A stretch of DNA of 56,874 nucleotides from a virus. The translations under genes were made by a program, and so were the position numbers. Under the pieces are notes generated by a model, which ran no database searches, was not told the origin of the DNA, and saw only the letters and a program-made list of their open reading frames with translations. Below are positions 1-56,874 of this stretch, one piece after another. The stretch spans positions 1-56,874 of IMG/VR virus record IMGVR_UViG_3300049491_000539; one strand, given 5' to 3'. Every line of letters starts with the position of its first letter. The stretch's first letter is position 1.

Positions 1-82
1 AAACTATTTTGGGAAAAATATTCTAAATTGTTCAGGGAAAGCCATCATATTGCAGAAAATGAATCCAAAAAATGTGAAATAC

Positions 83-380
83 TTTTGGCAACCTTCGTAT
101 AGGTAATTTAGGAGTTCTGGCAACCGGTCAGAAAGGGTCAATTTTGATGAAAAAACTAGAAAAAACGACAATTAAGGGTTTTGGCAACTTATCGGTTTGC
201 CGAAACTAATTTTGGAGGAGTTTTGGCAACCGACAATAAATCAATGAAATCATATAGTTGAATAGTTTTGGCAACTTTGGCAACCTTCCTCTTAATACAC
301 ATTTTAATAATCTCTCTCTATAAACACTCGTTTTCATGTATATACCCATATCGGTTGCCGGTTGCCAAAGTTGCCAAAAC
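83..380. repeat. Iteron-like TTTTGGCAAC cluster with 21-bp inverted repeat
   Basis: TTTTGGCAAC occurs at 83-92, 179-188, 221-230 and 266-275. Variants lie at 115-125 (TTCTGGCAACC) and 276-285, and inverted copies pack into 353-380. The arms 265-285 and 360-380 are perfect 21-base inverted complements separated by 74 AT-rich bases. I see no credible gene in the first 426 bases. The cluster lies just beyond the 3' end of the primase-like gene, so a replication origin or an initiator/regulator binding array is a reasonable inference. Confidence 0.7.
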
Positions 381-426
381 TCGAAAACCCAATCGCAAAA
401 TTATTCTAATCGGTCGTTTGTTAGTC

Positions 427-450
427 AAAAAAAATCCCGCCGAAGCGGGA
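427..450 (-). terminator. Rho-independent terminator of the primase-like gene
   Basis: On the minus strand a 6-bp GC stem (bases 435-440 with 445-450) and a 4-base loop are followed by eight U residues (A-run 427-434 on the plus strand). It starts 6 bases after the stop of the minus-strand gene at 456. Confidence 0.88.
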
Positions 451-455
451 CGAGT

Positions 456-2903
456 TCAATCAATAATTTCCCATAATCGCTCGTTCACAATGAAGTCCTT
501 CGCAGGTCGTCCTTCTTTATGATTTTCGCGATTAGGCCTTATCCACTTCAATTGAACGAGATGTGCAATTGCTTCTTCAAGAATGACGACATCGGTCTTT
601 GCTGAGATTCCTCTTATCCCCGCCTCACGCCGCATTTGTCGAAGGTTGAACTTATCAATGTCGTTCGACGCGATCCACGTTGCGATGATTTTTGCCATAT
701 GAACATCGGCACTCAGAATGCTGTGGCCGTAGACACGACGTTGCATCGGTTTAATATACTCTTCGCGAAAGCGGATAGCGCACTTAACGGCCTCAATTGA
801 GATCACGTCTGGCGCGTCATCTTCAAACTCATCTTGAGACCACCAGAGCATTTCGAGTATCAGCGCTATTCTAGCGACGTGGCCGTGCGCTTTACCGTAT
901 GCGCCTGAAAGTGTGGCTGGCACGTAGCGCTCGTCGAAGGTGCGTTGATTCACCCAGGCTCCAAAGGCAGCAAGCGCCTCGCGGCTGAACGGAACGCGAA
1001 TGGGTTCTTTGATCTCCCCATCAGCTGTGTGCATGGTCAACTCGGAAAGCCGCTGGATAGCCTCGCGCATTCGATTGGCGAAGGGTGCGTTGGCTTCGAA
1101 GGGACGGATGGTGTTCTCAGGCCAGAAAGGTATGAAGCGAGCCTGTAGACCGTCGTCTGAACTGTTGAGCATGTCAGTTAGACGCTCAGGCTGGATGCCG
1201 CCTAGGATGCCGACTGAGAAGTGAGGGATGCGAACGGGAACGCCGTTGTCCTTGACTCGGTCAATCACGTAGGGTCCGCCGCCGTAGGCTTCCAGCCACG
1301 CTGGCCGGTCAGAGCCGCTGTTATAGCGTGCGAGATTGGAATACCAGCCGCTCATTTCGTCACGAAAGTTCAGGAACCCTCTTGGATTACCCGCCAAAGC
1401 CCGCTGTAGGGCTTCCAGCGTGGCGTCAGTGAGGTAGGCGCGACGTTTCTGTGGTTCGGCTGGTGGAAGACAGTCAGCTGGCATTGGCGGCGGGTTCTCG
1501 CCCTTTTCAACAGTAGCGGCGGATATGGCTTCCCACTGTTTGCGTTTTATGTCGGCGATCTTCTTCTCGCCGGTCCACTGACGATGCCGCTCGATGTGTG
1601 ACGGGAGCCACATTTGCTCAAGATCAGACATGATTTTGACGAGAGGTCGAAAGGCTGGTGATTTGCTGGCGCTCGGCGGTCCAATGACCTGACACCAGAG
1701 GATCGGCGGCTCTGACCAACCTTCACGAACTTGAACCCACCTGGCGTTACCGATCACCGAACCTGCAATAGCCAACAGTGCGGCAGCGGCGTAGTCAACG
1801 GGTGCGGCTCCGGTCTTTGCTAAAGCCACCACTTCCTTTGCCCAAAAAGGGCCGAGAATATCCAGCGGGAAGTCTGCTGAGTCTTGTAGAACCTGATTGA
1901 GAATCGTCAGATCAGGGTCATCAATCCGCGTGTGTGACTTCTCGTCGTTTTGTTCTGATTCTGGTTCTTCCAGATCATCAAACTCGTCTTGGATGGTTAA
2001 CAGCTCGGCGCGGTAGTGAGCGTCCCGCGCTGCCTGAATGATCGTCGCCATGCGAATCGGGTTCTTGCGACCAAGTTTAAAGTGACGCCAGCTTTGGCGC
2101 TGAACGTCGCCGTCATACTTCTCTGATTTCTTCGAGAACTTGTTCCAGAGCTTGAATGCAGCCGAAGAACCTTCAAACTCGTGATGCAGCGCCATACCGA
2201 GATGAAGCCAACCGTCGCGGTCGTCGCACCAATGGTCTAACGGCAGATCACGAAGTGTTTCTTCCGCCTCCTCTAAGGTGATGCCAAGGATTTCAGAATC
2301 AAGCTCGTCTTCTTCACTTTCACCGACCAAATCTTCGATGATTCGGCTGGAAATAAGCGGCAAACCATCAAATTCTAGGTCAAACGCGCGCTCCCAACGG
2401 TATTTTTTGCCCGTTTCAGGATGGATTGAGGGTGGTATAGCGACTTGTTTTCCGGTGCCGAAAAGTTCAATTTCCCAGAACCTATGCTTCTTTCCATCTT
2501 TCCCGACGAACCGATCATCGCTGTAGGCGAGCTTTTTTGAAGGGAATTCACGATCCGTGACGAAATAAATGTGCCGAGATTCGCCACCTGAACCAGAAAT
2601 AACGATTGGAAACTTTGATATTTTGACCTTTTTGAACAGGTCTTTGAGACAATCCCAGGCTTCTTCCGCAAAATCAGCGTCACGAACGTCGAGATCAATA
2701 CAGTGAAGATACTTCCCGTCGATTTTTGACCACTTGCCGAGGCGAACTCCAACATTCATCCCGTCGCGATATTGTTGCTTGAGCGCGTCCAAACTGGCAA
2801 CAGGTTTCTTTGACCAGTCGTCGCCTATTGGTGCTTTTGATCGAGGTTTTAGCCAGTGGATGGCAAAACCGTCGTCAACGAGTGATTGGATTTCCTTGAT
2901 CAC
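456..2903 (-). CDS. Primase-polymerase / DUF3987 replication protein
   Basis: An 815-residue protein with the layout of phage and plasmid replication proteins that combine priming and NTPase parts. The N-terminal ~190 residues look like a bifunctional primase/polymerase (prim-pol) domain: CIDLDVRDAD near residue 67 and SGSGG followed by a HIYF strand near 103. Residues ~220-290 (LGMALHHEF, then SWRHFKLG) resemble the PriCT-2 primase C-terminal domain. From ~350 on it resembles DUF3987, with a degenerate P-loop GPPSASKS near 410. The start is GTG at 2903, preceded by GGGAG. The stop is followed at once by a strong terminator. Neighbours are an HTH gene 17 bases upstream and the repeat cluster downstream. 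It probably initiates or primes phage replication. Family calls are good; the exact helicase activity is uncertain because the P-loop is atypical. Confidence 0.82.
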   Translation of the reverse strand: MIKEIQSLVDDGFAIHWLKPRSKAPIGDDWSKKPVASLDALKQQYRDGMNVGVRLGKWSKIDGKYLHCIDLDVRDADFAEEAWDCLKDLFKKVKISKFPIVISGSGGESRHIYFVTDREFPSKKLAYSDDRFVGKDGKKHRFWEIELFGTGKQVAIPPSIHPETGKKYRWERAFDLEFDGLPLISSRIIEDLVGESEEDELDSEILGITLEEAEETLRDLPLDHWCDDRDGWLHLGMALHHEFEGSSAAFKLWNKFSKKSEKYDGDVQRQSWRHFKLGRKNPIRMATIIQAARDAHYRAELLTIQDEFDDLEEPESEQNDEKSHTRIDDPDLTILNQVLQDSADFPLDILGPFWAKEVVALAKTGAAPVDYAAAALLAIAGSVIGNARWVQVREGWSEPPILWCQVIGPPSASKSPAFRPLVKIMSDLEQMWLPSHIERHRQWTGEKKIADIKRKQWEAISAATVEKGENPPPMPADCLPPAEPQKRRAYLTDATLEALQRALAGNPRGFLNFRDEMSGWYSNLARYNSGSDRPAWLEAYGGGPYVIDRVKDNGVPVRIPHFSVGILGGIQPERLTDMLNSSDDGLQARFIPFWPENTIRPFEANAPFANRMREAIQRLSELTMHTADGEIKEPIRVPFSREALAAFGAWVNQRTFDERYVPATLSGAYGKAHGHVARIALILEMLWWSQDEFEDDAPDVISIEAVKCAIRFREEYIKPMQRRVYGHSILSADVHMAKIIATWIASNDIDKFNLRQMRREAGIRGISAKTDVVILEEAIAHLVQLKWIRPNRENHKEGRPAKDFIVNERLWEIID

Positions 2904-2920
2904 GGCATTCTCCCGTTGGG

Positions 2921-3172
2921 TCAGGAGATGACGGTGAATTCAAGCAGCTTCTTCTTTTTGATCTGACATCCGGCAATTTCCAGAATGGGCTTCACCTGCC
3001 TCGCTGGCAACTCGTTGGCGTCGAGCCATTTATAGACGGCTTGCCAAGTCACTTTGAGTTCGACTGCCAGCTTTCTGACGTTCAATTTACCTCTATCATT
3101 CGTGAAGTCGGGAAGCCCCGCTGCAAGCTCGTCGGATAGGCATGAAGCCTCAGTGTTAGTGCTGTTATTCAT
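2921..3172 (-). CDS. Small HTH protein (Cro/YdaS-like)
   Basis: An 83-residue protein. Residues ~32-68 contain a helix-turn-helix pattern (VRKLAVELKVTWQAVYKWLD) and the last residues are lysine-rich (IKKKKLL). I chose ATG 3172 because GAGG lies 5 bases upstream; a longer TTG start at 3214 has no ribosome site and would run towards the operator at 3225-3239. It is co-directional with the primase gene and diverges from the plus-strand operon. The position, facing a 15-bp palindrome between divergent transcripts, suggests a Cro-like or early regulator. The function is inferred from the fold pattern and location only. Confidence 0.7.
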   Translation of the reverse strand: MNNSTNTEASCLSDELAAGLPDFTNDRGKLNVRKLAVELKVTWQAVYKWLDANELPARQVKPILEIAGCQIKKKKLLEFTVIS

Positions 3173-3224
3173 TACGGCCTCACGTTCTGATTTGGCCGGA
3201 CCATAGACGTGCAAAAATTAATAA

Positions 3225-3239
3225 TCAACTATTTGTTGA
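3225..3239. promoter_or_regulatory. Operator palindrome TCAAC-TATTT-GTTGA in a divergent control region
   Basis: A perfect 5+5 base palindrome lies between the minus-strand HTH gene (start 3172) and the plus-strand gene starting at 3311. Its right half runs into a -35-like TTGACA at 3236-3241. The same 15-bp form recurs at 10229, 49046, 50887 and 56607. Repressor binding is inferred. Confidence 0.65.
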
Positions 3240-3310
3240 CACTTCAACCAGAAAGTGGTTTTCAATGTGAAGCCGGTCACGGCCCATGCAAACACAATTT
3301 GGAGAACACC

Positions 3311-3742
3311 ATGTCATCACTTGAACAGCGACTTGCCGAGAATACGGAAGCCTTGAAAGAGAACAACGAACTCATCCGCGCAATGTTGTCAGCCGCTGCC
3401 GCCACGACCGCGAAGCGTGCAACCAAAAAAACGGCGTCTGACGACGGCAAAGCACCCGCAGCTGCTGAAAAAGCTGCGGCAAAAGCACCAACCACCCGGA
3501 AGAAGACGAAGTTCTCTGAGACCGACGTGAAGGAAATCGCGGCGAAGTATCTCGATGTTGAAGACGAGACCGAGCACGCAGAGCGCAAGGAAAAGGCGAA
3601 GAAAGTTCCGGCGAAATACGGCGTGAAGAAGCTTGCAGAAATCCCCGAAGCTGACCGCGCCGAGGCGATCCAGATTTTCGAAATGTTGATCGCTGGCGAG
3701 GACTACGACTTCGACGGCGCTGAGGAAGACGACGAGATTTGA
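3311..3742 (+). CDS. Lys/Ala-rich phage protein (histone-tail-like linker)
   Basis: A 143-residue protein with an N-terminal helix likely to form a coiled coil (SSLEQRLAENTEALKENNEL), then a lysine/alanine-rich low-complexity stretch (~residues 33-72) resembling histone H1-like tails. The C-terminal part is acidic (AEIPEADRAEAIQIFEML, ending EEDDEI). ATG 3311 is preceded by GGAG with good spacing; a longer reading frame from 3209 crosses the control region and is unlikely. It is the first gene of the rightward replication block and is followed by its own terminator. Comparable small proteins are seen before DUF2800/DUF2815 genes in other phages. The function is unknown; DNA binding through the basic linker is a guess. 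Confidence 0.72.
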   Translation: MSSLEQRLAENTEALKENNELIRAMLSAAAATTAKRATKKTASDDGKAPAAAEKAAAKAPTTRKKTKFSETDVKEIAAKYLDVEDETEHAERKEKAKKVPAKYGVKKLAEIPEADRAEAIQIFEMLIAGEDYDFDGAEEDDEI

Positions 3743-3760
3743 TTCTCGTCTCGTAAGAAG

Positions 3761-3784
3761 CCCTAGCCGAAAGGCTGGGGTTTT
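3761..3784 (+). terminator. Rho-independent terminator
   Basis: An 8-bp stem (3761-3768 with 3773-3780), a GAAA tetraloop and TTTT. It lies 18 bases after the stop of the Lys/Ala-rich gene and 51 bases before the DUF2800 start, so it may attenuate rather than end transcription. Confidence 0.8.
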
Positions 3785-3835
3785 CTGTTGAACGGTCCCG
3801 TGACCGCTTTACCGAAAACCCGCAGGTAAATTCAG

Positions 3836-5038
3836 TTGGCTGAACACGCAAGACTTTCACCTTCATCGGCCTCACGCTGGATGCGTTGCCCCGGCTCTGT
3901 GACGTTCATTGAGGCTGAGGAAATTGGCGATGAGTCTGGTGTTCCAGCGATGGAGGGAACCATTCTCCACTCGTTCTGCGAAACCTGCTTGCGGGATGAG
4001 GTTTCGCCCTTCGACCTGATAGGCGAGGTTCGCAAATACTCTGATTGTAACGATCACTTCAAGGATGGCGATCAGGACCACAGCTACGAACTCACTGAGG
4101 ACGATGCTGACCAAATTCAAGATGCGCTTGACCGGATTGATTCTATTGCGGGCAAATTGGTCATTGAACACAGGGTCAATTTGAAGCGCTGGATGCCGGG
4201 TCAATTCGGCACACTCGACATCGGAATAGTTGGCAAAAAGTGGATCACGATCTGGGATTGGAAGTGGGGATGGAACCCCGTCTCACCGGTTTTCAACGAA
4301 CAACTGATGACTTATGCGCTGGGGTTCTGGGATAATATTGCCCGTCATGAAAGCGATGCCACAAATTTCAGGCTGATTATTGAACAACCACGCATAAGCA
4401 GCGGCGGCGGTGTCTGGGAAACTACGCTCGACGAGCTTTCTGAGTTTGGCGCGAGGTTGAAGAAGCAAGCTGCAAAAGTGCTGGACGGGGCTGCCGAGCG
4501 CGTTCCTGGCGCTAAGCAGTGTGAGTATTGCCCCGGTGCAAAGAACATGTCTTGTCCGGAATACAACAAGTTTAACTACGATTTGGTGTGTCAGGACTTC
4601 GACGAGCTTGACGATCTCGCCTCGGCTGGTCTTCCGGCGCGAATGCCGCGATTCCTGACATCAGAGCGTCGCAGCTTCATTCTTGAAAACAGAGCGATGT
4701 TTGAAAAGTGGCTTGAGCGGATGCACGCTGAGGCTTTGGACGACGCGCTTAAAGGAAGACCCGTTCCGGGACTGAAAGCTGTCAGCGGACGAAATCCACC
4801 GCGCAAGTGGAAAGACGACGAAGCTGCCAAAGCCATGCTTACTGAGACGCTCGCGGAAGACGCTTGGAACAAAAAAATCATCTCACCGGCTCAGGCCGAG
4901 AAGATTCTCAGACCGTCAATTTGGGTGAAGGCGGATGAGATGGTCGACAAAGGAAAACCCAAACCAATCCTCGTTTCGGAGTTTGACAGTCGCGAACCAT
5001 TGCGAACCGTCATTGATGAATTCGACGATCTGGACTGA
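3836..5038 (+). CDS. DUF2800 family nuclease (PD-(D/E)XK / Cas4-RecB-like)
   Basis: A 400-residue protein opening with the typical DUF2800 start (LSPSSASRWMRCPGSV). In the middle, GTLDIG followed by WITIWDWKWGW supplies the D...DxK signature of RecB/Cas4-type nucleases. A later cysteine cluster (CEYCPGAKNMSCPEY, near residue 223) recalls the Fe-S cysteines of Cas4/AddB-type exonucleases. The start is TTG at 3836, set by the family N-terminus. It is followed 23 bases later by the DUF2815 gene, a pair often found together in phages. It probably acts as an exonuclease in recombination or replication. Catalysis is inferred from motifs. Confidence 0.82.
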   Translation: MAEHARLSPSSASRWMRCPGSVTFIEAEEIGDESGVPAMEGTILHSFCETCLRDEVSPFDLIGEVRKYSDCNDHFKDGDQDHSYELTEDDADQIQDALDRIDSIAGKLVIEHRVNLKRWMPGQFGTLDIGIVGKKWITIWDWKWGWNPVSPVFNEQLMTYALGFWDNIARHESDATNFRLIIEQPRISSGGGVWETTLDELSEFGARLKKQAAKVLDGAAERVPGAKQCEYCPGAKNMSCPEYNKFNYDLVCQDFDELDDLASAGLPARMPRFLTSERRSFILENRAMFEKWLERMHAEALDDALKGRPVPGLKAVSGRNPPRKWKDDEAAKAMLTETLAEDAWNKKIISPAQAEKILRPSIWVKADEMVDKGKPKPILVSEFDSREPLRTVIDEFDDLD

Positions 5039-5061
5039 TCAACTTAACGAAGGAGGGCCAA

Positions 5062-5853
5062 ATGGCCGACAAAGATAACGACCGGACAGTCGGAAAAATT
5101 CAGTTGAAGGATGTCAGACTGTCATTCCCCGCGCTCTTCCGTCCAAAGGCTTTTGCTGACGGCGGCGAACCTTCTTATCAGGCGAGCTTCTTGATCGACC
5201 CTGAAACGAAGGCTGGCAAGTTGATGTGTGACCTCATTGAGGACACCATTGATGATGTTAAAGACGCCAAATGGGCGAAGAACCCGCCCAAGATCAAGAG
5301 CGACAAGCAGCCGTTCCATGATGGTGAAGATTACCAGTATGACGGTTACGAAGGTATGATGGTTCTGTCGGCGCGGAACCAGAAAAAGCCGCGAATTCTT
5401 GACCGTGACAAAACTGATCTCGACGAGTCAGACGGTCGACCATATGCTGGATGCTACGTCGACGCGATTGTTCGGATTTGGGCGCAGGACAACCAGTATG
5501 GCAAGCGCATCAACTGCTCATTGGAGGCGATTCGCTACCGCCGCGACGGTGAGGCGTTCGGCGCTGCTCCGGTAGACATCGAGGAATTTGACGACCTCGA
5601 AGAAGAGAAGTCGGACCGTAAACGGCGCAGCGGTGACGACGAAGATGATGTGCCAGCAGACCGTAAGCGTCGGTCGCGTGACGATGATGAGCCGACTGAA
5701 CGGAAGCGCCGATCCCGCGATGACGACGAACCTTCTGAGCGCAAGCGTTCGACGAGTGATGATGAACCAACCGAACGGAAACGGCGCAGCCGTGACGACG
5801 AAGATGACCGCCCCGTTGAACGCAAGCGCCGGTCGCGAGACGACGATCTGTGA
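5062..5853 (+). CDS. DUF2815 protein (ssDNA-binding-like) with charged repeat tail
   Basis: A 263-residue protein. Residues ~1-185 match the DUF2815 pattern (KIQLKDVRLSFPALFRPKAF; YQASFLIDPETKAG), a family that sits with phage recombination and polymerase genes and is thought to bind single-stranded DNA. From ~188 to the end it is a low-complexity tail of about six alternating blocks such as RKRRSRDDDEPTE, strongly mixed-charge. AGGAGGG precedes ATG 5062. The stop overlaps the GTG of the polymerase gene (GTGA). The tail is unusual for the family; it may contact DNA or partner proteins, or be expendable repeat growth. Confidence 0.8.
   Translation: MADKDNDRTVGKIQLKDVRLSFPALFRPKAFADGGEPSYQASFLIDPETKAGKLMCDLIEDTIDDVKDAKWAKNPPKIKSDKQPFHDGEDYQYDGYEGMMVLSARNQKKPRILDRDKTDLDESDGRPYAGCYVDAIVRIWAQDNQYGKRINCSLEAIRYRRDGEAFGAAPVDIEEFDDLEEEKSDRKRRSGDDEDDVPADRKRRSRDDDEPTERKRRSRDDDEPSERKRSTSDDEPTERKRRSRDDEDDRPVERKRRSRDDDL
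5611..5850 (+). repeat. Imperfect tandem repeats coding RKRRSRDDDEP-type blocks
   Basis: About six degenerate units of roughly 36-48 bases encode alternating Arg/Lys and Asp/Glu blocks at the 3' end of the DUF2815 gene. Long open frames on the opposite strand here are by-products of the biased composition. Confidence 0.75.
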
Positions 5854-6947
5854 GCACATACTTCATTGACAGTGAGGTCTACAAAAACTTCTTTCTCGTC
5901 GGCGGCAAAACCGCTGACGGGAAAGTGTTTTCGTTGGAGATGTCGTCCGGCGAAAGCTTAGATACGAATCGCCTGAAACGCTTCATGTTGATGAACAAGA
6001 CGGTTGGCTTTAACAGCCGTTCATTTGATCTTCCTGTCATCTATGGGGCGATTGCGGGACTTCCCACAACTGATCTCAAGGCGATTGCTGACAAGATCAT
6101 TCTTGGTGGCGCGAAGTCCTGGGATATTGAGAAAGAATACGGTTTCGAGATACCAAGAAAACTCGATCATATTGACCTCATTGAGATACCGATTGGTCAG
6201 GCCAGCTTGAAGATTTACGGCGGCCGAATTCATGCACCACGAATGCAGGATTTGCCAATTGAGCCAGAAGCTTTGCTCACTACGAAGCAGATGGACGAGA
6301 TTTACGACTACTGGATCAATGATCTGGACACGACACATCTTCTCTTTGAAAAGTTGAAGCCAGAGATAGAACTTCGCGAAAAAATGAGCGAAGAATATGG
6401 TCAGGACTTGAGGTCAAAGAGCGATGCCCAGATCGCCGAGGCAGTCATCAAGGTTCAGGTTTCCAGCTTACTCGACATGAAGGTTAAAAAGCCGGAAATC
6501 CGATCTGGAACCACCTATAACTATACCATTCCGTCATTTATCAAGTTCAAGTCGGGCGACCTCAACGACATGCTGGAAGAAATTCGGCAGTCTAAATTCA
6601 TCGTCTCCAAGACCGGTAATATTCTAATGCCGAAGGCACTTGAGGACGCAAAAATATCGATTGGTGAGGGCGTCTACAGACTAGGCATCGGCGGGCTGCA
6701 TAGCTCGGAACAGACGACATCCCATGTTGCTGACGACGAAACAATTCTGATAGATCGGGATGTGGCGAGTTATTATCCCGCGATCATCATTAATCAAGGT
6801 CTTCATCCCGCGCACATGGGATGGGCATTTCTGCGGGTCTACAAAAAGATCGTCGCACGCCGTCTGAAAGCGAAGGCGCGTGTTGCTGAGCTAAAAAAAC
6901 AGATCGAAGACCTCAAAGTAAGTTTGAAGGAATTAGATTTTGGCTGA
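5850..6947 (+). CDS. Family B DNA polymerase, N-terminal fragment (exonuclease + motif A)
   Basis: A 365-residue front half of a phage DNA polymerase. The 3'-5' exonuclease motifs are visible: FIDSE (D7, E9), VGFNSRSFD near residue 52, and YDYWINDLD near 152. The polymerase palm motif A, DRDVASYYP, is at ~302-310. The protein then runs into a helical, charged tail (KARVAELKKQIEDLK) and stops at 6947, before motifs B and C. Those motifs are supplied by the separate gene at 7596. The start is GTG 5850 overlapping the DUF2815 stop. The following gene, an endonuclease, overlaps this stop by 8 bases. The two halves presumably assemble into an active polymerase; the split falls in the fingers region between motifs A and B. 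Confidence 0.85.
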   Translation: MSTYFIDSEVYKNFFLVGGKTADGKVFSLEMSSGESLDTNRLKRFMLMNKTVGFNSRSFDLPVIYGAIAGLPTTDLKAIADKIILGGAKSWDIEKEYGFEIPRKLDHIDLIEIPIGQASLKIYGGRIHAPRMQDLPIEPEALLTTKQMDEIYDYWINDLDTTHLLFEKLKPEIELREKMSEEYGQDLRSKSDAQIAEAVIKVQVSSLLDMKVKKPEIRSGTTYNYTIPSFIKFKSGDLNDMLEEIRQSKFIVSKTGNILMPKALEDAKISIGEGVYRLGIGGLHSSEQTTSHVADDETILIDRDVASYYPAIIINQGLHPAHMGWAFLRVYKKIVARRLKAKARVAELKKQIEDLKVSLKELDFG

Positions 6948-7599
6948 AACGTATCATAAACGCGGGGAGTTAATAGACGGTTATAGAGTGAGAGAACATC
7001 CTTGTTACAATGCGTGGTCTGGAATGAAACAAAGATGCATTAATGATAAGAACCCGTCATTTGAAAATTACGGGAACAGAGGAATTTCATATTGTTCAAG
7101 ATGGGCGCATTTTAGAAATTTTGTTTTTGATATGGGGATACCTTCTTTTACCAACGCTTCAATTGATAGAATAGACAACAATAAAGGTTATTCTGCTGAA
7201 AATTGTAGATGGGCGACAAGAAATATTCAGGCATCTAATAGAAGGTTATTTAAGTCAAACAAATCTGGTTTTACGGGTGTTTCAAAAACTAGGTCCGATT
7301 CATTTCTCGCACGACACCAATGTGAATTGGGTAGATTCAATCTAGGGCGGTTTGAAAGTGCTGCGGAAGCTGCACAGGCAGTGACAAAGTTTTCCAAGTT
7401 GTTATTCGTTGACCCTGCCTCCGCTATGATGATGTGTGAGAGACGCGCCAGACTAGATTCAGCAACAGGAATCAGAGGTATCAGTTCGCACGCATCGGGG
7501 TTCATTGTTAGAAAAACACTCAACGGCGAGCGTATTTATTTAGGACACTCGACCACCCTAGCAGAAGCGGTGAAGATTTTATTGGTGGGTCAATCATGA
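6940..7599 (+). CDS. Homing-endonuclease-like protein with AP2-type DNA-binding repeats
   Basis: A 219-residue protein inserted between the two polymerase halves. The N-terminal ~100 residues match a phage family I know by its pattern HPCYNAWSGMKQRC, SFENYGNRGISYCSRW, and DRIDNNKGYSAENCRWAT (~75-92), usually annotated HNH/AP2 endonuclease. The C-terminal half has two AP2-like units (SGFTGVSKTRSDSFLAR...; TGIRGISSHASGFIVRK...). The TTG start is preceded by AAGGA. It overlaps the polymerase stop upstream and the second-half start downstream (ATGA). Its DNA is clearly more AT-rich than its neighbours, a sign of separate origin. With no room for intron RNA, it looks like a free-standing mobile gene that split its host gene. 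Cleavage activity is inferred. Confidence 0.8.
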   Translation: MAETYHKRGELIDGYRVREHPCYNAWSGMKQRCINDKNPSFENYGNRGISYCSRWAHFRNFVFDMGIPSFTNASIDRIDNNKGYSAENCRWATRNIQASNRRLFKSNKSGFTGVSKTRSDSFLARHQCELGRFNLGRFESAAEAAQAVTKFSKLLFVDPASAMMMCERRARLDSATGIRGISSHASGFIVRKTLNGERIYLGHSTTLAEAVKILLVGQS

Positions 7600-8417
7600 C
7601 AACAAGAGAAGAAATCTTGTTGAAAATATCAAATCTTGAGAAAGAACTTTCTGCCGAAAAATCACAAGCAGACGGTGGAAAAATTCAAATTAATGGAAGC
7701 TTTGGAAAATTTGGAAATCGATGGTCCACACTTTATTCGCCGCAGCTTTTGATTCAGGTGACTATCACCGGTCAGCTTGCGTTGCTGATGCTCATTGAGC
7801 GACTTCATGAGGCACGAATTCCGGTTGTCAGCGCCAACACAGACGGCGTGGTGATAAAATGTCCTAAGTCACTTCAACTGCGAATGGGAGACGTGGTGGC
7901 TGGTTGGGAAATTGACACTGGTTTTGAAACTGAGGCGACTCAATATTCTGCGCTCTACAGCCGAGATGTGAACAACTACGTTGCCGTTAAGCATGATGGC
8001 ACGGCTAAGACCAAGGGCGCATATGCGGACCCAGGACTTTCAAAAAATCCGACAAATCAAATCTGCGTGGACGCGGTGATCGCAAAGATCACGAAGGGTG
8101 AGTCGATCTCCAAAACTATCCGAGAATGCACAGACATCAGGAAGTTCGTGACGATCCGCGCCGTCCGTGGTGGCGCGATCTGGGATGGTTTTTATCTTGG
8201 AAAAGCCGTCAGGTGGTATTATTCGAAAACATCAAACTCAGCCATTCATTACAAAATGCCGAACAAAACTGGAAACCACAACAAGGTTGCCAGAACGGAC
8301 GGTTGTCGACCGTTGATGAACTTGCCTGACGCGTTGCCGAGCGACGTGGACTTTGCTTGGTATATTAGGGAAGCGAGGTCAATTCTTGAAGATATTGGCT
8401 ATAATGGTGGTCTCTGA
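7596..8417 (+). CDS. Family B DNA polymerase, C-terminal fragment (motifs B and C)
   Basis: A 273-residue back half of the polymerase. After a ~27-residue charged helical leader (EEILLKISNLEKELSAEK) comes motif B, KIQINGSFGKFG (~29-40), then motif C, SANTDGVVIK (~79-88), and the thumb region. The exonuclease and motif A are absent here but present in the gene at 5850. ATG 7596 overlaps the endonuclease stop. The stop overlaps the ATG of the next gene (TGATG), so translation of the whole set is probably coupled. The leader and the tail of the first fragment both look helical and could pair, which would hold the two halves together. Confidence 0.85.
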   Translation: MTTREEILLKISNLEKELSAEKSQADGGKIQINGSFGKFGNRWSTLYSPQLLIQVTITGQLALLMLIERLHEARIPVVSANTDGVVIKCPKSLQLRMGDVVAGWEIDTGFETEATQYSALYSRDVNNYVAVKHDGTAKTKGAYADPGLSKNPTNQICVDAVIAKITKGESISKTIRECTDIRKFVTIRAVRGGAIWDGFYLGKAVRWYYSKTSNSAIHYKMPNKTGNHNKVARTDGCRPLMNLPDALPSDVDFAWYIREARSILEDIGYNGGL

Positions 8418-8683
8418 TGCGCGAGTCTTACATAGTTTCAAAAGTCGTCGCGTTCGCTGAAAAACAAGGTTTCCTTCATAGAAAAGTCCTCTATGCCGGC
8501 CGAAAGGGCGCACCCGATGATTGGTTTTTTGGCGCTGGCGCTCGCCTTGAAATCATAGAGTTTAAGGCACCTGGAGAGCAGCCTGACGCTGTGCAAGAAC
8601 GTGAAATAGCTCGCCTTCGGAAGCTTGGTTTCAACATTCACGTCGTTGATGATGTGGATAAAGGCATAAAGATATTCTTATGA
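8417..8683 (+). CDS. VRR-NUC domain nuclease
   Basis: An 88-residue stand-alone VRR-NUC protein, the usual size for the phage form. The conserved GRKGAPDDWFFG is followed by LEIIEFKAPGEQP (E-x-K) and a C-terminal RKLGFNIHVVDD, the PD-(D/E)XK nuclease core. It overlaps the polymerase stop by one base and the helicase start by four (ATGA). In phages this family lies between polymerase and SNF2-type helicase genes, as here, suggesting joint work on branched or flapped replication intermediates. The role is inferred from family and context. Confidence 0.88.
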   Translation: MRESYIVSKVVAFAEKQGFLHRKVLYAGRKGAPDDWFFGAGARLEIIEFKAPGEQPDAVQEREIARLRKLGFNIHVVDDVDKGIKIFL

Positions 8684-10191
8684 GTCAGTTAGAGATCAAA
8701 AACCGTAAGTCACTTCGCAGAATTCAAAATTGGGGCGCTGAAAAGATTTACGATCAAGATATTGTCATCCTAGCTTGGGATATGGGTGCGGGAAAGACGG
8801 TTACAGTCCTCACGGCTTTGAGGGATTTGTTGGATGACTACAAAATCAACAAAGTGCTGATTGTCGCCCCGTTGTTGGTAGCCAAGGCAACATGGCCTGA
8901 CGAGATAGAGGAATGGCGTCACACACGCGTTCTCGACTACACGCTAATCCGATCTGAGGACGACGATGAAGATAATATAAGATGCTTTGAAGCCGTTAAG
9001 TCGTTCGTCAGATTTACGGGATTTCCGGCTACAGCTGCTGGCGTTATAGCCAAGCAAACGCTTACGCAGCATCGCGACAAAAAGCGCCGAGCAATGGCAA
9101 ACGATGACTCAGAGATTCACATCCTGAACAAAGAAGCTCTAGCTTGGTTGTGGGAGCACTTCAAAGAAGGAAAGACTTGGCCCTATGACATGATTGTGAT
9201 CGACGAAGCCAGCATGTTGAAAAATGCCAAACGCAGAACAAAAACCAAAGGGATAACGCGGTTCGGAGTTCTAGCCAAGGCCAGAAAATATGCAAAACGA
9301 GCAGTGCTCATGACAGGCACACCGGCTCCGAAGGGTCTGCAAAATCTTTGGGGCTTGGCCTACATCGCGGATTTGGGAGATCGATTGGGAAGCAGCAAGC
9401 ATCACTTTGAGCAGCGGTGGTTTGAGAAGGACTATATGGGTTACAATCTCACACCTAGGCCGCACGCGCACGATGAGATCATGGGGCGTCTTAAGGACAT
9501 TATGTTCAGCCTCGCGCCAGAGGACTACGCCGAGCTTCCAGGTGTTGTGACCAACAAGATTGAAGTCGAGCTACCGCCACGGGTGATGGGTGAATATCGG
9601 AAATTTGAAAGGACGTTGGTTTCTCAAATTTATGACGTTGAGGCAGTCAGCCGAGGCGTTCTCACGAACAAACTTTTGCAGTTTTCAAACGGCAGCATGT
9701 ATCAGGAGGACGGAAAAGACGTTTGGATTCACGACGAGAAGCTGGCAGCCCTCGAAGCGATTTCAGACGAAGCGATGGGTGATCCAATGCTCATCGCCTA
9801 TAGTTTCAAATTCGATTTAGCGAGAATATTGAAGAGATTTCCGAAGGCAGAAATTTTCGGTCGTGGCGACGTTCGAAGAATGAAGCAGCGTTGGAACGAC
9901 GGTTATATTACTCACATGATCGCTCACCCTGACTCAATTGGTCACGGTCAGAACGTTCAATTTGGTGGAAATATCTCTGTCTGGTATGGTCTCACTCATG
10001 ATCTGGAACTATATTTGCAGTTCAACAAGCGCTTAGATCGACCCGGGCAAACAAGAGTGGTTTTCAATCATCACATCATTGCCAAAGACACACATGATGA
10101 AGACATTTTGCCGCTTTTGTCGGGGAGAAAAGTAACTCAAGACGCCGTTCTCGAGTCGACCGTCGTTAGGCTCGGTAGAATCAGGAATTAA
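8680..10191 (+). CDS. SNF2-type DEAD-like helicase
   Basis: A 503-residue superfamily 2 ATPase of the phage SNF2-like type. Motif I is DMGAGKT (~34-40), motif II is VIDEAS (~172-177), motif III is LMTGTPAPKG (~209-218), and motif VI is RLDRPGQTR near 449. The N-terminal region and central linker are short compared with cellular chromatin remodellers. ATG 8680 overlaps the VRR-NUC stop. It is the last gene of the rightward replication block; the next gene, a repressor-like protein, follows a palindromic operator. It likely remodels or translocates on DNA during phage replication. Confidence 0.88.
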   Translation: MSQLEIKNRKSLRRIQNWGAEKIYDQDIVILAWDMGAGKTVTVLTALRDLLDDYKINKVLIVAPLLVAKATWPDEIEEWRHTRVLDYTLIRSEDDDEDNIRCFEAVKSFVRFTGFPATAAGVIAKQTLTQHRDKKRRAMANDDSEIHILNKEALAWLWEHFKEGKTWPYDMIVIDEASMLKNAKRRTKTKGITRFGVLAKARKYAKRAVLMTGTPAPKGLQNLWGLAYIADLGDRLGSSKHHFEQRWFEKDYMGYNLTPRPHAHDEIMGRLKDIMFSLAPEDYAELPGVVTNKIEVELPPRVMGEYRKFERTLVSQIYDVEAVSRGVLTNKLLQFSNGSMYQEDGKDVWIHDEKLAALEAISDEAMGDPMLIAYSFKFDLARILKRFPKAEIFGRGDVRRMKQRWNDGYITHMIAHPDSIGHGQNVQFGGNISVWYGLTHDLELYLQFNKRLDRPGQTRVVFNHHIIAKDTHDEDILPLLSGRKVTQDAVLESTVVRLGRIRN

Positions 10192-10228
10192 CCAACCTAT
10201 TGACGCGGATACCTTTCATGGTTAAATG

Positions 10229-10243
10229 TCAACTTAATGTTGA
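10229..10243. promoter_or_regulatory. Operator palindrome TCAAC-TTAAT-GTTGA
   Basis: A perfect 5+5 palindrome, 16 bases upstream of the start of the repressor-like gene. On the minus strand its flank reads GTTGACA. The location suggests autoregulation. Confidence 0.62.
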
Positions 10244-10259
10244 TATTTTAGAGGGTAAA

Positions 10260-10955
10260 ATGCTCGATAATCCCCGAAAAATTTTGGATAAGGAATTTGC
10301 CAAACGCTTGAATATGGCATGTGACAGCAACCCACATTGTCCGCCACTTCACCAAGGCAGACTAACTTGGCTTCGGAACGAGTTAAAGAGGCAGATAGGC
10401 TCAAAAGTCAGCGTCTCGATCGAGACGGTTCGAAAGTGGTTTTCAGGCGATTCAAAACCACGAACTGACAAGCTCAGACACATTGCACAGTTGTTAAAGA
10501 TTGACGAAGCTTGGTTGTCGCTCGGCACTATTCCTGAGCTTGAACTTGAGGAAAAGAAGGCCCGCGCTTTTTCAGTTGATGGAGCGGTCAGCGTCGTCAT
10601 AGGCGTGCTACAAATGAACGGTGCAAATTGTGCAGTCCCAGAAACGGATCACACCACCGATCTCCACATGATATACAAGGGAAAGCACCGCTCGTTGATA
10701 GTGTCGTTGGGGCGGCAGGTGGAGGGAAAATTCAAATTTTCAGTCAAAAATGACTATTTCATGAGTGCCGTAATAGCGGTGGTTCAGTTAGGTTTCAGCA
10801 AGTTTGATCTTTATATTTTACCAACAGAAATGATCCGATCTGCGGGACGGCCAAAGGGTGGGTATATTGAGGTTCTGGCAGAGAAGTCGGGGCAGGATTT
10901 TAAGGTTGGCGATCAAACTCTGATTAAGTTGAAGTCTCCCACTCAAATAGCGTGA
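10260..10955 (+). CDS. XRE-type repressor-like protein
   Basis: A 231-residue protein. Residues ~35-90 hold a helix-turn-helix (VSIETVRKWFSGDSKPRTDKLRHIAQLL, then KIDEAWLSLG), the style of phage CI-type regulators. The remaining ~140 residues (AVSVVIGVLQMNG; HRSLIVSLGRQV) are not LexA/S24 peptidase-like; I see no Ser-Lys protease pair. The chosen start is ATG 10260 with GAGGG upstream; earlier TTG/ATG starts would read through the operator. It is flanked by TCAAC-N5-GTTGA-type sites on both sides, and the integrase lies 1.8 kb downstream. It is the best candidate for the lysogeny repressor acting on the 15-bp palindromes. The C-terminal domain may sense a signal, but which is unknown. Confidence 0.72.
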   Translation: MLDNPRKILDKEFAKRLNMACDSNPHCPPLHQGRLTWLRNELKRQIGSKVSVSIETVRKWFSGDSKPRTDKLRHIAQLLKIDEAWLSLGTIPELELEEKKARAFSVDGAVSVVIGVLQMNGANCAVPETDHTTDLHMIYKGKHRSLIVSLGRQVEGKFKFSVKNDYFMSAVIAVVQLGFSKFDLYILPTEMIRSAGRPKGGYIEVLAEKSGQDFKVGDQTLIKLKSPTQIA

Positions 10956-10959
10956 TTTG

Positions 10960-10974
10960 TCATCTTTTAGTTGA
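10960..10974. promoter_or_regulatory. Degenerate operator TCATC-TTTTA-GTTGA
   Basis: One mismatch from the 15-bp palindrome. It sits between the repressor-like gene and the cytosine methyltransferase start at 11023. Confidence 0.4.
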
Positions 10975-11022
10975 TTAAATTTCACCCATGTGGCAGTTCT
11001 CCATATTCAGTGGAGAACGATC

Positions 11023-12534
11023 TTGGTTGTCACTTATGGATCAGTTTGTAGCGGTATAGAAAGCGCGTCCATAGCTTGGGAACCTCTCGGCTGGCAACCA
11101 CTATGGTTCTCCGAAATCGAGCCATTCCCTTGCGCAGTTCTCAAACAACATTGGCCCGATGTCGTCAATTTGGGAGATATGCGACTTCTGCCGAAGCTTG
11201 TCTTGAATGGTGAAATTGACGCTCCTGATATTCTTGTCGGCGGCACACCGTGCCAAGGATTTTCCGTTGCCGGCCGGCGTGGTGGTTTGAAAGACCCACG
11301 TGGTCAACTGACGTTATCTTATGTGGAGTTGGCAGATGCAATTGACCAAAAGCGAGAACAGCGCGGGGACGAGCCTTGTGTTATTGTCTGGGAGAATGTC
11401 CCGGGCGTTTTCAGTGATAAAGGAAACGCCTTTGGCCACTTCCTTGCGTCCCTTGTCGGCGAAATCGTCGCGCTGGAACCACCAGGGGGAAGATGGTCAA
11501 ACGTTGGTTATGTGTCTGGACCCAAGAGATCAGCGGCGTGGATCGTCAAGGATGCCCAATATTTCGGAGTGGCCCAACGACGCCGCCGTGTGTTCGTTGT
11601 CGCAAGTGCTCGTGAGGGGTTCAACCCCGAAGAAGTATTGTTTGAGTTCGACGGCAGCCGTAGGGACGATGCACCGGAACGAACGCCGTGGCGCGAAGAT
11701 GCCAGCACAATTGAAGGAAGCGTTGATGGAAGTGGCGGGACCATTGTGGCAGCAAGAATGGTCGGCTTTGGCGGTTATGTGGAAGACGATATTGCTTCAA
11801 CATTGAAGTCACGAGATTACAAAGACGTCACAGACCTCATCGCATTCAACCAGTCTGGTTTTGCGCATTTTGTAGAGTCAGATGTCTGCTCCCCGATCCG
11901 ATCAGGTAACGCAAATGGAGACGGTGACGCGAGGTCGAGCACGCTATTGGCAATAGCCATTCAGGAGCGTGCCAGCAGCACGAATATGAGCGCTGGGCCG
12001 CAGGGGAAAGGTTGGCAGGAGGATGTGAGCTACACGCTGGAATCCCGTCACTCGGTGCAGTCTGTAGCCTATGCTTTTAGGGATGAAATGACACCCAAGT
12101 TCTCTTACGAGGTCACACCAACTTTGTTGACGACAAGTCCAACAGGCGGCGGTCATCCGATGCCAGTAGCCTTCAATTCACGAGAAGACACAGTTGTCTA
12201 TGGTGATGTGTCAGGGACGCTCGCGTCATCGAGTCCTCAAGCTCAGACGATTTATTTTGAGGGCGCTGGAAAATGGATAGTGCGCCGACTGATGCCTATT
12301 GAATGCGAGCGCCTCCAAGGATTTTCCGATCTACACACGTTAGTTTCATTTAAGGGGAAACTTGCTTTAGATAGTCCCCGCTATAAAGCGATTGGAAACA
12401 GCAAGGCTGTGCCGGTCGTTAGGTGGATTGGCCGTCGGATTCAACGAATGATGAGACAACTTGAGACAATAAAATACGGGAAACCGCCGTTTGAGATTTT
12501 ATTTGAAAAATTGACTGACGTTGAAAGTTTTTGA
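11023..12534 (+). CDS. DNA (cytosine-5) methyltransferase
   Basis: A 503-residue C5-MTase with ordered motifs: I (SVCSGIESASIAWEPLGW, residues ~6-23), IV with the catalytic Cys (GGTPCQGFSVAG, ~73-84), VI (WENVPG, ~122), VIII (QRRRRVF, ~188), and IX/X (RRLMPIECERLQGF; AIGNSKAVPVV) near the end. The long middle region (~225-415) is the target-recognition part seen in phage Dcm-type enzymes. I start it at TTG 11023, where GGAGA lies 7 bases upstream and the family N-terminus begins; a GTG at 10990 lacks support. It sits in the lysogeny region, apparently without a partner endonuclease, so self-protection against host restriction is the likely role. Sequence specificity cannot be read. Confidence 0.9.
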   Translation: MVVTYGSVCSGIESASIAWEPLGWQPLWFSEIEPFPCAVLKQHWPDVVNLGDMRLLPKLVLNGEIDAPDILVGGTPCQGFSVAGRRGGLKDPRGQLTLSYVELADAIDQKREQRGDEPCVIVWENVPGVFSDKGNAFGHFLASLVGEIVALEPPGGRWSNVGYVSGPKRSAAWIVKDAQYFGVAQRRRRVFVVASAREGFNPEEVLFEFDGSRRDDAPERTPWREDASTIEGSVDGSGGTIVAARMVGFGGYVEDDIASTLKSRDYKDVTDLIAFNQSGFAHFVESDVCSPIRSGNANGDGDARSSTLLAIAIQERASSTNMSAGPQGKGWQEDVSYTLESRHSVQSVAYAFRDEMTPKFSYEVTPTLLTTSPTGGGHPMPVAFNSREDTVVYGDVSGTLASSSPQAQTIYFEGAGKWIVRRLMPIECERLQGFSDLHTLVSFKGKLALDSPRYKAIGNSKAVPVVRWIGRRIQRMMRQLETIKYGKPPFEILFEKLTDVESF

Positions 12535-12796
12535 CGGTATTTTTGACGGTATTTTACAAAATAATCAACTTTTCACAATAAAATCAATGCTTATGGTGAA
12601 TGTCGGGTGCGCCACCAAACTCAAACATGTTGTATCACTTTGTCCAAAACTAACAGAATTTAGTAATTTTTTCAGTGATTTCTCCTGATATTCAAACTAT
12701 TTTGTAAAGCCAGTTCCCATACTGTCTCATTGCGTCTCAGAAAATTTACGGTATTGTTGGCGGTATCAGAAAATATCAATCAAAGTGATACCGTCA
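12532..12796. other. Candidate attP: tRNA-3'-end-like core flanked by integrase arm-type repeats
   Basis: The core candidate TGTCGGGTGCGCCA at 12601-12614 has the shape of a tRNA 3' end (T-stem, acceptor, CCA). Arm-type repeats of the form TNNCGGTAT flank it: TGACGGTAT at 12532-12540 and 12544-12552, TTACGGTAT at 12746-12754, TGGCGGTAT at 12758-12766, and an inverted ATACCGTCA at 12788-12796 against the integrase start. P4-type integrases with a DUF4102 arm-binding domain commonly use tRNA 3' ends. The 263-base interval has no gene. Two phased TGAGAC pairs also flank the core (12452 and 12724). Confidence 0.62.
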
Positions 12797-12797
12797 T

Positions 12798-13982
12798 ATG
12801 GCCTTAAATGACTTGCAGATTCGAAACATCAAACCGACTGGTAAACAGTTCAAGGTTCATGACGAGCGCGGGCTTTTTCTACGAATCAAACCCAATGGCT
12901 CCAAACTTTGGCAGATGGACTATCGATTTGCCGGTCTTCGAAAGACCATTTCATTCGGCGCATACCCGGAGCGAACGTTGGCTGAGGCCCGTGAAAAACG
13001 AGATCAGGCCCGCAAGCTAATCACCAACGACGTTGACCCTTTAGAACATAAAAAATCCAGCCGAGTTACCGTCGAAATGGGTGAAACTTTTGGCGATATT
13101 GCTGTTGAATATTTAGCTCAATGTGAGCGCGATCTGTCGCCAATAACCTACTTCAAATATGATTGGCTTCTTCGAAAATTGGCGAAGGCTCTGTGGAAAA
13201 TTCCTATTGATGAAGTAACTTCAAAAGACATTCTTGGCATACTTTTGGCGGTGGAAAATTCCGGTCGCAGGGATACGGCAATCACGTTGCGCTCAAGAAT
13301 TGGAGGTGTCTTCCGTTTCGCCATAGCGCGTCAGAGAGCCAAGTTTGATCCAACACAAGCGATTAAAAATGCTCTCAGGCCACCCAAGGTGAAGCACAGG
13401 GCTGCGCTTGTGGAAAGACGACCATTTGGCGGCTTACTAAGGTGTATAGACGAGTATGACGGTTGGCCGACATTGCGTCACGCTCTCAGGTTTGAAGCGC
13501 TTACTTTCCCTCGACCTGTTGAATTACGCAAGGCTGAATGGGTCGAATTCGACCTTGGTAATAAGGTCTGGCACATCCCGGAAGAGCGGATGAAGGTGCG
13601 TCGACCACACGATGTGCCTTTGTCTCGACAAGCCATTGACGTTCTATTGAATGTCAAGATCATCAGTGGCGCGGGTAGATTGGTGTTTCCGTCAATACGA
13701 TCAGCTGACAAAATACTTTCTGAAAACGCGCTTAACTCTGCTCTTCGCCGAATGGGGTTCACCAAGGATGAAGCCACGGCGCATGGGTTCAGGTCGAGCG
13801 CGAGCACCATATTAAATCAAGCTGGCTACCGCAGTGAAGTCATAGAAATGCAGCTTGCACATATCGACCACAACGAAGTCAGGCGATCCTATAACCGTGC
13901 TCAATATTGGCCTGAGCGGGTGAAGATGATGCAGAGTTGGGCCGATCTCATTGATGAAATGAAAAAGCCAACCGCCGATTAA
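12798..13982 (+). CDS. int: Tyrosine-type integrase (P4 family, DUF4102 N-terminus)
   Basis: A 394-residue P4-like recombinase of usual length. The N-terminal ~80 residues are the DUF4102 arm-DNA-binding domain (HDERGLFLRIKPNGSKLW; TISFGAYPERTLAEAR). The core-binding domain follows to ~200. Catalytic residues are visible: Arg in FPRPVELRKAEW (~238-240), Lys in RMKVRRPHDVPLS, HGFR (~329-332), the LAHID segment, and the nucleophile Tyr in RRSYNRAQYWPER (~365). The segment TFPRP replaces the common TGVRP but keeps the Arg. ATG 12798 directly abuts an inverted arm-type site, suggesting autoregulation. It integrates the phage at attB, probably a tRNA gene. Confidence 0.93.
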   Translation: MALNDLQIRNIKPTGKQFKVHDERGLFLRIKPNGSKLWQMDYRFAGLRKTISFGAYPERTLAEAREKRDQARKLITNDVDPLEHKKSSRVTVEMGETFGDIAVEYLAQCERDLSPITYFKYDWLLRKLAKALWKIPIDEVTSKDILGILLAVENSGRRDTAITLRSRIGGVFRFAIARQRAKFDPTQAIKNALRPPKVKHRAALVERRPFGGLLRCIDEYDGWPTLRHALRFEALTFPRPVELRKAEWVEFDLGNKVWHIPEERMKVRRPHDVPLSRQAIDVLLNVKIISGAGRLVFPSIRSADKILSENALNSALRRMGFTKDEATAHGFRSSASTILNQAGYRSEVIEMQLAHIDHNEVRRSYNRAQYWPERVKMMQSWADLIDEMKKPTAD

Positions 13983-14005
13983 AGCGATTGGCATTGCAGA
14001 GGAGG

Positions 14006-14030
14006 AATGCTCATTTCGGGAGCATTTTTA
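14006..14030 (+). terminator. Rho-independent terminator after integrase
   Basis: Perfect 7-bp stem AATGCTC/GAGCATT (14006-14012 with 14020-14026), a 7-base loop and a short U-tract. It lies 24 bases after the integrase stop and separates it from the AlpA-like gene. Confidence 0.8.
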
Positions 14031-14054
14031 GATTTTATCATTTCGACTTGATTG

Positions 14055-14069
14055 TCAACTAAAAAGTGA
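14055..14069. promoter_or_regulatory. Operator variant upstream of the AlpA-like gene
   Basis: Read on the minus strand this is TCACT-TTTTA-GTTGA, the same variant seen at 47893, 53204 and 55278. It is 40 bases upstream of the start at 14109. A single TGAGAC lies at 14082-14087 with a weak copy (TGATAT) exactly 10 bases on. Confidence 0.45.
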
Positions 14070-14108
14070 GTAATCAACCAATGAGACAATATGATATGGA
14101 TTTAGACG

Positions 14109-14354
14109 ATGCCAGTTTCTGTTGATGAAGACATAGTTCTGTTGAGCGTTCCAGACACACTAGCGCTTCTGCCGTTCCGCAGACCCACCCTTTATCGAAA
14201 AATTAGGTCAGGTGAGTTTCCTCAGCCAGGTAGGTTTGGGGGACGTGTCTTTTTCTCAAAGAAGGAAGTTCAGGACTACATTCGCCGAGTCTTCAATAAT
14301 CGACCGAGCCGATCCGCAAAGATCATGGCTGACAACGAAGACCTGTTTGGTTGA
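14109..14354 (+). CDS. AlpA/HTH_17-type DNA-binding protein (excisionase-like)
   Basis: An 81-residue MerR-like winged-helix protein of the AlpA/HTH_17 kind: LSVPDTLALLPFRRPTLYRKIRSGEFPQPGRFGGRVFFSKKEVQDYI is the typical core (residues ~12-60). It lies directly after the integrase terminator and one base before the small terminase gene. It may be the recombination directionality factor, or a regulator of late genes. It ends with DNEDLFG, echoing the terminase small subunit's DDDDIFG end. Excisionase is the better guess from size and place but is not proven. Confidence 0.7.
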   Translation: MPVSVDEDIVLLSVPDTLALLPFRRPTLYRKIRSGEFPQPGRFGGRVFFSKKEVQDYIRRVFNNRPSRSAKIMADNEDLFG

Positions 14355-14355
14355 T

Positions 14356-14967
14356 ATGGTGAAGCGTGAATTTGATGACATGGAAGATTACACGTTGCGC
14401 ACCGCTGAGGTTCACTCGGTCGTTAGCGGTGTCACAATTCCTTGGTTGATGAAGGCGTTCCGAATGGGGCGCGGCACGATTGAGAAGAAGATGATTGGCT
14501 GTAAGTCAATTGGAACAGGCAAGCACAATACGCCAATCTACGATCTACCGGAAGCCGCTGCCTACCTTGTTACTCCGCGAATGGACGTTGAAAAATATTT
14601 GCAAGGAATCAAACCAGACCAGCTTCCTGAGCGCCTTCGTGAAAGTTACTGGAACGCGATGTTAAAGCGGCAGCGCTGGGAAGAGAAAGCACGCCACCTT
14701 TGGCGAGATGAGGACGTGTTGAATACCTTCTCAGAGATTTTCAAATTGGTGAGAACGTCGTTGCAGTTGCTGCCAGATCGAATTGACGAAGCCAACGGTA
14801 TTGATGAACCTCAGCGTTTGGCAATCACCTTAGCCATTGATGAAGTGCAAGATGAAATGCACCGTGAGATAGTGCGTCGAAGCACGCTCAAGACGACACC
14901 AAGCCAGATTTCAGAGGTCTCGGACGAAGACGCCGAACCCGAAGACGACGATGATATTTTCGGATGA
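14356..14967 (+). CDS. Terminase small subunit-like protein
   Basis: A 203-residue protein lying immediately before the large terminase and overlapping it by four bases (ATGA). The N-terminal half reads as a Nu1/DUF1441-type DNA-binding region (VTIPWLMKAFRMGRGTIEKKMIG; PIYDLPEAAAYLV). The middle (YWNAMLKRQRWEEKARHLW) is helical and may mediate oligomerisation, and the tail is very acidic (EDAEPEDDDDIFG). I start it at ATG 14356, since an earlier frame overlaps the AlpA-like gene. The role is to recognise phage DNA and load the large terminase. Confidence 0.78.
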   Translation: MVKREFDDMEDYTLRTAEVHSVVSGVTIPWLMKAFRMGRGTIEKKMIGCKSIGTGKHNTPIYDLPEAAAYLVTPRMDVEKYLQGIKPDQLPERLRESYWNAMLKRQRWEEKARHLWRDEDVLNTFSEIFKLVRTSLQLLPDRIDEANGIDEPQRLAITLAIDEVQDEMHREIVRRSTLKTTPSQISEVSDEDAEPEDDDDIFG

Positions 14968-17069
14968 CCATTCATTTTTCAAGCATAGAAGAAATGTTGT
15001 TCACGACGGCAGAAGCTGTCAGGCCACCAGAACGGCTGACCGTTTCTGAGGCTGCTGAGAAGTATCGCTACTTGAGAAACGAAGGTGCTTACATCGGCCC
15101 GTGGAAGAACGAAAAAGTTCCCTACATGGTCGAGCCTATGGACGTGCTCACCAGCACTGAATACACCGGCATGATTTATTGTGGACCTGCTCAGTCTGCA
15201 AAGACTGACAGTCTGATTCTAAACTGGATAACCCACTCCGCCAAATGTGACCCAGCTGATATGATGGTCATTTTGCCGTCGAAAAGCGCGGCCCGTGACT
15301 TCTCTATGCGAAGAATGGATCGCCTATTCCGCCACTCTCCGGAAGTTGGTTTGATGCTTATGTCAGGCCAACAGAACCAAAACACCTTTGACATGCGATT
15401 CTTGAGCGGCTGGTTGCTCACTCTGTCATGGCCGACGATCAACGAGCTTTCCGGCAAGCCTATACCGCGACTGATTCTAACCGACTATGACCGCATGGAT
15501 GAGGACATTGGTGGGGAAGGTGACCCATACAGCCTTGCAGCCAAACGAGCCACAACCTTCAAGCGGTATGGAATGACTGCTGCTGAGTCTTCGCCGTCCT
15601 ATGAGGTTGAGAACCCGCGCTGGCTCAAGAAAACACCACACGAAGCGCCGCCGACGCGGGGCATACTGGCAAAATACAATCAGGGTGACCGCCGCCGTTA
15701 TTATTGGCGCTGTCCGAACCCGAAGTGCCGTCTAGCGTTTGAACCCGACTTCGATCTATTGAGCTACCCAAACTCGAAGGATCATCTTGAGGCCGCAGAA
15801 ATGGCGACGATGGATTGTCCTCATTGCAGTTTCAGTATGACGCATGAGGCAGGGCCAGGACAGGCGGGGAAGAGCGAACTTAACTGCCTAGGTAAGTGGA
15901 TCAAAGACGGGATGTTGTGGTTGCCTGATGGAACGGTCGCGGGAACGCCCTTTCGGTCTCAGATCGCTTCCTTCTGGCAAAAAGGCGTGACGGCTTCTTT
16001 CATGGACTGGAAGTCAATGGTTTTCAAATATCTCAAAGCAATTGAGGAATATGAGGCCACTGGCAGCTATCAGGCATGGAAGTCCACAGTAAACACAGAC
16101 CAAGCCCATCCATTCGTGTCTCCTTCCATGCAGGGCAACAGGCTGCCGGAAGACCTCAAGTCGCGTGCTCTTGATATTGGTGAGAAGGTTGTTCCCGAAG
16201 GCGTCAGGTTCTTGATTTCTACGGTGGACGTTCAAGGCGGCGCGAACGCTGGTGCGTTTATAGTTCAAGTTCACGGATTTGGTGAAGGCGGGGATGTCAC
16301 CATCATTGACCGGTTTTCCATTCGAAAGTCGACACGGTTGGATGAAGACGGGGAGCGCTATCTTCTATCGCCAGCCAGCTATGTTGAAGACTGGAAACTG
16401 TTGATTCCAGAAGTCATTGAGAAGACCTACCCGCTGGCGGACGGTTCTGGCCGGCATATGGCGATCAAAGCAGTTGGTAACGATCTTGGTGGCACTGATG
16501 GCGTCACGGCAAAAGCTTATGACTTCTGGCGTTGGCTTCGAGATCATCATCCAGGCGATCACCATCGCCGTTATCAGCTAATCAAGGGTGATCCGCTGGT
16601 TTCGTCTCCCCGCGCAAGAATCACTTATCCAGACACAGACAGAAAAGACCGCAGAGCGCTCGCACGCGGGGAAGTTCCGGTTTTGATGCTGAATTCAAAT
16701 TTGTTGAAGGACCAAATTTCAGCTATGCTCGGTCGAACCATCCCAGCGGGCGGCATGGTCAATTTTCCAAACTGGTTACAAGACAGTTTTTATACTGAGT
16801 TGACAGTGGAGTCGCGAACTCAAAAGGGATGGGAGAACCCTAAGCGCCTACGCAACGAATCATGGGATTTACTATATTATGCTGTGGGTGTTTCAATTTC
16901 TCGTCACGCACGCATAGAGCAGATTGACTGGAACTCACCGCCAGATTGGGCAAAACCATGGAATTCAAATTCTCTTGTGTTCCTGCCTGAGACATCAAAA
17001 CCGTTCGTTCCAGAGAAAAAACCATTCGATTTGTCGGCACTGTCGAAATTGGCGGAAGACCTTGCTTAA
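14964..17069 (+). CDS. Terminase large subunit (lambda GpA family)
   Basis: A 701-residue protein with the GpA family layout. The N-terminal motif PPERLTVSEAAEKYRYL is followed by a P-loop-like YCGPAQSAKTDS (~72-83), LPSKSAARDF, and a Walker B-like LILTDYDRMDED (~169-180). Next comes a Cys-rich segment (CPNPKCRLAF ... CPHCSF, ~250-293). The C-terminal nuclease domain includes STVDVQGG and KAVGNDLGGTDG. It packages DNA into the prohead and probably cuts at cos, as lambda-type GpA enzymes do. It is followed by a 77-base gap with a weak palindrome, then gpW. Confidence 0.93.
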   Translation: MTIHFSSIEEMLFTTAEAVRPPERLTVSEAAEKYRYLRNEGAYIGPWKNEKVPYMVEPMDVLTSTEYTGMIYCGPAQSAKTDSLILNWITHSAKCDPADMMVILPSKSAARDFSMRRMDRLFRHSPEVGLMLMSGQQNQNTFDMRFLSGWLLTLSWPTINELSGKPIPRLILTDYDRMDEDIGGEGDPYSLAAKRATTFKRYGMTAAESSPSYEVENPRWLKKTPHEAPPTRGILAKYNQGDRRRYYWRCPNPKCRLAFEPDFDLLSYPNSKDHLEAAEMATMDCPHCSFSMTHEAGPGQAGKSELNCLGKWIKDGMLWLPDGTVAGTPFRSQIASFWQKGVTASFMDWKSMVFKYLKAIEEYEATGSYQAWKSTVNTDQAHPFVSPSMQGNRLPEDLKSRALDIGEKVVPEGVRFLISTVDVQGGANAGAFIVQVHGFGEGGDVTIIDRFSIRKSTRLDEDGERYLLSPASYVEDWKLLIPEVIEKTYPLADGSGRHMAIKAVGNDLGGTDGVTAKAYDFWRWLRDHHPGDHHRRYQLIKGDPLVSSPRARITYPDTDRKDRRALARGEVPVLMLNSNLLKDQISAMLGRTIPAGGMVNFPNWLQDSFYTELTVESRTQKGWENPKRLRNESWDLLYYAVGVSISRHARIEQIDWNSPPDWAKPWNSNSLVFLPETSKPFVPEKKPFDLSALSKLAEDLA

Positions 17070-17146
17070 AATATCCACTATTAATTGATTAACCAAAATA
17101 AACGTGATACCTCGCCTTGAGATGTAGCGGATCAGGGCATTAATTC

Positions 17147-17356
17147 GTGGCAACCCAAGCAGACCTGACGGCAGCCGAAACGGCCTATCGCAACCTGATG
17201 ACTGGTCAGGCGGTGAAGGTGCTTGTGGACCAAAACGGTGAGCGTGTTGAGTTCAAACCAGCCGACGCGTCAAAACTGGCTGCCTACATCTACGATCTCA
17301 AGTCACAATTGGGGATGGTGTTGGCAACCAGAGGCCCAATGAACGTGTGGCTCTGA
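17147..17356 (+). CDS. gpW-like head-tail joining protein
   Basis: A 69-residue protein matching the lambda gpW pattern in size and place: LTAAETAYRNLMTGQAVKVLVDQNGERVEFKPADASKLAAYI. The start is GTG 17147. It overlaps the portal start by one base (TGATG). gpW seals the portal vertex before tail attachment. Confidence 0.85.
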   Translation: MATQADLTAAETAYRNLMTGQAVKVLVDQNGERVEFKPADASKLAAYIYDLKSQLGMVLATRGPMNVWL

Positions 17357-19101
17357 TGGCGCTGGATATTTCAAACGACCCAGAACTTGCGGAATTGTTT
17401 GGCGCGGCTCCGGGCCAAACATACCCACCCGCGCCTGTTGGAGTTCTCCCCGCTGGCGCGGGTGGCGTCAACGCTATGGTTGGAGGCGCTTATGATGGTG
17501 CTGACCGTTTTGATCGCCAAATCGCCATGTGGTCACCATCAACTGGCTCAGCTGATTCAGATATTTTACCGAACAAGTTGACGCTGGACTCACGCGCTCG
17601 CGATACATTTCGTAATGATGCGTATTTAGCTTCTGGCTCGAACATCCACAAAGACAACATTGTCGGCGGCATGTTCATGCTCAATTCCAAACCTGAGTAT
17701 AAGTTGCTCGGTCTGGATGAAGTTTGGGCGCAAGAATATCAGGAAGAGGTTGAAACAAAATTCGGCCTGATCGCTGAAAGCCCCAATCATTGGCTCGACG
17801 CCAGCCGCATGAATACCTTCACGTCAATGATCCGCCTAGCGGTCGGCATTTACTCGATGTGCGGCGAAGTTGTCTCGACGGCGGAATGGATGGGGCGCAC
17901 AGGTGGCCGGCCATGTGGCACAGCCATTCAGATGATTGATGTGGATCGCCTGTCCACTCCTCCTGAGTTCATGGACGACCGAGACGTTAGAGGTGGTATC
18001 CGCCGTGACTCTTACGGTGCTCCACAAGGTGCTTATTTCAGAAAGGCTCATCAGAGCGACTGGATGAACCCTGACGCCTTCGACTGGAAATACGTTTCCA
18101 TGCGTAAGAAGTGGGGACGGATGCAGGTCATACACATCCTTGAGCAGTTTCGGCCAGATCAGTCACGCGGCATCGCTGAGATGGTATCGGCTCTGAAAGA
18201 GTCACGGATCACCAAAAAGTTCCGCGATGTCGTTCTTCAAAACGCCGTCGTGAACGCTACCTACGCTGCATCTATTGAATCTGATCTTCCGCCAGAAGCT
18301 GCGTTTCAGGCGCTTGGCGGCGGCAATGTCAGCGAAGACAGAATTGCAGCCGCGATAGCAACGTATGCTGGTGGATATCTATCTGCGATCAATGCTTATT
18401 CCGGCTCGTCCAAAAACATGCAGATCGACGGGGTTAAAATCCCGCATCTTTTTCCTGGAACCAAGCTGCAAATGCGGCCGGCAGGTAACGGCGGACCTCT
18501 TGGAACGGATTTTGAAAAGTCACTTCTGAGATACATCGCTTCTTCGTTGGGCATCTCTTACGAGCAGCTGTCCCGCGATTACAGCCAGACCAATTACTCT
18601 TCCGCTCGCGCCGCCATGACTGAGACATGGAAATACATGCAGTCGCGCAAGCGCATGGTGGCCGACCGCTTTGCGACCATGATTTACATGCTCTGGCTGG
18701 AAGAAGCCATTGAGAGCGGTGAGATCACGTCTCTGTCGAAACGTAAGGCTCCAAATTGGCGCGATCACATGATTGCCGAAGCCTACTCCTCTTGTGAGTG
18801 GATTGGGGCATCCCGTGGTCAGATTGACGAGTTGAAGGAAACTCAAGCCGCGATACTGCGCATCGAGCGAGGTCTCTCGACTTACGAAGACGAACTTGGC
18901 CGTTTGGGTAAGGATTTCAGAAAAGTTTTTGCTCAGAAGGCTCGTGAAAAGGCGCTTGCTGATTCCTACAAGTTGGAACTCAGCCCCGCGAGCAATCAGA
19001 TGAATGCTTCCACGGGCGCGATCAGGGATAAGTCTCAGCCGCGTTCAGATTCAGAACTTCGCCAGTTCATAGAAACCATTGTGGAGGACATGAATGCTTG
19101 A
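17356..19101 (+). CDS. Portal protein (lambda gpB family)
   Basis: A 581-residue portal of the lambda type: FDRQIAMWSPSTGSADSDILP near the start, RARDTFRNDAYLASGSNIHKDNIVGG, and the mid-protein ISYEQLSRDYSQTNYSSARAAMTETWK typical of the family. I prefer ATG 17356, coupled to the gpW stop, over GTG 17347. It forms the DNA-entry vertex and docks terminase. Its 3' end overlaps the protease start by eight bases. Confidence 0.93.
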   Translation: MALDISNDPELAELFGAAPGQTYPPAPVGVLPAGAGGVNAMVGGAYDGADRFDRQIAMWSPSTGSADSDILPNKLTLDSRARDTFRNDAYLASGSNIHKDNIVGGMFMLNSKPEYKLLGLDEVWAQEYQEEVETKFGLIAESPNHWLDASRMNTFTSMIRLAVGIYSMCGEVVSTAEWMGRTGGRPCGTAIQMIDVDRLSTPPEFMDDRDVRGGIRRDSYGAPQGAYFRKAHQSDWMNPDAFDWKYVSMRKKWGRMQVIHILEQFRPDQSRGIAEMVSALKESRITKKFRDVVLQNAVVNATYAASIESDLPPEAAFQALGGGNVSEDRIAAAIATYAGGYLSAINAYSGSSKNMQIDGVKIPHLFPGTKLQMRPAGNGGPLGTDFEKSLLRYIASSLGISYEQLSRDYSQTNYSSARAAMTETWKYMQSRKRMVADRFATMIYMLWLEEAIESGEITSLSKRKAPNWRDHMIAEAYSSCEWIGASRGQIDELKETQAAILRIERGLSTYEDELGRLGKDFRKVFAQKAREKALADSYKLELSPASNQMNASTGAIRDKSQPRSDSELRQFIETIVEDMNA

Positions 19102-20404
19102 GATGTTGTTGTCACGCTTCAAGTCCTCGGCCTCTTTCGTAGCGCCGGAATTTCAGGCTGAATTTCAAGCCGCTCTGGTCGCTTTGGCTGCGCATGTTGA
19201 CGCGCCAAAGCTTCTTGAGGAACGCGCTGGAAGCGACGAAACGTTCTGGTATCCGGCTGACGATTGGCGCTCATACTACCGTCCATATGTGGTCAAGGAT
19301 GGTATTCTGTATATTCCCGTCAAGGGCGCTTTGTTGAATGATTTTCCATGGCAGTTTGGCTCCTACGCCACCGGTTACATATACATTTGGAAAGCCTTTG
19401 AGCGCGGTATGGCGGATGAAGAAGTGAAGGGCATCGCCTTGATGCTTCACACGCCTGGCGGCGCAGTTGCAGAGAATTTTGACCTTGTTGACCGTATGTA
19501 TGCCATGCGCGGAACCAAACCAGTTCGTGCGTTCGCACATGAATACGCATACTCTGCGGGTTATTCTATCGCTTCGGCGGCTGACCATATTGTGGTTTCA
19601 AGAACAGGTGGCGTCGGATCAATTGGCGTCGTCACGGCTCACGTTGATCTATCAAAAGCGATGGACAATTACGGCGCAAAAATCACTTTTATATTTGCTG
19701 GTAAACATAAAGTTGATGGCAATCCGTATCAGGAATTGCCCGATGATGTGAAGACTAGAATTCAAGCTCGGATTGACGAGCTTTATGCAGTGTTCGTCGC
19801 CACGGTGGCGCGAAATCGGAAGATGGATGAACAGGCTGTTCGGGAAACCGAAGCGCTCACGTTCACAGCTTCCGAAGCAGTGTCGAATGGGTTGGCCGAT
19901 TCAGTCGGTTCACTTGACGATGCCATGGCCGCATTTGCGGCTGATCTCTCTAACCAAGGAACAGGAGACGAAGTTATGTCAGAGAAGAACACGGCAGTTG
20001 ATCAGGCTGCCCTTGATACCGCTCGCGCCGAAGGTCACGCTGCCGGTAAGGCAGAAGGTCTTACTACCGGTAAAGTCGAAGGACTGAAAGAGGGCACTAC
20101 CACTGAACGCACCCGAATTTCGGCAATCATCGCCAGTGATGTTGGAGCAAAGCGTCCTATTGCCGCGCTTGCGTCAGCACTTGATACAGACATGAGCGTT
20201 GAACAGGCCGCGACATTCCTCGCAAAGTTGCCGGAAGAGTCGCCGAAGGGGAAATCCAGTTCCTTCGAGAACCAGATGAACGACGGAGATCACCCGAACG
20301 TTGGTGCTGACGAAAGCGCTGGCGCGACTGGCGACGATTCCATCGCGGCCCGTGTCCTGAAAAATCAGGTCTCTGTGTCAGGGGCAATTCCGAAGAAGGC
20401 GTGA
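19094..20404 (+). CDS. Capsid maturation protease fused to scaffold (S49 family, lambda gpC-like)
   Basis: A 436-residue S49-type protease. The core spans ~60-290: GIALMLHTPGGAVAENFD, then the catalytic Ser in HEYAYSAGYSIASA (~154), and a likely catalytic Lys in FAGKHKVDG (~204). From ~295 to the end is an Ala/Glu/Gly-rich scaffold-like segment (DTARAEGHAAGKAEGLTTGK), which also starts independently at an internal ATG (19976). This is the lambda C/Nu3 arrangement. GGAGG precedes ATG 19094. It processes the prohead together with the nested scaffold. Confidence 0.9.
   Translation: MLEMLLSRFKSSASFVAPEFQAEFQAALVALAAHVDAPKLLEERAGSDETFWYPADDWRSYYRPYVVKDGILYIPVKGALLNDFPWQFGSYATGYIYIWKAFERGMADEEVKGIALMLHTPGGAVAENFDLVDRMYAMRGTKPVRAFAHEYAYSAGYSIASAADHIVVSRTGGVGSIGVVTAHVDLSKAMDNYGAKITFIFAGKHKVDGNPYQELPDDVKTRIQARIDELYAVFVATVARNRKMDEQAVRETEALTFTASEAVSNGLADSVGSLDDAMAAFAADLSNQGTGDEVMSEKNTAVDQAALDTARAEGHAAGKAEGLTTGKVEGLKEGTTTERTRISAIIASDVGAKRPIAALASALDTDMSVEQAATFLAKLPEESPKGKSSSFENQMNDGDHPNVGADESAGATGDDSIAARVLKNQVSVSGAIPKKA
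19976..20404 (+). CDS. Nested scaffold protein (lambda Nu3-like, in-frame internal start)
   Basis: An in-frame ATG at 19976 is preceded by AGGAGA with 7-base spacing, a stronger site than needed by chance inside a gene. The product would be the last 142 residues of the protease gene, beginning MSEKNTAVDQAALDTARAEG. It is charged, Ala/Glu-rich and helical, as expected for a head scaffold. Independent synthesis is inferred from the ribosome site and the lambda C/Nu3 precedent. Confidence 0.65.
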   Translation: MSEKNTAVDQAALDTARAEGHAAGKAEGLTTGKVEGLKEGTTTERTRISAIIASDVGAKRPIAALASALDTDMSVEQAATFLAKLPEESPKGKSSSFENQMNDGDHPNVGADESAGATGDDSIAARVLKNQVSVSGAIPKKA

Positions 20405-20459
20405 ACCGCTGAACACCCAATGAGCTAACCGCCTACGGGCAAGAAAAAGGACTGTTGAA

Positions 20460-20864
20460 ATGACCAATATTCCCTACACCGAGAACGGAATTGCCAAGTT
20501 TGAGGAAAGCTCCAGCTTTCAGCAGCTTGAACTTTTCAACGGCTCAATCCCGCAGATCGTCACCGAAGATTTCCTGGTCGCAGATAGCCTGACGCTGCTT
20601 GCGAACTCGGTTGTTGGCCTTGACGCGACGAACAAACTCGTGATGGCGAAGACCAGCGCAACGGCGGTTGTTCCGCTCGGCGTGACGCTTCACGCGATCA
20701 CGACCGGCGTTGGCAATACTGACCGTGTGGCAATCTACCGTTCCGGCAATTTCAACCGCGATGCCTTGGTGTTTCATGCTGACTACAGCACGAACGCGCT
20801 CAAGGAAGCTGCCTTCCGTGGTTCACCGACACCGACGAACATCGTTGTTCGCGGGCGTCTGTAA
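20460..20864 (+). CDS. Head decoration protein (gpD family)
   Basis: A 134-residue protein between protease and major capsid genes. The pattern LANSVVGLDATNKLVMAKTSATAVVPLGVTLHAI and VAIYRSGNFNRDALVF matches lambda gpD-type decoration proteins, in which a segment replaces or stabilises the capsid surface. It is slightly longer than lambda gpD (~110). It probably trimerises on the mature capsid. Confidence 0.85.
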   Translation: MTNIPYTENGIAKFEESSSFQQLELFNGSIPQIVTEDFLVADSLTLLANSVVGLDATNKLVMAKTSATAVVPLGVTLHAITTGVGNTDRVAIYRSGNFNRDALVFHADYSTNALKEAAFRGSPTPTNIVVRGRL

Positions 20865-20919
20865 CCGTCGTTTGCAGCGGCGATAACCAAAACACAGGCA
20901 TTCCTGAAAGGACGAAAAA

Positions 20920-21978
20920 ATGGCCTTCGATAAATATGAATTGTGGAATACCCACACCCTTCTAGCGGTCATGCGCGAACAGGAACAGAAGTCGACCTAC
21001 TGGCTTGACCTGCTGTTTCCGAACGTCATGACCTCGGAAGACGAATACGTCGACTTCGAGAAGATTCCGAGCACTGGCCGTAAACTGGCCCCATTCGTTG
21101 CGCCGATGGCAAACGGTCGTGCAATCTACACCGAAGGTTCGCGGGTTGGTCGCTTCAAGCCCGCCTACATCAAGGCGTCTGATCCTGTTTCACCAGGACG
21201 CGTTCTTACCAAGCGCCCCGGCTCGCTGCTGTCGCCTCAGAACGCATCTCCACAGGCCCGCTATGACGCGATCAAGGCGGACATCCTCGGTGTTCATCGT
21301 AGCGCTGTTGACCGCACTTGGGAGTGGCTTGCTGCTAAGGCTGCGATTGACGGCAAGGTGACAATCTCTGGCCCTGATTACCCAGATACTCTGGTTGATT
21401 TTGGCCGTGCTGCGGGTCACACTATTGTTCTCGGCGCGGGGGCACGTTGGGGAGACGCTGGCGTCAAGATCAAGCCTCTGCTCAGCGCGTGGTCAAATCT
21501 CATGCACTTGGCTGAATTTGGCGGTCGTCCAAATCGCATCACCATGGGTGTTGACGCATGGGCGGCGTTCGAAGCAGCGACGGAAGAAGGTGGCGAACTT
21601 CACAATCTTCTGCGCACTGACCTGCGTGGTGCGACTACAACTATTATCCGTGACATGATCGGCAACGATGAAGTCATGTATGCCGGCCGCATCGGAACCT
21701 TGGATGTCTACATCTACAACGACTATTACACGGTTGACGGCGTTGTCACACCGTTCATGTCGGCGAAGGACATCGTGCTCTCAAGCCCTGCCGTCAACGG
21801 CTATCGTTGCTTCGGCGCAATTATGGACATGAATGCACGATTCACGGCTCTTCCCGTGTTCACGCGCAACTACGTCACCACTGGTGATACCGCAGTCGAG
21901 CAAATCTTGACTCAGTCTTCGCCGCTAATGGTCCCGGTCAACACCAACGCCACTCTCAAGGCAACCGTGGTCGCCTAA
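20920..21978 (+). CDS. Major capsid protein (lambda gpE family)
   Basis: A 352-residue HK97-fold capsid protein of the GpE type: WLDLLFPNVMTSEDEYVDFEKIP near the start, APFVAPMANGRAIYTEG, FKPAYIKASDPVSPGRVLTKRPG, and the C-terminal half with ITMGVDAWAAFEA. A Shine-Dalgarno sequence (AAAGGACG) precedes ATG 20920. It is followed by a strong hairpin at 21998, suiting a highly expressed gene. Confidence 0.93.
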   Translation: MAFDKYELWNTHTLLAVMREQEQKSTYWLDLLFPNVMTSEDEYVDFEKIPSTGRKLAPFVAPMANGRAIYTEGSRVGRFKPAYIKASDPVSPGRVLTKRPGSLLSPQNASPQARYDAIKADILGVHRSAVDRTWEWLAAKAAIDGKVTISGPDYPDTLVDFGRAAGHTIVLGAGARWGDAGVKIKPLLSAWSNLMHLAEFGGRPNRITMGVDAWAAFEAATEEGGELHNLLRTDLRGATTTIIRDMIGNDEVMYAGRIGTLDVYIYNDYYTVDGVVTPFMSAKDIVLSSPAVNGYRCFGAIMDMNARFTALPVFTRNYVTTGDTAVEQILTQSSPLMVPVNTNATLKATVVA

Positions 21979-21997
21979 CTAGGCAACCACATGTTTA

Positions 21998-22024
21998 CGG
22001 CCTCACCTATAAACGGTGAGGCCG
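21998..22024 (+). terminator. Hairpin after the major capsid gene
   Basis: A perfect 10-bp GC-rich stem (21998-22007 with 22015-22024) and 7-base loop without a good U-tract. It may be a weak terminator, an RNA processing site or an mRNA stabiliser between capsid and connector genes. Confidence 0.6.
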
Positions 22025-22076
22025 AGTATACTGGTCGCGGATTACCGTGAACAGCCTTCAACAGGAGCCAACTATC

Positions 22077-22394
22077 ATGGTCAAAGTGAAAGCAATTGGA
22101 ACCGTTTATCATCGCGGTGGAGTCGCGTTTGACGGTCAGGAATTTGATCTAAGCCAAGAAGATTTCGATGATATTTCGAAGCTTCCGACGCCCGCCGTCG
22201 AAAAGATCGCTGCGTCGGCTGACGACGGAAAAGCGGGTAAGAAGTCTAAGAAGGACGACGACGCAGCAAAGAAGGCAGCCGATGATGCTGCGGCCAAACA
22301 GGCAGCCGATGATGAGGCAGCGAAGAAGTTAACTGACGAAGAAGCTGCGGCCAAACAGGCAGCCAATAAACTCAATGAGGAAGACGATCTCTGA
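22077..22394 (+). CDS. Small connector-region protein with Ala/Lys/Asp repeats (FI-like position)
   Basis: A 105-residue protein. The first ~45 residues form a compact region (VKVKAIGTVYHRGGVAFDGQ; FDLSQEDFDDISKL). The remainder is a low-complexity, charged helix built of units such as AAKKAADDAAAKQAADD. ATG 22077 has AGGAG upstream; an earlier in-frame start at 22047 is less likely. It occupies the slot of lambda FI, which aids DNA packaging and is also charged and helical, but I see no clear sequence identity. The stop overlaps the next start. Confidence 0.62.
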   Translation: MVKVKAIGTVYHRGGVAFDGQEFDLSQEDFDDISKLPTPAVEKIAASADDGKAGKKSKKDDDAAKKAADDAAAKQAADDEAAKKLTDEEAAAKQAANKLNEEDDL

Positions 22395-22786
22395 TGTTCG
22401 ACTTCCGCGCAACCAAACGCGCAGCACGCCGGATACTCCATGATTTCTTGGCGTGTCCGGCAGTGTGTTTTTTTCTGCCTGACCCAACTACCGATCCAAT
22501 AGTTATTACTGCCGCGCCAACAGTCAGAGTTCACGACCGCTGGCTTAGAAACGGTGACCTGAAAGGCACAAGTTTCAGCTATGCCGAGATGGCGGATGTG
22601 TCCCCGCGAATCATTTTCATGAAGGCCGAAGTTATTCCTATGCGCAATATGATCGTCTCACTTGAGGCAGGTCTTGCGTATCGAGTGGATAACGTTTTGC
22701 CTCACGACGATCTCACTATCACCGCCGAAGTTGTCAGATTGGAAGACAACGAGACTACCGGCTTTCCTGTGCCAGTGAGCGTGTAA
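22394..22786 (+). CDS. Probable head-tail connector protein (FII position)
   Basis: A 130-residue protein between the FI-like protein and a gpZ-like protein, where lambda-type phages place the FII connector. The sequence is mostly beta-strand in character (TITAEVVRLEDNETTGFPVPVSV). It is coupled at both ends by ATGA/TAATG-type overlaps. I recognise it by position rather than motif. Confidence 0.55.
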   Translation: MFDFRATKRAARRILHDFLACPAVCFFLPDPTTDPIVITAAPTVRVHDRWLRNGDLKGTSFSYAEMADVSPRIIFMKAEVIPMRNMIVSLEAGLAYRVDNVLPHDDLTITAEVVRLEDNETTGFPVPVSV

Positions 22787-23376
22787 TGGCGCGGCGCGGT
22801 GATTATGTTGTGGTAGTAGAAGGTCTCGCGGACCCAAAAGAAATTCAACGACTCAAGCCAGCAATCCGCAAGTCAGCTTATCGCGCAATCAACTCAGGTG
22901 CAGATTTTGGCCGCGCTGAGTCCGTCCGCAAAATGCGCCGAGAGGTCAATTTCCCAAGCGGTTATCTGAATGGGCAGGACGCAAGATTGAACGTCACTCG
23001 CCGAGCAAGTTTCGACTCACTTGAGGCGGTCATCAGTGGTCGTCGACAACCTACATCGTTGGCGAGATTTGTCGTCGGCGCGACGAAACCAAAGAGTGGC
23101 GTCAATGTTTCAATCACGCCAGGTTCAACAAATCTGTTGAAGCGTGCGTTCATTATCAAGCTCAAGACCAACAATCTTGGTCTCGCAGTGCGAACCGAGC
23201 GCGGCGGCAAGCCGACCAATGCCTACAAGCCAAAAGAGTTGGGCGATGGGTTGTGGCTTCTTTACGGGCCGAGTGTGGATCAGGTATTTCAGAGCGTTCG
23301 AGAGGACGTTTCACCAACGATCAATGACCACGTTCGTCGTGAATTTGAAAGATTGATGGAGGTTGAAATTGCCTGA
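22786..23376 (+). CDS. Minor tail protein Z-like
   Basis: A 196-residue protein matching the prophage minor tail protein Z family: YRAINSGADFGRAESVRKMRREVNFPSGYL (~43-72), then RLNVTRRASFDSLEAVISGRRQPTSLARF. It lies before the tail terminator gene, as in lambda. It overlaps the next gene by 8 bases. The role is in tail completion or DNA positioning near the head-tail joint. Confidence 0.82.
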   Translation: MARRGDYVVVVEGLADPKEIQRLKPAIRKSAYRAINSGADFGRAESVRKMRREVNFPSGYLNGQDARLNVTRRASFDSLEAVISGRRQPTSLARFVVGATKPKSGVNVSITPGSTNLLKRAFIIKLKTNNLGLAVRTERGGKPTNAYKPKELGDGLWLLYGPSVDQVFQSVREDVSPTINDHVRREFERLMEVEIA

Positions 23377-23860
23377 TCCTCTGCGCCTAAAAATATTGAA
23401 AGCATTGACCGTCACGTTGGAAGAAGTGAGGCCGGTCAATGGCTATACGCACGATCTCCTGGGAAAGGTGTTTCGCGGGCGCACGCGTTACGGCAAAGAA
23501 GACCCTTTGCCTATGATTTCAATCCTCGAAGCGCCAATTCCCCTCGACCCAATCTTGTCACGGAACACCAACACTGATTCGTCTGGGATGTGGGAATTGC
23601 TGATTCAGGGCTTCATCAAGGACGATATAAAACACCCAACGGACCCGGCACATTTGCTCATGGCGGAAGTCAAGTCTGTCCTAGTCAAGCAGAAGAAAAT
23701 TGATCGTGGTAACAACATTTTTGGAATGGCCGGACGCGTCGTTGAGATGTTCGTTGGGCAAGGGTCAGTGAGACCTTCCGATGAGGCATCCGACAAAGGA
23801 TATTTCTGGCTTACGCTCTCTCTGCGCATCGCAGAAGACCTTGAGAATCCCTACAGCTGA
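23369..23860 (+). CDS. Tail terminator / gpU-like protein
   Basis: A 163-residue protein. I choose TTG 23369 because GGAGG (23358-23362) is spaced 6 bases before it; the TTG at 23363 abuts the ribosome site. The N-terminus PDPLRLKILKALTVTLEEV and the central WELLIQGFIKDD fit the shape of tail terminator/completion proteins. Its place between gpZ-like and major tail genes agrees with lambda U. It is assigned mostly by synteny. Confidence 0.62.
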   Translation: MPDPLRLKILKALTVTLEEVRPVNGYTHDLLGKVFRGRTRYGKEDPLPMISILEAPIPLDPILSRNTNTDSSGMWELLIQGFIKDDIKHPTDPAHLLMAEVKSVLVKQKKIDRGNNIFGMAGRVVEMFVGQGSVRPSDEASDKGYFWLTLSLRIAEDLENPYS

Positions 23861-23875
23861 GCTATGGAGTCACAA

Positions 23876-23889
23876 TCAACTGTATGGTA
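23876..23889 (+). promoter_or_regulatory. Repeated intergenic element TCAACTGTATGGTA (copy 1)
   Basis: An identical 14-mer occurs at 25426-25439, with close relatives at 41521-41534 and 43754-43767. Each lies 28-48 bases upstream of a late gene (here the major tail gene). TATGGT could be part of a -10 element. A late-promoter or activator-site role is inferred. Confidence 0.5.
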
Positions 23890-23936
23890 TGTGCAAAACG
23901 ATAAAGTGATTTTGTCAATCTGAAAGGACGAATAAA

Positions 23937-24731
23937 ATGGCCAAAAACTACACCCTCGGTCGTGGCGAAATTCACTTTTCGCGCTTCAAGACCGGCACTC
24001 AAGATCCGGAAGGTTTCCGCTATATCGGCAACTCGCCTGAGTTCAACATCACGGTCGACTCCAACTATCTTGACCATTATGACGCTGACCAGGGGATCAA
24101 GCAGAAGGACCAGTCGGTCCCGCTCGAAGTCAACCGCACGAGCACTTTCACGACCGACAACATTGATCCTGAAAATCTCGCCATTTTCTTCTTCGGCTCG
24201 GCGTCCAGCGTTGCCGTTGTCGCGGCTACTGTGACGGACGAGTCCATCACTGGCGTCATCAAGGGTCTTTCCTATCAGTTGGGCGTCACGGTTGGAAATC
24301 CGCAGGGCGCTCGCGCTCTGGACATTCACACGTTACCAACAACCAACGTCATAGTCACGAATTCGGCTGGCACGACAACCTATGTTGAAGGAACCGACTA
24401 CACGATTGATATGACGCTTGGTCTTCTCACAATCGTGGCCTCCGGCGCTATTGTTTCAAACACGAATATCCTTGTTGACTACAAGGTAAAAACCTCCACT
24501 CGCGACCGCATCATCACCGGATCGACGCCCGTCGAAGGCGCGATCAAGTATATCTCGCGCAACCCTGTCGGCAGCAACTTTGATTGGCTCATGCCCTACG
24601 TGAAGCTTTCGCCGAATGGTGACTTTGCGCTCAAGGGTGATGATTGGCAGATCATTCCCTTCAACGTGGAAATCCTCAAGAAGGCCAACGCCGAGGCGAT
24701 CTACGTTGATGGGCGCGGCTTGACTGCGTAA
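23937..24731 (+). CDS. Major tail (tube) protein
   Basis: A 264-residue protein in the tail-tube slot before the chaperone pair. It begins AKNYTLGRGEIHFSRF, contains GFRYIGNSPEFNITVDSNYLDHYDAD, and is rich in beta-strand Thr/Val segments. GAAAGGACG precedes ATG 23937. A middle segment (~100-185) may form a surface insertion, as Ig-like inserts do in lambda gpV, though I cannot assign it. It forms the siphophage tail tube. Confidence 0.82.
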   Translation: MAKNYTLGRGEIHFSRFKTGTQDPEGFRYIGNSPEFNITVDSNYLDHYDADQGIKQKDQSVPLEVNRTSTFTTDNIDPENLAIFFFGSASSVAVVAATVTDESITGVIKGLSYQLGVTVGNPQGARALDIHTLPTTNVIVTNSAGTTTYVEGTDYTIDMTLGLLTIVASGAIVSNTNILVDYKVKTSTRDRIITGSTPVEGAIKYISRNPVGSNFDWLMPYVKLSPNGDFALKGDDWQIIPFNVEILKKANAEAIYVDGRGLTA

Positions 24732-24761
24732 TTACTAAACCACCACTGATAGGAGAACACA

Positions 24762-25202
24762 GTGGCCCTTGCTGACCTGAAACTACCTGAACACGAGATC
24801 AAGACCACGGGCGGCAGCTTTACCGTCCGTGGTCTGACGCTTCCCGATGTCGCCGAATTGTTTCGAGTTCATGCTACCAAGATGGAAATGCTCTTCCGTC
24901 AGTATGCTGGCAGCGAAGACAAGTCTGATGACGTGGTGAATGCCAGCGTCGATCTGCTTCAAGCCGCGCCTGAACTTGCGTGTGAGGTCATCGCCCTAGC
25001 TGCCGGTGAACCGAACATGGTTGCGAAGGTCGTCAAGCTTCCGTTCACTGTGCAGATCGAAGCCTTGGAAGCGATTGGTCGGATGACTTTTGACGCCGAG
25101 GGTGGACCAAAAAAAGTCATAGAGACAGTCATCAACGTAATGGCAGGTCTGACCGATCTGTCGAAAGACCTGCGAACTGCGCAGACTGGCTCAAAGGAAT
25201 AA
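24762..25202 (+). CDS. Tail assembly chaperone (G-like)
   Basis: A 146-residue protein between the tail tube and tape measure genes: LADLKLPEHEIKTTGGSFTVRGLTLPDVAELF is typical of tail chaperones. The start is GTG 24762 with AGGAGA upstream. A short second frame (-1) opens across its 3' end and continues to 25417, the standard arrangement for a programmed frameshift that makes a longer GT-like form. It coats the tape measure during tail assembly. Confidence 0.82.
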   Translation: MALADLKLPEHEIKTTGGSFTVRGLTLPDVAELFRVHATKMEMLFRQYAGSEDKSDDVVNASVDLLQAAPELACEVIALAAGEPNMVAKVVKLPFTVQIEALEAIGRMTFDAEGGPKKVIETVINVMAGLTDLSKDLRTAQTGSKE

Positions 25203-25417
25203 GGCGACAAGTTAGCTTATTGCTGGCTAATGGTCACCTTGACGCTCGATCATACCCAATTGGCATGGTCATTGTAGAGTCAGAATACGTTGTGGATCGG
25301 CTCAACAGTGACATGGCTAGTCGCTCTGTGCTTTTCCAAATGGCCGTCTCTTCTGTAATCAGTTCAAAAGCCAAGAAAAACTTTGACGCCGAGATCAAGA
25401 AATTGAACGGCGACTAG
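25196..25417 (+). CDS. Tail assembly chaperone, -1 frameshift extension (T-like)
   Basis: The -1 frame relative to the chaperone reads GIRRQVSLLLANGHLDARSY and ends KNFDAEIKKLNGD, a plausible tail-chaperone C-terminal domain of ~73 residues. A slip at A_AAG (25193-25196), six bases before the stop, joins it cleanly after ...TGSK. An A7 run at 25109-25115 is in the right phase too, but a shift there would add an odd Arg-rich stretch. No ribosome site supports independent start at 25220. Confidence 0.68.
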   Translation, partial: GIRRQVSLLLANGHLDARSYPIGMVIVESEYVVDRLNSDMASRSVLFQMAVSSVISSKAKKNFDAEIKKLNGD

Positions 25418-25425
25418 AACCTATT

Positions 25426-25439
25426 TCAACTGTATGGTA
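25426..25439 (+). promoter_or_regulatory. Repeated intergenic element TCAACTGTATGGTA (copy 2)
   Basis: The exact second copy of the 14-mer, 46 bases before the tape measure start. It is followed by a small inverted repeat ATCAC...GTGAT (about 25444-25460). Confidence 0.5.
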
Positions 25440-25484
25440 ACAAATCACTTCAAACGTGATTTTGGCGATTTTGGAGGCGGATGA

Positions 25485-28400
25485 ATGAAGGATGTAAAAC
25501 TCGTCATCCGCGCCAAAGACGACGCTTCCAGAGCGATTGACGCCACCACTGCCGCACTACTCGAACTCAAGAACCTCCAAAACGCAATTACCAAATCTGC
25601 TGGTAAAACAGACACTGTGATTGGTCAGTTGACCGAGCAATACGGTCGTCTGAACAAAGAACTCTCGACCGTTTCAGCGATAGGAAAAGTCTCTCAGGAG
25701 TTCGATAAGGCGGCTTCATCCATTGGCCGGATGCAGGAAGAAACGCGATCTGCGGCGGAAGATTTTGCCAAATATGCGCGTGAGCTTGAACAAGCCGCAA
25801 ACAAGACCGCTCGGTTGAAGGGTGAGCAGGAAGCCGCCTCTAAGTCACTTAAAGATCAGAAGGCTGTCATATCTGATCTTCGACGTGAACAGTCTGCCTC
25901 AACAAAAGAGATTAAGAAAGCTGAGGCTGCGCTAGCTAAGCTGCAAACGAAACTCTCGAAAGGCACGTCTTTACCATCTCCAAAGTTGGCTGCTGGCTCA
26001 TTCGAAACATTTCTGAGAAGTGATGTTGAGAATGCAAAGCGCGCTGCTGATGATGTGTCAAAAGCACTCTCGAAGGAAGTTGCCGAACAAACACGTTTGT
26101 CTGAGTCTTCCCGCAATTTGGCGGTTGCGATCAAGGTCGCCGTGGACAATCAGAATAAGCTTCAACTGACCACAAACCGCTCGTCTGAGGTTCTGTCAAA
26201 AAGCAATGAATCGCTCAAGGCGGCTCGGTCTGAATATGGTAAGATTGAAGGTGCTGCCAAAGACGCAGGTCTCGCACTCTCGTCTTTGGCAGTAAGTGAG
26301 CAAAAGCTTTCCGAAGACACTAAGCTGCTTGATGCCGATCTAAAAAAGACCGCTACCACCTTACAAGCTTTACAGCGCTACTCGTCTGGTGGGGGAACAT
26401 TTGCAGACCCAAAAACAGCGGCAGCGATTCGATCTCAGCGCGAAGAAATATCCAAGACAGAGGTAACTTGGCGTCTGTTGCAAGAAGAAGTTCGCCGCCT
26501 CGCCGCCGAGATGAAGGCTGCGGGTGGACCAACGCAAGAGCAAGCCGCCGCATTTAAGCAGTTGGTTGGCGCAAGCCGTCAAGCTAAGCAGGAATATCAG
26601 AGCCAGATCGCTACACTTGCCAAATTGCAGGGAAGCGCCAGAACCACGTTTGGAGAGTTTTCACGCGGATCAGCAGAACTCAGAAAATACATAACTGATT
26701 GGAAGAGGCTGAACGATCAGGCGTCCCAGACGCCAGCCAAGTTCAACGGACTCAAGTCACTTATTTCTCCGTTCTATGGCGAGTCACGCAAGGCTCTGTC
26801 CTTGTTGCAGCGTATTCGTGGTGAAGTGCTCGCGCTCACGTCGACCTACATTGGTCTTTACGGTGTCATTAACAACGCGTCCGCTGTCACTAAGGCTCAA
26901 CAAACCTTGGACGCCTCGAAGAACCGGCTTGGCGCTGTGTTCAATCAGGATCAAGGTAAGACGGCTGACGAGCTTCGGTTCTTGCAGGGCGAAGCGGATC
27001 GCCTCGGCATTTCGTTCGGCACGTTGTCAGATCAATACACAAAGTTTCTTGTCGCCGCTGATGCTGCTGGTTTTACGCTGTCCAACACCCGTAAGATTTT
27101 CCTTTCAGTGGCCGAAGCTGGTCGCGTCAACGGACTGTCGAATGAGCAGCTGGAAGGCACGTTCAACGCCCTTCAACAGATCATATCCAAGGGTAAAATT
27201 CAGGCGGAAGAACTCAGAGGACAGTTGGGTGACCGACTTCCTGGCGCTGTTCAAATCCTCGCCAAGGCGCTAGGAGTCACGACCGGTGAACTTGAGAAGA
27301 TGTTGGAGGCTGGCGATGTTAGCGCTACCCAGACGACGTTGCTCAAGTTTGCGAAGACGCTGGATGAAAAATTTGGTTCTCAGTTGCCGGCCGCTTTGCG
27401 CAACACGGCTGCCGAAATTGGCAGATTTCAAAACAACCTTTTCAATGCTCAGCTGCTCGTCGCAAAGGGTGGCTTCGTTGATGCTCTGAACAATGGCCTT
27501 CGTGAACTCGACAAGTTTTTCAAAAGTGAAGACGGGCGTTCTTTTTTCCTGAGCTTGGGCGCAGCGGCTGGAAACTTTATTGACGTTTTAGCTCTCGTTC
27601 CTGCCAACATCGGCTCAATCAGCACGATCATTCAAGGTCTTATAGCGCTCAAGCTGGCGTCCTATTTCCTGAACGTCGCTGAGTCGATGGGGATTACGCG
27701 AATTGGCGCAAAGGCGGCCGCTGACGCGCTGTTACAAACCAAGGTCCAAGCGGTTAGTTTTGCCTCGGCGTCAAAAGCGGTTGCGGGTGGAATCGGGGTA
27801 TTCGGGAATAATCTGAAACTGTTGAAAGCAAATCTTCTTTCGACGGTTTCTACACTGACGCTTGCAAAGGTTGGAACGACAACGCTGAACGGCAGCTTCA
27901 TTGTGCTGCGAGCAACGGCGGCGACATTAACCGCGACTATGCGCGGCCTCTGGACGGCTGTTGGCGGCTTCCCGGGCCTCATTATCAGCGCAGTGTCGTA
28001 TCTGGCATTTGACCTACTTGGATCGCTGGCAACCAGTGTGGATGACACCACAACGGCGTTGGACGAACAATCTCGTATAATAGATGAAGTTGCCGCTGCT
28101 TATCGTCGCGCCAAGGGTGAGGCTGTTGACTACGCCAAGGAAGTAAAAGGCGCGACGACGATTGAACTTAAAGTCAAAATTGGAAAAGCCCAAGAGGAAA
28201 TACAGGCGCTTCGTCAAAGTGTGGAGGCTCCTGTTGATGCACTCGGCGTCGATAAATTAGGAACTGTTAAAAAACTCCAAGAAGTAATTTCTGCATTCAA
28301 AGCGGGGACAATTTCAGCTGACGACTTCAAAAAAGAAATAAACTCAATTGCTGAGACTGACCCAAAGCTAAACACAAGGCTGGTCGTCGATCTGATAGCA

Positions 28401-30377
28401 GTTGCTGATAAGACCAAATCCGCCGAAGACAAATTCAAGACTTATGAAGCCGTTCTTGCCGTCGTTAGTGGAACCGCAACTGAGGCTCAAAAGTCGCTTC
28501 TTGGCTTGAAGGAAACCACTGCCGAAGTCGCTGATTCAATGGATGGCGGCAAGACGGCTTTGGATAGTTATACCTCTGCAATCGACAAGCTAAAAGCGAA
28601 GGTTCCAGAACTCGCCGTTGAGTTGAAGAAGCTCAAAGACCTTTCCGAGATTGATGCGGCATACAAGACTGCTGTCGAAAACGCCACGACGGTTGGCCAA
28701 GTTTACGCCGCCAATGCCGCCCGCACCCAAGCCGTCACAGCGGTCATGTCTGAGGCTGACACGAAAGTATTCCAAGAGATCGCGGCGAATACGAAGGTCA
28801 CAAAAGACCTGTTCGACACGATTCACAAGGCTGAGAATTTCCGTCCGAAAGCCTACGACGACGGCTACGGAACTCAGACGATTGGCTTCGGCTCGACGCT
28901 TGTAAGCGGGCGTAAGGTTCAAGCCGGTGACACGATCACTCGTGACGACGCTATGCGTCAGGCCGTCAATGACATTGCCAAGATCGTCGCTCAGATTGAA
29001 GCCTTGGTCAAAGTTCCACTTGCTGACAATCAGCTAAAAGCACTCGTCTCATACGCCTACAATGCTGGCATAGGTTCTCTGGCAAGAGACGGTATTCTCA
29101 AGAAGCTCAATGCTGGTGACTACGGCGGCACAGCTGACGCGATACGAAACGGCGTAGTCACGTCCGGTGGCGTGTTCTCTCAAGCTTTGAAAAACCGGCG
29201 TGCTGACGAAGCCAACTTGTTTGCTTCCGGCAACGATAGCCCAGAAATTTTGAAATCAAAGCTTGAGGCCGAGCAAAAGATCACCGAGGAAAAACAGAAG
29301 CAATCAGAACTCACTCAGCAGACTATCTCGGATAGCGAGTTTGAACTTCAACAGGGTGAACTTATTGCGGCGGGTAAAGGTCGTCAGGCAGCAATTGAAG
29401 CAGCTATCCGTCAAGCTCGCCAGCAGAACAAAGACATTTCCTCGGAAGAGATTGCCAAGATAACGGAGATCACTGGAAAGCTCTACGATCAGAAAAACGC
29501 GACCAACGGGATCAAGGAAGCGGAAGAACGTGTCAACGAGCTTTACTTGCTGCGCCAGCAACTTATCGAAAATATTGAGTTCGCAAAATCAGCGGGAGAC
29601 ACGACGAAAGGATCAGCGCTGCAAACTCAGCTGGCAAGTGTCAATTCTGAGCTTGATGCAGCCGTCGCAAAGTCCATTCAACTATATCAGACCCTTGGTG
29701 GTCCTGGCGCTGATCTTGCCGTCGCAAAACTTGAGGCAATCAAGAATCAAGTCCAGCAGACCGGTGAAAAGAGCATCGTCACTGGCGATCAGATCAATCA
29801 GATGTTGGCTGGTGGATTGTCAAACGCCTTCGACCGTTTTGCTGAAGCCATAGCCAATGGTGAAAATACCATAGAATCGCTCAAGAATGCGTTTTTGCAG
29901 TTCGCTGCGGACTTCCTTCGTGAAATTGCTCAGATGATTATCAAACAAGCGATCCTGAACGCGTTACAGGGCGTCCTTGGGGGCGGCGGTGGTGGGATTG
30001 GTGGTATCATAGCCAACGGCATCAACGCGCTCATCAGACACGACGGGACGGTGAGTCACGGCACTACAGGCCCAACCCGCTCTGTCTCGGCTGCGCTCTT
30101 CACGAATGCTCTGCGCTACCACGGCGGCGGTATAGCTGGTCTCAAGCCAAGCGAAGTTCCGACGATCCTCAAAAAGGGTGAGGTCGTTGATCCTGGTGAC
30201 GGCTCGATATTCAGCAAAGTCTTTGGCGGTGGCGGTGGAAATTCTCAGCCGAAGATCATCAACGCCTTTGACGCATCAAGCTTCTTGGATGAAGCGCTGT
30301 CGAGCAAAGTGGGAGAAAAGGCGATTCTCAATTTTGTGCGCGGCAACAGCGGTGCATTCAAAGCGGCGTTGGGCTGA
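25485..30377 (+). CDS. Tape measure protein with embedded lysozyme-like domain
   Basis: A 1630-residue protein. The long N-terminal ~400 residues are coiled-coil. A tape-measure N-terminal domain signature lies near ~555-610 (LQQIISKGKIQAEELRGQLG; AVQILAKALGVTTGELEKML). Hydrophobic segments around 690-850 (FPGLIISAVSYLAFDLLG) may span the membrane during DNA entry. At ~1105-1250 is a GH24 (T4-type) lysozyme-like domain: HKAENFRPKAYDDGYGTQTIGFGS and LVSYAYNAGIGSL, with the catalytic Glu in KAENF. Further coiled coil and a Gly-rich C-terminus follow. It sets tail length and probably opens peptidoglycan locally at infection. Length predicts a tail on the order of 240 nm by the usual ~0.15 nm per residue rule. 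Confidence 0.92.
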   Translation: MKDVKLVIRAKDDASRAIDATTAALLELKNLQNAITKSAGKTDTVIGQLTEQYGRLNKELSTVSAIGKVSQEFDKAASSIGRMQEETRSAAEDFAKYARELEQAANKTARLKGEQEAASKSLKDQKAVISDLRREQSASTKEIKKAEAALAKLQTKLSKGTSLPSPKLAAGSFETFLRSDVENAKRAADDVSKALSKEVAEQTRLSESSRNLAVAIKVAVDNQNKLQLTTNRSSEVLSKSNESLKAARSEYGKIEGAAKDAGLALSSLAVSEQKLSEDTKLLDADLKKTATTLQALQRYSSGGGTFADPKTAAAIRSQREEISKTEVTWRLLQEEVRRLAAEMKAAGGPTQEQAAAFKQLVGASRQAKQEYQSQIATLAKLQGSARTTFGEFSRGSAELRKYITDWKRLNDQASQTPAKFNGLKSLISPFYGESRKALSLLQRIRGEVLALTSTYIGLYGVINNASAVTKAQQTLDASKNRLGAVFNQDQGKTADELRFLQGEADRLGISFGTLSDQYTKFLVAADAAGFTLSNTRKIFLSVAEAGRVNGLSNEQLEGTFNALQQIISKGKIQAEELRGQLGDRLPGAVQILAKALGVTTGELEKMLEAGDVSATQTTLLKFAKTLDEKFGSQLPAALRNTAAEIGRFQNNLFNAQLLVAKGGFVDALNNGLRELDKFFKSEDGRSFFLSLGAAAGNFIDVLALVPANIGSISTIIQGLIALKLASYFLNVAESMGITRIGAKAAADALLQTKVQAVSFASASKAVAGGIGVFGNNLKLLKANLLSTVSTLTLAKVGTTTLNGSFIVLRATAATLTATMRGLWTAVGGFPGLIISAVSYLAFDLLGSLATSVDDTTTALDEQSRIIDEVAAAYRRAKGEAVDYAKEVKGATTIELKVKIGKAQEEIQALRQSVEAPVDALGVDKLGTVKKLQEVISAFKAGTISADDFKKEINSIAETDPKLNTRLVVDLIAVADKTKSAEDKFKTYEAVLAVVSGTATEAQKSLLGLKETTAEVADSMDGGKTALDSYTSAIDKLKAKVPELAVELKKLKDLSEIDAAYKTAVENATTVGQVYAANAARTQAVTAVMSEADTKVFQEIAANTKVTKDLFDTIHKAENFRPKAYDDGYGTQTIGFGSTLVSGRKVQAGDTITRDDAMRQAVNDIAKIVAQIEALVKVPLADNQLKALVSYAYNAGIGSLARDGILKKLNAGDYGGTADAIRNGVVTSGGVFSQALKNRRADEANLFASGNDSPEILKSKLEAEQKITEEKQKQSELTQQTISDSEFELQQGELIAAGKGRQAAIEAAIRQARQQNKDISSEEIAKITEITGKLYDQKNATNGIKEAEERVNELYLLRQQLIENIEFAKSAGDTTKGSALQTQLASVNSELDAAVAKSIQLYQTLGGPGADLAVAKLEAIKNQVQQTGEKSIVTGDQINQMLAGGLSNAFDRFAEAIANGENTIESLKNAFLQFAADFLREIAQMIIKQAILNALQGVLGGGGGGIGGIIANGINALIRHDGTVSHGTTGPTRSVSAALFTNALRYHGGGIAGLKPSEVPTILKKGEVVDPGDGSIFSKVFGGGGGNSQPKIINAFDASSFLDEALSSKVGEKAILNFVRGNSGAFKAALG

Positions 30378-30380
30378 CCG

Positions 30381-31583
30381 ATGGCTTTTGTCACTGACGC
30401 ACGTCTATGGAGATTTCCCCCAAACTGGTCAAACGCCTTTGATCTTGAGTATGAATACAAGACTGACATCCTGATCTCGCGCTCAGGTAAAGAACAGCGT
30501 CACTCATTGAGACAGTCGCCAAGGAAGTCAGCTTCATTTTCATCGATGATCCACACCAAGACGCTGCAAGATTTCGTGCGCGAAATGTCAGCGGCGCAAG
30601 ACGCCAAGTTCATTTTCCCAGAATACACGCGCTGGAAATTGACTTCAAACCAACTGAACATCGGCGCGAACACAATCACGCTACCTGTCGTCCCCGAATG
30701 GGTTTTCATCGGTGCGGTTGTGGTCATCCGAAAACAGGCAACATTAGACTTCTTTGAAGTCGCAAACGTCATCGACAACGATGTGGAGTTCACCACTACA
30801 GCCACTTCGATCTGGCCTGTCGGGTCGCTTGTTCATCCTGGCATTTATGGCTTTCTGACCAACGACATCGCGGCAAAGATTGCGACTGATAGAGTCGGCA
30901 CTGTCGAAGTTAGATTCGATTTTGACCCTGGCGCTGAGCCGATCCCACTACCTCCAAGCACACCTGTTGTTTTCAACGGTCGTGAACTTTTCATGCAAAA
31001 ACCAAATTGGGCAGACGCTCTGGTTCTAGGTTTCTCCAATGGAACTGAAACTCTTGATTATGGCTACGGAAGGATGGCTCGGCGAAATCCTGTTGCCTTT
31101 CAGACACGTCAGCAAAAAGCAAGCTACGTCGGAAAGACCAACGCTGAATCATTTCAGTTGATCGACTTCTTTGACAGGATGCAGGGCCGTCGGGATGAGT
31201 TTTACATGCCGACTTGGGAAGATGATCTCACGCCATTGGGCGGCCTCCTAACTGGCGTTGCGAGTATCACCGTCGAAGGTGAGCAAGCGGCTGTCGACTA
31301 TCTGAATGATACTGTGAACAAAGCTATCGTGGTGTTTCTTGACGACGGCTCATATCTGCTGCGGAAAGTCCTCACCAACGGCATTGCCGTCTTGAGCGGA
31401 AACACGGTCATACCGATTGATACTGCGTGGGGCGACACAATTCCTTCCAGCCGCATCAAGCGTGTCAGCTGGTTGCCTGTGTGGCGTTTTGGCAGCGACA
31501 AATTGACGGTGCAGTGGCTGACAAACACGGTCTCGCAGTTCGCATTGACGTTTCAGACGCTTGAAGATTTGACTGGAGACTGA
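30381..31583 (+). CDS. Tail-tip protein with two related halves (distal-tail position)
   Basis: A 400-residue protein directly after the tape measure. It contains an internal duplication: PPNWSNAFDLEYEYKTDIL...RHSLRQSPRKSASFS (residues ~12-54) resembles KPNWADALVLGFSNGTETL...NPVAFQTRQQKASYV (~212-254). Both repeats are followed by segments about flat beta domains. Such a layout suits a ring-forming distal tail protein binding the hub, but I do not recognise the family with certainty. It is two bases from the next gene. Confidence 0.6.
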   Translation: MAFVTDARLWRFPPNWSNAFDLEYEYKTDILISRSGKEQRHSLRQSPRKSASFSSMIHTKTLQDFVREMSAAQDAKFIFPEYTRWKLTSNQLNIGANTITLPVVPEWVFIGAVVVIRKQATLDFFEVANVIDNDVEFTTTATSIWPVGSLVHPGIYGFLTNDIAAKIATDRVGTVEVRFDFDPGAEPIPLPPSTPVVFNGRELFMQKPNWADALVLGFSNGTETLDYGYGRMARRNPVAFQTRQQKASYVGKTNAESFQLIDFFDRMQGRRDEFYMPTWEDDLTPLGGLLTGVASITVEGEQAAVDYLNDTVNKAIVVFLDDGSYLLRKVLTNGIAVLSGNTVIPIDTAWGDTIPSSRIKRVSWLPVWRFGSDKLTVQWLTNTVSQFALTFQTLEDLTGD

Positions 31584-31584
31584 G

Positions 31585-34143
31585 ATGAGTTTTGACGCAC
31601 GCGAGAAGAGCCGTCGCAAGGGTGACCCAATAACGCTCTACAATTTCAGTGGAGGAACCGACAAAACGACATTTGCCGGTCGCTCGCTCGAACAGCTGCT
31701 GCAAAGCGTTACGATCATTCCGGGAACAACTGAGTTCGGATACGGGACGACACGCGTCGATAAGGTCACCATTCTCATTGACCCTGAAACGGAAGCGCCG
31801 ATTCCAACAGACCCGACGCCGGAAAACTATCTGGCTGACCGCCATTCAACTGACTTCGTGAACTCGATCGAGGACTTGCTCCGTCGTGCGCCAAATCTGA
31901 AACACGTTTCTCTCGTCATTAGTTGGCACGGTGATGATCTGAGAATCGGGACGTGTCAGATACGTCCAAAAATGGAATATGCGGGGAAGGACACTATCCC
32001 TTATGAATGGTCAGTAGGGCCGGTCTACCGTGGAAACGCGGAACTTGTCTCCTATATCGCCGGAAAGCCGGCCGTCGGCGGTGCTCCATCGGATCGTTCA
32101 GTTTATGAAGCGATTGTTTTCCTCAAATCCAAGGGTTTGAAGGTCACCCTATATCCGTTCATCACGATGGACATTGAAGCTGGTAATTCTCTGCCAAACC
32201 CATACGGCGGCGCGTCTCAGCCTGAATATCCGTGGCGTGGTAGAATTACTTGCACGCCAGCAGCCGGTGAAGCCGGAACTGTTGACAAGACCGCAGCCGC
32301 CGCAACGCAAGTCGCAAATTTCTTCGGGACAACAACACCTGCTCATTTTGGCTGGAATTCAGGATTTAAGGAAGTAAATTATACCGGTCCAGCCAATGAA
32401 TGGTCTTTCCGTCGTCACATTTTACACATCGCACAAATAGCACAGGCTGCCGGTGGCGTTGATGACTTCTTGATTGGTTCAGAGATGATCGGGATGACCA
32501 CGATCCGCTCTGACGCCAGCACATATCCTGCTGTGGCGCGATTGAAAACGTTAGCAGCTGATGTGAGCGGGATGTTGGGTTCTGGCACCAGAATATCTTA
32601 CGCCGCCGACTGGTCTGAGTTTCACTCTCATCGCCCTTCGGATGGCTCGAATGACGTATTCTTTCATCTCGACGACCTCTGGTCTGACACGAATATAGAT
32701 TTCATTGGAATCGACAATTATTTGCCGCTGTCGGATTGGCGCAACGGCACAACACACTTGGACTATGTGGCGGGCTATCACTCAATCTACGACCGTCAAT
32801 ATCTCAAGACGGGCATCGAGGGTGGTGAGAACTACGACTGGTATTACACCAACGACGCGGCCAGAAATTCTCAGACGCGAACGCCAATAACAGATGGGTT
32901 AGGTAAGCCTTGGGTGTTTCGAAACAAGGACATCAGAAATTGGTGGTTGAACAGTCATTTTAATCGACCAGGTGGAACCGAATCAGGATCAGCCACAACT
33001 TGGTCTCCTGAGTCAAAGCCAATTGTTTTCACGGAAATTGGTTGCGGTGCAGTCGACAAAGGAACCAACCAGCCAAATAAGTTCATCGATCCAAAAAGCA
33101 GCGAAAGTTCCGCTCCCTATTATTCTTCTGGTCTTCGAGACGATCTCATCCAACGCGTGTTCCTCGAATCAAACTTGTCTTATTGGCGACCGCTGGACGG
33201 CGTGAACCCAACAAGCTCGGTTTACAGCGCTCCGATGATTGATTGGGGACGAATTTCTGTGTGGACGTGGGATGCGCGACCTCACCCGACGTTTCCGGAG
33301 CAAAGCGACTTTTGGGGCGATGCCGGAAACTGGTCGACTGGTCATTGGTTGAACGGTCGTTTGTTGCTCACTGATGCGACGATCACGTCAGACAACAAGT
33401 ATCTCTACACTGACGCCGAGCGACCTGTTGAATGGAATGGCGACACTTATGAGCCAGTTCCGATCAGGCGGGGAAGTATCAACTCAACGGGTAATTCTGA
33501 CAAAACGACGTTGGAGATTCAAACCTCAACAGAGATCGCGCTTGCTGAATTATTCCGCGTTTATCCGCCTTCAAACGTCGTGACACTCGTCGTCTTGCAG
33601 GGTCACTACACTGATGGTGAGTTCTTGGTTGTGTGGACAGGTAAGGTCGCGTCTGCCGGCCGATCTCACGGTGAGCTTTCGCTACAATGCGAACCCATCG
33701 CTACGTCGCTTCGTCGCCCTGGCCTTCGACGACACTATCAATATGGTTGCCCGCACGCGCTTTATGGGCCTCAGTGTAACGCTGATCTGAATGCTTCAAC
33801 GATTACCGCGACGGTTGAATCAAAGACTACGACGACGATCACCCTGCCGGTTGGATGGATTTCCGTCGCACTCGCGCCGAAGCACATTGGCGGTATGGTG
33901 AAGTGGATAAATTCCAGCGGCGATGTTGTCATCAGGACGATCCTGAACGTCAACAGCGCACGCGTGCTCACACTGTCAGCCGCTATTCCAGAACTTCTGG
34001 TCGGTGATTCTATTCAGGTCGTCCTAGGCTGCAATCATCAAATGACCGACTGCCGTGATCTACACAACAACATTCACAATTTCGGTGGATGTCCTTGGAT
34101 ACCCTCGAAAAATCCACTTTCGCAAATCAACAATTTCTACTAA
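31585..34143 (+). CDS. GTA TIM-barrel-like hydrolase fused to BR0599/DUF2163-like tail-hub domain
   Basis: An 852-residue protein. Residues ~100-510 match the TIM-barrel glycoside-hydrolase-like domain found in the Rhodobacter gene transfer agent gp15 protein: NLKHVSLVISWHGDDLRIG, SVYEAIVFLKSKGLKVTLYPF, DFIGIDNYLPLSDWR, and KPIVFTEIGCGAVDKGTNQP. Residues ~590-852 resemble the GTA gp13/phage_BR0599 (DUF2163) protein, ending with the Cys-rich GCNHQMTDCRDLHNN then FGGCPWIPSKNP. In gene transfer agents these two parts are in separate proteins, so this is a fusion or rearrangement. It likely forms part of the baseplate hub and may trim cell-wall or surface glycans. Confidence 0.82.
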   Translation: MSFDAREKSRRKGDPITLYNFSGGTDKTTFAGRSLEQLLQSVTIIPGTTEFGYGTTRVDKVTILIDPETEAPIPTDPTPENYLADRHSTDFVNSIEDLLRRAPNLKHVSLVISWHGDDLRIGTCQIRPKMEYAGKDTIPYEWSVGPVYRGNAELVSYIAGKPAVGGAPSDRSVYEAIVFLKSKGLKVTLYPFITMDIEAGNSLPNPYGGASQPEYPWRGRITCTPAAGEAGTVDKTAAAATQVANFFGTTTPAHFGWNSGFKEVNYTGPANEWSFRRHILHIAQIAQAAGGVDDFLIGSEMIGMTTIRSDASTYPAVARLKTLAADVSGMLGSGTRISYAADWSEFHSHRPSDGSNDVFFHLDDLWSDTNIDFIGIDNYLPLSDWRNGTTHLDYVAGYHSIYDRQYLKTGIEGGENYDWYYTNDAARNSQTRTPITDGLGKPWVFRNKDIRNWWLNSHFNRPGGTESGSATTWSPESKPIVFTEIGCGAVDKGTNQPNKFIDPKSSESSAPYYSSGLRDDLIQRVFLESNLSYWRPLDGVNPTSSVYSAPMIDWGRISVWTWDARPHPTFPEQSDFWGDAGNWSTGHWLNGRLLLTDATITSDNKYLYTDAERPVEWNGDTYEPVPIRRGSINSTGNSDKTTLEIQTSTEIALAELFRVYPPSNVVTLVVLQGHYTDGEFLVVWTGKVASAGRSHGELSLQCEPIATSLRRPGLRRHYQYGCPHALYGPQCNADLNASTITATVESKTTTTITLPVGWISVALAPKHIGGMVKWINSSGDVVIRTILNVNSARVLTLSAAIPELLVGDSIQVVLGCNHQMTDCRDLHNNIHNFGGCPWIPSKNPLSQINNFY

Positions 34144-34163
34144 AATCCATAAAAGGTTGATTG

Positions 34164-34391
34164 ATGGCTTGGTTTCTGGCACTGCTCATAGGACTCCTGT
34201 TGAACGTCGTCAGCTATTTGCTGATGCCGAAGGCCAAGACTTCAAAGCCGGAAGCCGCGAAGGACTTGGAAAGCCCCACAGCCGATGCCGGAAGACCTAT
34301 TCCAGTCGTCTTTGGTGAGGTCAATGTGAAAGGTCTGAACGTGCTATGGTATGGCGAGAAGGCGAAGGAAACGATCAAGATCAGCCCATGA
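34164..34391 (+). CDS. Small tail-module membrane-like protein
   Basis: A 75-residue protein with one strong hydrophobic N-terminal segment (WFLALLIGLLLNVVSYLLM) and a conserved-looking C-terminal part (GRPIPVVFGEVNVKGLNVLWYG). The latter resembles the N-terminus of some hub (J-like) proteins. It is followed with overlap by the next small gene (ATGA). It may be a split-off leader of the tail hub, perhaps anchoring at the membrane. Confidence 0.65.
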   Translation: MAWFLALLIGLLLNVVSYLLMPKAKTSKPEAAKDLESPTADAGRPIPVVFGEVNVKGLNVLWYGEKAKETIKISP

Positions 34392-34573
34392 TCTATATGA
34401 CCGACATTCGCTTGGCTAACCATTGCTCAAGCGGAACCCGCAGGTGGTTTGATTCTCACGGTCTGGACTTTCGTGACTTCTTAAAGAACGGCATCCCAAC
34501 CAAAAAACTCAGGTCTCTAAACGATGGCTTCGCTGACCGCGTTATCCAGTTGAAGGCTTTGCGCGGTGGGTAA
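34388..34573 (+). CDS. Conserved small tail-module protein
   Basis: A 61-residue protein: IYMTDIRLANHCSSGTRRWFDSHGLDFRDFLKNGIPTKKL. This pattern, with the Cys near residue 13 and an aromatic RRWF, recurs in small proteins between tail-tip genes of related phages. It overlaps both neighbours, so translation is coupled. The function is unknown. Confidence 0.68.
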   Translation: MIYMTDIRLANHCSSGTRRWFDSHGLDFRDFLKNGIPTKKLRSLNDGFADRVIQLKALRGG

Positions 34574-36824
34574 GAAAAGTTCCAACAAAATTGAGGTCAC
34601 GAAGTATCGAATGTCGATCCACACCGGCATTTGTCACGGACCTGTTGACGAGTTGATTTCGATCACGGTTGGAGAGAAACTGGCTTGGGAAGTGGGTGCT
34701 GCGTCAGCGGGAACTTACACGATTGACAAGCCAGAATTGTTCGGTGGTTTGAAGAAAGAAGGCGGTGTTGGTGGCGTCTTTGAGTTCTTCAAAGGTAATT
34801 ATTTTCAGACGATGCCGGAGCGACTAGCTCAGCGCCTCGGCCTCACGACTGCAACTTCTCCCGCCTATCGAGGCATCGCCTCACTTTTCTTCACGGCATC
34901 AGGCGCGGGTGGATTTTATTGGGTCGCCAACAGCCCATATTTGCAAGCCGTTCAAAGTCGTGTGCGCAGAAAGCCCGTTGGCCTTTCAGAGGCGACCGCC
35001 GTTATCAATCAAACGCGTCCATCGGGCGCTATCGTCAAGGACGTAAATCCCGCTCACATCATCTATGAATGTCTCACCAACACAGATTGGGGAATGGGTG
35101 CGAGCGCAACTTCCATTGATCTCGTCTCTTTCACGACGGCTGCCCAAACACTATTCACGGAAGCGTTCGGCCTATCAATGATTTGGACAAAACAGACGAG
35201 CATCGAGGCGTTCGTTCAGGAAGTGCTAGACCATATTGAGGCCACCTTCTACATCAATCCACGCAATGGGCTGATGACCTTGAAGCTCATCCGTGGCGAC
35301 TACACGGTAGGAACGTTGCGCCAGGTCAACCCAAACAACGCTGATTTGACAAATTTTCAAAGAAAGCTCTGGGGAGAGACGACCAATGAAGTCGTTGTAA
35401 CATGGACAAACCCAGACAACGAAGAAGAAGAAACCGTCACCACACAAGACCTCGGAAATATCTCTGTTCAAGGTGGAATTGTCACAGATTCAAGAAACTA
35501 TTACGGCGTGCGGAACGCCAGTTTGGCGACGAAACTCGGACATCGTGATCTCAGAGTCGTCTCTGCACCACTACAAACGTGTGAAGGTCGTCTCGACCGT
35601 AGCTTCTGGGATATTTTACCAGGCGAGGTCGTCTCAATCGTTTGGCCGGAAGAAGGCATGAACGGCGTGGTTATGCGTGTGGGGACCGTCGATTACGGTA
35701 AGCCCGGCGACCGTTATATTCGTGTGACGCTGATGGAGGATATTTTCTCACTTCCAACTGCCAATTACACTGAGCCAGTCGGGACAGCTTGGGTTGATAC
35801 ATCAGAGCATCCGCGAGCGGTTGATTTCTGGAATATTTTTACGCTGCCTTATTTCCTTTTGAAGGCACTGACTGAGCCTCAATATCTCGCTGAGGCGACT
35901 TACCCAACGGTCACGAGTGCGGTCCTTGCTGCGCAGATCAGCCTAGACACAAACGAGTTTGAGTTGATTGATGCTACGACCGACGAGCCGATTGGAACCC
36001 GCAGTATCGTCAACCGAGGGACACTATTCGCTGCGCTCATCGCAGAAGTAGTCAGTGTCAATGTTCGGATTTTCAATCCTTCTGACGGTGCTACCGTGCA
36101 AGTTGGTGACTTTTGTATCATTGGTCCACACGACGAATCCTTACATGAGTTTTGCTTGGTCGTCGGTGTAAGTGTCGTTGGTGGAAATCAGTTCGTCGAT
36201 CTGCAACGCGGCTGCCTCGACACCATTCCTCATGCTTGGTCAGCCGGTGTGGAGGCGTGGTTCGTCAACGCCAACGACACCATTGATGACGACTCAGACC
36301 TTCAAGCGGGAATGACCGCAGAATATTGGATACTTCCACGAACGTCTTTTGGATTGCTCGACCGCGCCGATACTGACGTGAAGTCAGCTGTATTGACGGA
36401 TCGCCCTTGGCTACCGACGCGACCGGCAAACGTTTCAGTGGAAGGTGTTTTCTTTGATGGATTAACACCTATTGACGCGAGGGCGTTGACTCAACTAAAT
36501 GTGGATTGGTCAAATAGAAATAGATTGACTGAGGATTCTGTGATGCTCCCGTGGGATAGTCCTACGGTGACTGTCGAAGCTGGTCAAACAACGACGGTGG
36601 CCGTTTATGATTTGCTCGGAATTCTGATTACAGCGCATGACGGGTTGACCGGAACGAGTTTTATTCTGCCAAAAACTTCATTCGGAACGGCGGACTACGG
36701 CTTTGTCAAAGTCACTTCTAAACGCGCTGGTTTGGAGTCCTTACAAGGTCACAAAATATTGGTCTGGGCCGCTGACAATCTTGGCTACGGCTACAACTAC
36801 GGCGAAGACTATGGAGGTCCGTAA
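34566..36824 (+). CDS. Tail hub / host-specificity protein (J-like)
   Basis: A 752-residue protein in the central tail-fibre hub slot. The typical hub signature HIIYECLTNTDWGMG (~165) is followed by the beta-rich phage-tail region (FGLSMIWTKQTSIEAFVQEVLDHIEATFYINPRNGLM). The C-terminal third (fibronectin-like strands, e.g. TPIDARALTQLNVDW) probably attaches fibres. The GTG start at 34566 overlaps the preceding gene. It is related to the phage-tail portion of GTA gp15, whose TIM-barrel partner is here in a separate upstream gene. Confidence 0.82.
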   Translation: MGKKSSNKIEVTKYRMSIHTGICHGPVDELISITVGEKLAWEVGAASAGTYTIDKPELFGGLKKEGGVGGVFEFFKGNYFQTMPERLAQRLGLTTATSPAYRGIASLFFTASGAGGFYWVANSPYLQAVQSRVRRKPVGLSEATAVINQTRPSGAIVKDVNPAHIIYECLTNTDWGMGASATSIDLVSFTTAAQTLFTEAFGLSMIWTKQTSIEAFVQEVLDHIEATFYINPRNGLMTLKLIRGDYTVGTLRQVNPNNADLTNFQRKLWGETTNEVVVTWTNPDNEEEETVTTQDLGNISVQGGIVTDSRNYYGVRNASLATKLGHRDLRVVSAPLQTCEGRLDRSFWDILPGEVVSIVWPEEGMNGVVMRVGTVDYGKPGDRYIRVTLMEDIFSLPTANYTEPVGTAWVDTSEHPRAVDFWNIFTLPYFLLKALTEPQYLAEATYPTVTSAVLAAQISLDTNEFELIDATTDEPIGTRSIVNRGTLFAALIAEVVSVNVRIFNPSDGATVQVGDFCIIGPHDESLHEFCLVVGVSVVGGNQFVDLQRGCLDTIPHAWSAGVEAWFVNANDTIDDDSDLQAGMTAEYWILPRTSFGLLDRADTDVKSAVLTDRPWLPTRPANVSVEGVFFDGLTPIDARALTQLNVDWSNRNRLTEDSVMLPWDSPTVTVEAGQTTTVAVYDLLGILITAHDGLTGTSFILPKTSFGTADYGFVKVTSKRAGLESLQGHKILVWAADNLGYGYNYGEDYGGP

Positions 36825-39800
36825 TGCCTGAACGCCAAGTGCCTGGCCTAGGACTTACCGCATTCTGGGATGCTGCTCAGGACGGATGGAACACAGGTAT
36901 GGACGCCAACTTGCGTCTGTTGTCGGTGCTCTGCCAGGGGCGTGTCATCAGCCGCGTTACTGCGCTTCCCGGGTCGCCGACAAACGGTCAAATCTATATC
37001 GTCCCGTCAGGTGGTGATGCCAACAAGATTGCAGTTCGTGATAACGGGGCGTGGGTCTATTTGATTCCGGCTGAGGGCTGGATGATCTACGTCAACGACG
37101 AGAACGAGTTCGTCAAGTTTGACGGTGCTGCGTGGGTCATCTTTGGCAGTGGTGGCACACCAACGGAATTGCAGAACATGACCTATATTGGTCTTGGAAC
37201 AACTGCTGATTCAACAAACCCTTTGTCTGTATTTCTGAACTCAGTTCTGTTTAACGCCAAGACGGCTGCATCAGGCGGCGATGGCGACATCCGTATCAAG
37301 CTCAACAAAGAAACAGCTGGCGACACAGCCTCATTCATATTCCAAGACGCGTTTTCCGGTCGCGCTGAATTCGGCTTGACTGGTGACGACGATTTCCATT
37401 TTAAGGTCAGCCCTGACGGAACGGTTTGGTCAGAAGCTCTGACGATCAACAGGACGACCGGTATTGTCACGCTGACCGCAAAGTCAATCTCAAATGCCTC
37501 TCTACGTGATAGCACAGCCACGTCGATTATTGGTCGCAGCGCTGGCACAGCTGGCGTTCCGGCCGACATAGCGGCGTCAGCAGACGGCCAGTTTCTTCAA
37601 CGCTCTGGTGGAGCGCTCAGCTTTGCGGCTGCATCGGCTGGTTCAATTGTCAACACGCCAGCTGGCGGCATCGCAGCCACAACCGTTCAGGCCGCTATCA
37701 ACGAGCTTGATACTGAGAAGTTCAACGCTGCTGGCGGCACGATTTCAGGCAACGTCACGGTGACTGGAAGCCTGACTCTCAACGGCTCAACGTTCGTCGT
37801 CAACGCCACCCAAGTCACTTACGACGACATCATCTTGGTCGTTGGTGGCGACACCGCTCCCGTATCCGACGACGCCAAGGACCGAGGAATTGAGTTCCGT
37901 TGGCACAACGGAACCGCAGCCAAGATCGGCTTCTTCGGTTTCGACCGTTCAACGCAGCGAATGGTCTTCATTCCTGACGCCACAGACACGGCGGACGTGA
38001 TCTCTGGCACAGTAGGAAGCTTTGAAGGCAACTTAGTCGGCAACGCCGACTCGGCCACGACTGCTACAACCGTCAGCAACGACGCGATTACGAACGCGAA
38101 ACTTGCGAACGTGGCCACGCAGACCATCAAGGGTCGCACGACCGCAGCGACTGGCGATCCAGAAGACCTGACCGGCACGCAGGTTACCGCGATGTTGGAC
38201 AATTTCACAACGACGTTAAAAGGTCTTGTTCCGCTGTCTGGCGGCGGAACGACAAACTTCTTGCGTGCTGACGGAACATGGGCTGTTCCACCGTCTGGCG
38301 GCAGTGGCGAGATCAATACTGCGTCAAACGTTAACGTTGGCGGCGTCGGTGTCTTCAAACAGAAGACTGGCGTGAACCTCGAATATCGTGGGATAAACGC
38401 AGCATCAACGAAGATTGGAGTCGCTCTCGACGCGGGCAACAACGAAATTGACATTGATGTCAACGAAGCAAATCTGACGCTCGCAAATATTGGTGGCTCG
38501 ATTGACTTGGGCGGCGCAAAGGCAAGTGGGGTTCTTGCAGCTGCCCGTTTCCCAGCTTTGACCGGCGACGTGACAACTGTTGCTGGTACGCTTGGCTCGA
38601 CCGTCAGCAACGACGCGATTACGAACGCGAAACTTGCGAACGTGGCCACGCAGACCATCAAGGGTCGCACGACCGCAGCGACTGGCGATCCAGAAGACCT
38701 GACACCGGTTCAAGTCAAGACTATGCTTGCCGTCACTGGTGCAGACGTTGCAAACACGCCAGCTGGCGGCATCGCAGCCACAACCGTTCAGGCCGCTATC
38801 AACGAGCTTGATACTGAGAAGTTCAACGTCGCTGGCGGAACTATTTCTGGAAGTATGACGGTTACCGGTGATCTCACCGTCAACGGCTCAACGTTCGTCG
38901 TCAACGCCACCCAAGTCACTTACGACGACATCATCTTGGTCGTTGGTGGCGACACCGCTCCCGTATCCGACGACGCCAAGGACCGAGGAATTGAGTTCCG
39001 TTGGCACAACGGAACCGCAGCCAAGATCGGCTTCTTCGGTTTCGACCGTTCAACGCAGGAAATGATGTTTGTTCCTGACGCCACAGACACGGCGGACGTG
39101 ATCTCTGGCACAGTAGGCGCAATCAGAGCCAACCTGAATGGTAATGCAGTTTCTTCGACTACAGCGGCGGCTTGGGCGACGGGCAGAACTGTCACCAATA
39201 CAGGTGATGTGACCGGCGCTTCTGCTTCTTTTGACGGCTCTGCTAACCTGTCCTACGCGCTGACTATCGCCAATGACGCCGTGACAAACGTGAAGCTCGC
39301 CAACATGCTCACGGCGACCTTCAAGGGCCGCGCAACCGCTGGCACTGGTGACCCAGAAGATTTGAGCACAGCACAGGCCACAGCGTTGTTGAACGCATTC
39401 GTGGCATCTGGCGCGGGTGCTCTAAAAGGTCTTGTCCCTACTCCTCCTGGGACCGCAGGAACGGCAAAATTCCTTCGTGAAGACTCCACTTGGGCTGATC
39501 TTCAAAACCTCGCTCTCGTCGGCGTCAACACGACTGCTGACGCCACGAATAAATTGGCCGTTGCATCACCCTCATTGCTCTTCACAAACACTGGCGCTGG
39601 CGTCCAGGTTAAAGTCAACAAGGCTGCCACTGGCGATACCGCGAGCTTCCTATTCCAGAACAACTTCTCTGGTCGAGCCGAGATCGGCCTGACGGGGGAT
39701 GACGATTTTCATTTCAAGGTATCGGCTGACGGTTCGGCGTTCTTTGAATCGCTGTGGATTTCTCGCGCCACTGGGCTTGTTACAATCAAAAACGGCTTCG

Positions 39801-40051
39801 TTATTGACCCACAAGCGGCTGATCCAACGACGCCGGTCAATGGGCAGATTTGGTATAACTCGACGTTAGGTTTGTTTCGCAAGAGAGAAAACGGAACGTC
39901 ATCAAACTTGGATACCACGTCAGGCGGCGGGTTGGCTGACGGTGATAAAGGCGACATCATCGTGTCTGCTTCGGGCGCAACTTGGGAACTTGATGCACAA
40001 GCCCATCTTGGACGCATCTGCGCTCACGCCAATAATGTTTTCATGAATTAG
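36824..40051 (+). CDS. Long tail fibre protein (DUF2793 N-terminus, duplicated repeats)
   Basis: A 1075-residue protein. Residues ~1-110 fit DUF2793, a tail-fibre N-terminal domain (LTAFWDAAQDGWNTGMDANLRLLSVL; NDNAWVYLIPAEGWM-like stretch). The remainder is Thr/Ala/Gly-rich, with blocks repeated within the protein: TPAGGIAATTVQAAINELDTEK, VVGGDTAPVSDDAKDRGI and NDAITNAKLANVATQTIKG occur twice or more. Some DNA copies are identical over 179 bases. FSGRAE.GLTGDDDFHFKVS occurs near both ends. It probably forms a trimeric fibre shaft for receptor search. Confidence 0.85.
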   Translation: MPERQVPGLGLTAFWDAAQDGWNTGMDANLRLLSVLCQGRVISRVTALPGSPTNGQIYIVPSGGDANKIAVRDNGAWVYLIPAEGWMIYVNDENEFVKFDGAAWVIFGSGGTPTELQNMTYIGLGTTADSTNPLSVFLNSVLFNAKTAASGGDGDIRIKLNKETAGDTASFIFQDAFSGRAEFGLTGDDDFHFKVSPDGTVWSEALTINRTTGIVTLTAKSISNASLRDSTATSIIGRSAGTAGVPADIAASADGQFLQRSGGALSFAAASAGSIVNTPAGGIAATTVQAAINELDTEKFNAAGGTISGNVTVTGSLTLNGSTFVVNATQVTYDDIILVVGGDTAPVSDDAKDRGIEFRWHNGTAAKIGFFGFDRSTQRMVFIPDATDTADVISGTVGSFEGNLVGNADSATTATTVSNDAITNAKLANVATQTIKGRTTAATGDPEDLTGTQVTAMLDNFTTTLKGLVPLSGGGTTNFLRADGTWAVPPSGGSGEINTASNVNVGGVGVFKQKTGVNLEYRGINAASTKIGVALDAGNNEIDIDVNEANLTLANIGGSIDLGGAKASGVLAAARFPALTGDVTTVAGTLGSTVSNDAITNAKLANVATQTIKGRTTAATGDPEDLTPVQVKTMLAVTGADVANTPAGGIAATTVQAAINELDTEKFNVAGGTISGSMTVTGDLTVNGSTFVVNATQVTYDDIILVVGGDTAPVSDDAKDRGIEFRWHNGTAAKIGFFGFDRSTQEMMFVPDATDTADVISGTVGAIRANLNGNAVSSTTAAAWATGRTVTNTGDVTGASASFDGSANLSYALTIANDAVTNVKLANMLTATFKGRATAGTGDPEDLSTAQATALLNAFVASGAGALKGLVPTPPGTAGTAKFLREDSTWADLQNLALVGVNTTADATNKLAVASPSLLFTNTGAGVQVKVNKAATGDTASFLFQNNFSGRAEIGLTGDDDFHFKVSADGSAFFESLWISRATGLVTIKNGFVIDPQAADPTTPVNGQIWYNSTLGLFRKRENGTSSNLDTTSGGGLADGDKGDIIVSASGATWELDAQAHLGRICAHANNVFMN
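37652..38172 (+). repeat. Tail-fibre duplication, set 1
   Basis: Contains first copies of four exact DNA repeats: 37652-37727 (76 bp), 37779-37957 (179 bp), 37971-38016 (46 bp) and 38069-38172 (104 bp). Partners lie in 38600-39117. Confidence 0.92.
38600..39117 (+). repeat. Tail-fibre duplication, set 2
   Basis: Second copies: 38753-38828, 38880-39058 and 39072-39117 match set 1 at offsets of 1101 bp; 38600-38703 matches 38069-38172 at an offset of 531 bp. Exact identity, including third codon positions, indicates recent duplication or ongoing gene conversion. Confidence 0.92.
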
Positions 40052-40061
40052 GAGAATTCAG

Positions 40062-40478
40062 ATGCCGGGTAACAACGCGCCTATCTATTCCAAAAGTGCA
40101 AATGTTTCTTGGAATACCGTCAACATGACTGCGGCAAACACAAACAAGGACGGCACAGGAGTCGTCGATCTTATCTGGACTGCTGACGTGACGAACGGCG
40201 GTTATCTTGATTCAATTTCTATTGTTCCAAAAGGAACAAACGTGGCTACTGTCATGCGCTTCTTCGTCAATAACGGTTCGACGAACACCGTCGCCGCTAA
40301 CAACAGTCTTATTGACCATGTTGGTCTTCCTGCAAGCACGTTGAGCGAAGTGGCGGCAACCCCAAAAGCCGTGCTTAATGTGCAAAAAATCTTCCCGCTC
40401 GGCTACAGAATTTATGCGGTATTGGGAACTGCTGTCGCGGCTGGTTTTGGCGTTACTGCATACGGCGGAAATTACTGA
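40062..40478 (+). CDS. Tail-fibre-associated structural protein
   Basis: A 138-residue beta-rich protein following the fibre gene, with GGYLDSISIVPKGTNVATVMRFFVNNGS and C-terminal FGVTAYGGNY. AGGAG precedes ATG 40062, and its stop overlaps the next start. No cysteines, no signal peptide. Comparable proteins occur next to glycine-rich fibre-tip genes, so it may be a fibre or capsid-surface accessory. I do not recognise a specific family. Confidence 0.62.
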   Translation: MPGNNAPIYSKSANVSWNTVNMTAANTNKDGTGVVDLIWTADVTNGGYLDSISIVPKGTNVATVMRFFVNNGSTNTVAANNSLIDHVGLPASTLSEVAATPKAVLNVQKIFPLGYRIYAVLGTAVAAGFGVTAYGGNY

Positions 40479-41497
40479 TGCGGCCGGCATTCAAACTTCC
40501 TGAGTTGGTTGGGTTTGACAAAAAGCCTGATCTTAAAATTGCTTATGAGAACTCAGCGGCAGACGCCATTTATCACTGTCTCTTAAACGGCAATCCCATC
40601 CCAGATTGGGCGCGGCGCGAAGTCACGATGAACTGGCCATTTCACTTGCCAAAAGAGAAACAAACCACACTATTCACGCCGCAGGGAAATTCAACAAATG
40701 CTTGGCAAGCGTGGCAAAAGCCATTGGGAACTAATCTTGTTGAGATTCTTACCATGGCTTCTGGCGGGGCGGGTGGTTTAGGATTTGCTGCGGCGGCTGC
40801 AAGCGCACGCGGCGGCGGCGGGGGTGGTGGTTCAGGTTCGATGTCACGCCTGATCGTTCCGGCTGACCTACTCCCAGAAACACTTTACGTTCAGCCGGGT
40901 ATTCGTGGAATCGGGGCAGCTGGAACAACGAGCTACGTTTCATTGATGCCGCTAGTAACCACTCAAATTTTGCTGTGTATTGCTTTTGGCGGTGGCTTAG
41001 GTGGAACCGGAACAGCCGCAGCGGTTGGCGCGGCTGGTGCGGCTGGGGTCATTGCAACTGCGTCGACCTGCCCATACTCAACACTCGGCCTGTTCGTTTC
41101 GCTTTCGGGTCAAGCCGGTGGTGCTGGTGGTGCTATCGCTGGCGGCGCGGGGACAGCAGTTGCGTGGGGTGGCGTCGGAACTCTGAACAGCGGCGGCGCT
41201 GGTGGCGGCGGAACGACATCGGCTGACTTTGCTGGTGGCAACGTCGCTGGCTCAGGGTTTGTTCCAACAATAGTAGGTGGTTTGGCCGGATCAAATCCTG
41301 GTGGGGCGGGATTTGATCTCTTCGTTCCACCATCGTTCGCTGGCGGCGGCGGCGGCGGCTCGTCGAATGCGGGAACTGGTGGCGCAGGTGGTAACGCTGG
41401 CTACGGTTCTGGCGGCGGCGGTTCTGGCGCTGGGGTTGCCGCTGGAACGCGCTCGGAAGGTGGTGATGGTCTAATTTGGATCACTGCCATTAAATGA
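40478..41497 (+). CDS. Glycine-rich tail protein (possible adhesin)
   Basis: A 339-residue protein. A ~85-residue folded N-terminal region (PAFKLPELVGFDKKPDLKIAYE) leads into long glycine-rich blocks (e.g. ARGGGGGGGSGS, GGAGGAIAGGAGT, FAGGGGGGSSNAGTGG). The last residues are the typical ending GGDGLIWITAIK. Glycine-rich phage tip proteins such as gp38-type adhesins fold as packed polyglycine helices whose loops bind receptors. That role is inferred from composition and position after the fibre gene. Confidence 0.72.
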   Translation: MRPAFKLPELVGFDKKPDLKIAYENSAADAIYHCLLNGNPIPDWARREVTMNWPFHLPKEKQTTLFTPQGNSTNAWQAWQKPLGTNLVEILTMASGGAGGLGFAAAAASARGGGGGGGSGSMSRLIVPADLLPETLYVQPGIRGIGAAGTTSYVSLMPLVTTQILLCIAFGGGLGGTGTAAAVGAAGAAGVIATASTCPYSTLGLFVSLSGQAGGAGGAIAGGAGTAVAWGGVGTLNSGGAGGGGTTSADFAGGNVAGSGFVPTIVGGLAGSNPGGAGFDLFVPPSFAGGGGGGSSNAGTGGAGGNAGYGSGGGGSGAGVAAGTRSEGGDGLIWITAIK

Positions 41498-41520
41498 AAT
41501 TGATAGAAAAAGTTGGCAAA

Positions 41521-41534
41521 TCAACCATATGGTG
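41521..41534 (+). promoter_or_regulatory. TCAACCATATGGTG element (copy 3)
   Basis: A variant of the repeated late-region element, 36 bases before ATG 41570. It is the weakest case because an open frame runs across it. Confidence 0.35.
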
Positions 41535-41569
41535 GTAGCTACGGGCAACAATACGGAGGCACGGTTCTT

Positions 41570-41839
41570 ATGGCGAAGAAAACAAATGTCTTTTCAGTTA
41601 CATCGTCAGCGTGGACAGAAATATCCAGCGGACTCGCCAACGTCTTCGTCCAAGCTTCCAAAGTCGCGCCAGTCAGAATCGCTGTTGCTGAGGCATCGGG
41701 CGACCTGAGCACGTCTGACGGTCACATCATTGAGCGCAATCGAGAGGGCGGTATTCCGTTCTCCAATCTCGGCGCGACCCATAAAGTGTTTGCCCGTGCG
41801 TTTGGCGTCGACTCAGAAGTTACAGTCACGGCTTACTGA
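41570..41839 (+). CDS. Small phage structural protein
   Basis: An 89-residue protein (AKKTNVFSVTSSAWTEISSGLANVFVQASKVAPVRIAVAEA). I start it at ATG 41570, with GGAGG upstream, rather than an upstream TTG. Its beta-strand character resembles small capsid- or fibre-decorating proteins found before tail fibres. It overlaps the start of the next small gene (TGATG). The function is unknown. Confidence 0.6.
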   Translation: MAKKTNVFSVTSSAWTEISSGLANVFVQASKVAPVRIAVAEASGDLSTSDGHIIERNREGGIPFSNLGATHKVFARAFGVDSEVTVTAY

Positions 41840-41988
41840 TGTTTGAAAGAATGCTCATAGGTATCCGCTCAAAATTCATGCTGCGAAAGTCACTTCAATC
41901 TGGCGGTTCAAACCTGACGATGAACGGACTGACACTCCTACCGAATGAGTTTGTGACCTTCGCCGGAACACGCGTGATTATGGGATGA
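41839..41988 (+). CDS. Short 49-residue phage protein
   Basis: Starts at ATG 41839 within the preceding stop codon and ends at 41988, four bases before the next gene. Sequence: a basic first half (FERMLIGIRSKFMLRKSLQS) and second half GGSNLTMNGLTLLPNEFV. Tight coupling on both sides and the absence of gaps argue that it is real. The function is unknown. Confidence 0.6.
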   Translation: MFERMLIGIRSKFMLRKSLQSGGSNLTMNGLTLLPNEFVTFAGTRVIMG

Positions 41989-41992
41989 CCTG

Positions 41993-43726
41993 ATGGCTGA
42001 ACAGAACATCACCACATTCACTGAAAAGACGGTTCTGGACGGCACTGAGCTTCTGCCAATTTTGTCAGACCCATCGGGCACGCCGACGCCGAATTCAGTC
42101 ACAACACGCACTCTGGTTGACAAGGCTTTCAAAGCGCAGTCGCCAGCGCGGCAAACCATCGCGACACTCGTCGGCGACGAAGTTCTAACCGCCCGTAAAT
42201 CTGACGGGACGGTCGCAGAATTCACAAGTCAGAAGTTGGTTGATCTCGTTTCACCAGTGAATGGAGATCAGCTTTACACGTTGAGTGGGGACGAGACCAT
42301 CCGTGTGTCCGGCACGGATGGTCTCACGCATATTGTCGCCATGAAGGCTATTACACCTCACGCGGATCATACCAAGCCGCGACCGTTCTCAGGTCGTGTT
42401 CCTGTCTATCCAATTCGCGGCGTGCTTGATGTCATGTCTGACTCATCAGGCTACACAACAACCGTGCCGGCCGGCGGCGCAGTCACGAACATCACGGCTG
42501 ACGACGCCTATGGCACGAAGCAATGGCGCATGGTGACCGGTAATCTCGGCATCGGTTCATTCGCTGTCGTGCGGCGTAACGATAACGGTCGTCCAATCAA
42601 CACGACGGGACTTTGGGTTGGTGTTGACCTGATTTCCTCTGACCCTGACAAGATCAACGACATTCAGGTCTATCTGGGCAACACTGGTCTGACGGCGTTC
42701 TACAAGTGGAACAACATTCTTGGCAGTCAGTCGGTTCGACCGATTCAGTATGGCCGCAAGACGCGCATTTGCTTCCCTGTCGCTGTCTCAAACCTTGGGG
42801 CACTCGGTCACGCAAGCTCTGTAACGGGTTCACCAAACCTTGCGTCAATCAACGCTTGGCAGGTTCGGATTGATGACAAAGGTGCTGGCGCAGCTTACGT
42901 AACAATTGACCGGATATTCTTCTTCAAACCCACCATCGCCACGTCTGCTGTGTGCATGGACGACGGGTATCGTTCGTGGTGGGATTTGGGCAAACCGATC
43001 ATGGACAAATATGGTATCAGGTCAACGATTTATGCCATTCGTCTCTATCATGACTCGTCTCAGTCTGGGTTTTCTCAACCTTCAAACCGTTTGACTGAGG
43101 CACAACTACAGACGTTCGTCGAGCAAGGCCACGAACTCGGCTTTCACATGACCGGCAACAACGCTAAGGAAGATTTCTCGCCTTTAGAAGTTCACAATGA
43201 GATTAAAGCGTTCAAGAAATGGGCGAAGAATCGCTTCGGGTTTGACGTTCTGTCTGGCGCATATCCTGGCGGTGAGCAGGGTTACTTTGTTGGACCTAAC
43301 TATCCAGTTGGTCATCCTCAAGTCGGGCAGCCAAAACCTTTATGGGTATCAGGTGACGAGTTGAAGACCGTCAGAGATGTGTTCTCTGACCACTTCCCAT
43401 TTTCACGAACAATCGCCCGCGTCTCACCAGAGAGCTATCCAGCTGCCGACAACTCACTTTTGAAGTGCTTCCTATACCAATATGGTGAAGGTGTGTCCTA
43501 TACCACACCAGCAATAAATCAGAGTTACATCAACACGCTGGTCGCAACAGGCGGCGTTGGCGTCCATTCCTATCATGAACTGGTATCAGGAACTCCCGCC
43601 ACGGGTGTGACGACGCAGTATAACATCGCTGACTTTGAGGCGAACATGGCTTACATTGCCTCTCAGATTAATGCTGGCGTCATGGAGAGTTTGACGTTAC
43701 GTGAGGCGTTCGGTCGCGGCTTCTGA
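41993..43726 (+). CDS. Tail protein with polysaccharide deacetylase (NodB-like) domain
   Basis: A 577-residue protein. The first ~300 residues are tail-like beta domains (TFTEKTVLDGTELLPILSDPSG is a common fibre/spike N-terminus). Residues ~315-575 show NodB-fold motifs: AVCMDDGYRSWWDLGKPIMDKYGI (~319-, the TFDDG motif), GHELGFHMTGNN (~379-, the metal-His motif), GAYPGG (~421) and GVGVHSYHE (~520). The second His of the H-x3-H metal motif is replaced (FHMTGNN), so activity may be altered. It likely deacetylates a host surface polysaccharide during adsorption. Confidence 0.8.
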   Translation: MAEQNITTFTEKTVLDGTELLPILSDPSGTPTPNSVTTRTLVDKAFKAQSPARQTIATLVGDEVLTARKSDGTVAEFTSQKLVDLVSPVNGDQLYTLSGDETIRVSGTDGLTHIVAMKAITPHADHTKPRPFSGRVPVYPIRGVLDVMSDSSGYTTTVPAGGAVTNITADDAYGTKQWRMVTGNLGIGSFAVVRRNDNGRPINTTGLWVGVDLISSDPDKINDIQVYLGNTGLTAFYKWNNILGSQSVRPIQYGRKTRICFPVAVSNLGALGHASSVTGSPNLASINAWQVRIDDKGAGAAYVTIDRIFFFKPTIATSAVCMDDGYRSWWDLGKPIMDKYGIRSTIYAIRLYHDSSQSGFSQPSNRLTEAQLQTFVEQGHELGFHMTGNNAKEDFSPLEVHNEIKAFKKWAKNRFGFDVLSGAYPGGEQGYFVGPNYPVGHPQVGQPKPLWVSGDELKTVRDVFSDHFPFSRTIARVSPESYPAADNSLLKCFLYQYGEGVSYTTPAINQSYINTLVATGGVGVHSYHELVSGTPATGVTTQYNIADFEANMAYIASQINAGVMESLTLREAFGRGF

Positions 43727-43753
43727 CGATTCAAGTTTCTATTAGCCACGGAA

Positions 43754-43767
43754 TCAACTATATGGTG
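43754..43767 (+). promoter_or_regulatory. TCAACTATATGGTG element (copy 4)
   Basis: Lies 28 bases before the lysis cassette start. It sits inside a small inverted repeat, GAATCA...TGATTC (43751-43771). It may drive the lysis genes. Confidence 0.5.
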
Positions 43768-43794
43768 ATTCATCACTTATGTGGAGATCGCGTC

Positions 43795-44013
43795 ATGAAG
43801 CTGCTTTGGAACTGGAAGCTCGTTCTTCTTCACGCTTGGAGCGTGAGATTGATGGTTCTTGCCGCAATCCTCTCAGGCGTGGAAGTGGCACTACCCCTCA
43901 TTGATGGGTTGTTTGAAGTCCCTCGCGGCATTTTTGCAACACTGACGGCGGTCGTGACTATCGCGGCGTTCATTAGTCGTTTCGTTGTTCAAACCAACAT
44001 TCCGGAGAAGTGA
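43795..44013 (+). CDS. Holin-like small membrane protein
   Basis: A 72-residue protein with two hydrophobic segments (LMVLAAILSGVEVALPLI; GIFATLTAVVTIAAFISRFVV) and a charged start. GGAG precedes ATG 43795. It stands just before the lysozyme gene. The pattern WSVRLMVLAAILSGVEVALPLIDG is common in alphaproteobacterial phages at this place. It probably forms the membrane lesion or depolarises the membrane at lysis. Confidence 0.7.
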   Translation: MKLLWNWKLVLLHAWSVRLMVLAAILSGVEVALPLIDGLFEVPRGIFATLTAVVTIAAFISRFVVQTNIPEK

Positions 44014-44014
44014 A

Positions 44015-44479
44015 ATGGCTGTATCGCGGATGAAGCGCAACGCTGGTTTGGCAGCTGCCGCAATCGCACTGGTTGGTTCATTTGAAGGTCTGCGCACATA
44101 CGCTTACCGTGACCCTATTGGTATTCCAACTGTGTGCTTCGGCGAAACCCGTGGCGTCAAGATGGGCGACAAGCATAGTGTGGCCGAGTGCAAGAATATG
44201 CTGGGGACGCGACTGATCGAGTTTGAAACCGGCATGACACGCTGCATGATCAATCCAGCAGCCGTCCCCAACGGCGCATATACTGCCTTCCTGTCATTCA
44301 CATACAACGTCGGCACAGGCGCGTTCTGCAAGTCCACCCTAAACAAGAAACTCAATGCCGGTGATCTACGCGGCGCTTGCAACGAGCTTCTGAAATGGGA
44401 CCGTGCGGGTGGCATCCGTTTGCCAGGTCTGACTAATCGCCGCCGCGCCGAACAGAAGCTGTGTCTGGGTGGCGTTTGA
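44015..44479 (+). CDS. Endolysin, GH24 lysozyme (probable SAR type)
   Basis: A 154-residue T4/P21-type muramidase. Catalytic Glu is in GSFEGLRTYAYRD (~25) and the Thr/Asp region is GIPTVCFGET. The N-terminal stretch AGLAAAAIALVGSF is weakly hydrophobic and Gly/Ala-rich, as in signal-arrest-release endolysins that are exported without a holin-sized hole. GGAG precedes ATG 44015. It overlaps the i-spanin start (TGATG). Confidence 0.88.
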   Translation: MAVSRMKRNAGLAAAAIALVGSFEGLRTYAYRDPIGIPTVCFGETRGVKMGDKHSVAECKNMLGTRLIEFETGMTRCMINPAAVPNGAYTAFLSFTYNVGTGAFCKSTLNKKLNAGDLRGACNELLKWDRAGGIRLPGLTNRRRAEQKLCLGGV

Positions 44480-44901
44480 TGATCGCGCTTGTCGTCAAAG
44501 CACTAAAGTCACTTTTGTCAGTCCTGATGACCGTTCTGCCAATCCCACTCGGCCTGATATTAGCAGCTGGATTGTGGATTCATTTCGACAAGAATTCAGC
44601 GATTCGCACAGCTGTTGACCAAGCTATTTTCAAACTTGTGGCAGGAGCGCAAATTGATGCCGCGAATTCCAAGATTGAAGCTGAAAAAACCTTGAGGCTT
44701 TTCGTCCAAGGCCAGCTGACCGAGCAGCGTCGTCAGACGGCGGAAATCCAGAAATCAAATCAATCGTTCGCCGAGCGGCTGTCAAAAGCTGAACTCGATC
44801 GAGAGAGCCTTTCCCAGGAGCTTGATGATGTTCTCACAAAACCGACGCCAGCTGGTTGCTCTGTTGATGATCGTCTCATTGAGCGGCTGCGCAGCAAATG
44901 A
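44479..44901 (+). CDS. i-spanin (Rz-like)
   Basis: A 140-residue protein with an N-terminal membrane anchor (LLSVLMTVLPIPLGLILAAGLWIHF) and a periplasmic coiled coil (AANSKIEAEKTLRLFVQGQLTEQRRQTAEIQKSN). The lysozyme stop overlaps its ATG. The o-spanin gene starts inside its 3' end in another frame, the classic Rz/Rz1 nesting. It joins the inner membrane to the outer-membrane lipoprotein at the last step of lysis. Confidence 0.82.
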   Translation: MIALVVKALKSLLSVLMTVLPIPLGLILAAGLWIHFDKNSAIRTAVDQAIFKLVAGAQIDAANSKIEAEKTLRLFVQGQLTEQRRQTAEIQKSNQSFAERLSKAELDRESLSQELDDVLTKPTPAGCSVDDRLIERLRSK

Positions 44902-45178
44902 GACTCTGAGGAAAGCAGAGATAGAGAAGTCGAACGCAAATGCAGCATTTGATGCGCTTATTGTCGCCAAAGATGAATTGAATCAGGCGAAGCAATTTCC
45001 TGAACAACCGCCAGATTGCAAGAAGAATGAAAAGTCTGGCGTAAAACTAAATGACCGGCTTGACGCCGCTGTCATCAAATATGACCGCGCCCTCTCAGCC
45101 GCAAATGCACGAAGTTCAAGGTGCTCGGAGTGGTATGATGCAACACGCAACGGGATCGCTGCTGATGTCAGAAAATAA
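44825..45178 (+). CDS. o-spanin lipoprotein (Rz1-like)
   Basis: A 117-residue protein with a lipoprotein signal peptide and lipobox LSGC (Cys ~22). AGGAG lies just upstream of ATG 44825/44828. It overlaps the i-spanin gene by 77 bases in a different frame. The mature part contains a helical segment and QFPEQPPDCKK, recalling the Pro-rich stretch of Rz1 proteins. It is longer than lambda Rz1. Confidence 0.8.
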   Translation: MMFSQNRRQLVALLMIVSLSGCAANETLRKAEIEKSNANAAFDALIVAKDELNQAKQFPEQPPDCKKNEKSGVKLNDRLDAAVIKYDRALSAANARSSRCSEWYDATRNGIAADVRK

Positions 45179-45530
45179 CCTAAACACACTGTTCGAGGTC
45201 ATTGGCGGTTTGAAGGAATCTGTCGACGGTATCAAGGACACTTTGGTTCGGCACGAGAAGCGCAGCGTTGACGACGCTCGTTTGGCCTCAGATCACAGAG
45301 CGGTCGTTCACCGTCGAATTGATGAAGTGTCTCGTGAGCTTGGAACAATTCACGGCGATATGAAGATGTTCAAGGAAGACCTCACAGACGCCAAGACCGT
45401 CACGGATGAAGTGAAACAGTGGAAGCAGCGCGGGGTAGGTGCTCTATTTGTCGCTGGCTTGACAGGAAGTGCATTCACGGCCGGCATTATCTATTTCTGG
45501 GAAGCGCTCTTGAAGACACTCAGACTCTAG
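45165..45530 (+). CDS. DUF1515-like membrane protein
   Basis: A 121-residue protein. The soluble helical part (SVDGIKDTLVRHEKRSVDDARLASDHRAVVHRRIDEVS) is typical of DUF1515, an alphaproteobacterial phage family, with one C-terminal membrane segment (ALFVAGLTGSAFTAGIIYFW). I choose ATG 45165; upstream frame is overlapped by the o-spanin. It ends in the hairpin at 45502. It may be an extra holin or antiholin; the function is not established. Confidence 0.75.
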   Translation: MSENNLNTLFEVIGGLKESVDGIKDTLVRHEKRSVDDARLASDHRAVVHRRIDEVSRELGTIHGDMKMFKEDLTDAKTVTDEVKQWKQRGVGALFVAGLTGSAFTAGIIYFWEALLKTLRL

Positions 45531-45544
45531 CTTCAAGAGCGCTT
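45502..45544. terminator. Perfect 14-bp inverted repeat between convergent operons
   Basis: Arms 45502-45515 and 45531-45544, loop 15. It overlaps the end of the last plus-strand late gene and faces the minus-strand gene ending at 45550. A bidirectional terminator is likely, although neither side has a long U-tract. Confidence 0.65.
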
Positions 45545-45549
45545 CTCTA

Positions 45550-45804
45550 TCACTGCATTGTAGCAACGCCGATTGCTGTTAGAAACCCAGCCTCGATACC
45601 ATTTATTTTCTTCTTCGCCGACATGGCGTAGATCACCTGTGACAAGAGTAATGGGTTGTTGTCAGTCTTCATCTTGATTACCAGCTGAGACGCATACTCA
45701 CGCCCCGTCGTGCAATCAGCAGCCCAATCTCCGGTATTGTTCACGCTCCAATAATCGCTGATCTTGTCTCCAAATTTAGAAATAAAGCCCAATTCGTTCT
45801 TCAT
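45550..45804 (-). CDS. Small minus-strand protein of unknown function
   Basis: An 84-residue protein (KNELGFISKFGDKISDYWSVNNTGDWAADCTTGREYASQLV). It has GAGGG upstream of ATG 45804, an aromatic-rich N-terminal half and a basic SAKKKING near the end. It lies alone between the late operon's terminator and the methyltransferase gene, with a 100-base leader containing a TTAAC/GTTAA inverted repeat (45888-45904). An isolated gene in this slot could be expressed in the lysogen; no family is recognised. Confidence 0.6.
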   Translation of the reverse strand: MKNELGFISKFGDKISDYWSVNNTGDWAADCTTGREYASQLVIKMKTDNNPLLLSQVIYAMSAKKKINGIEAGFLTAIGVATMQ

Positions 45805-45904
45805 GACGCCCTCATACTTCTTCTAGTTGCGTGTGGTGTAAACGGCTGTTTCAGTTAAATTTGTAACTATTTCTCAAGCCAAATCTTAACTAAAACGGTT
45901 AATT

Positions 45905-47299
45905 TCAGTCGGTATTTATGAAAAGTTGATAGAAATCGGCTGCAATGGTTGATTGAATATTACGGAAGCGGTTACGTATTGCTTGCGCGTAAGGAGCTTC
46001 CTTCTCAACCAAAATGCAGTTGAAGCCCTCATTGATACAGGCTTGAGCCGTCGTTCCTGAACCGCCAAACAGGTCCAGAACCGTGCCTCCTTTTGGTGTC
46101 ACCAGACGACATAAGTGACTTATCAAAGCGACGGGCTTCACAGTCGGATGACCTGTTCCGGCGCGGTCTTCCTTCGACGCCTTCTTCGAGTAGATCACTG
46201 GGTCAGCATCTTGCGGGAAGCAGTTGAAATATCGTGCTGCGCTGCCGTCGTCAGTGCGGCGTTGACCAGGCTTCATCGCGAAATTGGTTGAACCAACATC
46301 ATCATACCGGCGCTCGGCTGACTCTTCGTTGTCCCGTGTGCTCTTCTTCCCGCCACTGTTAGACTGAGGGAAGCACGCGAGCACTACATCGGACCCATCA
46401 TGAGCAAGACCTGCCGGCCAACGTCCTTTCTCGCTCGGTATAACGACTCGACGGTTTTCCTCACGCGGGAAAATGTTGCCACCGTTCCCGCCGTTGATCG
46501 ACTGACGCAGGTGCGGATTGTCAGCGAGGTTCCCGCCGTTCACAGTGATTGGTTCAACACGGCAGCCGTCAATGTTGATCGCGCCGACACCGTGTTTCAT
46601 GACGTTGGCGTAGCCGGTCTTCTCAGAGAACGGTTTCTGCGCCATGTAGATCGGCTCGACGGCCGGCTTCTCGGCCTGTGTGCCGTAATACCAACCATCC
46701 CACTTTTTGGCTTCCTCTGAGGTTGCCTCAGTGATCTCTTGAATCATACGGTCGCCGTTACCCCGACCATAGCTGTCTCCGCGCATGTCTGGACCAACGT
46801 CCGGATGGCCCAATACTTTGCGGTTCACACCAAGCGCCTTATCAATTCCTCGTGAAACAGAATGAGCTTTGGGCATCCCTGAGCCGAACACCCACGTCTT
46901 GAACGGGTGCATGATGAAACCGGCTGTCTCCATGGCGCACGCTTGCCAGTGACCGGTTCTCGGCGACGAGAATGCCAGCACGTAAGCGCCGGGTAACAAG
47001 ACCTGATAGACGAGCTTCCAGAATTCAGAGTCTTGAGTGATGCGTGTCCCGTCGTCATCGGCGGCATCCCACTTCTGACCCATGAAACCCTTCGACTGGC
47101 GCGTGAAGCGACCGTCAGTGCCATACTTGACAGCCGCGTAACCTTTCTTACCAAAGCGCTTGACGACGCTGTCAAGGAAATACGGTGGGTCAAACACAGC
47201 CGACTCAACCATTTCCCCGCGCTCGATCATAGCGACAAGAACGTCACGGCAATCAGCTTCATAGAAGGTCACACCACGCGCAATTAATTCAGGCCGCAT
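45905..47299 (-). CDS. DNA methyltransferase, beta class (N6-adenine or N4-cytosine)
   Basis: A 464-residue enzyme with motif IV first (VFDPPYFLD, ~36-44) and motif I near the end (VLDLFGGSGTT, ~413-423), the circular permutation of beta-class MTases such as CcrM. The middle holds a long recognition segment (GAINIDGCRVEP, GRWPAGLAHDGSDVV) and TGHPTVKP before motif I, typical of phage modification methylases. It is not a close CcrM copy by eye. ATG 47299 overlaps the preceding stop. It is the last gene of an operon with GapR and GcrA. Target sequence unknown; host restriction evasion or promoter methylation are both possible. Confidence 0.85.
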   Translation of the reverse strand: MRPELIARGVTFYEADCRDVLVAMIERGEMVESAVFDPPYFLDSVVKRFGKKGYAAVKYGTDGRFTRQSKGFMGQKWDAADDDGTRITQDSEFWKLVYQVLLPGAYVLAFSSPRTGHWQACAMETAGFIMHPFKTWVFGSGMPKAHSVSRGIDKALGVNRKVLGHPDVGPDMRGDSYGRGNGDRMIQEITEATSEEAKKWDGWYYGTQAEKPAVEPIYMAQKPFSEKTGYANVMKHGVGAINIDGCRVEPITVNGGNLADNPHLRQSINGGNGGNIFPREENRRVVIPSEKGRWPAGLAHDGSDVVLACFPQSNSGGKKSTRDNEESAERRYDDVGSTNFAMKPGQRRTDDGSAARYFNCFPQDADPVIYSKKASKEDRAGTGHPTVKPVALISHLCRLVTPKGGTVLDLFGGSGTTAQACINEGFNCILVEKEAPYAQAIRNRFRNIQSTIAADFYQLFINTD

Positions 47300-47502
47300 C
47301 ACAAATCTCCGTCGTGGCGCATGGCCCGTAAAATTGATTTCCGCATGGCCTGTTCAGGGTCATGATCGTGAATGATGCCGGTGCTCTCGAACGGCGCGAG
47401 CCTGACTTCACATGAATAGGGTCCACCCTCCGCACCGATTAGCGTGATGCTACGAATGTGTTTCTTTGACCTGAGTTCGCGCAAAAGCTCGGAGATGTTC
47501 AT
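47299..47502 (-). CDS. Small protein preceding the methyltransferase
   Basis: A 67-residue protein (NISELLRELRSKKHIRSITLIGAEGGPYSCEVRLAPFESTGI, then ILRAMRHDGDL). ATG 47502 overlaps the stop of a short membrane peptide, and its stop overlaps the methyltransferase start. The compact alpha-beta pattern is unrecognised. Strict coupling suggests production in balance with its neighbours. Confidence 0.62.
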   Translation of the reverse strand: MNISELLRELRSKKHIRSITLIGAEGGPYSCEVRLAPFESTGIIHDHDPEQAMRKSILRAMRHDGDL

Positions 47503-47603
47503 GATGCTGAGATGGTTGCGATAGCGATGTAGAGAACCGCCCAGATCATCCCGACCAATAAAAAAGCAGCGGTCACAAACAAGAGGAACGCGATTTGCTT
47601 CAT
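47499..47603 (-). CDS. 34-residue single-pass membrane peptide
   Basis: Starts at ATG 47603 overlapping the GapR stop (TGATG) and ends overlapping the next ATG. Sequence KQIAFLLFVTAAFLLVGMIW then AVLYIAIATISAS is almost wholly hydrophobic, one membrane helix. Being precisely tiled between two coupled genes argues it is translated. The function is unknown. Confidence 0.6.
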   Translation of the reverse strand: MKQIAFLLFVTAAFLLVGMIWAVLYIAIATISAS

Positions 47604-47881
47604 CACGCCATTCCCAACGCGTGCATATACAAATCAAGGATCGTCTCTTCCTCTTGACGAGTTGCCTGATCCTTCTTGCGCAGCCGAACGATGGTTCGCG
47701 CCGCCTTCGTGTCAAACCCCACCCCTTTCATCTCAGCGTAGACTTCCTTGATGTCATCGCTGATAGTCTTCTTGTCTTCCTCAAGCAGTTCGATGCGCTC
47801 GATGAAGGCGCGCAGCTGACCAGCCGCAACCGTGCTTGAATTCTCGCCGCCCATCAGGTCACTATCATCTCGATCTGACAT
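47603..47881 (-). CDS. GapR-like nucleoid protein (DUF2312)
   Basis: A 92-residue protein matching GapR/DUF2312 closely: [54 protein letters not shown] and [12 protein letters not shown]. GapR binds overtwisted DNA ahead of replication and transcription and is needed for normal cell-cycle progression in Caulobacter. ATG 47881 has AGGGA upstream; a GTG at 47896 is less likely. A palindrome variant lies at 47893-47907. The phage copy may support phage replication or compete with the host protein. Confidence 0.88.
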
Positions 47882-47892
47882 TGGTTGTCCCT

Positions 47893-47907
47893 TCACTGAA
47901 TAGTTGA
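47893..47907. promoter_or_regulatory. Operator variant TCACT-GAATA-GTTGA before gapR
   Basis: Same TCACT-N5-GTTGA form as at 53204, 55278 and (inverted) 14055. It sits between the HD phosphohydrolase stop (47909) and the GapR start. Confidence 0.45.
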
Positions 47908-47908
47908 T

Positions 47909-48499
47909 TCAACAGTCAAGCATTGCCTGACAAAGCTCGTTGTATGCGTCCATGAACATGCTTCTGGCGAGTTCAGGCATCCATCCGCCGATGTGGATTC
48001 CAAGAGGCTTTCCAGTGACACAGATATAGTCCTCAGTCGGGCGCATGAGCGCTGCCCATTCGTCGAAGATAATCCGGTCATCCACGTCCTTGATGAGATC
48101 ATTCATGATAAACGGAAGCTCGAACCGCTCCATAAACAAACGGCTGATCTGGTCGTCCTTACCACGGAAGTAGCTCATTCCGACTTGATGCTTGATGGGT
48201 CTGCAAACGTCGCCAATCACATATTCTGGACCGTCATGAAGCAGCGCAACCATCATCACGACCACATCGTCATGACTGAATTTTGCGGTCGCGCCGATGA
48301 GGTTTCTGATCTGCCGCTTGACCTGGCGGAAGACGTAAACGCTGTGCTCGGCTACTGAATAGAATTTGTTCGTCGCGCCGTTGTAACGGCAGATCATGGA
48401 AAGATGATGCGCCACGTCATCAATGACGATCATCTCGGCCGTCGGATTGATGAGGTCAAACTTGACGCCGCTACGGGTCATCATCCAATTCGTGCTCAT
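47909..48499 (-). CDS. HD-domain phosphohydrolase (YfbR-like nucleotidase)
   Basis: A 196-residue HD-fold protein: YSVAEHSVYV (first His), ALLHDGPEYVIGDV (HD), and a later VDDRIIFDEW. The arrangement is that of phage and bacterial YfbR-type 5'-deoxynucleotidases, which adjust dNTP pools. It starts with ATG 48499, overlapping the GcrA stop. It may remodel nucleotides during infection. The substrate is inferred. Confidence 0.8.
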   Translation of the reverse strand: MSTNWMMTRSGVKFDLINPTAEMIVIDDVAHHLSMICRYNGATNKFYSVAEHSVYVFRQVKRQIRNLIGATAKFSHDDVVVMMVALLHDGPEYVIGDVCRPIKHQVGMSYFRGKDDQISRLFMERFELPFIMNDLIKDVDDRIIFDEWAALMRPTEDYICVTGKPLGIHIGGWMPELARSMFMDAYNELCQAMLDC

Positions 48500-49035
48500 G
48501 CCCTGATCCTCGGTTTTGAAATTTCAGTTCCGCGCTTGCGATGGTGACTGCAATAAGGTGAGCCTTCGTCTGACTGGTGACTGCAAAAGGCGTGTGGCTC
48601 CATCCTGGCAGCTTCTCCAACAGGCCATTTACAGGTCTTCTCAGTCAGATCGACGAGCGATAGGGCCAATATGTTGCGGTCATATTCTTCAGCGCTGACC
48701 TGAAAAACTACAATCTCCGTCGAAGGTGGCGCTGGCTGTTTCGTGGCGCTGTGGTTTCTGAAACCGCGATGAGCCAATGGGCGAAGACCGTCTGTAATTA
48801 CAGCGAGTTTTACTTCTCGCGTTTTTGTTGAACCAGGTGGTTTCTTTGCGCAAAACCCAATAGCCGCTAAAGTTTTGTTTCTCGCAACGATCCCAATGAT
48901 CGCGTTTCGAGTGGTCTCACGTCCTGCTGCATTGATCCTGGCTGCAATTCTGGACGCGCTTTGACCTTCACGCAGCAGCACTGCTATCTGGTCAATTTCG
49001 TCCTGCTGCCAGGCTTTGGCGGAAATTCTTTGCAT
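48496..49035 (-). CDS. GcrA-like cell-cycle transcription regulator
   Basis: A 179-residue homologue of GcrA. The N-terminal DNA-binding region reads WQQDEIDQIAVLLREGQSASRIAARI ... TTRNAIIGIVARNKTL (~9-56), paralleling GcrA's W-x-L-W-x-G-x-SASQIA ... VTRNAVIGKVHRLGL. The C-terminal region TCKWPVGEAARMEPHAFCSHQSDEGSPYCSHHRKRG (~133-168, split here only for clarity) matches the GcrA sigma70-binding end with its CKWP and Cys/His residues. GcrA activates promoters bearing methylated GANTC in alphaproteobacteria. A palindromic operator sits 11 bases before ATG 49035. Confidence 0.88.
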   Translation of the reverse strand: MQRISAKAWQQDEIDQIAVLLREGQSASRIAARINAAGRETTRNAIIGIVARNKTLAAIGFCAKKPPGSTKTREVKLAVITDGLRPLAHRGFRNHSATKQPAPPSTEIVVFQVSAEEYDRNILALSLVDLTEKTCKWPVGEAARMEPHAFCSHQSDEGSPYCSHHRKRGTEISKPRIRA

Positions 49036-49045
49036 AAGTGATTAC

Positions 49046-49060
49046 TCAACATTTAGTTGA
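49046..49060. promoter_or_regulatory. Operator palindrome TCAAC-ATTTA-GTTGA before gcrA
   Basis: Perfect 5+5 palindrome in the 28-base gap between the unknown gene at 49064 and the GcrA start. It suggests that the GcrA segment of the operon has its own regulated promoter. Confidence 0.62.
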
Positions 49061-49063
49061 TTA

Positions 49064-49537
49064 TTAAGATGTGGAAATTGAGGAGTCAAGCTGACATAGA
49101 GCTTCAATAAAAGTTGATTGAGAAAGTTCTGATCTGGTTTGCGTCCACATCTGCAACGCCATAAAGACGGCTTCTTCCTTTCCCATTGCCAAACCGTGAT
49201 AAATGAGCAACGAACTCATTGACACTAGATTGATGGGTTTACTTTGAAGCTGAGAACATAACGTCGCAGATCGCTGTATGAGCGCGTAGGCGCGATGCCA
49301 GTGAATTGATCCGCCTCCAGTCACAAAGTAGCAAAGTTCGATCAGCGCCAGTGATTCCCATACCGGCCAATTGTTGTGAAAAGCGAAGTGGCTGGCTGCG
49401 TCGAGTAGTTCTTCCTGAGAGCGGAAGGCGTTCTTGGCAGCGAAGATTTCGTGATCCACTTTAGCCGTGCTGGCGAACGGATGAGCTTGTTTGATACGCT
49501 CGCGCTGGTCATAGAGATCATCAAGGTTGTCGTTCAT
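49064..49537 (-). CDS. Unknown protein, 157 residues
   Basis: Helical protein (VDHEIFAAKNAFRSQEELLDAASHFAFHNNWPVWESLALIEL; IHWHRAYALIQRSATLCSQLQ) without recognised motif. Start ATG 49537 overlaps the preceding stop by four bases. It is separated from the GcrA gene by an operator. It may be an alpha-helical adaptor or inhibitor, but nothing in the sequence proves this. Confidence 0.65.
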   Translation of the reverse strand: MNDNLDDLYDQRERIKQAHPFASTAKVDHEIFAAKNAFRSQEELLDAASHFAFHNNWPVWESLALIELCYFVTGGGSIHWHRAYALIQRSATLCSQLQSKPINLVSMSSLLIYHGLAMGKEEAVFMALQMWTQTRSELSQSTFIEALCQLDSSISTS

Positions 49538-49770
49538 GTTGGATAACCTTCTGCCTTCATCTCTTCAATTATTCGACTGCCACGATGGGTGAGCGTCAAA
49601 GTCCATTTGTTGTGAACGATTTCCTCTTGAACCAAACACAAGGACACTAGACCGGCAACCATCCTGAGCGACACGAACGCGTTGCCCAAACGGCTGTTGT
49701 AACCAAGTTCAAACTTAAACAACTTCGTGTTGGCGATCTGGACAAGTGTTCGTCTTTCCGCTCCCGTCAT
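49534..49770 (-). CDS. Winged-helix-like small protein
   Basis: A 78-residue protein: TGAERRTLVQIANTKLFKFELGY ... VSLRMVAGLVSLCLVQEEI ... LTLTHRGSRIIEEM is the pattern of a short winged helix (T/S-x2-E-R-x-T-L start, LTxxG end). Start choice is uncertain: ATG 49770 fits the domain; ATG 49824 overlaps the MazG-like gene by 110 bases. Either way the two genes overlap in different frames. It may regulate neighbouring genes. Confidence 0.5.
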   Translation of the reverse strand: MTGAERRTLVQIANTKLFKFELGYNSRLGNAFVSLRMVAGLVSLCLVQEEIVHNKWTLTLTHRGSRIIEEMKAEGYPT

Positions 49771-50020
49771 CCCAGCTGCTGTGACACGCTTGACGAGACT
49801 CAATTTCCTTGTTCCGGCAAGCATGTGCTGCTGCCATAAAATCCATGATTTCAGATCGAAGCAAAAATCTGTTTTCAGTTGTGCTGGCGGGATGATGATT
49901 ATGAAGCCCGTGACGAAGTATCTTGCCGCATATTTGCACAACCTCTCCCGCCTCTTCCATGAGCATGGCAATACGCTCAGCAGAGGCCGGTGATAGTTTA
50001 TTAAAATGCTTCTCGGTCAT
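49715..50020 (-). CDS. MazG-like nucleotide pyrophosphohydrolase, short or truncated
   Basis: A 101-residue protein. Residues ~8-65 fit phage MazG-like sequences: LSPASAERIAMLMEEAGEVVQICGKILRHG (EExxE-type start of the metal site), then FLLRSEIMDFMAAA for the second acidic motif. Beyond ~70 the sequence (KEIESRQACHSSWDDGSGKTNTCP) no longer looks like the family, suggesting a frameshift or altered C-terminus. ATG 50020 overlaps the preceding stop. It may cleave (d)NTPs or ppGpp if the remaining part is enough. Confidence 0.68.
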   Translation of the reverse strand: MTEKHFNKLSPASAERIAMLMEEAGEVVQICGKILRHGLHNHHPASTTENRFLLRSEIMDFMAAAHACRNKEIESRQACHSSWDDGSGKTNTCPDRQHEVV

Positions 50021-50256
50021 TTCTGTCGTTCCTCAAGTCTCTTATTGCGTTCAACACGCCGAGCGCGTTTCTGCTCAGCAGCTGACATTGCGGCAGCGTG
50101 GTCCCTAACTGGTGGAACAAATATTGTTGCTTTACGCGTCTGGCGTTTAGAGCATTTTTCCCGCTGTCCAATGTCATCCACTCGACGTGAGAAGGAGTGA
50201 GCACTGCCCATCACCAATGCCGCCATTGCAGCTGCAAACTTCCCAAACTGACTCAT
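50017..50256 (-). CDS. Small basic protein with N-terminal signal-like segment
   Basis: A 79-residue protein. The start SQFGKFAAAMAALVMGSAHS looks like a weak signal or membrane segment, followed by a strongly basic tail (EQKRARRVERNKRLEERQK). It overlaps both neighbours by 1-4 bases. The function is unknown. Confidence 0.55.
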   Translation of the reverse strand: MSQFGKFAAAMAALVMGSAHSFSRRVDDIGQREKCSKRQTRKATIFVPPVRDHAAAMSAAEQKRARRVERNKRLEERQK

Positions 50257-50795
50257 TACAATTCCTCGATGTCAAGCTTGTCGCGGATACCATCATAGTC
50301 CCAGACCTTCATGCGGATGATCACGAAGCCCATGTCGCGCTTGCTTTCATCAATCCGCGAAGCTTCAAAGGCCGAACGCAATTGGTCATGCAGGTTGACG
50401 CGTTTCTTCTTTTCGCCCTGCTCAATGTGCTTGCGGGTTACGCGCTCGCGGCCGGCGGATTTTGCTGCCTCAGAGGCTGCTGTGAGCGTTTCTACAGCTG
50501 CTTGGCTGTTTCCCGCCTTGGTGGCGACCTCGGCAGCCAGCGTGGCGGATACCTGGCCGCTGCGCACCATTGCTTTCAGTTCTTCGGGCTGCGCTTGTAG
50601 CGTCAACAGCTGGGTTATCCAATTTTGACTTTTTCCAGCCTTGGCGGCGATGTCCTTTTCGCTCCAACCGAGGTCGATCAGTTTCTTGAAGACCTTGCCT
50701 TGCTCGAAGGGTGACTGGCCCAAGTTCCTTGTGTAGGATGCAGCGTATTCCGTCGAGCTTGGGTGAACACAGAACTGGAAACCGCAAGGTCTCAA
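50256..50795 (-). pseudogene. ParB/KorB-like protein lacking its N-terminal domain
   Basis: The open frame encodes 179 residues, of which ~22-110 match the helix-turn-helix core of phage/plasmid ParB-like proteins: RNLGQSPFEQGKVFKKLIDLGWSEKDIAAKAGKSQNWITQLLTL, then EELKAMVRSGQVSATLAAEV. The usual ~80-residue ParB catalytic/CTP domain before this is missing. The preceding 5' DNA instead encodes a DNA ligase start in another frame. No good ribosome site serves this frame (TTG 50795). I judge it a deletion product that may no longer be made, though a frameshifted fusion is conceivable. Confidence 0.65.
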
Positions 50796-50826
50796 GCTCG
50801 ACTGGTGATGCGAGCAAGGGCTTCAT
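50737..50826 (-). pseudogene. 5' remnant of an ATP-dependent DNA ligase gene
   Basis: ATG 50826, with AGGA 7 bases upstream, opens a frame reading KPLLASPVELETLRFPVLCS then PKLDGIRCI. This is the adenylation motif (K-x-DG-x-R) start of phage ATP-dependent ligases (usual length 250-350 residues). Homology ends after ~30 residues, and the DNA continues as the ParB-like gene in another frame. The junction is near 50730. Confidence 0.68.
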
Positions 50827-50841
50827 GGTCATTCCTGATAT

Positions 50842-50856
50842 TCAACTTTCTATTGA
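50842..50856. promoter_or_regulatory. Operator TCAAC-TTTCT-ATTGA
   Basis: One-base variant of the 15-bp palindrome, 15 bases before the ligase-remnant start and 30 bases from a perfect copy at 50887-50901. Confidence 0.5.
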
Positions 50857-50886
50857 TATATCCCGTAAAACATGATTATCTGTCTG

Positions 50887-50901
50887 TCAACAAAAAGTTG
50901 A
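50887..50901. promoter_or_regulatory. Operator palindrome TCAAC-AAAAA-GTTGA
   Basis: Perfect 5+5 palindrome. Its left edge reads GTTGACA on the minus strand, a -35-like element for the minus-strand operon. A separate perfect palindrome, AAACGAATTCGTTT, lies at 50960-50973. Confidence 0.65.
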
Positions 50902-50959
50902 TTATCCGCTCAAGAAAATTCATTTGGTAAAATGGCAAATCAAAATTTCAGATTCGTCC

Positions 50960-50973
50960 AAACGAATTCGTTT
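50960..50973. repeat. 14-bp perfect palindrome AAACGAATTCGTTT
   Basis: Perfect palindrome in the intergenic control region between the divergent units (minus operon and the plus-strand gene at 51116). It may bind a second regulator. Confidence 0.55.
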
Positions 50974-51021
50974 TTCAGAGTTAGTGTGATGTTATATTGT
51001 TACAATCACAGAGCTTGTAAC

Positions 51022-51060
51022 CTACCTCAATTCGTGAGACGTTTTGAGGTAGCATGAGAC
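51022..51060. repeat. 10-bp-phased TGAGAC repeats overlapping an inverted repeat
   Basis: TGAGAC at 51035, TGAGGT at 51045 and TGAGAC at 51055, spaced exactly 10 bases. They overlap a 9-bp inverted repeat CTACCTCAA/TTGAGGTAG (51022-51030, 51044-51052). The array lies 56-81 bases before the start of the plus-strand membrane protein gene; TTGACA follows at 51071. Confidence 0.65.
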
Positions 51061-51115
51061 TGATTGTGGTTTGACACAATTTGATACAACATGAGAAAAT
51101 TAGTTGGAGGATAAA

Positions 51116-51433
51116 ATGAACGGATGGGATAGAGACGAGAATGCCTATCAGCCCAACATCGGAATAGGCGGACGAATTGTGCTCTTGTTGATCGTGGGAT
51201 TAATTTTTGTCAGTTCGTTTGGATGGGTGTTTGTTTGTTTAGAGGTCGACGCGCATCTGCTGACAGACTTTCAAGATCGAAGTAGCTTTATCCTGGTTGC
51301 TGCCAATATCACCGACAATGAAGCGACCTTGAGAGAACACACCATAGTATGGCGACATTCCTACGTATCCGCCAAAACTGTTTCTCGCGTTGACCAATCC
51401 GCAGATCACCACAACTCCATCCAAATCCTTTGA
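51116..51433 (+). CDS. Small membrane protein, C-terminus antisense to a lipoprotein gene
   Basis: A 105-residue frame with an excellent GGAGG upstream of ATG 51116. Residues ~15-40 form one membrane segment (GGRIVLLLIVGLIFVSSFGWVFVC). The last ~65 residues lie opposite the minus-strand lipoprotein gene and have no independent character, so the gene may originally have ended earlier. It is one of the few rightward genes in the right arm, behind the phased TGAGAC array. Expression in the lysogen, perhaps for membrane-based exclusion, is a guess. Confidence 0.55.
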   Translation: MNGWDRDENAYQPNIGIGGRIVLLLIVGLIFVSSFGWVFVCLEVDAHLLTDFQDRSSFILVAANITDNEATLREHTIVWRHSYVSAKTVSRVDQSADHHNSIQIL

Positions 51434-51622
51434 TGCCGACATTGCGCCGAAACGTGCGCTATCTGGGTCTTTCAGACCTGCAAGCACAGCCGATTGAACT
51501 GTGCCTTTTTCAACTGCTGACAATGAATAGGCTGAGCCAGTCTTTAAGGGTGGTGTTGAGACTCTGGTTGAGCAGTTGCTCAGCGCGAGAACAGCCAACA
51601 AGGACAAATATACTGGCCTCAC
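51239..51622 (-). CDS. Secreted lipoprotein of unknown function
   Basis: A 127-residue protein with a lipoprotein signal and lipobox (LAVLALSNC, Cys 17). The mature part contains LKDPDSARFG and VVICGLVNARNSFGGYVGMSPYYGVF, resembling small exported alphaproteobacterial proteins with the NSFGGY pattern. The start is GTG 51622 with GGAG upstream. It may act in lysogenic conversion or superinfection exclusion; this is inference from its export signal in an accessory region. It overlaps the plus-strand gene by 195 bases. Confidence 0.7.
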   Translation of the reverse strand: MRPVYLSLLAVLALSNCSTRVSTPPLKTGSAYSLSAVEKGTVQSAVLAGLKDPDSARFGAMSASKDLDGVVVICGLVNARNSFGGYVGMSPYYGVFSQGRFIVGDIGSNQDKATSILKVCQQMRVDL

Positions 51623-52203
51623 ATCAATTACTCCAAACCGACTGGTTGCAGATTAACGTGTAGGAGTTAAGGAATTTAACCAAAAAGGTTGCGCTTTCAC
51701 TTTGAATTTTTGGACGGCATTGATCACCAAAGTAGTTGAAAATTTGGACGGGACGACTCGCCTAAGTAGTGAGTGAACTCAGAAATTTTGGCCGCATATC
51801 TGAGCGTTTCAGATGTTAAACGAGCACAGTCGAAATTCAAAACGATTTACCCTCAAACCTATTTCTGAAATGGTAATGTAATAACGTAACAATTACATTT
51901 TATTGACAATCCGCCCATGACTCACGCCTATAGAAGCGTAGTCGCTAGGTCTGCCTTCACGCGGTTTGGTTGGGTTCAACTCTCAGCGGATGCTTCATAT
52001 CCTGCCAGATCATGCGCGTTACCAGCCCGCACAAGAGGGCGTTCGCCGGTCAAACAAAAACCCGCCTAAGCTGGTAATTGTGCCTCTCAGCGTGAGCCTT
52101 GCTCTTACCATGGGGTTAGGCCAAATTGGCGACCGTCCAGTCGCGTCCTTCGAAGCGGCTCTATCGACTGGACGCGGGTTAATACGCTGATTCTCAGGCA
52201 AAC
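51623..52203. other. 580-base gene-poor stretch with duplicated hairpins
   Basis: No convincing gene. It contains an 8-bp inverted repeat AATGTAAT/ATTACATT (51875-51899), a -35-like TTGACA at 51903, a 30-base direct repeat with one mismatch (52051-52080 and 52199-52228, each a terminator-like hairpin) and a perfect 10-bp inverted repeat (52134-52143, 52165-52174). A 74-codon frame at 51966 lacks support. A non-coding RNA is possible. Confidence 0.5.
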
Positions 52204-52222
52204 AAAAACCCGCCTAAGCGGG
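52204..52222 (-). terminator. Terminator of the right-arm minus-strand genes
   Basis: On the minus strand: stem CCCGC/GCGGG (52209-52213, 52218-52222), loop of 4, then five U residues. It follows the 56-residue coiled-coil gene ending at 52251. A weaker copy lies at 52056-52074. Confidence 0.8.
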
Positions 52223-52250
52223 TAATTGCGTGAAGTGCGTTGGATTAGGA

Positions 52251-52421
52251 TCAATTAGGTTTTGCGTCCAATTCCTTGAGCTTCAAACCCCATTTGGTCA
52301 AATCATCAAATAGCTCGGCTTTCCGTTTCTCCAGCGGATCAATCTGCGCTTGAAGCCGGTTAATGTCAGCTTGTCGTTCGGCAATGACGAGTCGAATGTC
52401 TTCTTTGTCCATGCGGTTCAT
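52251..52421 (-). CDS. 56-residue coiled-coil protein
   Basis: Starts at ATG 52421 with AAGG upstream and ends at TGA 52251, then a terminator. Sequence: NRMDKEDIRLVIAERQADIN, RLQAQIDPLEKRKAELFDDL, TKWGLKLKELDAKPN; heptads of hydrophobic residues indicate a helical hairpin or coiled coil. No family recognised. As the last gene of the right-arm operon it is well bounded. Confidence 0.7.
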   Translation of the reverse strand: MNRMDKEDIRLVIAERQADINRLQAQIDPLEKRKAELFDDLTKWGLKLKELDAKPN

Positions 52422-52433
52422 GACGTTTAACCT

Positions 52434-52682
52434 TCAATCCCAATCACTCACCAAATCCTTGCTGGTGAGCTCACCATCAAAATAACAATATTGCGCCTGG
52501 TCGTATCCGTTGGCGTCTGAACCAATCAAATAGATTGACCTTGGCCACAAATCATCATCCGGTATTTCACGGCTCATTTTTGACGCCTTCCGGCGTGTCG
52601 ACTGCAAAGAAAGCCCGGGTTTTAATTCGAGTGTTACCGTTCCAATTGGTGCTTTTTCATACTCAATGCGAAACTTGTGCAT
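52434..52682 (-). CDS. Unknown small protein, 82 residues
   Basis: HKFRIEYEKAPIGTVTLELKPGLSLQSTRRKAS and DDDLWPRSIYLIGSDANGYDQAQYCYFDGELTSKD; a mixed alpha-beta small domain without recognised motif. I choose ATG 52682, which has GAGGG upstream. It is one of a run of small orphan genes. Confidence 0.62.
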   Translation of the reverse strand: MHKFRIEYEKAPIGTVTLELKPGLSLQSTRRKASKMSREIPDDDLWPRSIYLIGSDANGYDQAQYCYFDGELTSKDLVSDWD

Positions 52683-52693
52683 GATTTTAACCC

Positions 52694-52828
52694 TCAATTC
52701 AACAGCGGCTTAAGCGCGGCCGTCACGATGATCAACAGAATAATGAAGCCGAAACTGGCGTCATTGGCCAGTGCTTGCACGATTGCAATGAAACCGAAAA
52801 TCCACAATAGCGGGGACAGTTTCACCAT
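52694..52828 (-). CDS. 44-residue membrane peptide
   Basis: From ATG 52828 to TGA 52694: VKLSPLLWIFGFIAIVQALA, then SFGFIILLIIVTAALKPLLN. Two hydrophobic stretches may form a small hairpin. It begins two bases after the preceding stop and fits the close packing of this operon. Confidence 0.6.
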   Translation of the reverse strand: MVKLSPLLWIFGFIAIVQALANDASFGFIILLIIVTAALKPLLN

Positions 52829-52830
52829 GA

Positions 52831-53193
52831 TTAAAGAATCTGCCAAACTTCATAACCGGCTTCCCGAATTCTGCGCTCCCATTCATAACCAGGACGTGAA
52901 TCTAGCGCCGCTTTGAAGGCGTCAATGTGAGCCTGATATTCGGGCGGAATGACAGCTGTAATCGCGGCAACAGCGGATTCACATGCAGCGCTTTGCTTGT
53001 TGTAACCGTAGCCACCCGCGTATGATCGCACCATTGTCGCACCTGAAACGTGAAAATAACAGTATATCCTTCCCGCCCCGTCGGCTGGAAACTTGAATGC
53101 AACAGTGGCGACCTTTTGGCCGTCCTTCACAATCACATATCCAGCCGAGTGTAGGAATGATTTATGGTAAAGATCATAGATGTTCGTTCTCAT
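52831..53193 (-). CDS. Unknown protein, 120 residues
   Basis: RTNIYDLYHKSFLHSAGYVIVKDGQKVATVAFKFPADGAGRIYCYFHVSGATMVRSYAGGYGYNKQSAACESAV: an alpha-beta fold with Gly/Tyr-rich turns. ATG 53193 overlaps the preceding gene's stop. A regulatory palindrome variant lies 11 bases upstream. No function recognised. Confidence 0.65.
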   Translation of the reverse strand: MRTNIYDLYHKSFLHSAGYVIVKDGQKVATVAFKFPADGAGRIYCYFHVSGATMVRSYAGGYGYNKQSAACESAVAAITAVIPPEYQAHIDAFKAALDSRPGYEWERRIREAGYEVWQIL

Positions 53194-53948
53194 AATTGAG
53201 TCCTCACTGATAAGTTGATTGTTGAATATAGATCGGGACGGCTTGTTTCCAAAGAACGGGCAAATGATGTTGCCGCCATTTCCTTTTCGAGCTTGTTCAA
53301 CTCAGCACGCTTCATTGCCAGATCATCACAAACTTCTTGCCCAACTTCTAGGCAATATTTGTAGTCGCCAATGAAACCCCAACAGGATTCCGCGTGGTCA
53401 TCATCCAGCGTTGACAAGATGTAACCGTAAACTTCGCCGTCAAGAATTGACTGAACAATTGAGCAATCCGCATCGTCGCAAACATTACCAGCGTAAGCCG
53501 TGAACTCGGCTTCACGCCAAACACAATATATACGGCTGGAGTCGTTTGTGCGCATCAGCTTAACGCGCAAATCCCATAAGCCGAGGTGCTTCAAAATCCC
53601 GAAATACCGTGACTCTTCGCTCTTATAGAAGCGCCGGAATTCATCCGGATAGCACTCATTTTGGACGCCAAAACGCTTTGCCGTTTTGACTAGCTCGAAG
53701 TTGTTTTCGGCGCATAAACCCGCCAAAATGTCAGCACGCTTACCCTGGTCAAGAGCGCGGATTGTGTCGGCGCTTGGACATTCGTCCATGGCGTCATAAA
53801 GGACGCTGGAGCGTCCATACCGCTCAAAACTGATAACCGCCATTGGGCTGAAAAGATGATCAGAGATTGGCCGATATTCATCATCGACAACAACTTTACA
53901 AGTCACGTCAGAATTCTCGTAAGTCTCTACAACGTCATAATTAGACAT
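53190..53948 (-). CDS. Unknown acidic protein, 252 residues
   Basis: Begins SNYDVVETYENSDVTCKVVVDDEYRPISDHLF and contains clusters of Asp/Glu (VCDDADCSIVQ; TLDDDHAESCWG). Many Cys and Tyr residues but no clear metal motif. No membrane segment. It may belong to the plasmid/phage accessory protein pool; an anti-defence role is only a suggestion based on acidity and context. Confidence 0.65.
   Translation of the reverse strand: MSNYDVVETYENSDVTCKVVVDDEYRPISDHLFSPMAVISFERYGRSSVLYDAMDECPSADTIRALDQGKRADILAGLCAENNFELVKTAKRFGVQNECYPDEFRRFYKSEESRYFGILKHLGLWDLRVKLMRTNDSSRIYCVWREAEFTAYAGNVCDDADCSIVQSILDGEVYGYILSTLDDDHAESCWGFIGDYKYCLEVGQEVCDDLAMKRAELNKLEKEMAATSFARSLETSRPDLYSTINLSVRTQL
53204..53218. promoter_or_regulatory. 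Operator variant TCACT-GATAA-GTTGA
   Basis: Lies within the 3' end of the acidic protein gene, 11 bases upstream of the next start (53193). Confidence 0.42.
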
Positions 53949-53974
53949 AGCTGCATTCTCTTTAGATGTTGATT

Positions 53975-54325
53975 TTATTGACCTGGTGCGAAATAGAAGC
54001 GGAAATATTCCGCCTTGTGAGATTGGCCGGCCGTCTCAGCTGCGCGGGCTATTTCTTCCCATGACATATCCGGCTTGTTCTCGAATTCACCCGTCAATCC
54101 GCGCAACCAATAGTCGCCAACGTCGGTAATGGGATTTTCAAGAAACACGCTGCAATTGTCACAATTTTGTGGATAGTCAGCTTCGCCGCCACCTTCCGAA
54201 TATGGACCTTGCGGGAACGTGTCAGAGTCGCCATCATCCTCAATACCGCTGCATTCACAGGAAAGCAGAAGATCATCCGCGCAATCTTCGCAGTATAGCG
54301 CTGCTTTGAACATGTAAGCTTTCAT
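53975..54325 (-). CDS. Cys-rich, zinc-finger-like accessory protein
   Basis: A 116-residue protein. Cysteine pairs CEDCADDLLLSCEC (~13-26) and CDNCSVFLENPITD (~55-68) could bind zinc. The pattern GPYSEGGGEADYPQNCDNCSVFLENP recurs in rhizobial plasmid and phage proteins, which supports the host group. Its stop region precedes a GTTGA-containing spacer. The function is unknown. Confidence 0.72.
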   Translation of the reverse strand: MKAYMFKAALYCEDCADDLLLSCECSGIEDDGDSDTFPQGPYSEGGGEADYPQNCDNCSVFLENPITDVGDYWLRGLTGEFENKPDMSWEEIARAAETAGQSHKAEYFRFYFAPGQ

Positions 54326-54465
54326 GACGTTTGGTCCTTAAGCTCAGACTTAAATTCAATAATCGCCTCTCTTTTTGTGTAGAAAAAATATTGACGGGTG
54401 AACAAATAACCATTGATCACAGTGGAAATCCGCCAAGCACCTTGTGAAGTCTTTTCAATAGTCAT
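54322..54465 (-). CDS. 47-residue unknown protein
   Basis: TIEKTSQGAWRISTVINGYL, FTRQYFFYTKREAIIEFKSE; a short beta-alpha element resembling small phage beta-hairpin proteins. I choose ATG 54465, with GGAG upstream, overlapping the preceding gene by 11 bases. Its stop overlaps the Cys-rich protein's ATG. Confidence 0.6.
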   Translation of the reverse strand: MTIEKTSQGAWRISTVINGYLFTRQYFFYTKREAIIEFKSELKDQTS

Positions 54466-55267
54466 GATGCGTGTCTCCAAAAAGGTCCAGCGTTTGCGGA
54501 CAAAGAGGAAGCGGCGCGACGTAGCCAGGATCATTGAATTTCAAATCCTGCACAAGCAATTCGCGCCGCTCGCAACGCTTTTGCTCATATACTTTCCAAT
54601 CGACGGCGCTTTCCCATTCTTGTGACAATCCATCTGGATAGTCCTGATAGATGTTCATTTCCAAGTCTTTAGGATCGTCACCAGCTTGTGTCATGACAAT
54701 CTCAATGACGGCTAAAAGCAACGTTCCAACTTCGTTATGATCCCATTGCCGCAAAGGCTTGCGAAGGAATTCCGAAACTTCATTTGAGTAGGATGAAATG
54801 AAGCCGTCATAAGACGTGAAGCGACCTTTGATAGTGTCGCGCAACACGTCATGATCGTTCGCCATGGAAATAGCAAAAAGCCGCTTCACGTCGGCAAGGC
54901 TGATTTTGCAGAAAATTCTATCAGTGCTGAAATTGTATTCACGCGGCGAGTCCAGCACTTCAAACTTCAAGGATTTCAAATCAAGCTGGTATTCGTCTTT
55001 CAACTGATATCGGAACACGTCGACGTAACCCTTGGCGACGGCAACACTTGCTGCCTGATAGTTCGTCACGTCAAACAGGATTTTATGTAGAGTTGACTCG
55101 TCAAGGCGTAATTCGACTGGTTGCTTCATTTCGTCGGAATAGTCGTTTGACTCGTCAAGCTCCCATTCCACATGACGGTTAGCGTTTTCGTCTAGTTCTG
55201 AATCCCATATTGAACCGTAAAAGCCGGAAAACGGGATTGTTGTTTCAAGGATGATAGGCTTGGACAT
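54455..55267 (-). CDS. Unknown acidic protein, 270 residues
   Basis: A strongly acidic protein (WDSELDENANRHVEWELDESNDYSDEM near the start) with helical middle segments and a C-terminal PLCPQTLDLFGDTHHDY. ATG 55267 follows an operator variant at 55278. No enzyme motif is visible. The charge pattern is compatible with a DNA mimic, but that is speculative. Confidence 0.65.
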   Translation of the reverse strand: MSKPIILETTIPFSGFYGSIWDSELDENANRHVEWELDESNDYSDEMKQPVELRLDESTLHKILFDVTNYQAASVAVAKGYVDVFRYQLKDEYQLDLKSLKFEVLDSPREYNFSTDRIFCKISLADVKRLFAISMANDHDVLRDTIKGRFTSYDGFISSYSNEVSEFLRKPLRQWDHNEVGTLLLAVIEIVMTQAGDDPKDLEMNIYQDYPDGLSQEWESAVDWKVYEQKRCERRELLVQDLKFNDPGYVAPLPLCPQTLDLFGDTHHDY

Positions 55268-55277
55268 TGTTGAATTC

Positions 55278-55292
55278 TCACTAAAAAGTTGA
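55278..55292. promoter_or_regulatory. Operator variant TCACT-AAAAA-GTTGA
   Basis: Lies in the 33-base gap between two minus-strand genes, 11 bases before ATG 55267, the same distance seen at 49046 and 53204. Confidence 0.48.
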
Positions 55293-55300
55293 ATTATAGG

Positions 55301-55747
55301 TCAAAAGCAACAACGCGGACAGTGTTGATTACCGCTGAAATACTTTATTGCCTCATTCCAGATTTCACGATGCACGTCGTCAGGTAGACGTTCTGACTCG
55401 TCAATTTCATCGTCGACGTCTATGCTGATTTCAACGGTCTCAGAAACACGGTCCCCATAGGACTCATGGTCAATGAAACCGAAATAGGTATCGTCAACTG
55501 ACTCGTATTCCCATTCACCATTGCGGTCTATAAACTCGTTAAGTGCATCATCTTTTCCATCTTTGGCGATAAACAGATTCTGCAAACCATGTGCGAACGA
55601 TGATGCTTGAACGCTGCATAGGTGAGTAGTTTCGCCTTTCATCACAAGATACAACCCGAAAGCTTTCTCAGTGTGCGGGGGAAGCTCACCATAGAATTCA
55701 GTCTCATTGTTGGCGAAAGTGAAAAATTCCCGTGTAACTGTTGTCAT
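55301..55747 (-). CDS. Unknown acidic protein, 148 residues
   Basis: Acidic protein (SVDDTYFGFIDHESYGDRVSETVEISIDVDDEIDESERLPDD) ending in FSGNQHCPRCCF, a C-x2-CC cluster. ATG 55747 has GAGGG seven bases upstream. No recognised domain. It belongs to the right-arm run of small acidic genes. Confidence 0.65.
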   Translation of the reverse strand: MTTVTREFFTFANNETEFYGELPPHTEKAFGLYLVMKGETTHLCSVQASSFAHGLQNLFIAKDGKDDALNEFIDRNGEWEYESVDDTYFGFIDHESYGDRVSETVEISIDVDDEIDESERLPDDVHREIWNEAIKYFSGNQHCPRCCF

Positions 55748-55757
55748 GATCATTCCC

Positions 55758-56408
55758 TCAAATCAGTTCCACACGCTCAGCCCAAAGCCAAGCTGCATTC
55801 CACAAGTCACAATCCTCTTGTGACGGTATGACGTTCTCGCGTCCTTTGACCTTCCGGAAAGCGTCGGCCATGAACACGTTAGCATCGCAGAAATCGTTTG
55901 CGCTAAGATTGGGCTTAGCGAGCTTCATAACTTCAAACTTCTCAGAACCTAGATAGTTCAAAAGCAAGTTGGCGAACTCGAACGCGATAGCCTGAATCTC
56001 AGCAATACCGTTCAATGTGAAAGATGAATCATTCCCCACAAAAGTATGCAGAACGTTCCGATAGAGATCGCCGCGCCAATCGTTGAAAGCAGGTCCGGTA
56101 AGCTCATTCTGCATTACCCCATAATAGTGGATTAGAGCCTCAGCTAGGCTGTCTGTTGTGCAACATGTCTCAGGGTAGCAACATGTCTCAGGGTAGCGAG
56201 AGAGTATGAACCGTCCTTGCGCGTCATCATTGTTGTCAACAGCGCGTAAGTCAGGGTTCTTGTGCTGACACCATAGAATCCAGCCTTTATTATCTCCACC
56301 TATGGGCAAGAGAGCGGGTGAGCCGTCATTGTGCCACGATGAGTCAGTGAAGCCGTGAAGCACGGGCAGAATATAGTCAAAGTCTGGAAACTCAGTGCGA
56401 TAGGTCAT
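55758..56408 (-). CDS. Unknown protein, 216 residues, with an 18-bp tandem duplication
   Basis: Contains SWHNDGSPALLPIGGDNKGWILWCQHKNPDL and a duplicated YPETCCYPETCC caused by a perfect 18-base tandem repeat at 56160-56195. The C-terminal half is helical with Trp pairs (DLWNAAWLWAERVELI). ATG 56408 overlaps the stop of the 50-residue gene upstream. No function recognised. Confidence 0.65.
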   Translation of the reverse strand: MTYRTEFPDFDYILPVLHGFTDSSWHNDGSPALLPIGGDNKGWILWCQHKNPDLRAVDNNDDAQGRFILSRYPETCCYPETCCTTDSLAEALIHYYGVMQNELTGPAFNDWRGDLYRNVLHTFVGNDSSFTLNGIAEIQAIAFEFANLLLNYLGSEKFEVMKLAKPNLSANDFCDANVFMADAFRKVKGRENVIPSQEDCDLWNAAWLWAERVELI

Positions 56409-56557
56409 GATGTGTGAGCCTTCCTGTAGAGCGCGACCAGTGCAGCGCCAGCGGACGTCGACGCGACTGTAACTAACTTAGCCTTCACCCGCTCACGGAT
56501 GATTGCGCGTATTAGGGCGTCCACATCGAAGCTTAATAGGGGTTGATTGCTAGTCAT
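56405..56557 (-). CDS. 50-residue leader-gene protein of the right-arm operon
   Basis: From ATG 56557 (AGGA upstream) to TGA 56405: TSNQPLLSFDVDALIRAIIR, ERVKAKLVTVASTSAGAALV, ALYRKAHTS. It is a basic helical protein overlapping the next start by four bases. It is the first gene after the operator at 56607, so it is probably the promoter-proximal gene. Confidence 0.62.
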   Translation of the reverse strand: MTSNQPLLSFDVDALIRAIIRERVKAKLVTVASTSAGAALVALYRKAHTS

Positions 56558-56606
56558 TATGTGAGTCCTTGTGTCTGTTTACACCCTACATTCTATAGGT
56601 GATTTG

Positions 56607-56621
56607 TCAACAAATAGTTGA
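56607..56621. promoter_or_regulatory. Operator palindrome TCAAC-AAATA-GTTGA at the head of the right-arm operon
   Basis: Perfect 5+5 palindrome 50 bases before ATG 56557. On the minus strand it continues as GTTGACA, a -35-like element, with TATAGAAT further down. It resembles the site at 3225. Confidence 0.65.
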
Positions 56622-56750
56622 TTTTATTATCGGTTATTTGAAAGAAAAGTGACTTCATTTGAGGGTGAGCGGATAGCCGTGTTGACGGGTGGCAGGGTGT
56701 ATATGTGGCCTATGTTGAGCCGTGCATCACACCACCAGGGTGATACGTAT

Positions 56751-56826
56751 TGAGACTTAATGAGACGCCGTTAGTCAGCGTCATACATCATAACATTAGC
56801 AGAGACTTAGTGAGCCTGTATGAGAC
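56751..56826. repeat. Array of TGAGAC hexamers on a 10-bp grid
   Basis: TGAGAC at 56751, 56761 and 56821, with variants AGAGAC at 56801 and TGAGCC at 56811. All five start positions fall on the same 10-base register. The surrounding 250 bases (56622-56874) contain no gene. Confidence 0.7.
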
Positions 56827-56874
56827 GGCTTCACTGTGTGCGGGTGGCTCCGGGTCCTTCCCAGCGTTTGTTCC

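Follow-up and report, generated by a model that had tools for sequence, protein, structure and literature searches.

A viral family B DNA polymerase encoded as two halves with a free-standing HNH-type endonuclease-like gene between them

In the Aeromonas phages 25 and 44RR, gene 43, which encodes the DNA polymerase, is split into 43A and 43B, and the two halves are reported to co-purify and to be active as a polymerase (PMC2988022). In the record of phage 25, 43A terminates beyond motif A with ...RKSEKKMMLAAIRNQEAIKKILASRGIKTDH, a nuclease gene follows, and the start of 43B lies ahead of motif B (...NRKILINSLYG). Comparable arrangements are found in other enzymes. The nrdA gene of phage Aeh1 is split by mobE, a free-standing HNH gene, and the resulting chains together form an active enzyme (PMC2988022, PMC3267527); the T4 topoisomerase genes 39 and 60, with the free-standing HNH gene mobA, give products that work as separate subunits (PMC2988022). 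The PolB gene of Pseudomonas phage MIJ3 occupies two ORFs that have an HNH gene between them and carry split-intein blocks (PMC6892783), and in the OM43 phages MEP401 and MEP402 the polymerase gene is in two parts with a small inserted ORF that lacks known homology (PMC10580990).

The locus described here lies in IMG/VR virus record IMGVR_UViG_3300049491_000539; the window analysed is the entire record, 56,874 bases. Three consecutive ORFs span positions 5850-8417, the first two overlapping by 8 bases and the last two by 4 bases. The features of the locus are:

5850..6947, + strand: N-terminal polymerase half (exonuclease and palm motif A), 365 aa, predicted start GTG, PHROG 1252
6876..6944, + strand: arm 1, first fingers-hairpin arm, formed by the charged helix at the C terminus of the N half, ARVAELKKQIEDLKVSLKELDFG
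6888..7745, + strand: AT-rich block by base composition, covering the end of arm 1, the nuclease gene, arm 2 and motif B
6940..7599, + strand: free-standing endonuclease-like gene, HNH/AP2-type, 219 aa, predicted start TTG
7596..8417, + strand: C-terminal polymerase half (motif B, motif C and the remainder to the C terminus), 273 aa, start ATG
7596..7667, + strand: arm 2, the charged N-terminal helix of the C half and second arm of the fingers hairpin, MTTREEILLKISNLEKELSAEKSQ
7680..7715, + strand: motif B, KIQINGSFGKFG, in which K29, N33 and F36-G37-K38 are invariant or nearly so in relatives

A sequence-only reading had assigned the exonuclease and motif A to one gene and motifs B and C to another, with a 219-residue endonuclease-like gene exactly between the halves and overlapping them by 4-8 bases; the motif positions and the ORF coordinates agree with it. 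(A modest ribosome site is predicted ahead of the C half in the window.)

The likeness to phage 25 is close, as both are family B replicative polymerases split between motifs A and B, there with the free-standing seg-type (GIY-YIG) gene seg43. However, the polymerase of phages 25 and 44RR is of the T4 type, an unrelated polymerase family; the nuclease of phage 25 is GIY-YIG whereas that of the window is HNH; 43B of phage 25 contains a group I intron, and none was found in the window; and 44RR has an untranslated spacer. With T4 genes 39/60 the window shares an essential gene split by a free-standing HNH gene, although in another enzyme. MIJ3 differs in the intein blocks of its parts, none of which is seen in the window, and MEP401/MEP402 are alike in having a two-part polymerase gene with an inserted ORF. 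Aeh1 likewise has an essential replication gene interrupted by a free-standing HNH gene, but the interrupted gene encodes a ribonucleotide reductase, and the joining parts in the window look like fingers-hairpin arms known in unsplit relatives. The Aeh1 NrdA chains reportedly assemble via interaction domains derived from the mobile element, to go by the title of Crona et al. 2011 (cited in PMC3267527). The sequence-only reading had likened the locus to Aeh1, but in a replicative polymerase; the resemblance holds, and among replicative polymerases Aeromonas phage 25 is an earlier case. Thus the design, and even the enzyme region, is already known from an unrelated family B polymerase.

The N half matches PHROG 1252 ("DNA polymerase") over profile positions 53-398 (E 2e-96), and the C half matches it over positions 391-654 of 663 (E 6e-94); the halves are therefore contiguous and complete, with nothing missing between them. 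The first ORF holds the exonuclease motifs and motif A, and the third ORF holds motifs B and C; relatives align with the N half across residues 1-363. Pfam gives no match above cut-off for either half. A C-half profile built from the window and relatives finds family B polymerases of solved structure: 1s5j at E 2e-10, followed by Pol alpha and archaeal enzymes. An AlphaFold2 model of the unsplit relative L013 is confident (pLDDT 93.7) and, searched against structures, finds family B polymerases first (E 3e-16, probability 1.0), with global TM-scores of only 0.3-0.5. With the whole profile matched and both exonuclease and polymerase motifs present, the split gene is confirmed as a family B DNA polymerase encoded in two halves. 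Together these halves keep all 72 of 72 strongly conserved residues; the window and every split relative tested agree with all 72 columns that show >=97% conservation among intact relatives.

For the middle ORF, PHROGs returns several HNH-endonuclease families, with a best E of 4e-41 and with families 374, 3377 and 8790 all at E<1e-33; searches of Pfam and of solved structures gave no match for it. On the PHROGs HNH families it is classed as a free-standing homing endonuclease-like gene, an HNH-type ORF with DNA-binding domains. It is 43% identical to an HNH gene at the same site in the relative L215, and its GC content is 41%, compared with a mean of 52% for the other genes. Its product would be expected to cleave the empty allele and so to promote transfer of its own gene.

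In most relatives the fingers are short, for example AAKAAGNKVIADSLKI; a minority, among them L102, L254, L013 and L042, have a long fingers insertion. In the models of two of these, the insertion is a helical hairpin with a short turn (helices 327-363 and 374-407 in L013, 327-362 and 367-402 in L102). The alignment of arm 1 with the first helix of the hairpin in the intact L102, L254 and L013 has no internal gap; arm 2 aligns to the second helix, gap-free internally for L102 and L254. The N half of the window aligns to the unsplit L102 through residue 363 and the C half from residue 367; these limits, together with the modelled turn, place the nuclease gene exactly in the turn of the hairpin. 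Alignment with intact relatives, which had been proposed as a check, thus places the insertion at the hairpin turn, 363/367 of L102. The break had been placed in the fingers between motifs A and B, which is correct, the position being the turn of a long helical hairpin. The charged ends of the fragments had been described as new helices that could pair. Helices they are, and a pairing is in keeping with their alignment to the two arms of one hairpin; they are not new, however, because the arms are also present in unsplit relatives. On these models, the two chains would most likely be joined by the fingers hairpin.

Splits at the same place were found in 22 other IMG/VR contigs, with two unrelated nuclease types, HNH and GIY-YIG (a count without L320-L323 and L325-L327, whose interruption lies either at motif A or upstream of it). 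In 20 contigs (L301-L317, L227, L247 and L251, several of them near-identical) the gene at the split site is GIY-YIG; the nuclease of L107 matches PF01541 at E 5e-9. L215 has the same-site split with an HNH/AP2 gene. In L212, the nuclease has decayed to a 66-aa remnant (the AP2 end) and the polymerase is still split, which indicates that the split can outlive its nuclease. In all 22, a charged helix-like stretch ends the N half and another begins the C half. Since the same split occurs in many contigs, assembly errors in metagenomic contigs are unlikely as its general cause. Elsewhere, a query of viral contigs with the N-half protein returned one distant locus only, and a scan of genome contigs for the motif KIQ[IV]N returned two loci. 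Pseudomonas phage PSV3 was rejected as a split case, because its polymerase matches fall into several pieces that lie in different frames, which looks more like the result of sequencing errors, and L048 and L282 were rejected because their stops occur only at the end of the match.

A set of 34 relatives of the C half is unsplit throughout, and splits are nested among unsplit genes on the tree; as in other genes in pieces, an endonuclease gene here divides a polymerase that is uninterrupted in relatives. The tree, which comprises 161 polymerases and was made with the junction excluded, needs seven changes between the split and unsplit states (gains and losses together). The neighbours of splits are mostly short-fingered and unsplit, including that of the window (L047), although long hairpins are frequent in the clade to which the window belongs. 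Unsplit alleles adjoin splits in L200-L203, L243, L257/L260/L244 and L213/L214/L216.

Such neighbours permit a comparison of occupied and empty alleles. The split L107 and the unsplit L200-L203 are 93-94% identical in nucleotides on both flanks. Near the junction, identity between L107 and L200 is 75-77% over the last 120 nt upstream and 82-83% over the first 60 nt downstream; beyond this footprint it is 92-100% in nearly all bins. Between L226 and L243, identity drops to 52-65% for about 420 nt on the upstream side and to 63-72% for 240 nt on the downstream side, and is 80-90% beyond; in L237 and L212, each compared with unsplit neighbours, it falls mainly upstream. (It should be kept in mind that single-bin drops alone are weak, because identity also dips beside the site in the unsplit pair L257/L244.) The wide tracts fit repair-driven co-conversion. 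The direction of exchange between L107 and L200 is ambiguous, since the split L205 lies outside both: a gain would fit, and so would a loss in L200. For L226, L237 and L212, gain of the split would be the simpler reading.

Occupied and empty alleles with conversion tracts, which characterize a homing gene, are thus seen in same-site relatives, and the window itself has the AT-rich block only. In this block, GC is 35-41% and GC3 26-40%, compared with 48-49% and 54-57% in the rest of both halves; it may be read as an imported or co-converted tract. The limits of the block match the footprints seen in relatives. The AT-rich arms would favour a joint arrival of arms and nuclease in the window. Arms in the window's own clade may instead be native, as long hairpins occur in some unsplit polymerases. 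For four lineages, the nuclease gene seems to have brought the hairpin arms with it.

The reading that we prefer, and regard as very probable, is that insertion of a homing endonuclease gene gave rise to a non-spliced, two-subunit polymerase, whose assembly, activity and co-transcription we infer. A homing endonuclease gene would enter the polymerase gene from another phage by double-strand-break repair, and its placement in the turn of the fingers hairpin would break the polymerase gene into two cistrons. The three genes would then be translated from one message through their overlapping starts and stops, and the polymerase chains, remaining unspliced, would fold together non-covalently. Arm 1 and arm 2 would in this way re-form the fingers hairpin that is a single chain in relatives, to yield a working two-subunit polymerase. 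A further proposal, for which we see the chances as evenly balanced, is that the transferred unit is a "split-and-clasp" cassette composed of arm 1, a stop, the nuclease gene, a start, arm 2 and motif B. Homing of such a cassette into a short-fingered, one-piece polymerase would break the gene and at the same time supply the clasping hairpin, so that an essential gene could be split without loss of function and two unrelated nuclease types could use the same cassette site.

A single chain would be restored if the insert belonged to a self-splicing intron or were otherwise removed from the RNA. Group I introns are indeed known in phage polymerase genes (references in PMC10580990), and in more distant polymerases (L321-L323 and L325-L327) motif A is the site of a related GIY-YIG gene, which in L326 and others lies within an apparent group I intron. 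In these motif-A cases 205-251 nt of non-coding sequence precede the nuclease, the 3' part has no convincing start in L321 and L325-L327, and a permissive Rfam search finds Intron_gpI in L326 at E 2e-7, below the curated cut-off. This detection serves as a positive control for the fingers site, where Rfam gave nothing at E<=1 for window positions 5800-8500, no match at gathering score in seven split relatives, and no group I intron core around the ORF. Moreover, the fingers-site spacer between N half and nuclease is no longer than 36 nt, the C half either overlaps the nuclease gene or directly adjoins it, and every fingers-split C half begins with its own ATG; the polymerase frame holds 24 stops from the first stop to the third start, no read-through being found, and the arms are conserved protein helices. 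Removal from the RNA is therefore very unlikely. The alternative of a fractured gene whose two chains are joined by a split intein has its reported precedent in PolB of MIJ3, where an HNH gene likewise separates the parts (PMC6892783), but is extremely improbable here. The arms, of about 23 and 24 residues, are together too short for an intein; the broken ends show no intein blocks by reading, and on inspection arm 1 does not begin with a splicing Cys/Ser, nor does arm 2 end in His-Asn. In addition, the arms are common to unsplit polymerases and lie inside the unsplit L102, L254 and L013, which makes them part of the mature enzyme. That the locus has neither room for an intron nor signs of an intein had been claimed from the sequence; the Rfam negatives, the short spacer and the short arms bear this out.

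It could also be supposed that the insertion inactivated the polymerase and that the phage relies on another, and the halves in the window have no close relative with which selection could be measured. Yet the strongly conserved residues are all intact, as are both frames. In pairs of split relatives dN/dS is 0.05-0.15 for the N halves and 0.06-0.08 for the C halves, so that both halves of these relatives (rather than of the window itself) are under strong purifying selection; in L226 and L245 both arms are identical in protein although the DNA has changed. The split also persists in groups of related contigs, and after decay of the nuclease in L212. PHROGs scans of the other large ORFs of the window, which include a primase/helicase, found no second polymerase, intact relatives searched against the window match both halves and no other place, and nine whole records (seven of them fingers-split) match only to pieces of one polymerase. 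A full-length polymerase elsewhere in the genome, which would have contradicted the sequence-only reading, was thus not found by the ORF scans or the intact-relative matches, and a broken gene is highly improbable. A less remote, though still unlikely, account is that the split is old and fixed in some polymerase lineages and that nuclease genes moved into the gap later. The presence of two unrelated nuclease types in the same gap, between similar arms, speaks for it, as does the split of L212 that outlives its nuclease, and the order of events is likewise unclear in T4-type phages (PMC2988022). On the other hand, splits have unsplit neighbours, most of them with short fingers, and seven changes of state are required on the tree. 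The old-split account differs from the homing insertion that we favour in history only, the two-subunit enzyme being identical.

In phages 25 and 44RR a causal role of the nuclease is uncertain (PMC2988022), whereas here there are unsplit alleles with exchange footprints. Relative to the open-licence literature, the new elements are a second polymerase family, the number of lineages, and two nuclease classes at one site, as well as the unsplit sister alleles with their footprints and the arms that match the fingers hairpin. The splitting of replicative polymerases by homing endonucleases is thus no T4 oddity: a second family B polymerase, unrelated to the first, shows it again between motifs A and B and with two nuclease classes. 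The splits and the unsplit alleles beside them, at about 80-94% identity, form natural before/after pairs, such as L107 and L200. In these one could study the passage of an essential enzyme from one chain to two subunits, and ask whether the joining parts are supplied by the mobile element. In annotation pipelines, such polymerases would appear as two truncated genes.

Elsewhere in the record, PHROGs scans identify terminase, portal, capsid, tail and integrase genes. Near the split locus there are a DUF2800/PD-(D/E)XK exonuclease, an Enc34-type ssDNA-binding protein and a SNF2-type helicase, together with a weak VRR-NUC-like match.

Among the distant superfamily polymerases of viral contigs L321-L323 and L325-L327, the point of interruption is motif A, and the interrupting gene is related to the GIY-YIG gene found at the fingers site, the turn of the helical hairpin between motifs A and B. 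At motif A this gene probably sits within a group I intron; such an intron is matched in L326 (Rfam, E 2e-7). A single nuclease family thus seems to have two homes in one polymerase gene, one within an intron and the other intron-free.

The polymerase gene of L320 is interrupted by the same GIY-YIG type upstream of motif A, with almost no non-coding sequence. L326 also has a sub-threshold Rfam match to isrG at 982-1256 (42 bits vs a cut-off of 100). In L198 (2331-6146), the polymerase is very distant, and ~2.2 kb with several small ORFs separates its N and C parts.

The L204 polymerase (1885-4396), closely related to that of the unsplit relative L200, has unsplit fingers and is broken at a second site:

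L204 3325-3993, a different GIY-YIG gene, breaking the polymerase after motif C

The break point, 3' of motif C, lies at NNYIAVYK / NNVKIKGKG, and the gene may be split a second time there or simply be broken. The adjoining SNF2-type helicase ORF (4778-7105) contains what reads, from its sequence, like an intein (CISEGTEVLTDSGW ... VHNC).

The long-hairpin polymerase of L102 (2903-4831) is unsplit, and has a Met at the position matching the C-half starts of split relatives (TEFAMNRSEIENKIKELKKEL). This gene could once have been split and then re-fused into one piece after loss of the nuclease.

In the window, the Enc34-type ssDNA-binding protein (5062-5853) ends in a long, charged C-terminal tail of DDEPTERKRRSRD repeats, and a weak match to the HNH/AP2 protein, covering the C-terminal region of that protein, lies at 49757-50014 (28% identity, E 0.06).

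What the first reader, a model, noticed from the sequence alone, without database searches (positions are those of the whole stretch)
51022..56826. TGAGAC hexamers repeated at exact 10-bp spacing at several control regions
TGAGAC-N4-TGAGAC occurs at 12452/12462, on the opposite strand at 12724/12734, at 51035/51045(variant)/51055, and at 56751/56761/56801(variant)/56811(variant)/56821, all on a 10-base register. A single copy with a weak partner 10 bases on lies at 14082, before the AlpA-like gene. The spacing puts each hexamer on the same DNA face, as expected for cooperative binding by an excisionase- or Cox-like protein. Pairs at this spacing on both sides of attP and again in gene-free control regions are hard to explain by chance.
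Basis: seen in the sequence. Interest (0 to 1): 0.76.

Follow-up and report, generated by a model that had tools for sequence, protein, structure and literature searches.

The report
Excisionase-type operator arrays in temperate phage
A virus of bacteria carries a six-letter DNA word repeated at exactly one helix turn at four control regions, most likely the landing pads of the small protein that cuts the virus back out of its host chromosome; this is a new example of a known kind of switch, but the same word recurs next to similar genes in unrelated bacteria.

Summary
Scoring every place in the window for three TGAGAC boxes in a row at 10-bp steps gives eight windows scoring at least 15 of 18 (0.08 expected). 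All lie in four places: both arms of attP, directly before the HTH_17/AlpA-like gene, 51035-51097, and 56741-56826. Other spacings give almost nothing. The window is a temperate relative of the Casjensviridae (RcSalem, RHph_X2_30) with the order repressor, methylase, integrase, Xis-like gene, terminase.

The integrase's own arm sites are different boxes (TGACGGTA), so TGAGAC belongs to another protein. The best candidate is the 81-aa protein at 14109-14354, whose predicted fold is closest to excisionases (GIsul2 Xis, RdfS, TorI, Pukovnik Xis). Phage 186 Apl has six-bp operators in direct repeat 10-11 bp apart at attP and at its control region, so this works like Apl/Cox: excision factor plus regulator.

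Beyond the window, TGAGAC arrays with unlike linkers recur beside integrases, HTH_17 genes and some Fis-type regulators in several phyla, often with an R-A-T-L-Y-R-like recognition helix. Two islands with strong arrays show no HTH_17 gene, so the binder is not proven in general. No binding was measured.

The parts
12452..12467 (+). TGAGAC pair at 10 bp, outer P arm of attP (inside 3' end of methylase gene)
   Evidence: exact copies, (triple score 15/18)
12714..12739 (-). TGAGAC, TGAGAC, TGGGAA triple at 10 bp, integrase-proximal P' arm of attP
   Evidence: triple score 16/18; same place as arrays in L179, L182, L208, L347
12532..12551 (+). integrase arm-type boxes TGACGGTA x2, 12 bp apart (P arm)
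   Evidence: same boxes before related integrases, e.g. L278, L284
12746..12765 (+). integrase arm-type boxes TTACGGTA and TGGCGGTA (P' arm)
12789..12796 (-). inverted arm-type box TACCGTCA just before int start
   Evidence: the same layout over int starts in L260-L284
12603..12614 (+). candidate attP core TCGGGTGCGCCA, identical to the 3' end of an alphaproteobacterial tRNA-Arg
   Evidence: (L271); no attB/attL of this phage was found
12798..13982 (+). tyrosine integrase (Arm-DNA-bind_3, Phage_int_M, Phage_integrase)
14082..14107 (+). TGAGAC-TGATAT-TTAGAC triple at 10 bp before the Xis-like gene
   Evidence: triple score 15/18
14109..14354 (+). 81-aa HTH_17/AlpA-like protein, recognition helix RRPTLYRK, likely excisionase and regulator
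51035..51060 (+). TGAGAC-TGAGGT-TGAGAC triple
   Evidence: score 16/18
51072..51097 (+). TGACAC-TGATAC-TGAGAA triple, second copy of the 25-bp unit 37 bp on
   Evidence: score 15/18
56741..56776 (+). TGATAC-TGAGAC-TGAGAC-TTAGTC boxes at 10 bp
   Evidence: scores 17 and 16 of 18
56801..56826 (+). AGAGAC-TGAGCC-TGAGAC triple, 60 bp (six turns) after the first triple
   Evidence: score 16/18
50887..50901 (.). TCAAC-N5-GTTGA palindrome, candidate repressor operator, 134 bp from the 51035 array
56607..56621 (.). TCAAC-N5-GTTGA palindrome, candidate repressor operator, about 120 bp from the 56741 array
10200..10955 (+). CI-like repressor gene (likely ATG 10260), palindrome 10229-10243 in front

Best explanation
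The TGAGAC boxes are operators of the phage's excisionase-like protein (14109-14354). One protomer would bind each hexamer; with a 10-bp step all hexamers face the same side of the helix, so protomers line up head to tail and bend the DNA. At attP the arrays lie on both sides of the core and next to the integrase arm sites; binding there would favour excision and tune int expression. The triple before its own gene would give self-limitation. The double triples at 51035-51097 and 56741-56826 lie beside candidate repressor-controlled promoters and would let the same protein act as a lysis-lysogeny regulator. Shown: the arrays, their excess, their places, the separate integrase sites, the predicted excisionase fold. 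Inferred: binding, bending, the direction of regulation.
For: Blind triple scan: only these four regions. Integrase arm boxes are a separate class, both here and in elements that also carry TGAGAC arrays. The protein is HTH_17/AlpA-like; best structure matches are excisionases 8c3t (probability 1.00), RdfS 8dgl (0.99), TorI 1z4h (0.94), Pukovnik Xis 4j2n (0.84), and the regulator BldC. It is the only plausible regulator in the window with an R-x-T-L-Y-R helix. A partial relative with helix SRATLYR has TGAGAC x3 (18/18) beside the homologous primase. L041 has a TGAGAC pair just upstream of an HTH_17 gene; Bacteroidales elements have triples 28-74 bp before one. Helix motif within 300 bp: 14 of 56 array loci with unlike linkers, 1 of 57 with identical linkers, 0 of 24 controls (Fisher p 2e-4 for the first two). 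Apl and RdfS precedents.
Against: No binding data. RcSalem and RHph_X2_30 lack TGAGAC arrays. Two alphaproteobacterial islands with strong arrays show no HTH_17 gene in about 65 kb. The helix motif was chosen after seeing the first cases and the loci are partly related; many R-S-T-I-Y-R HTH_17 genes have no array nearby. Fis-type regulators also sit beside such arrays, so the hexamer is not private to excisionases.
Confidence: 0.76

Rival explanations
1. The boxes are arm-type sites of the integrase, like lambda P'1-P'2-P'3.
For: Tandem 10-bp copies between a tRNA 3' end and int in L179, L182, L208, L347, inverted on the other arm in the window.
Against: Related integrases have a different class of arm boxes (GGTA or GGCC type, 11-12 bp apart, inverted copy over the int start), present in the window as TGACGGTA and matching in kind the published IntS arm consensus TGKTGGTATC; arrays also lie far from att.
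Confidence: 0.07
2. Another phage regulator, such as the CI-like protein (10200-10955) or the ParB/KorB-like protein (50256-50795), binds the boxes, and their presence at attP serves int control only.
For: Arrays lie near candidate operators and divergent genes; Fis-type regulators elsewhere sit beside TGAGAC arrays.
Against: The CI-like protein has its own likely operator, TCAAC-N5-GTTGA, also in front of its own gene; ParB-type proteins usually read palindromes (own knowledge); neither shares the helix motif.
Confidence: 0.12
3. A host protein reads the boxes.
For: Arrays recur in elements of several phyla and in two islands without an HTH_17 gene.
Against: In most of the 3-4 Mb genomes searched the exact pair is found only at the mobile element, so a host regulon is unlikely.
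Confidence: 0.04
4. Chance or tandem-repeat slippage.
For: Raw counts of such triples in public contigs are inflated by slippage: a control hexamer gives 31 hits against 65.
Against: Linkers between the window's boxes differ everywhere; expected 0.08 against 8 observed, all in control regions.
Confidence: 0.01

Closest known systems
Apl of coliphage 186 and Cox of P2-like phages
   Same: Six-bp (Apl) operators in direct repeat one turn apart at attP and at the early control region; small protein with both excision and regulatory roles (PMC7498355).
   Different: Here arrays lie on both attP arms, before the xis gene and at two further regions; hexamer TGAGAC; P4-type integrase; phage is Casjensviridae-like.
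RdfS of ICEMlSymR7A
   Same: wHTH fold, binds attP near int and its own promoter; integrase arm boxes TGKTGGTATC resemble TGACGGTA here (PMC11963761).
   Different: No consensus motif was found for RdfS; here the hexamer is sharp.
Temperate Casjensviridae RcSalem and RHph_X2_30
   Same: Gene order helicase, HTH regulator, integrase, Xis-like gene, (methylase), terminase; RcSalem has AGGGAC/AGAGAC boxes 10 bp apart in the outer attP arm.
   Different: No TGAGAC triples; their Xis helices read SRTQIYR and SRPTIYR.

Membership tests
Excisionase (recombination directionality factor) operators of Apl/Cox/Xis type | direct repeats about one helix turn apart | tested here: met
   spacing scan
Excisionase (recombination directionality factor) operators of Apl/Cox/Xis type | located at att next to integrase arm sites | tested here: met
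   12452-12467 and 12714-12739 lie beside integrase boxes 12532-12551 and 12746-12765
Excisionase (recombination directionality factor) operators of Apl/Cox/Xis type | small wHTH protein encoded by the element, with excisionase fold | tested here: met
   (Foldseek probability high, E-values weak: best 9e-3)
Excisionase (recombination directionality factor) operators of Apl/Cox/Xis type | the protein binds the repeats cooperatively and bends DNA | not testable with these tools
   needs protein and DNA
Excisionase (recombination directionality factor) operators of Apl/Cox/Xis type | protein needed for excision | not testable with these tools
   needs a lysogen
   present beside the primase in the partial relative L062 record; absent or diverged in RcSalem and RHph_X2_30
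Integrase arm-type sites | same box class as arm sites of related integrases | tested here: not met
   TGAGAC-type pair before 1 of 30 related integrases; TGACGGTA-type boxes are the arm sites

The most novel reading that the evidence does not exclude
One recognition code, an R-A/P-x-L/I/W-Y-R helix reading GTCTCA/TGAGAC in 10-bp tandem, is shared by excisionases (HTH_17) of unrelated mobile elements and by some Fis-type regulators across phyla, so that excisionase operators and their proteins could be paired from sequence alone.
Probability: 0.3. Interest if true: 0.7.

Novelty: new member of a known kind. Interest (0 to 1): 0.5.

Why it matters
It gives a temperate Casjensviridae-type phage a complete predicted excision and lysogeny switch: excisionase operators, integrase arm sites, attP core and repressor operators in one map. 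Excisionases are known for loose binding without a clear consensus; a sharp hexamer that recurs in several phyla beside like proteins would make it possible to test how these proteins choose their sites and to annotate them from sequence.

Tried and rejected
Integrase arm-site reading: rejected after surveying 30 related integrases. Terminase (pac/cos) reading: some arrays lie beside small-terminase genes, but attP and xis positions do not fit and terminase is common on phage contigs. CII-like activation (direct repeats around a -35): no consistent -10 at a fixed distance; the one promoter-like match (51071-51100) leaves almost no leader. Raw excess of TGAGAC triples in public contigs: only about twice a control hexamer (65 against 31); the linker-divergence test is significant only for strong divergence (26 of 121 against 0 of 24, p 0.008; at the weaker cut 18 of 52 against 4 of 24, p 0.17). 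Prospective test of the helix code on about 30 alphaproteobacterial HTH_17 loci: mostly R-S-T-I-Y-R helices without arrays; the one R-A-T-L-W-R case is next to a broken integrase, so it tests nothing. Searches for the 51104 product, the primase and the Xis protein in viral contigs gave no relatives. Literature search for TGAGAC with excisionase found nothing relevant in titles or abstracts.

Full report
What was checked. The window is a whole linear IMG/VR virus record of 56,874 bases. TGAGAC is present at all coordinates named. Three exact same-strand pairs at 10 bp are found, none in 60 simulations. A scan for three boxes at 10-bp steps on both strands, scored out of 18, gives 8 windows at 15 or more (0.08 expected) and 10 at 14 or more (0.67 expected). 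Every one lies in attP, before the gene at 14109, at 51035-51097 or at 56741-56826. At other steps from 7 to 24 the count at 15 or more is 0, except 18, 20 and 24 (2, 3 and 1); 20 is the double step.

What the phage is. Portal, terminase and replication genes are closest to Casjensviridae. RcSalem and RHph_X2_30 are temperate relatives with the same order of helicase, HTH regulator, integrase, Xis-like gene and terminase. The integrase is P4-type with Arm-DNA-bind_3. A 12-base match to a tRNA-Arg 3' end lies at 12603-12614 and is the likely attP core.

Two classes of site at attP. Thirty related integrases (28-54% identical) from alphaproteobacterial genomes, most of them behind a tRNA 3' end, mostly carry their own boxes of GGTA or GGCC type, 11-12 bp apart, with an inverted copy over the int start. 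The window has TGACGGTA boxes at 12532, 12544, 12746 (variant), 12758 (variant) and inverted at 12789. These match in kind the published IntS arm consensus TGKTGGTATC (PMC11963761). Elements with TGAGAC arrays before int also have separate arm boxes. So TGAGAC is not the integrase's site. RcSalem has AGGGAC and AGAGAC boxes 10 bp apart in the outer arm of its attP, beyond its integrase boxes, as in the window.

The likely reader of the boxes. The protein at 14109-14354 is HTH_17/AlpA-like. Its AlphaFold2 model (mean pLDDT 79; about 90 over the core) is closest to the GIsul2 excisionase, RdfS, BldC, TorI and Pukovnik Xis. A triple of boxes ends just before its start codon. Phage 186 Apl has six-bp operators in direct repeat 10-11 bp apart at attP and between its early promoters, and is both excisionase and regulator (PMC7498355). 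The pattern here is the same in kind.

Beyond the window. The triple TGAGAC-N4-TGAGAC-N4-TGAGAC has 65 hits in viral contigs and at least 119 in genomes; a control hexamer has 31 in viral contigs, so many hits are plain tandem repeats. Arrays whose linkers differ are the informative ones. They lie within 31-215 bp of integrases in L051, L075, L179, L182 and L208, and 40-74 bp before HTH_17 genes in L053, L067, L145, L162, L167 and L209. In 3-4 Mb genomes the exact pair is confined to the element in nearly all cases (G009 is an exception with repeat families). An independent survey of 385 alphaproteobacterial genomes gave 6 with a triple at one mismatch or less, one of them again next to an integrase and a tRNA-Leu. 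In Desulfovibrio-class genomes three arrays lie beside Fis-type regulators with the helix RATLYR. A helix of this kind occurs within 300 bp of 14 of 56 arrays with unlike linkers, 1 of 57 with identical linkers and 0 of 24 controls. The motif was set after seeing some cases and several loci are related, so this is a lead.

A partial relative. The L062 record carries homologues of the window's Xis-like, terminase, primase, exonuclease, polymerase, helicase and CI-like genes (about 35-57% identical), an Xis-like helix SRATLYR, and TGAGAC boxes beside the primase, three of them exact. In the window the 56741-56826 arrays lie at the record's right end and the primase at its left end, so the two ends may join there; both also have TTTTGGCAACC-like repeats and GGGTCCTTCC. 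The L062 record is a mosaic with other phage genes, so it supports one of the four places only.

Limits. No binding data exist here. Two islands with strong arrays have no HTH_17 gene in about 65 kb. The direction of regulation at 51035 and 56741 is a guess; candidate repressor operators TCAAC-N5-GTTGA lie 120-134 bp away in both cases.

Noticed in passing
3225, 10229, 49046, 50887, 56607 (exact); 50842, 10960 and others with one mismatch: A second genome-wide motif, palindrome TCAAC-N5-GTTGA, lies before gene starts including the CI-like gene; likely the phage repressor's operator. Similar palindromes occur in the L062 record (3551, 29943).
   Followed up: partly
1-370: Repeated TTTTGGCAACC words at the left end of the record, downstream of the primase; iteron- or cosB-like, also in the L062 record as TTTTGGCTACC.
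   Followed up: partly
56852-56861 and record ends: GGGTCCTTCC near the right end resembles the lambda cosQ word (from memory), and the RcSalem record also starts just before its primase; the record may end at or near cos.
   Followed up: partly
5850-8417: DNA polymerase gene split in two by an HNH endonuclease gene (6940-7599).
   Followed up: no
45905-49035: Leftward operon with a GcrA-like cell-cycle regulator (48496-49035) and an N6/N4 DNA methylase (45905-47302), suggesting an alphaproteobacterial host.
   Followed up: no
L257 32785-33000 (RcSalem gp100): Record annotates a 71-aa stand-alone Arm DNA-binding domain protein near the right end of RcSalem.
   Followed up: no
L308, L309, L310: TGAGAC arrays beside Fis-type HTH regulator genes (helix MGRATLYRKLKELG) in three Desulfovibrio-class genomes.
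   Followed up: partly
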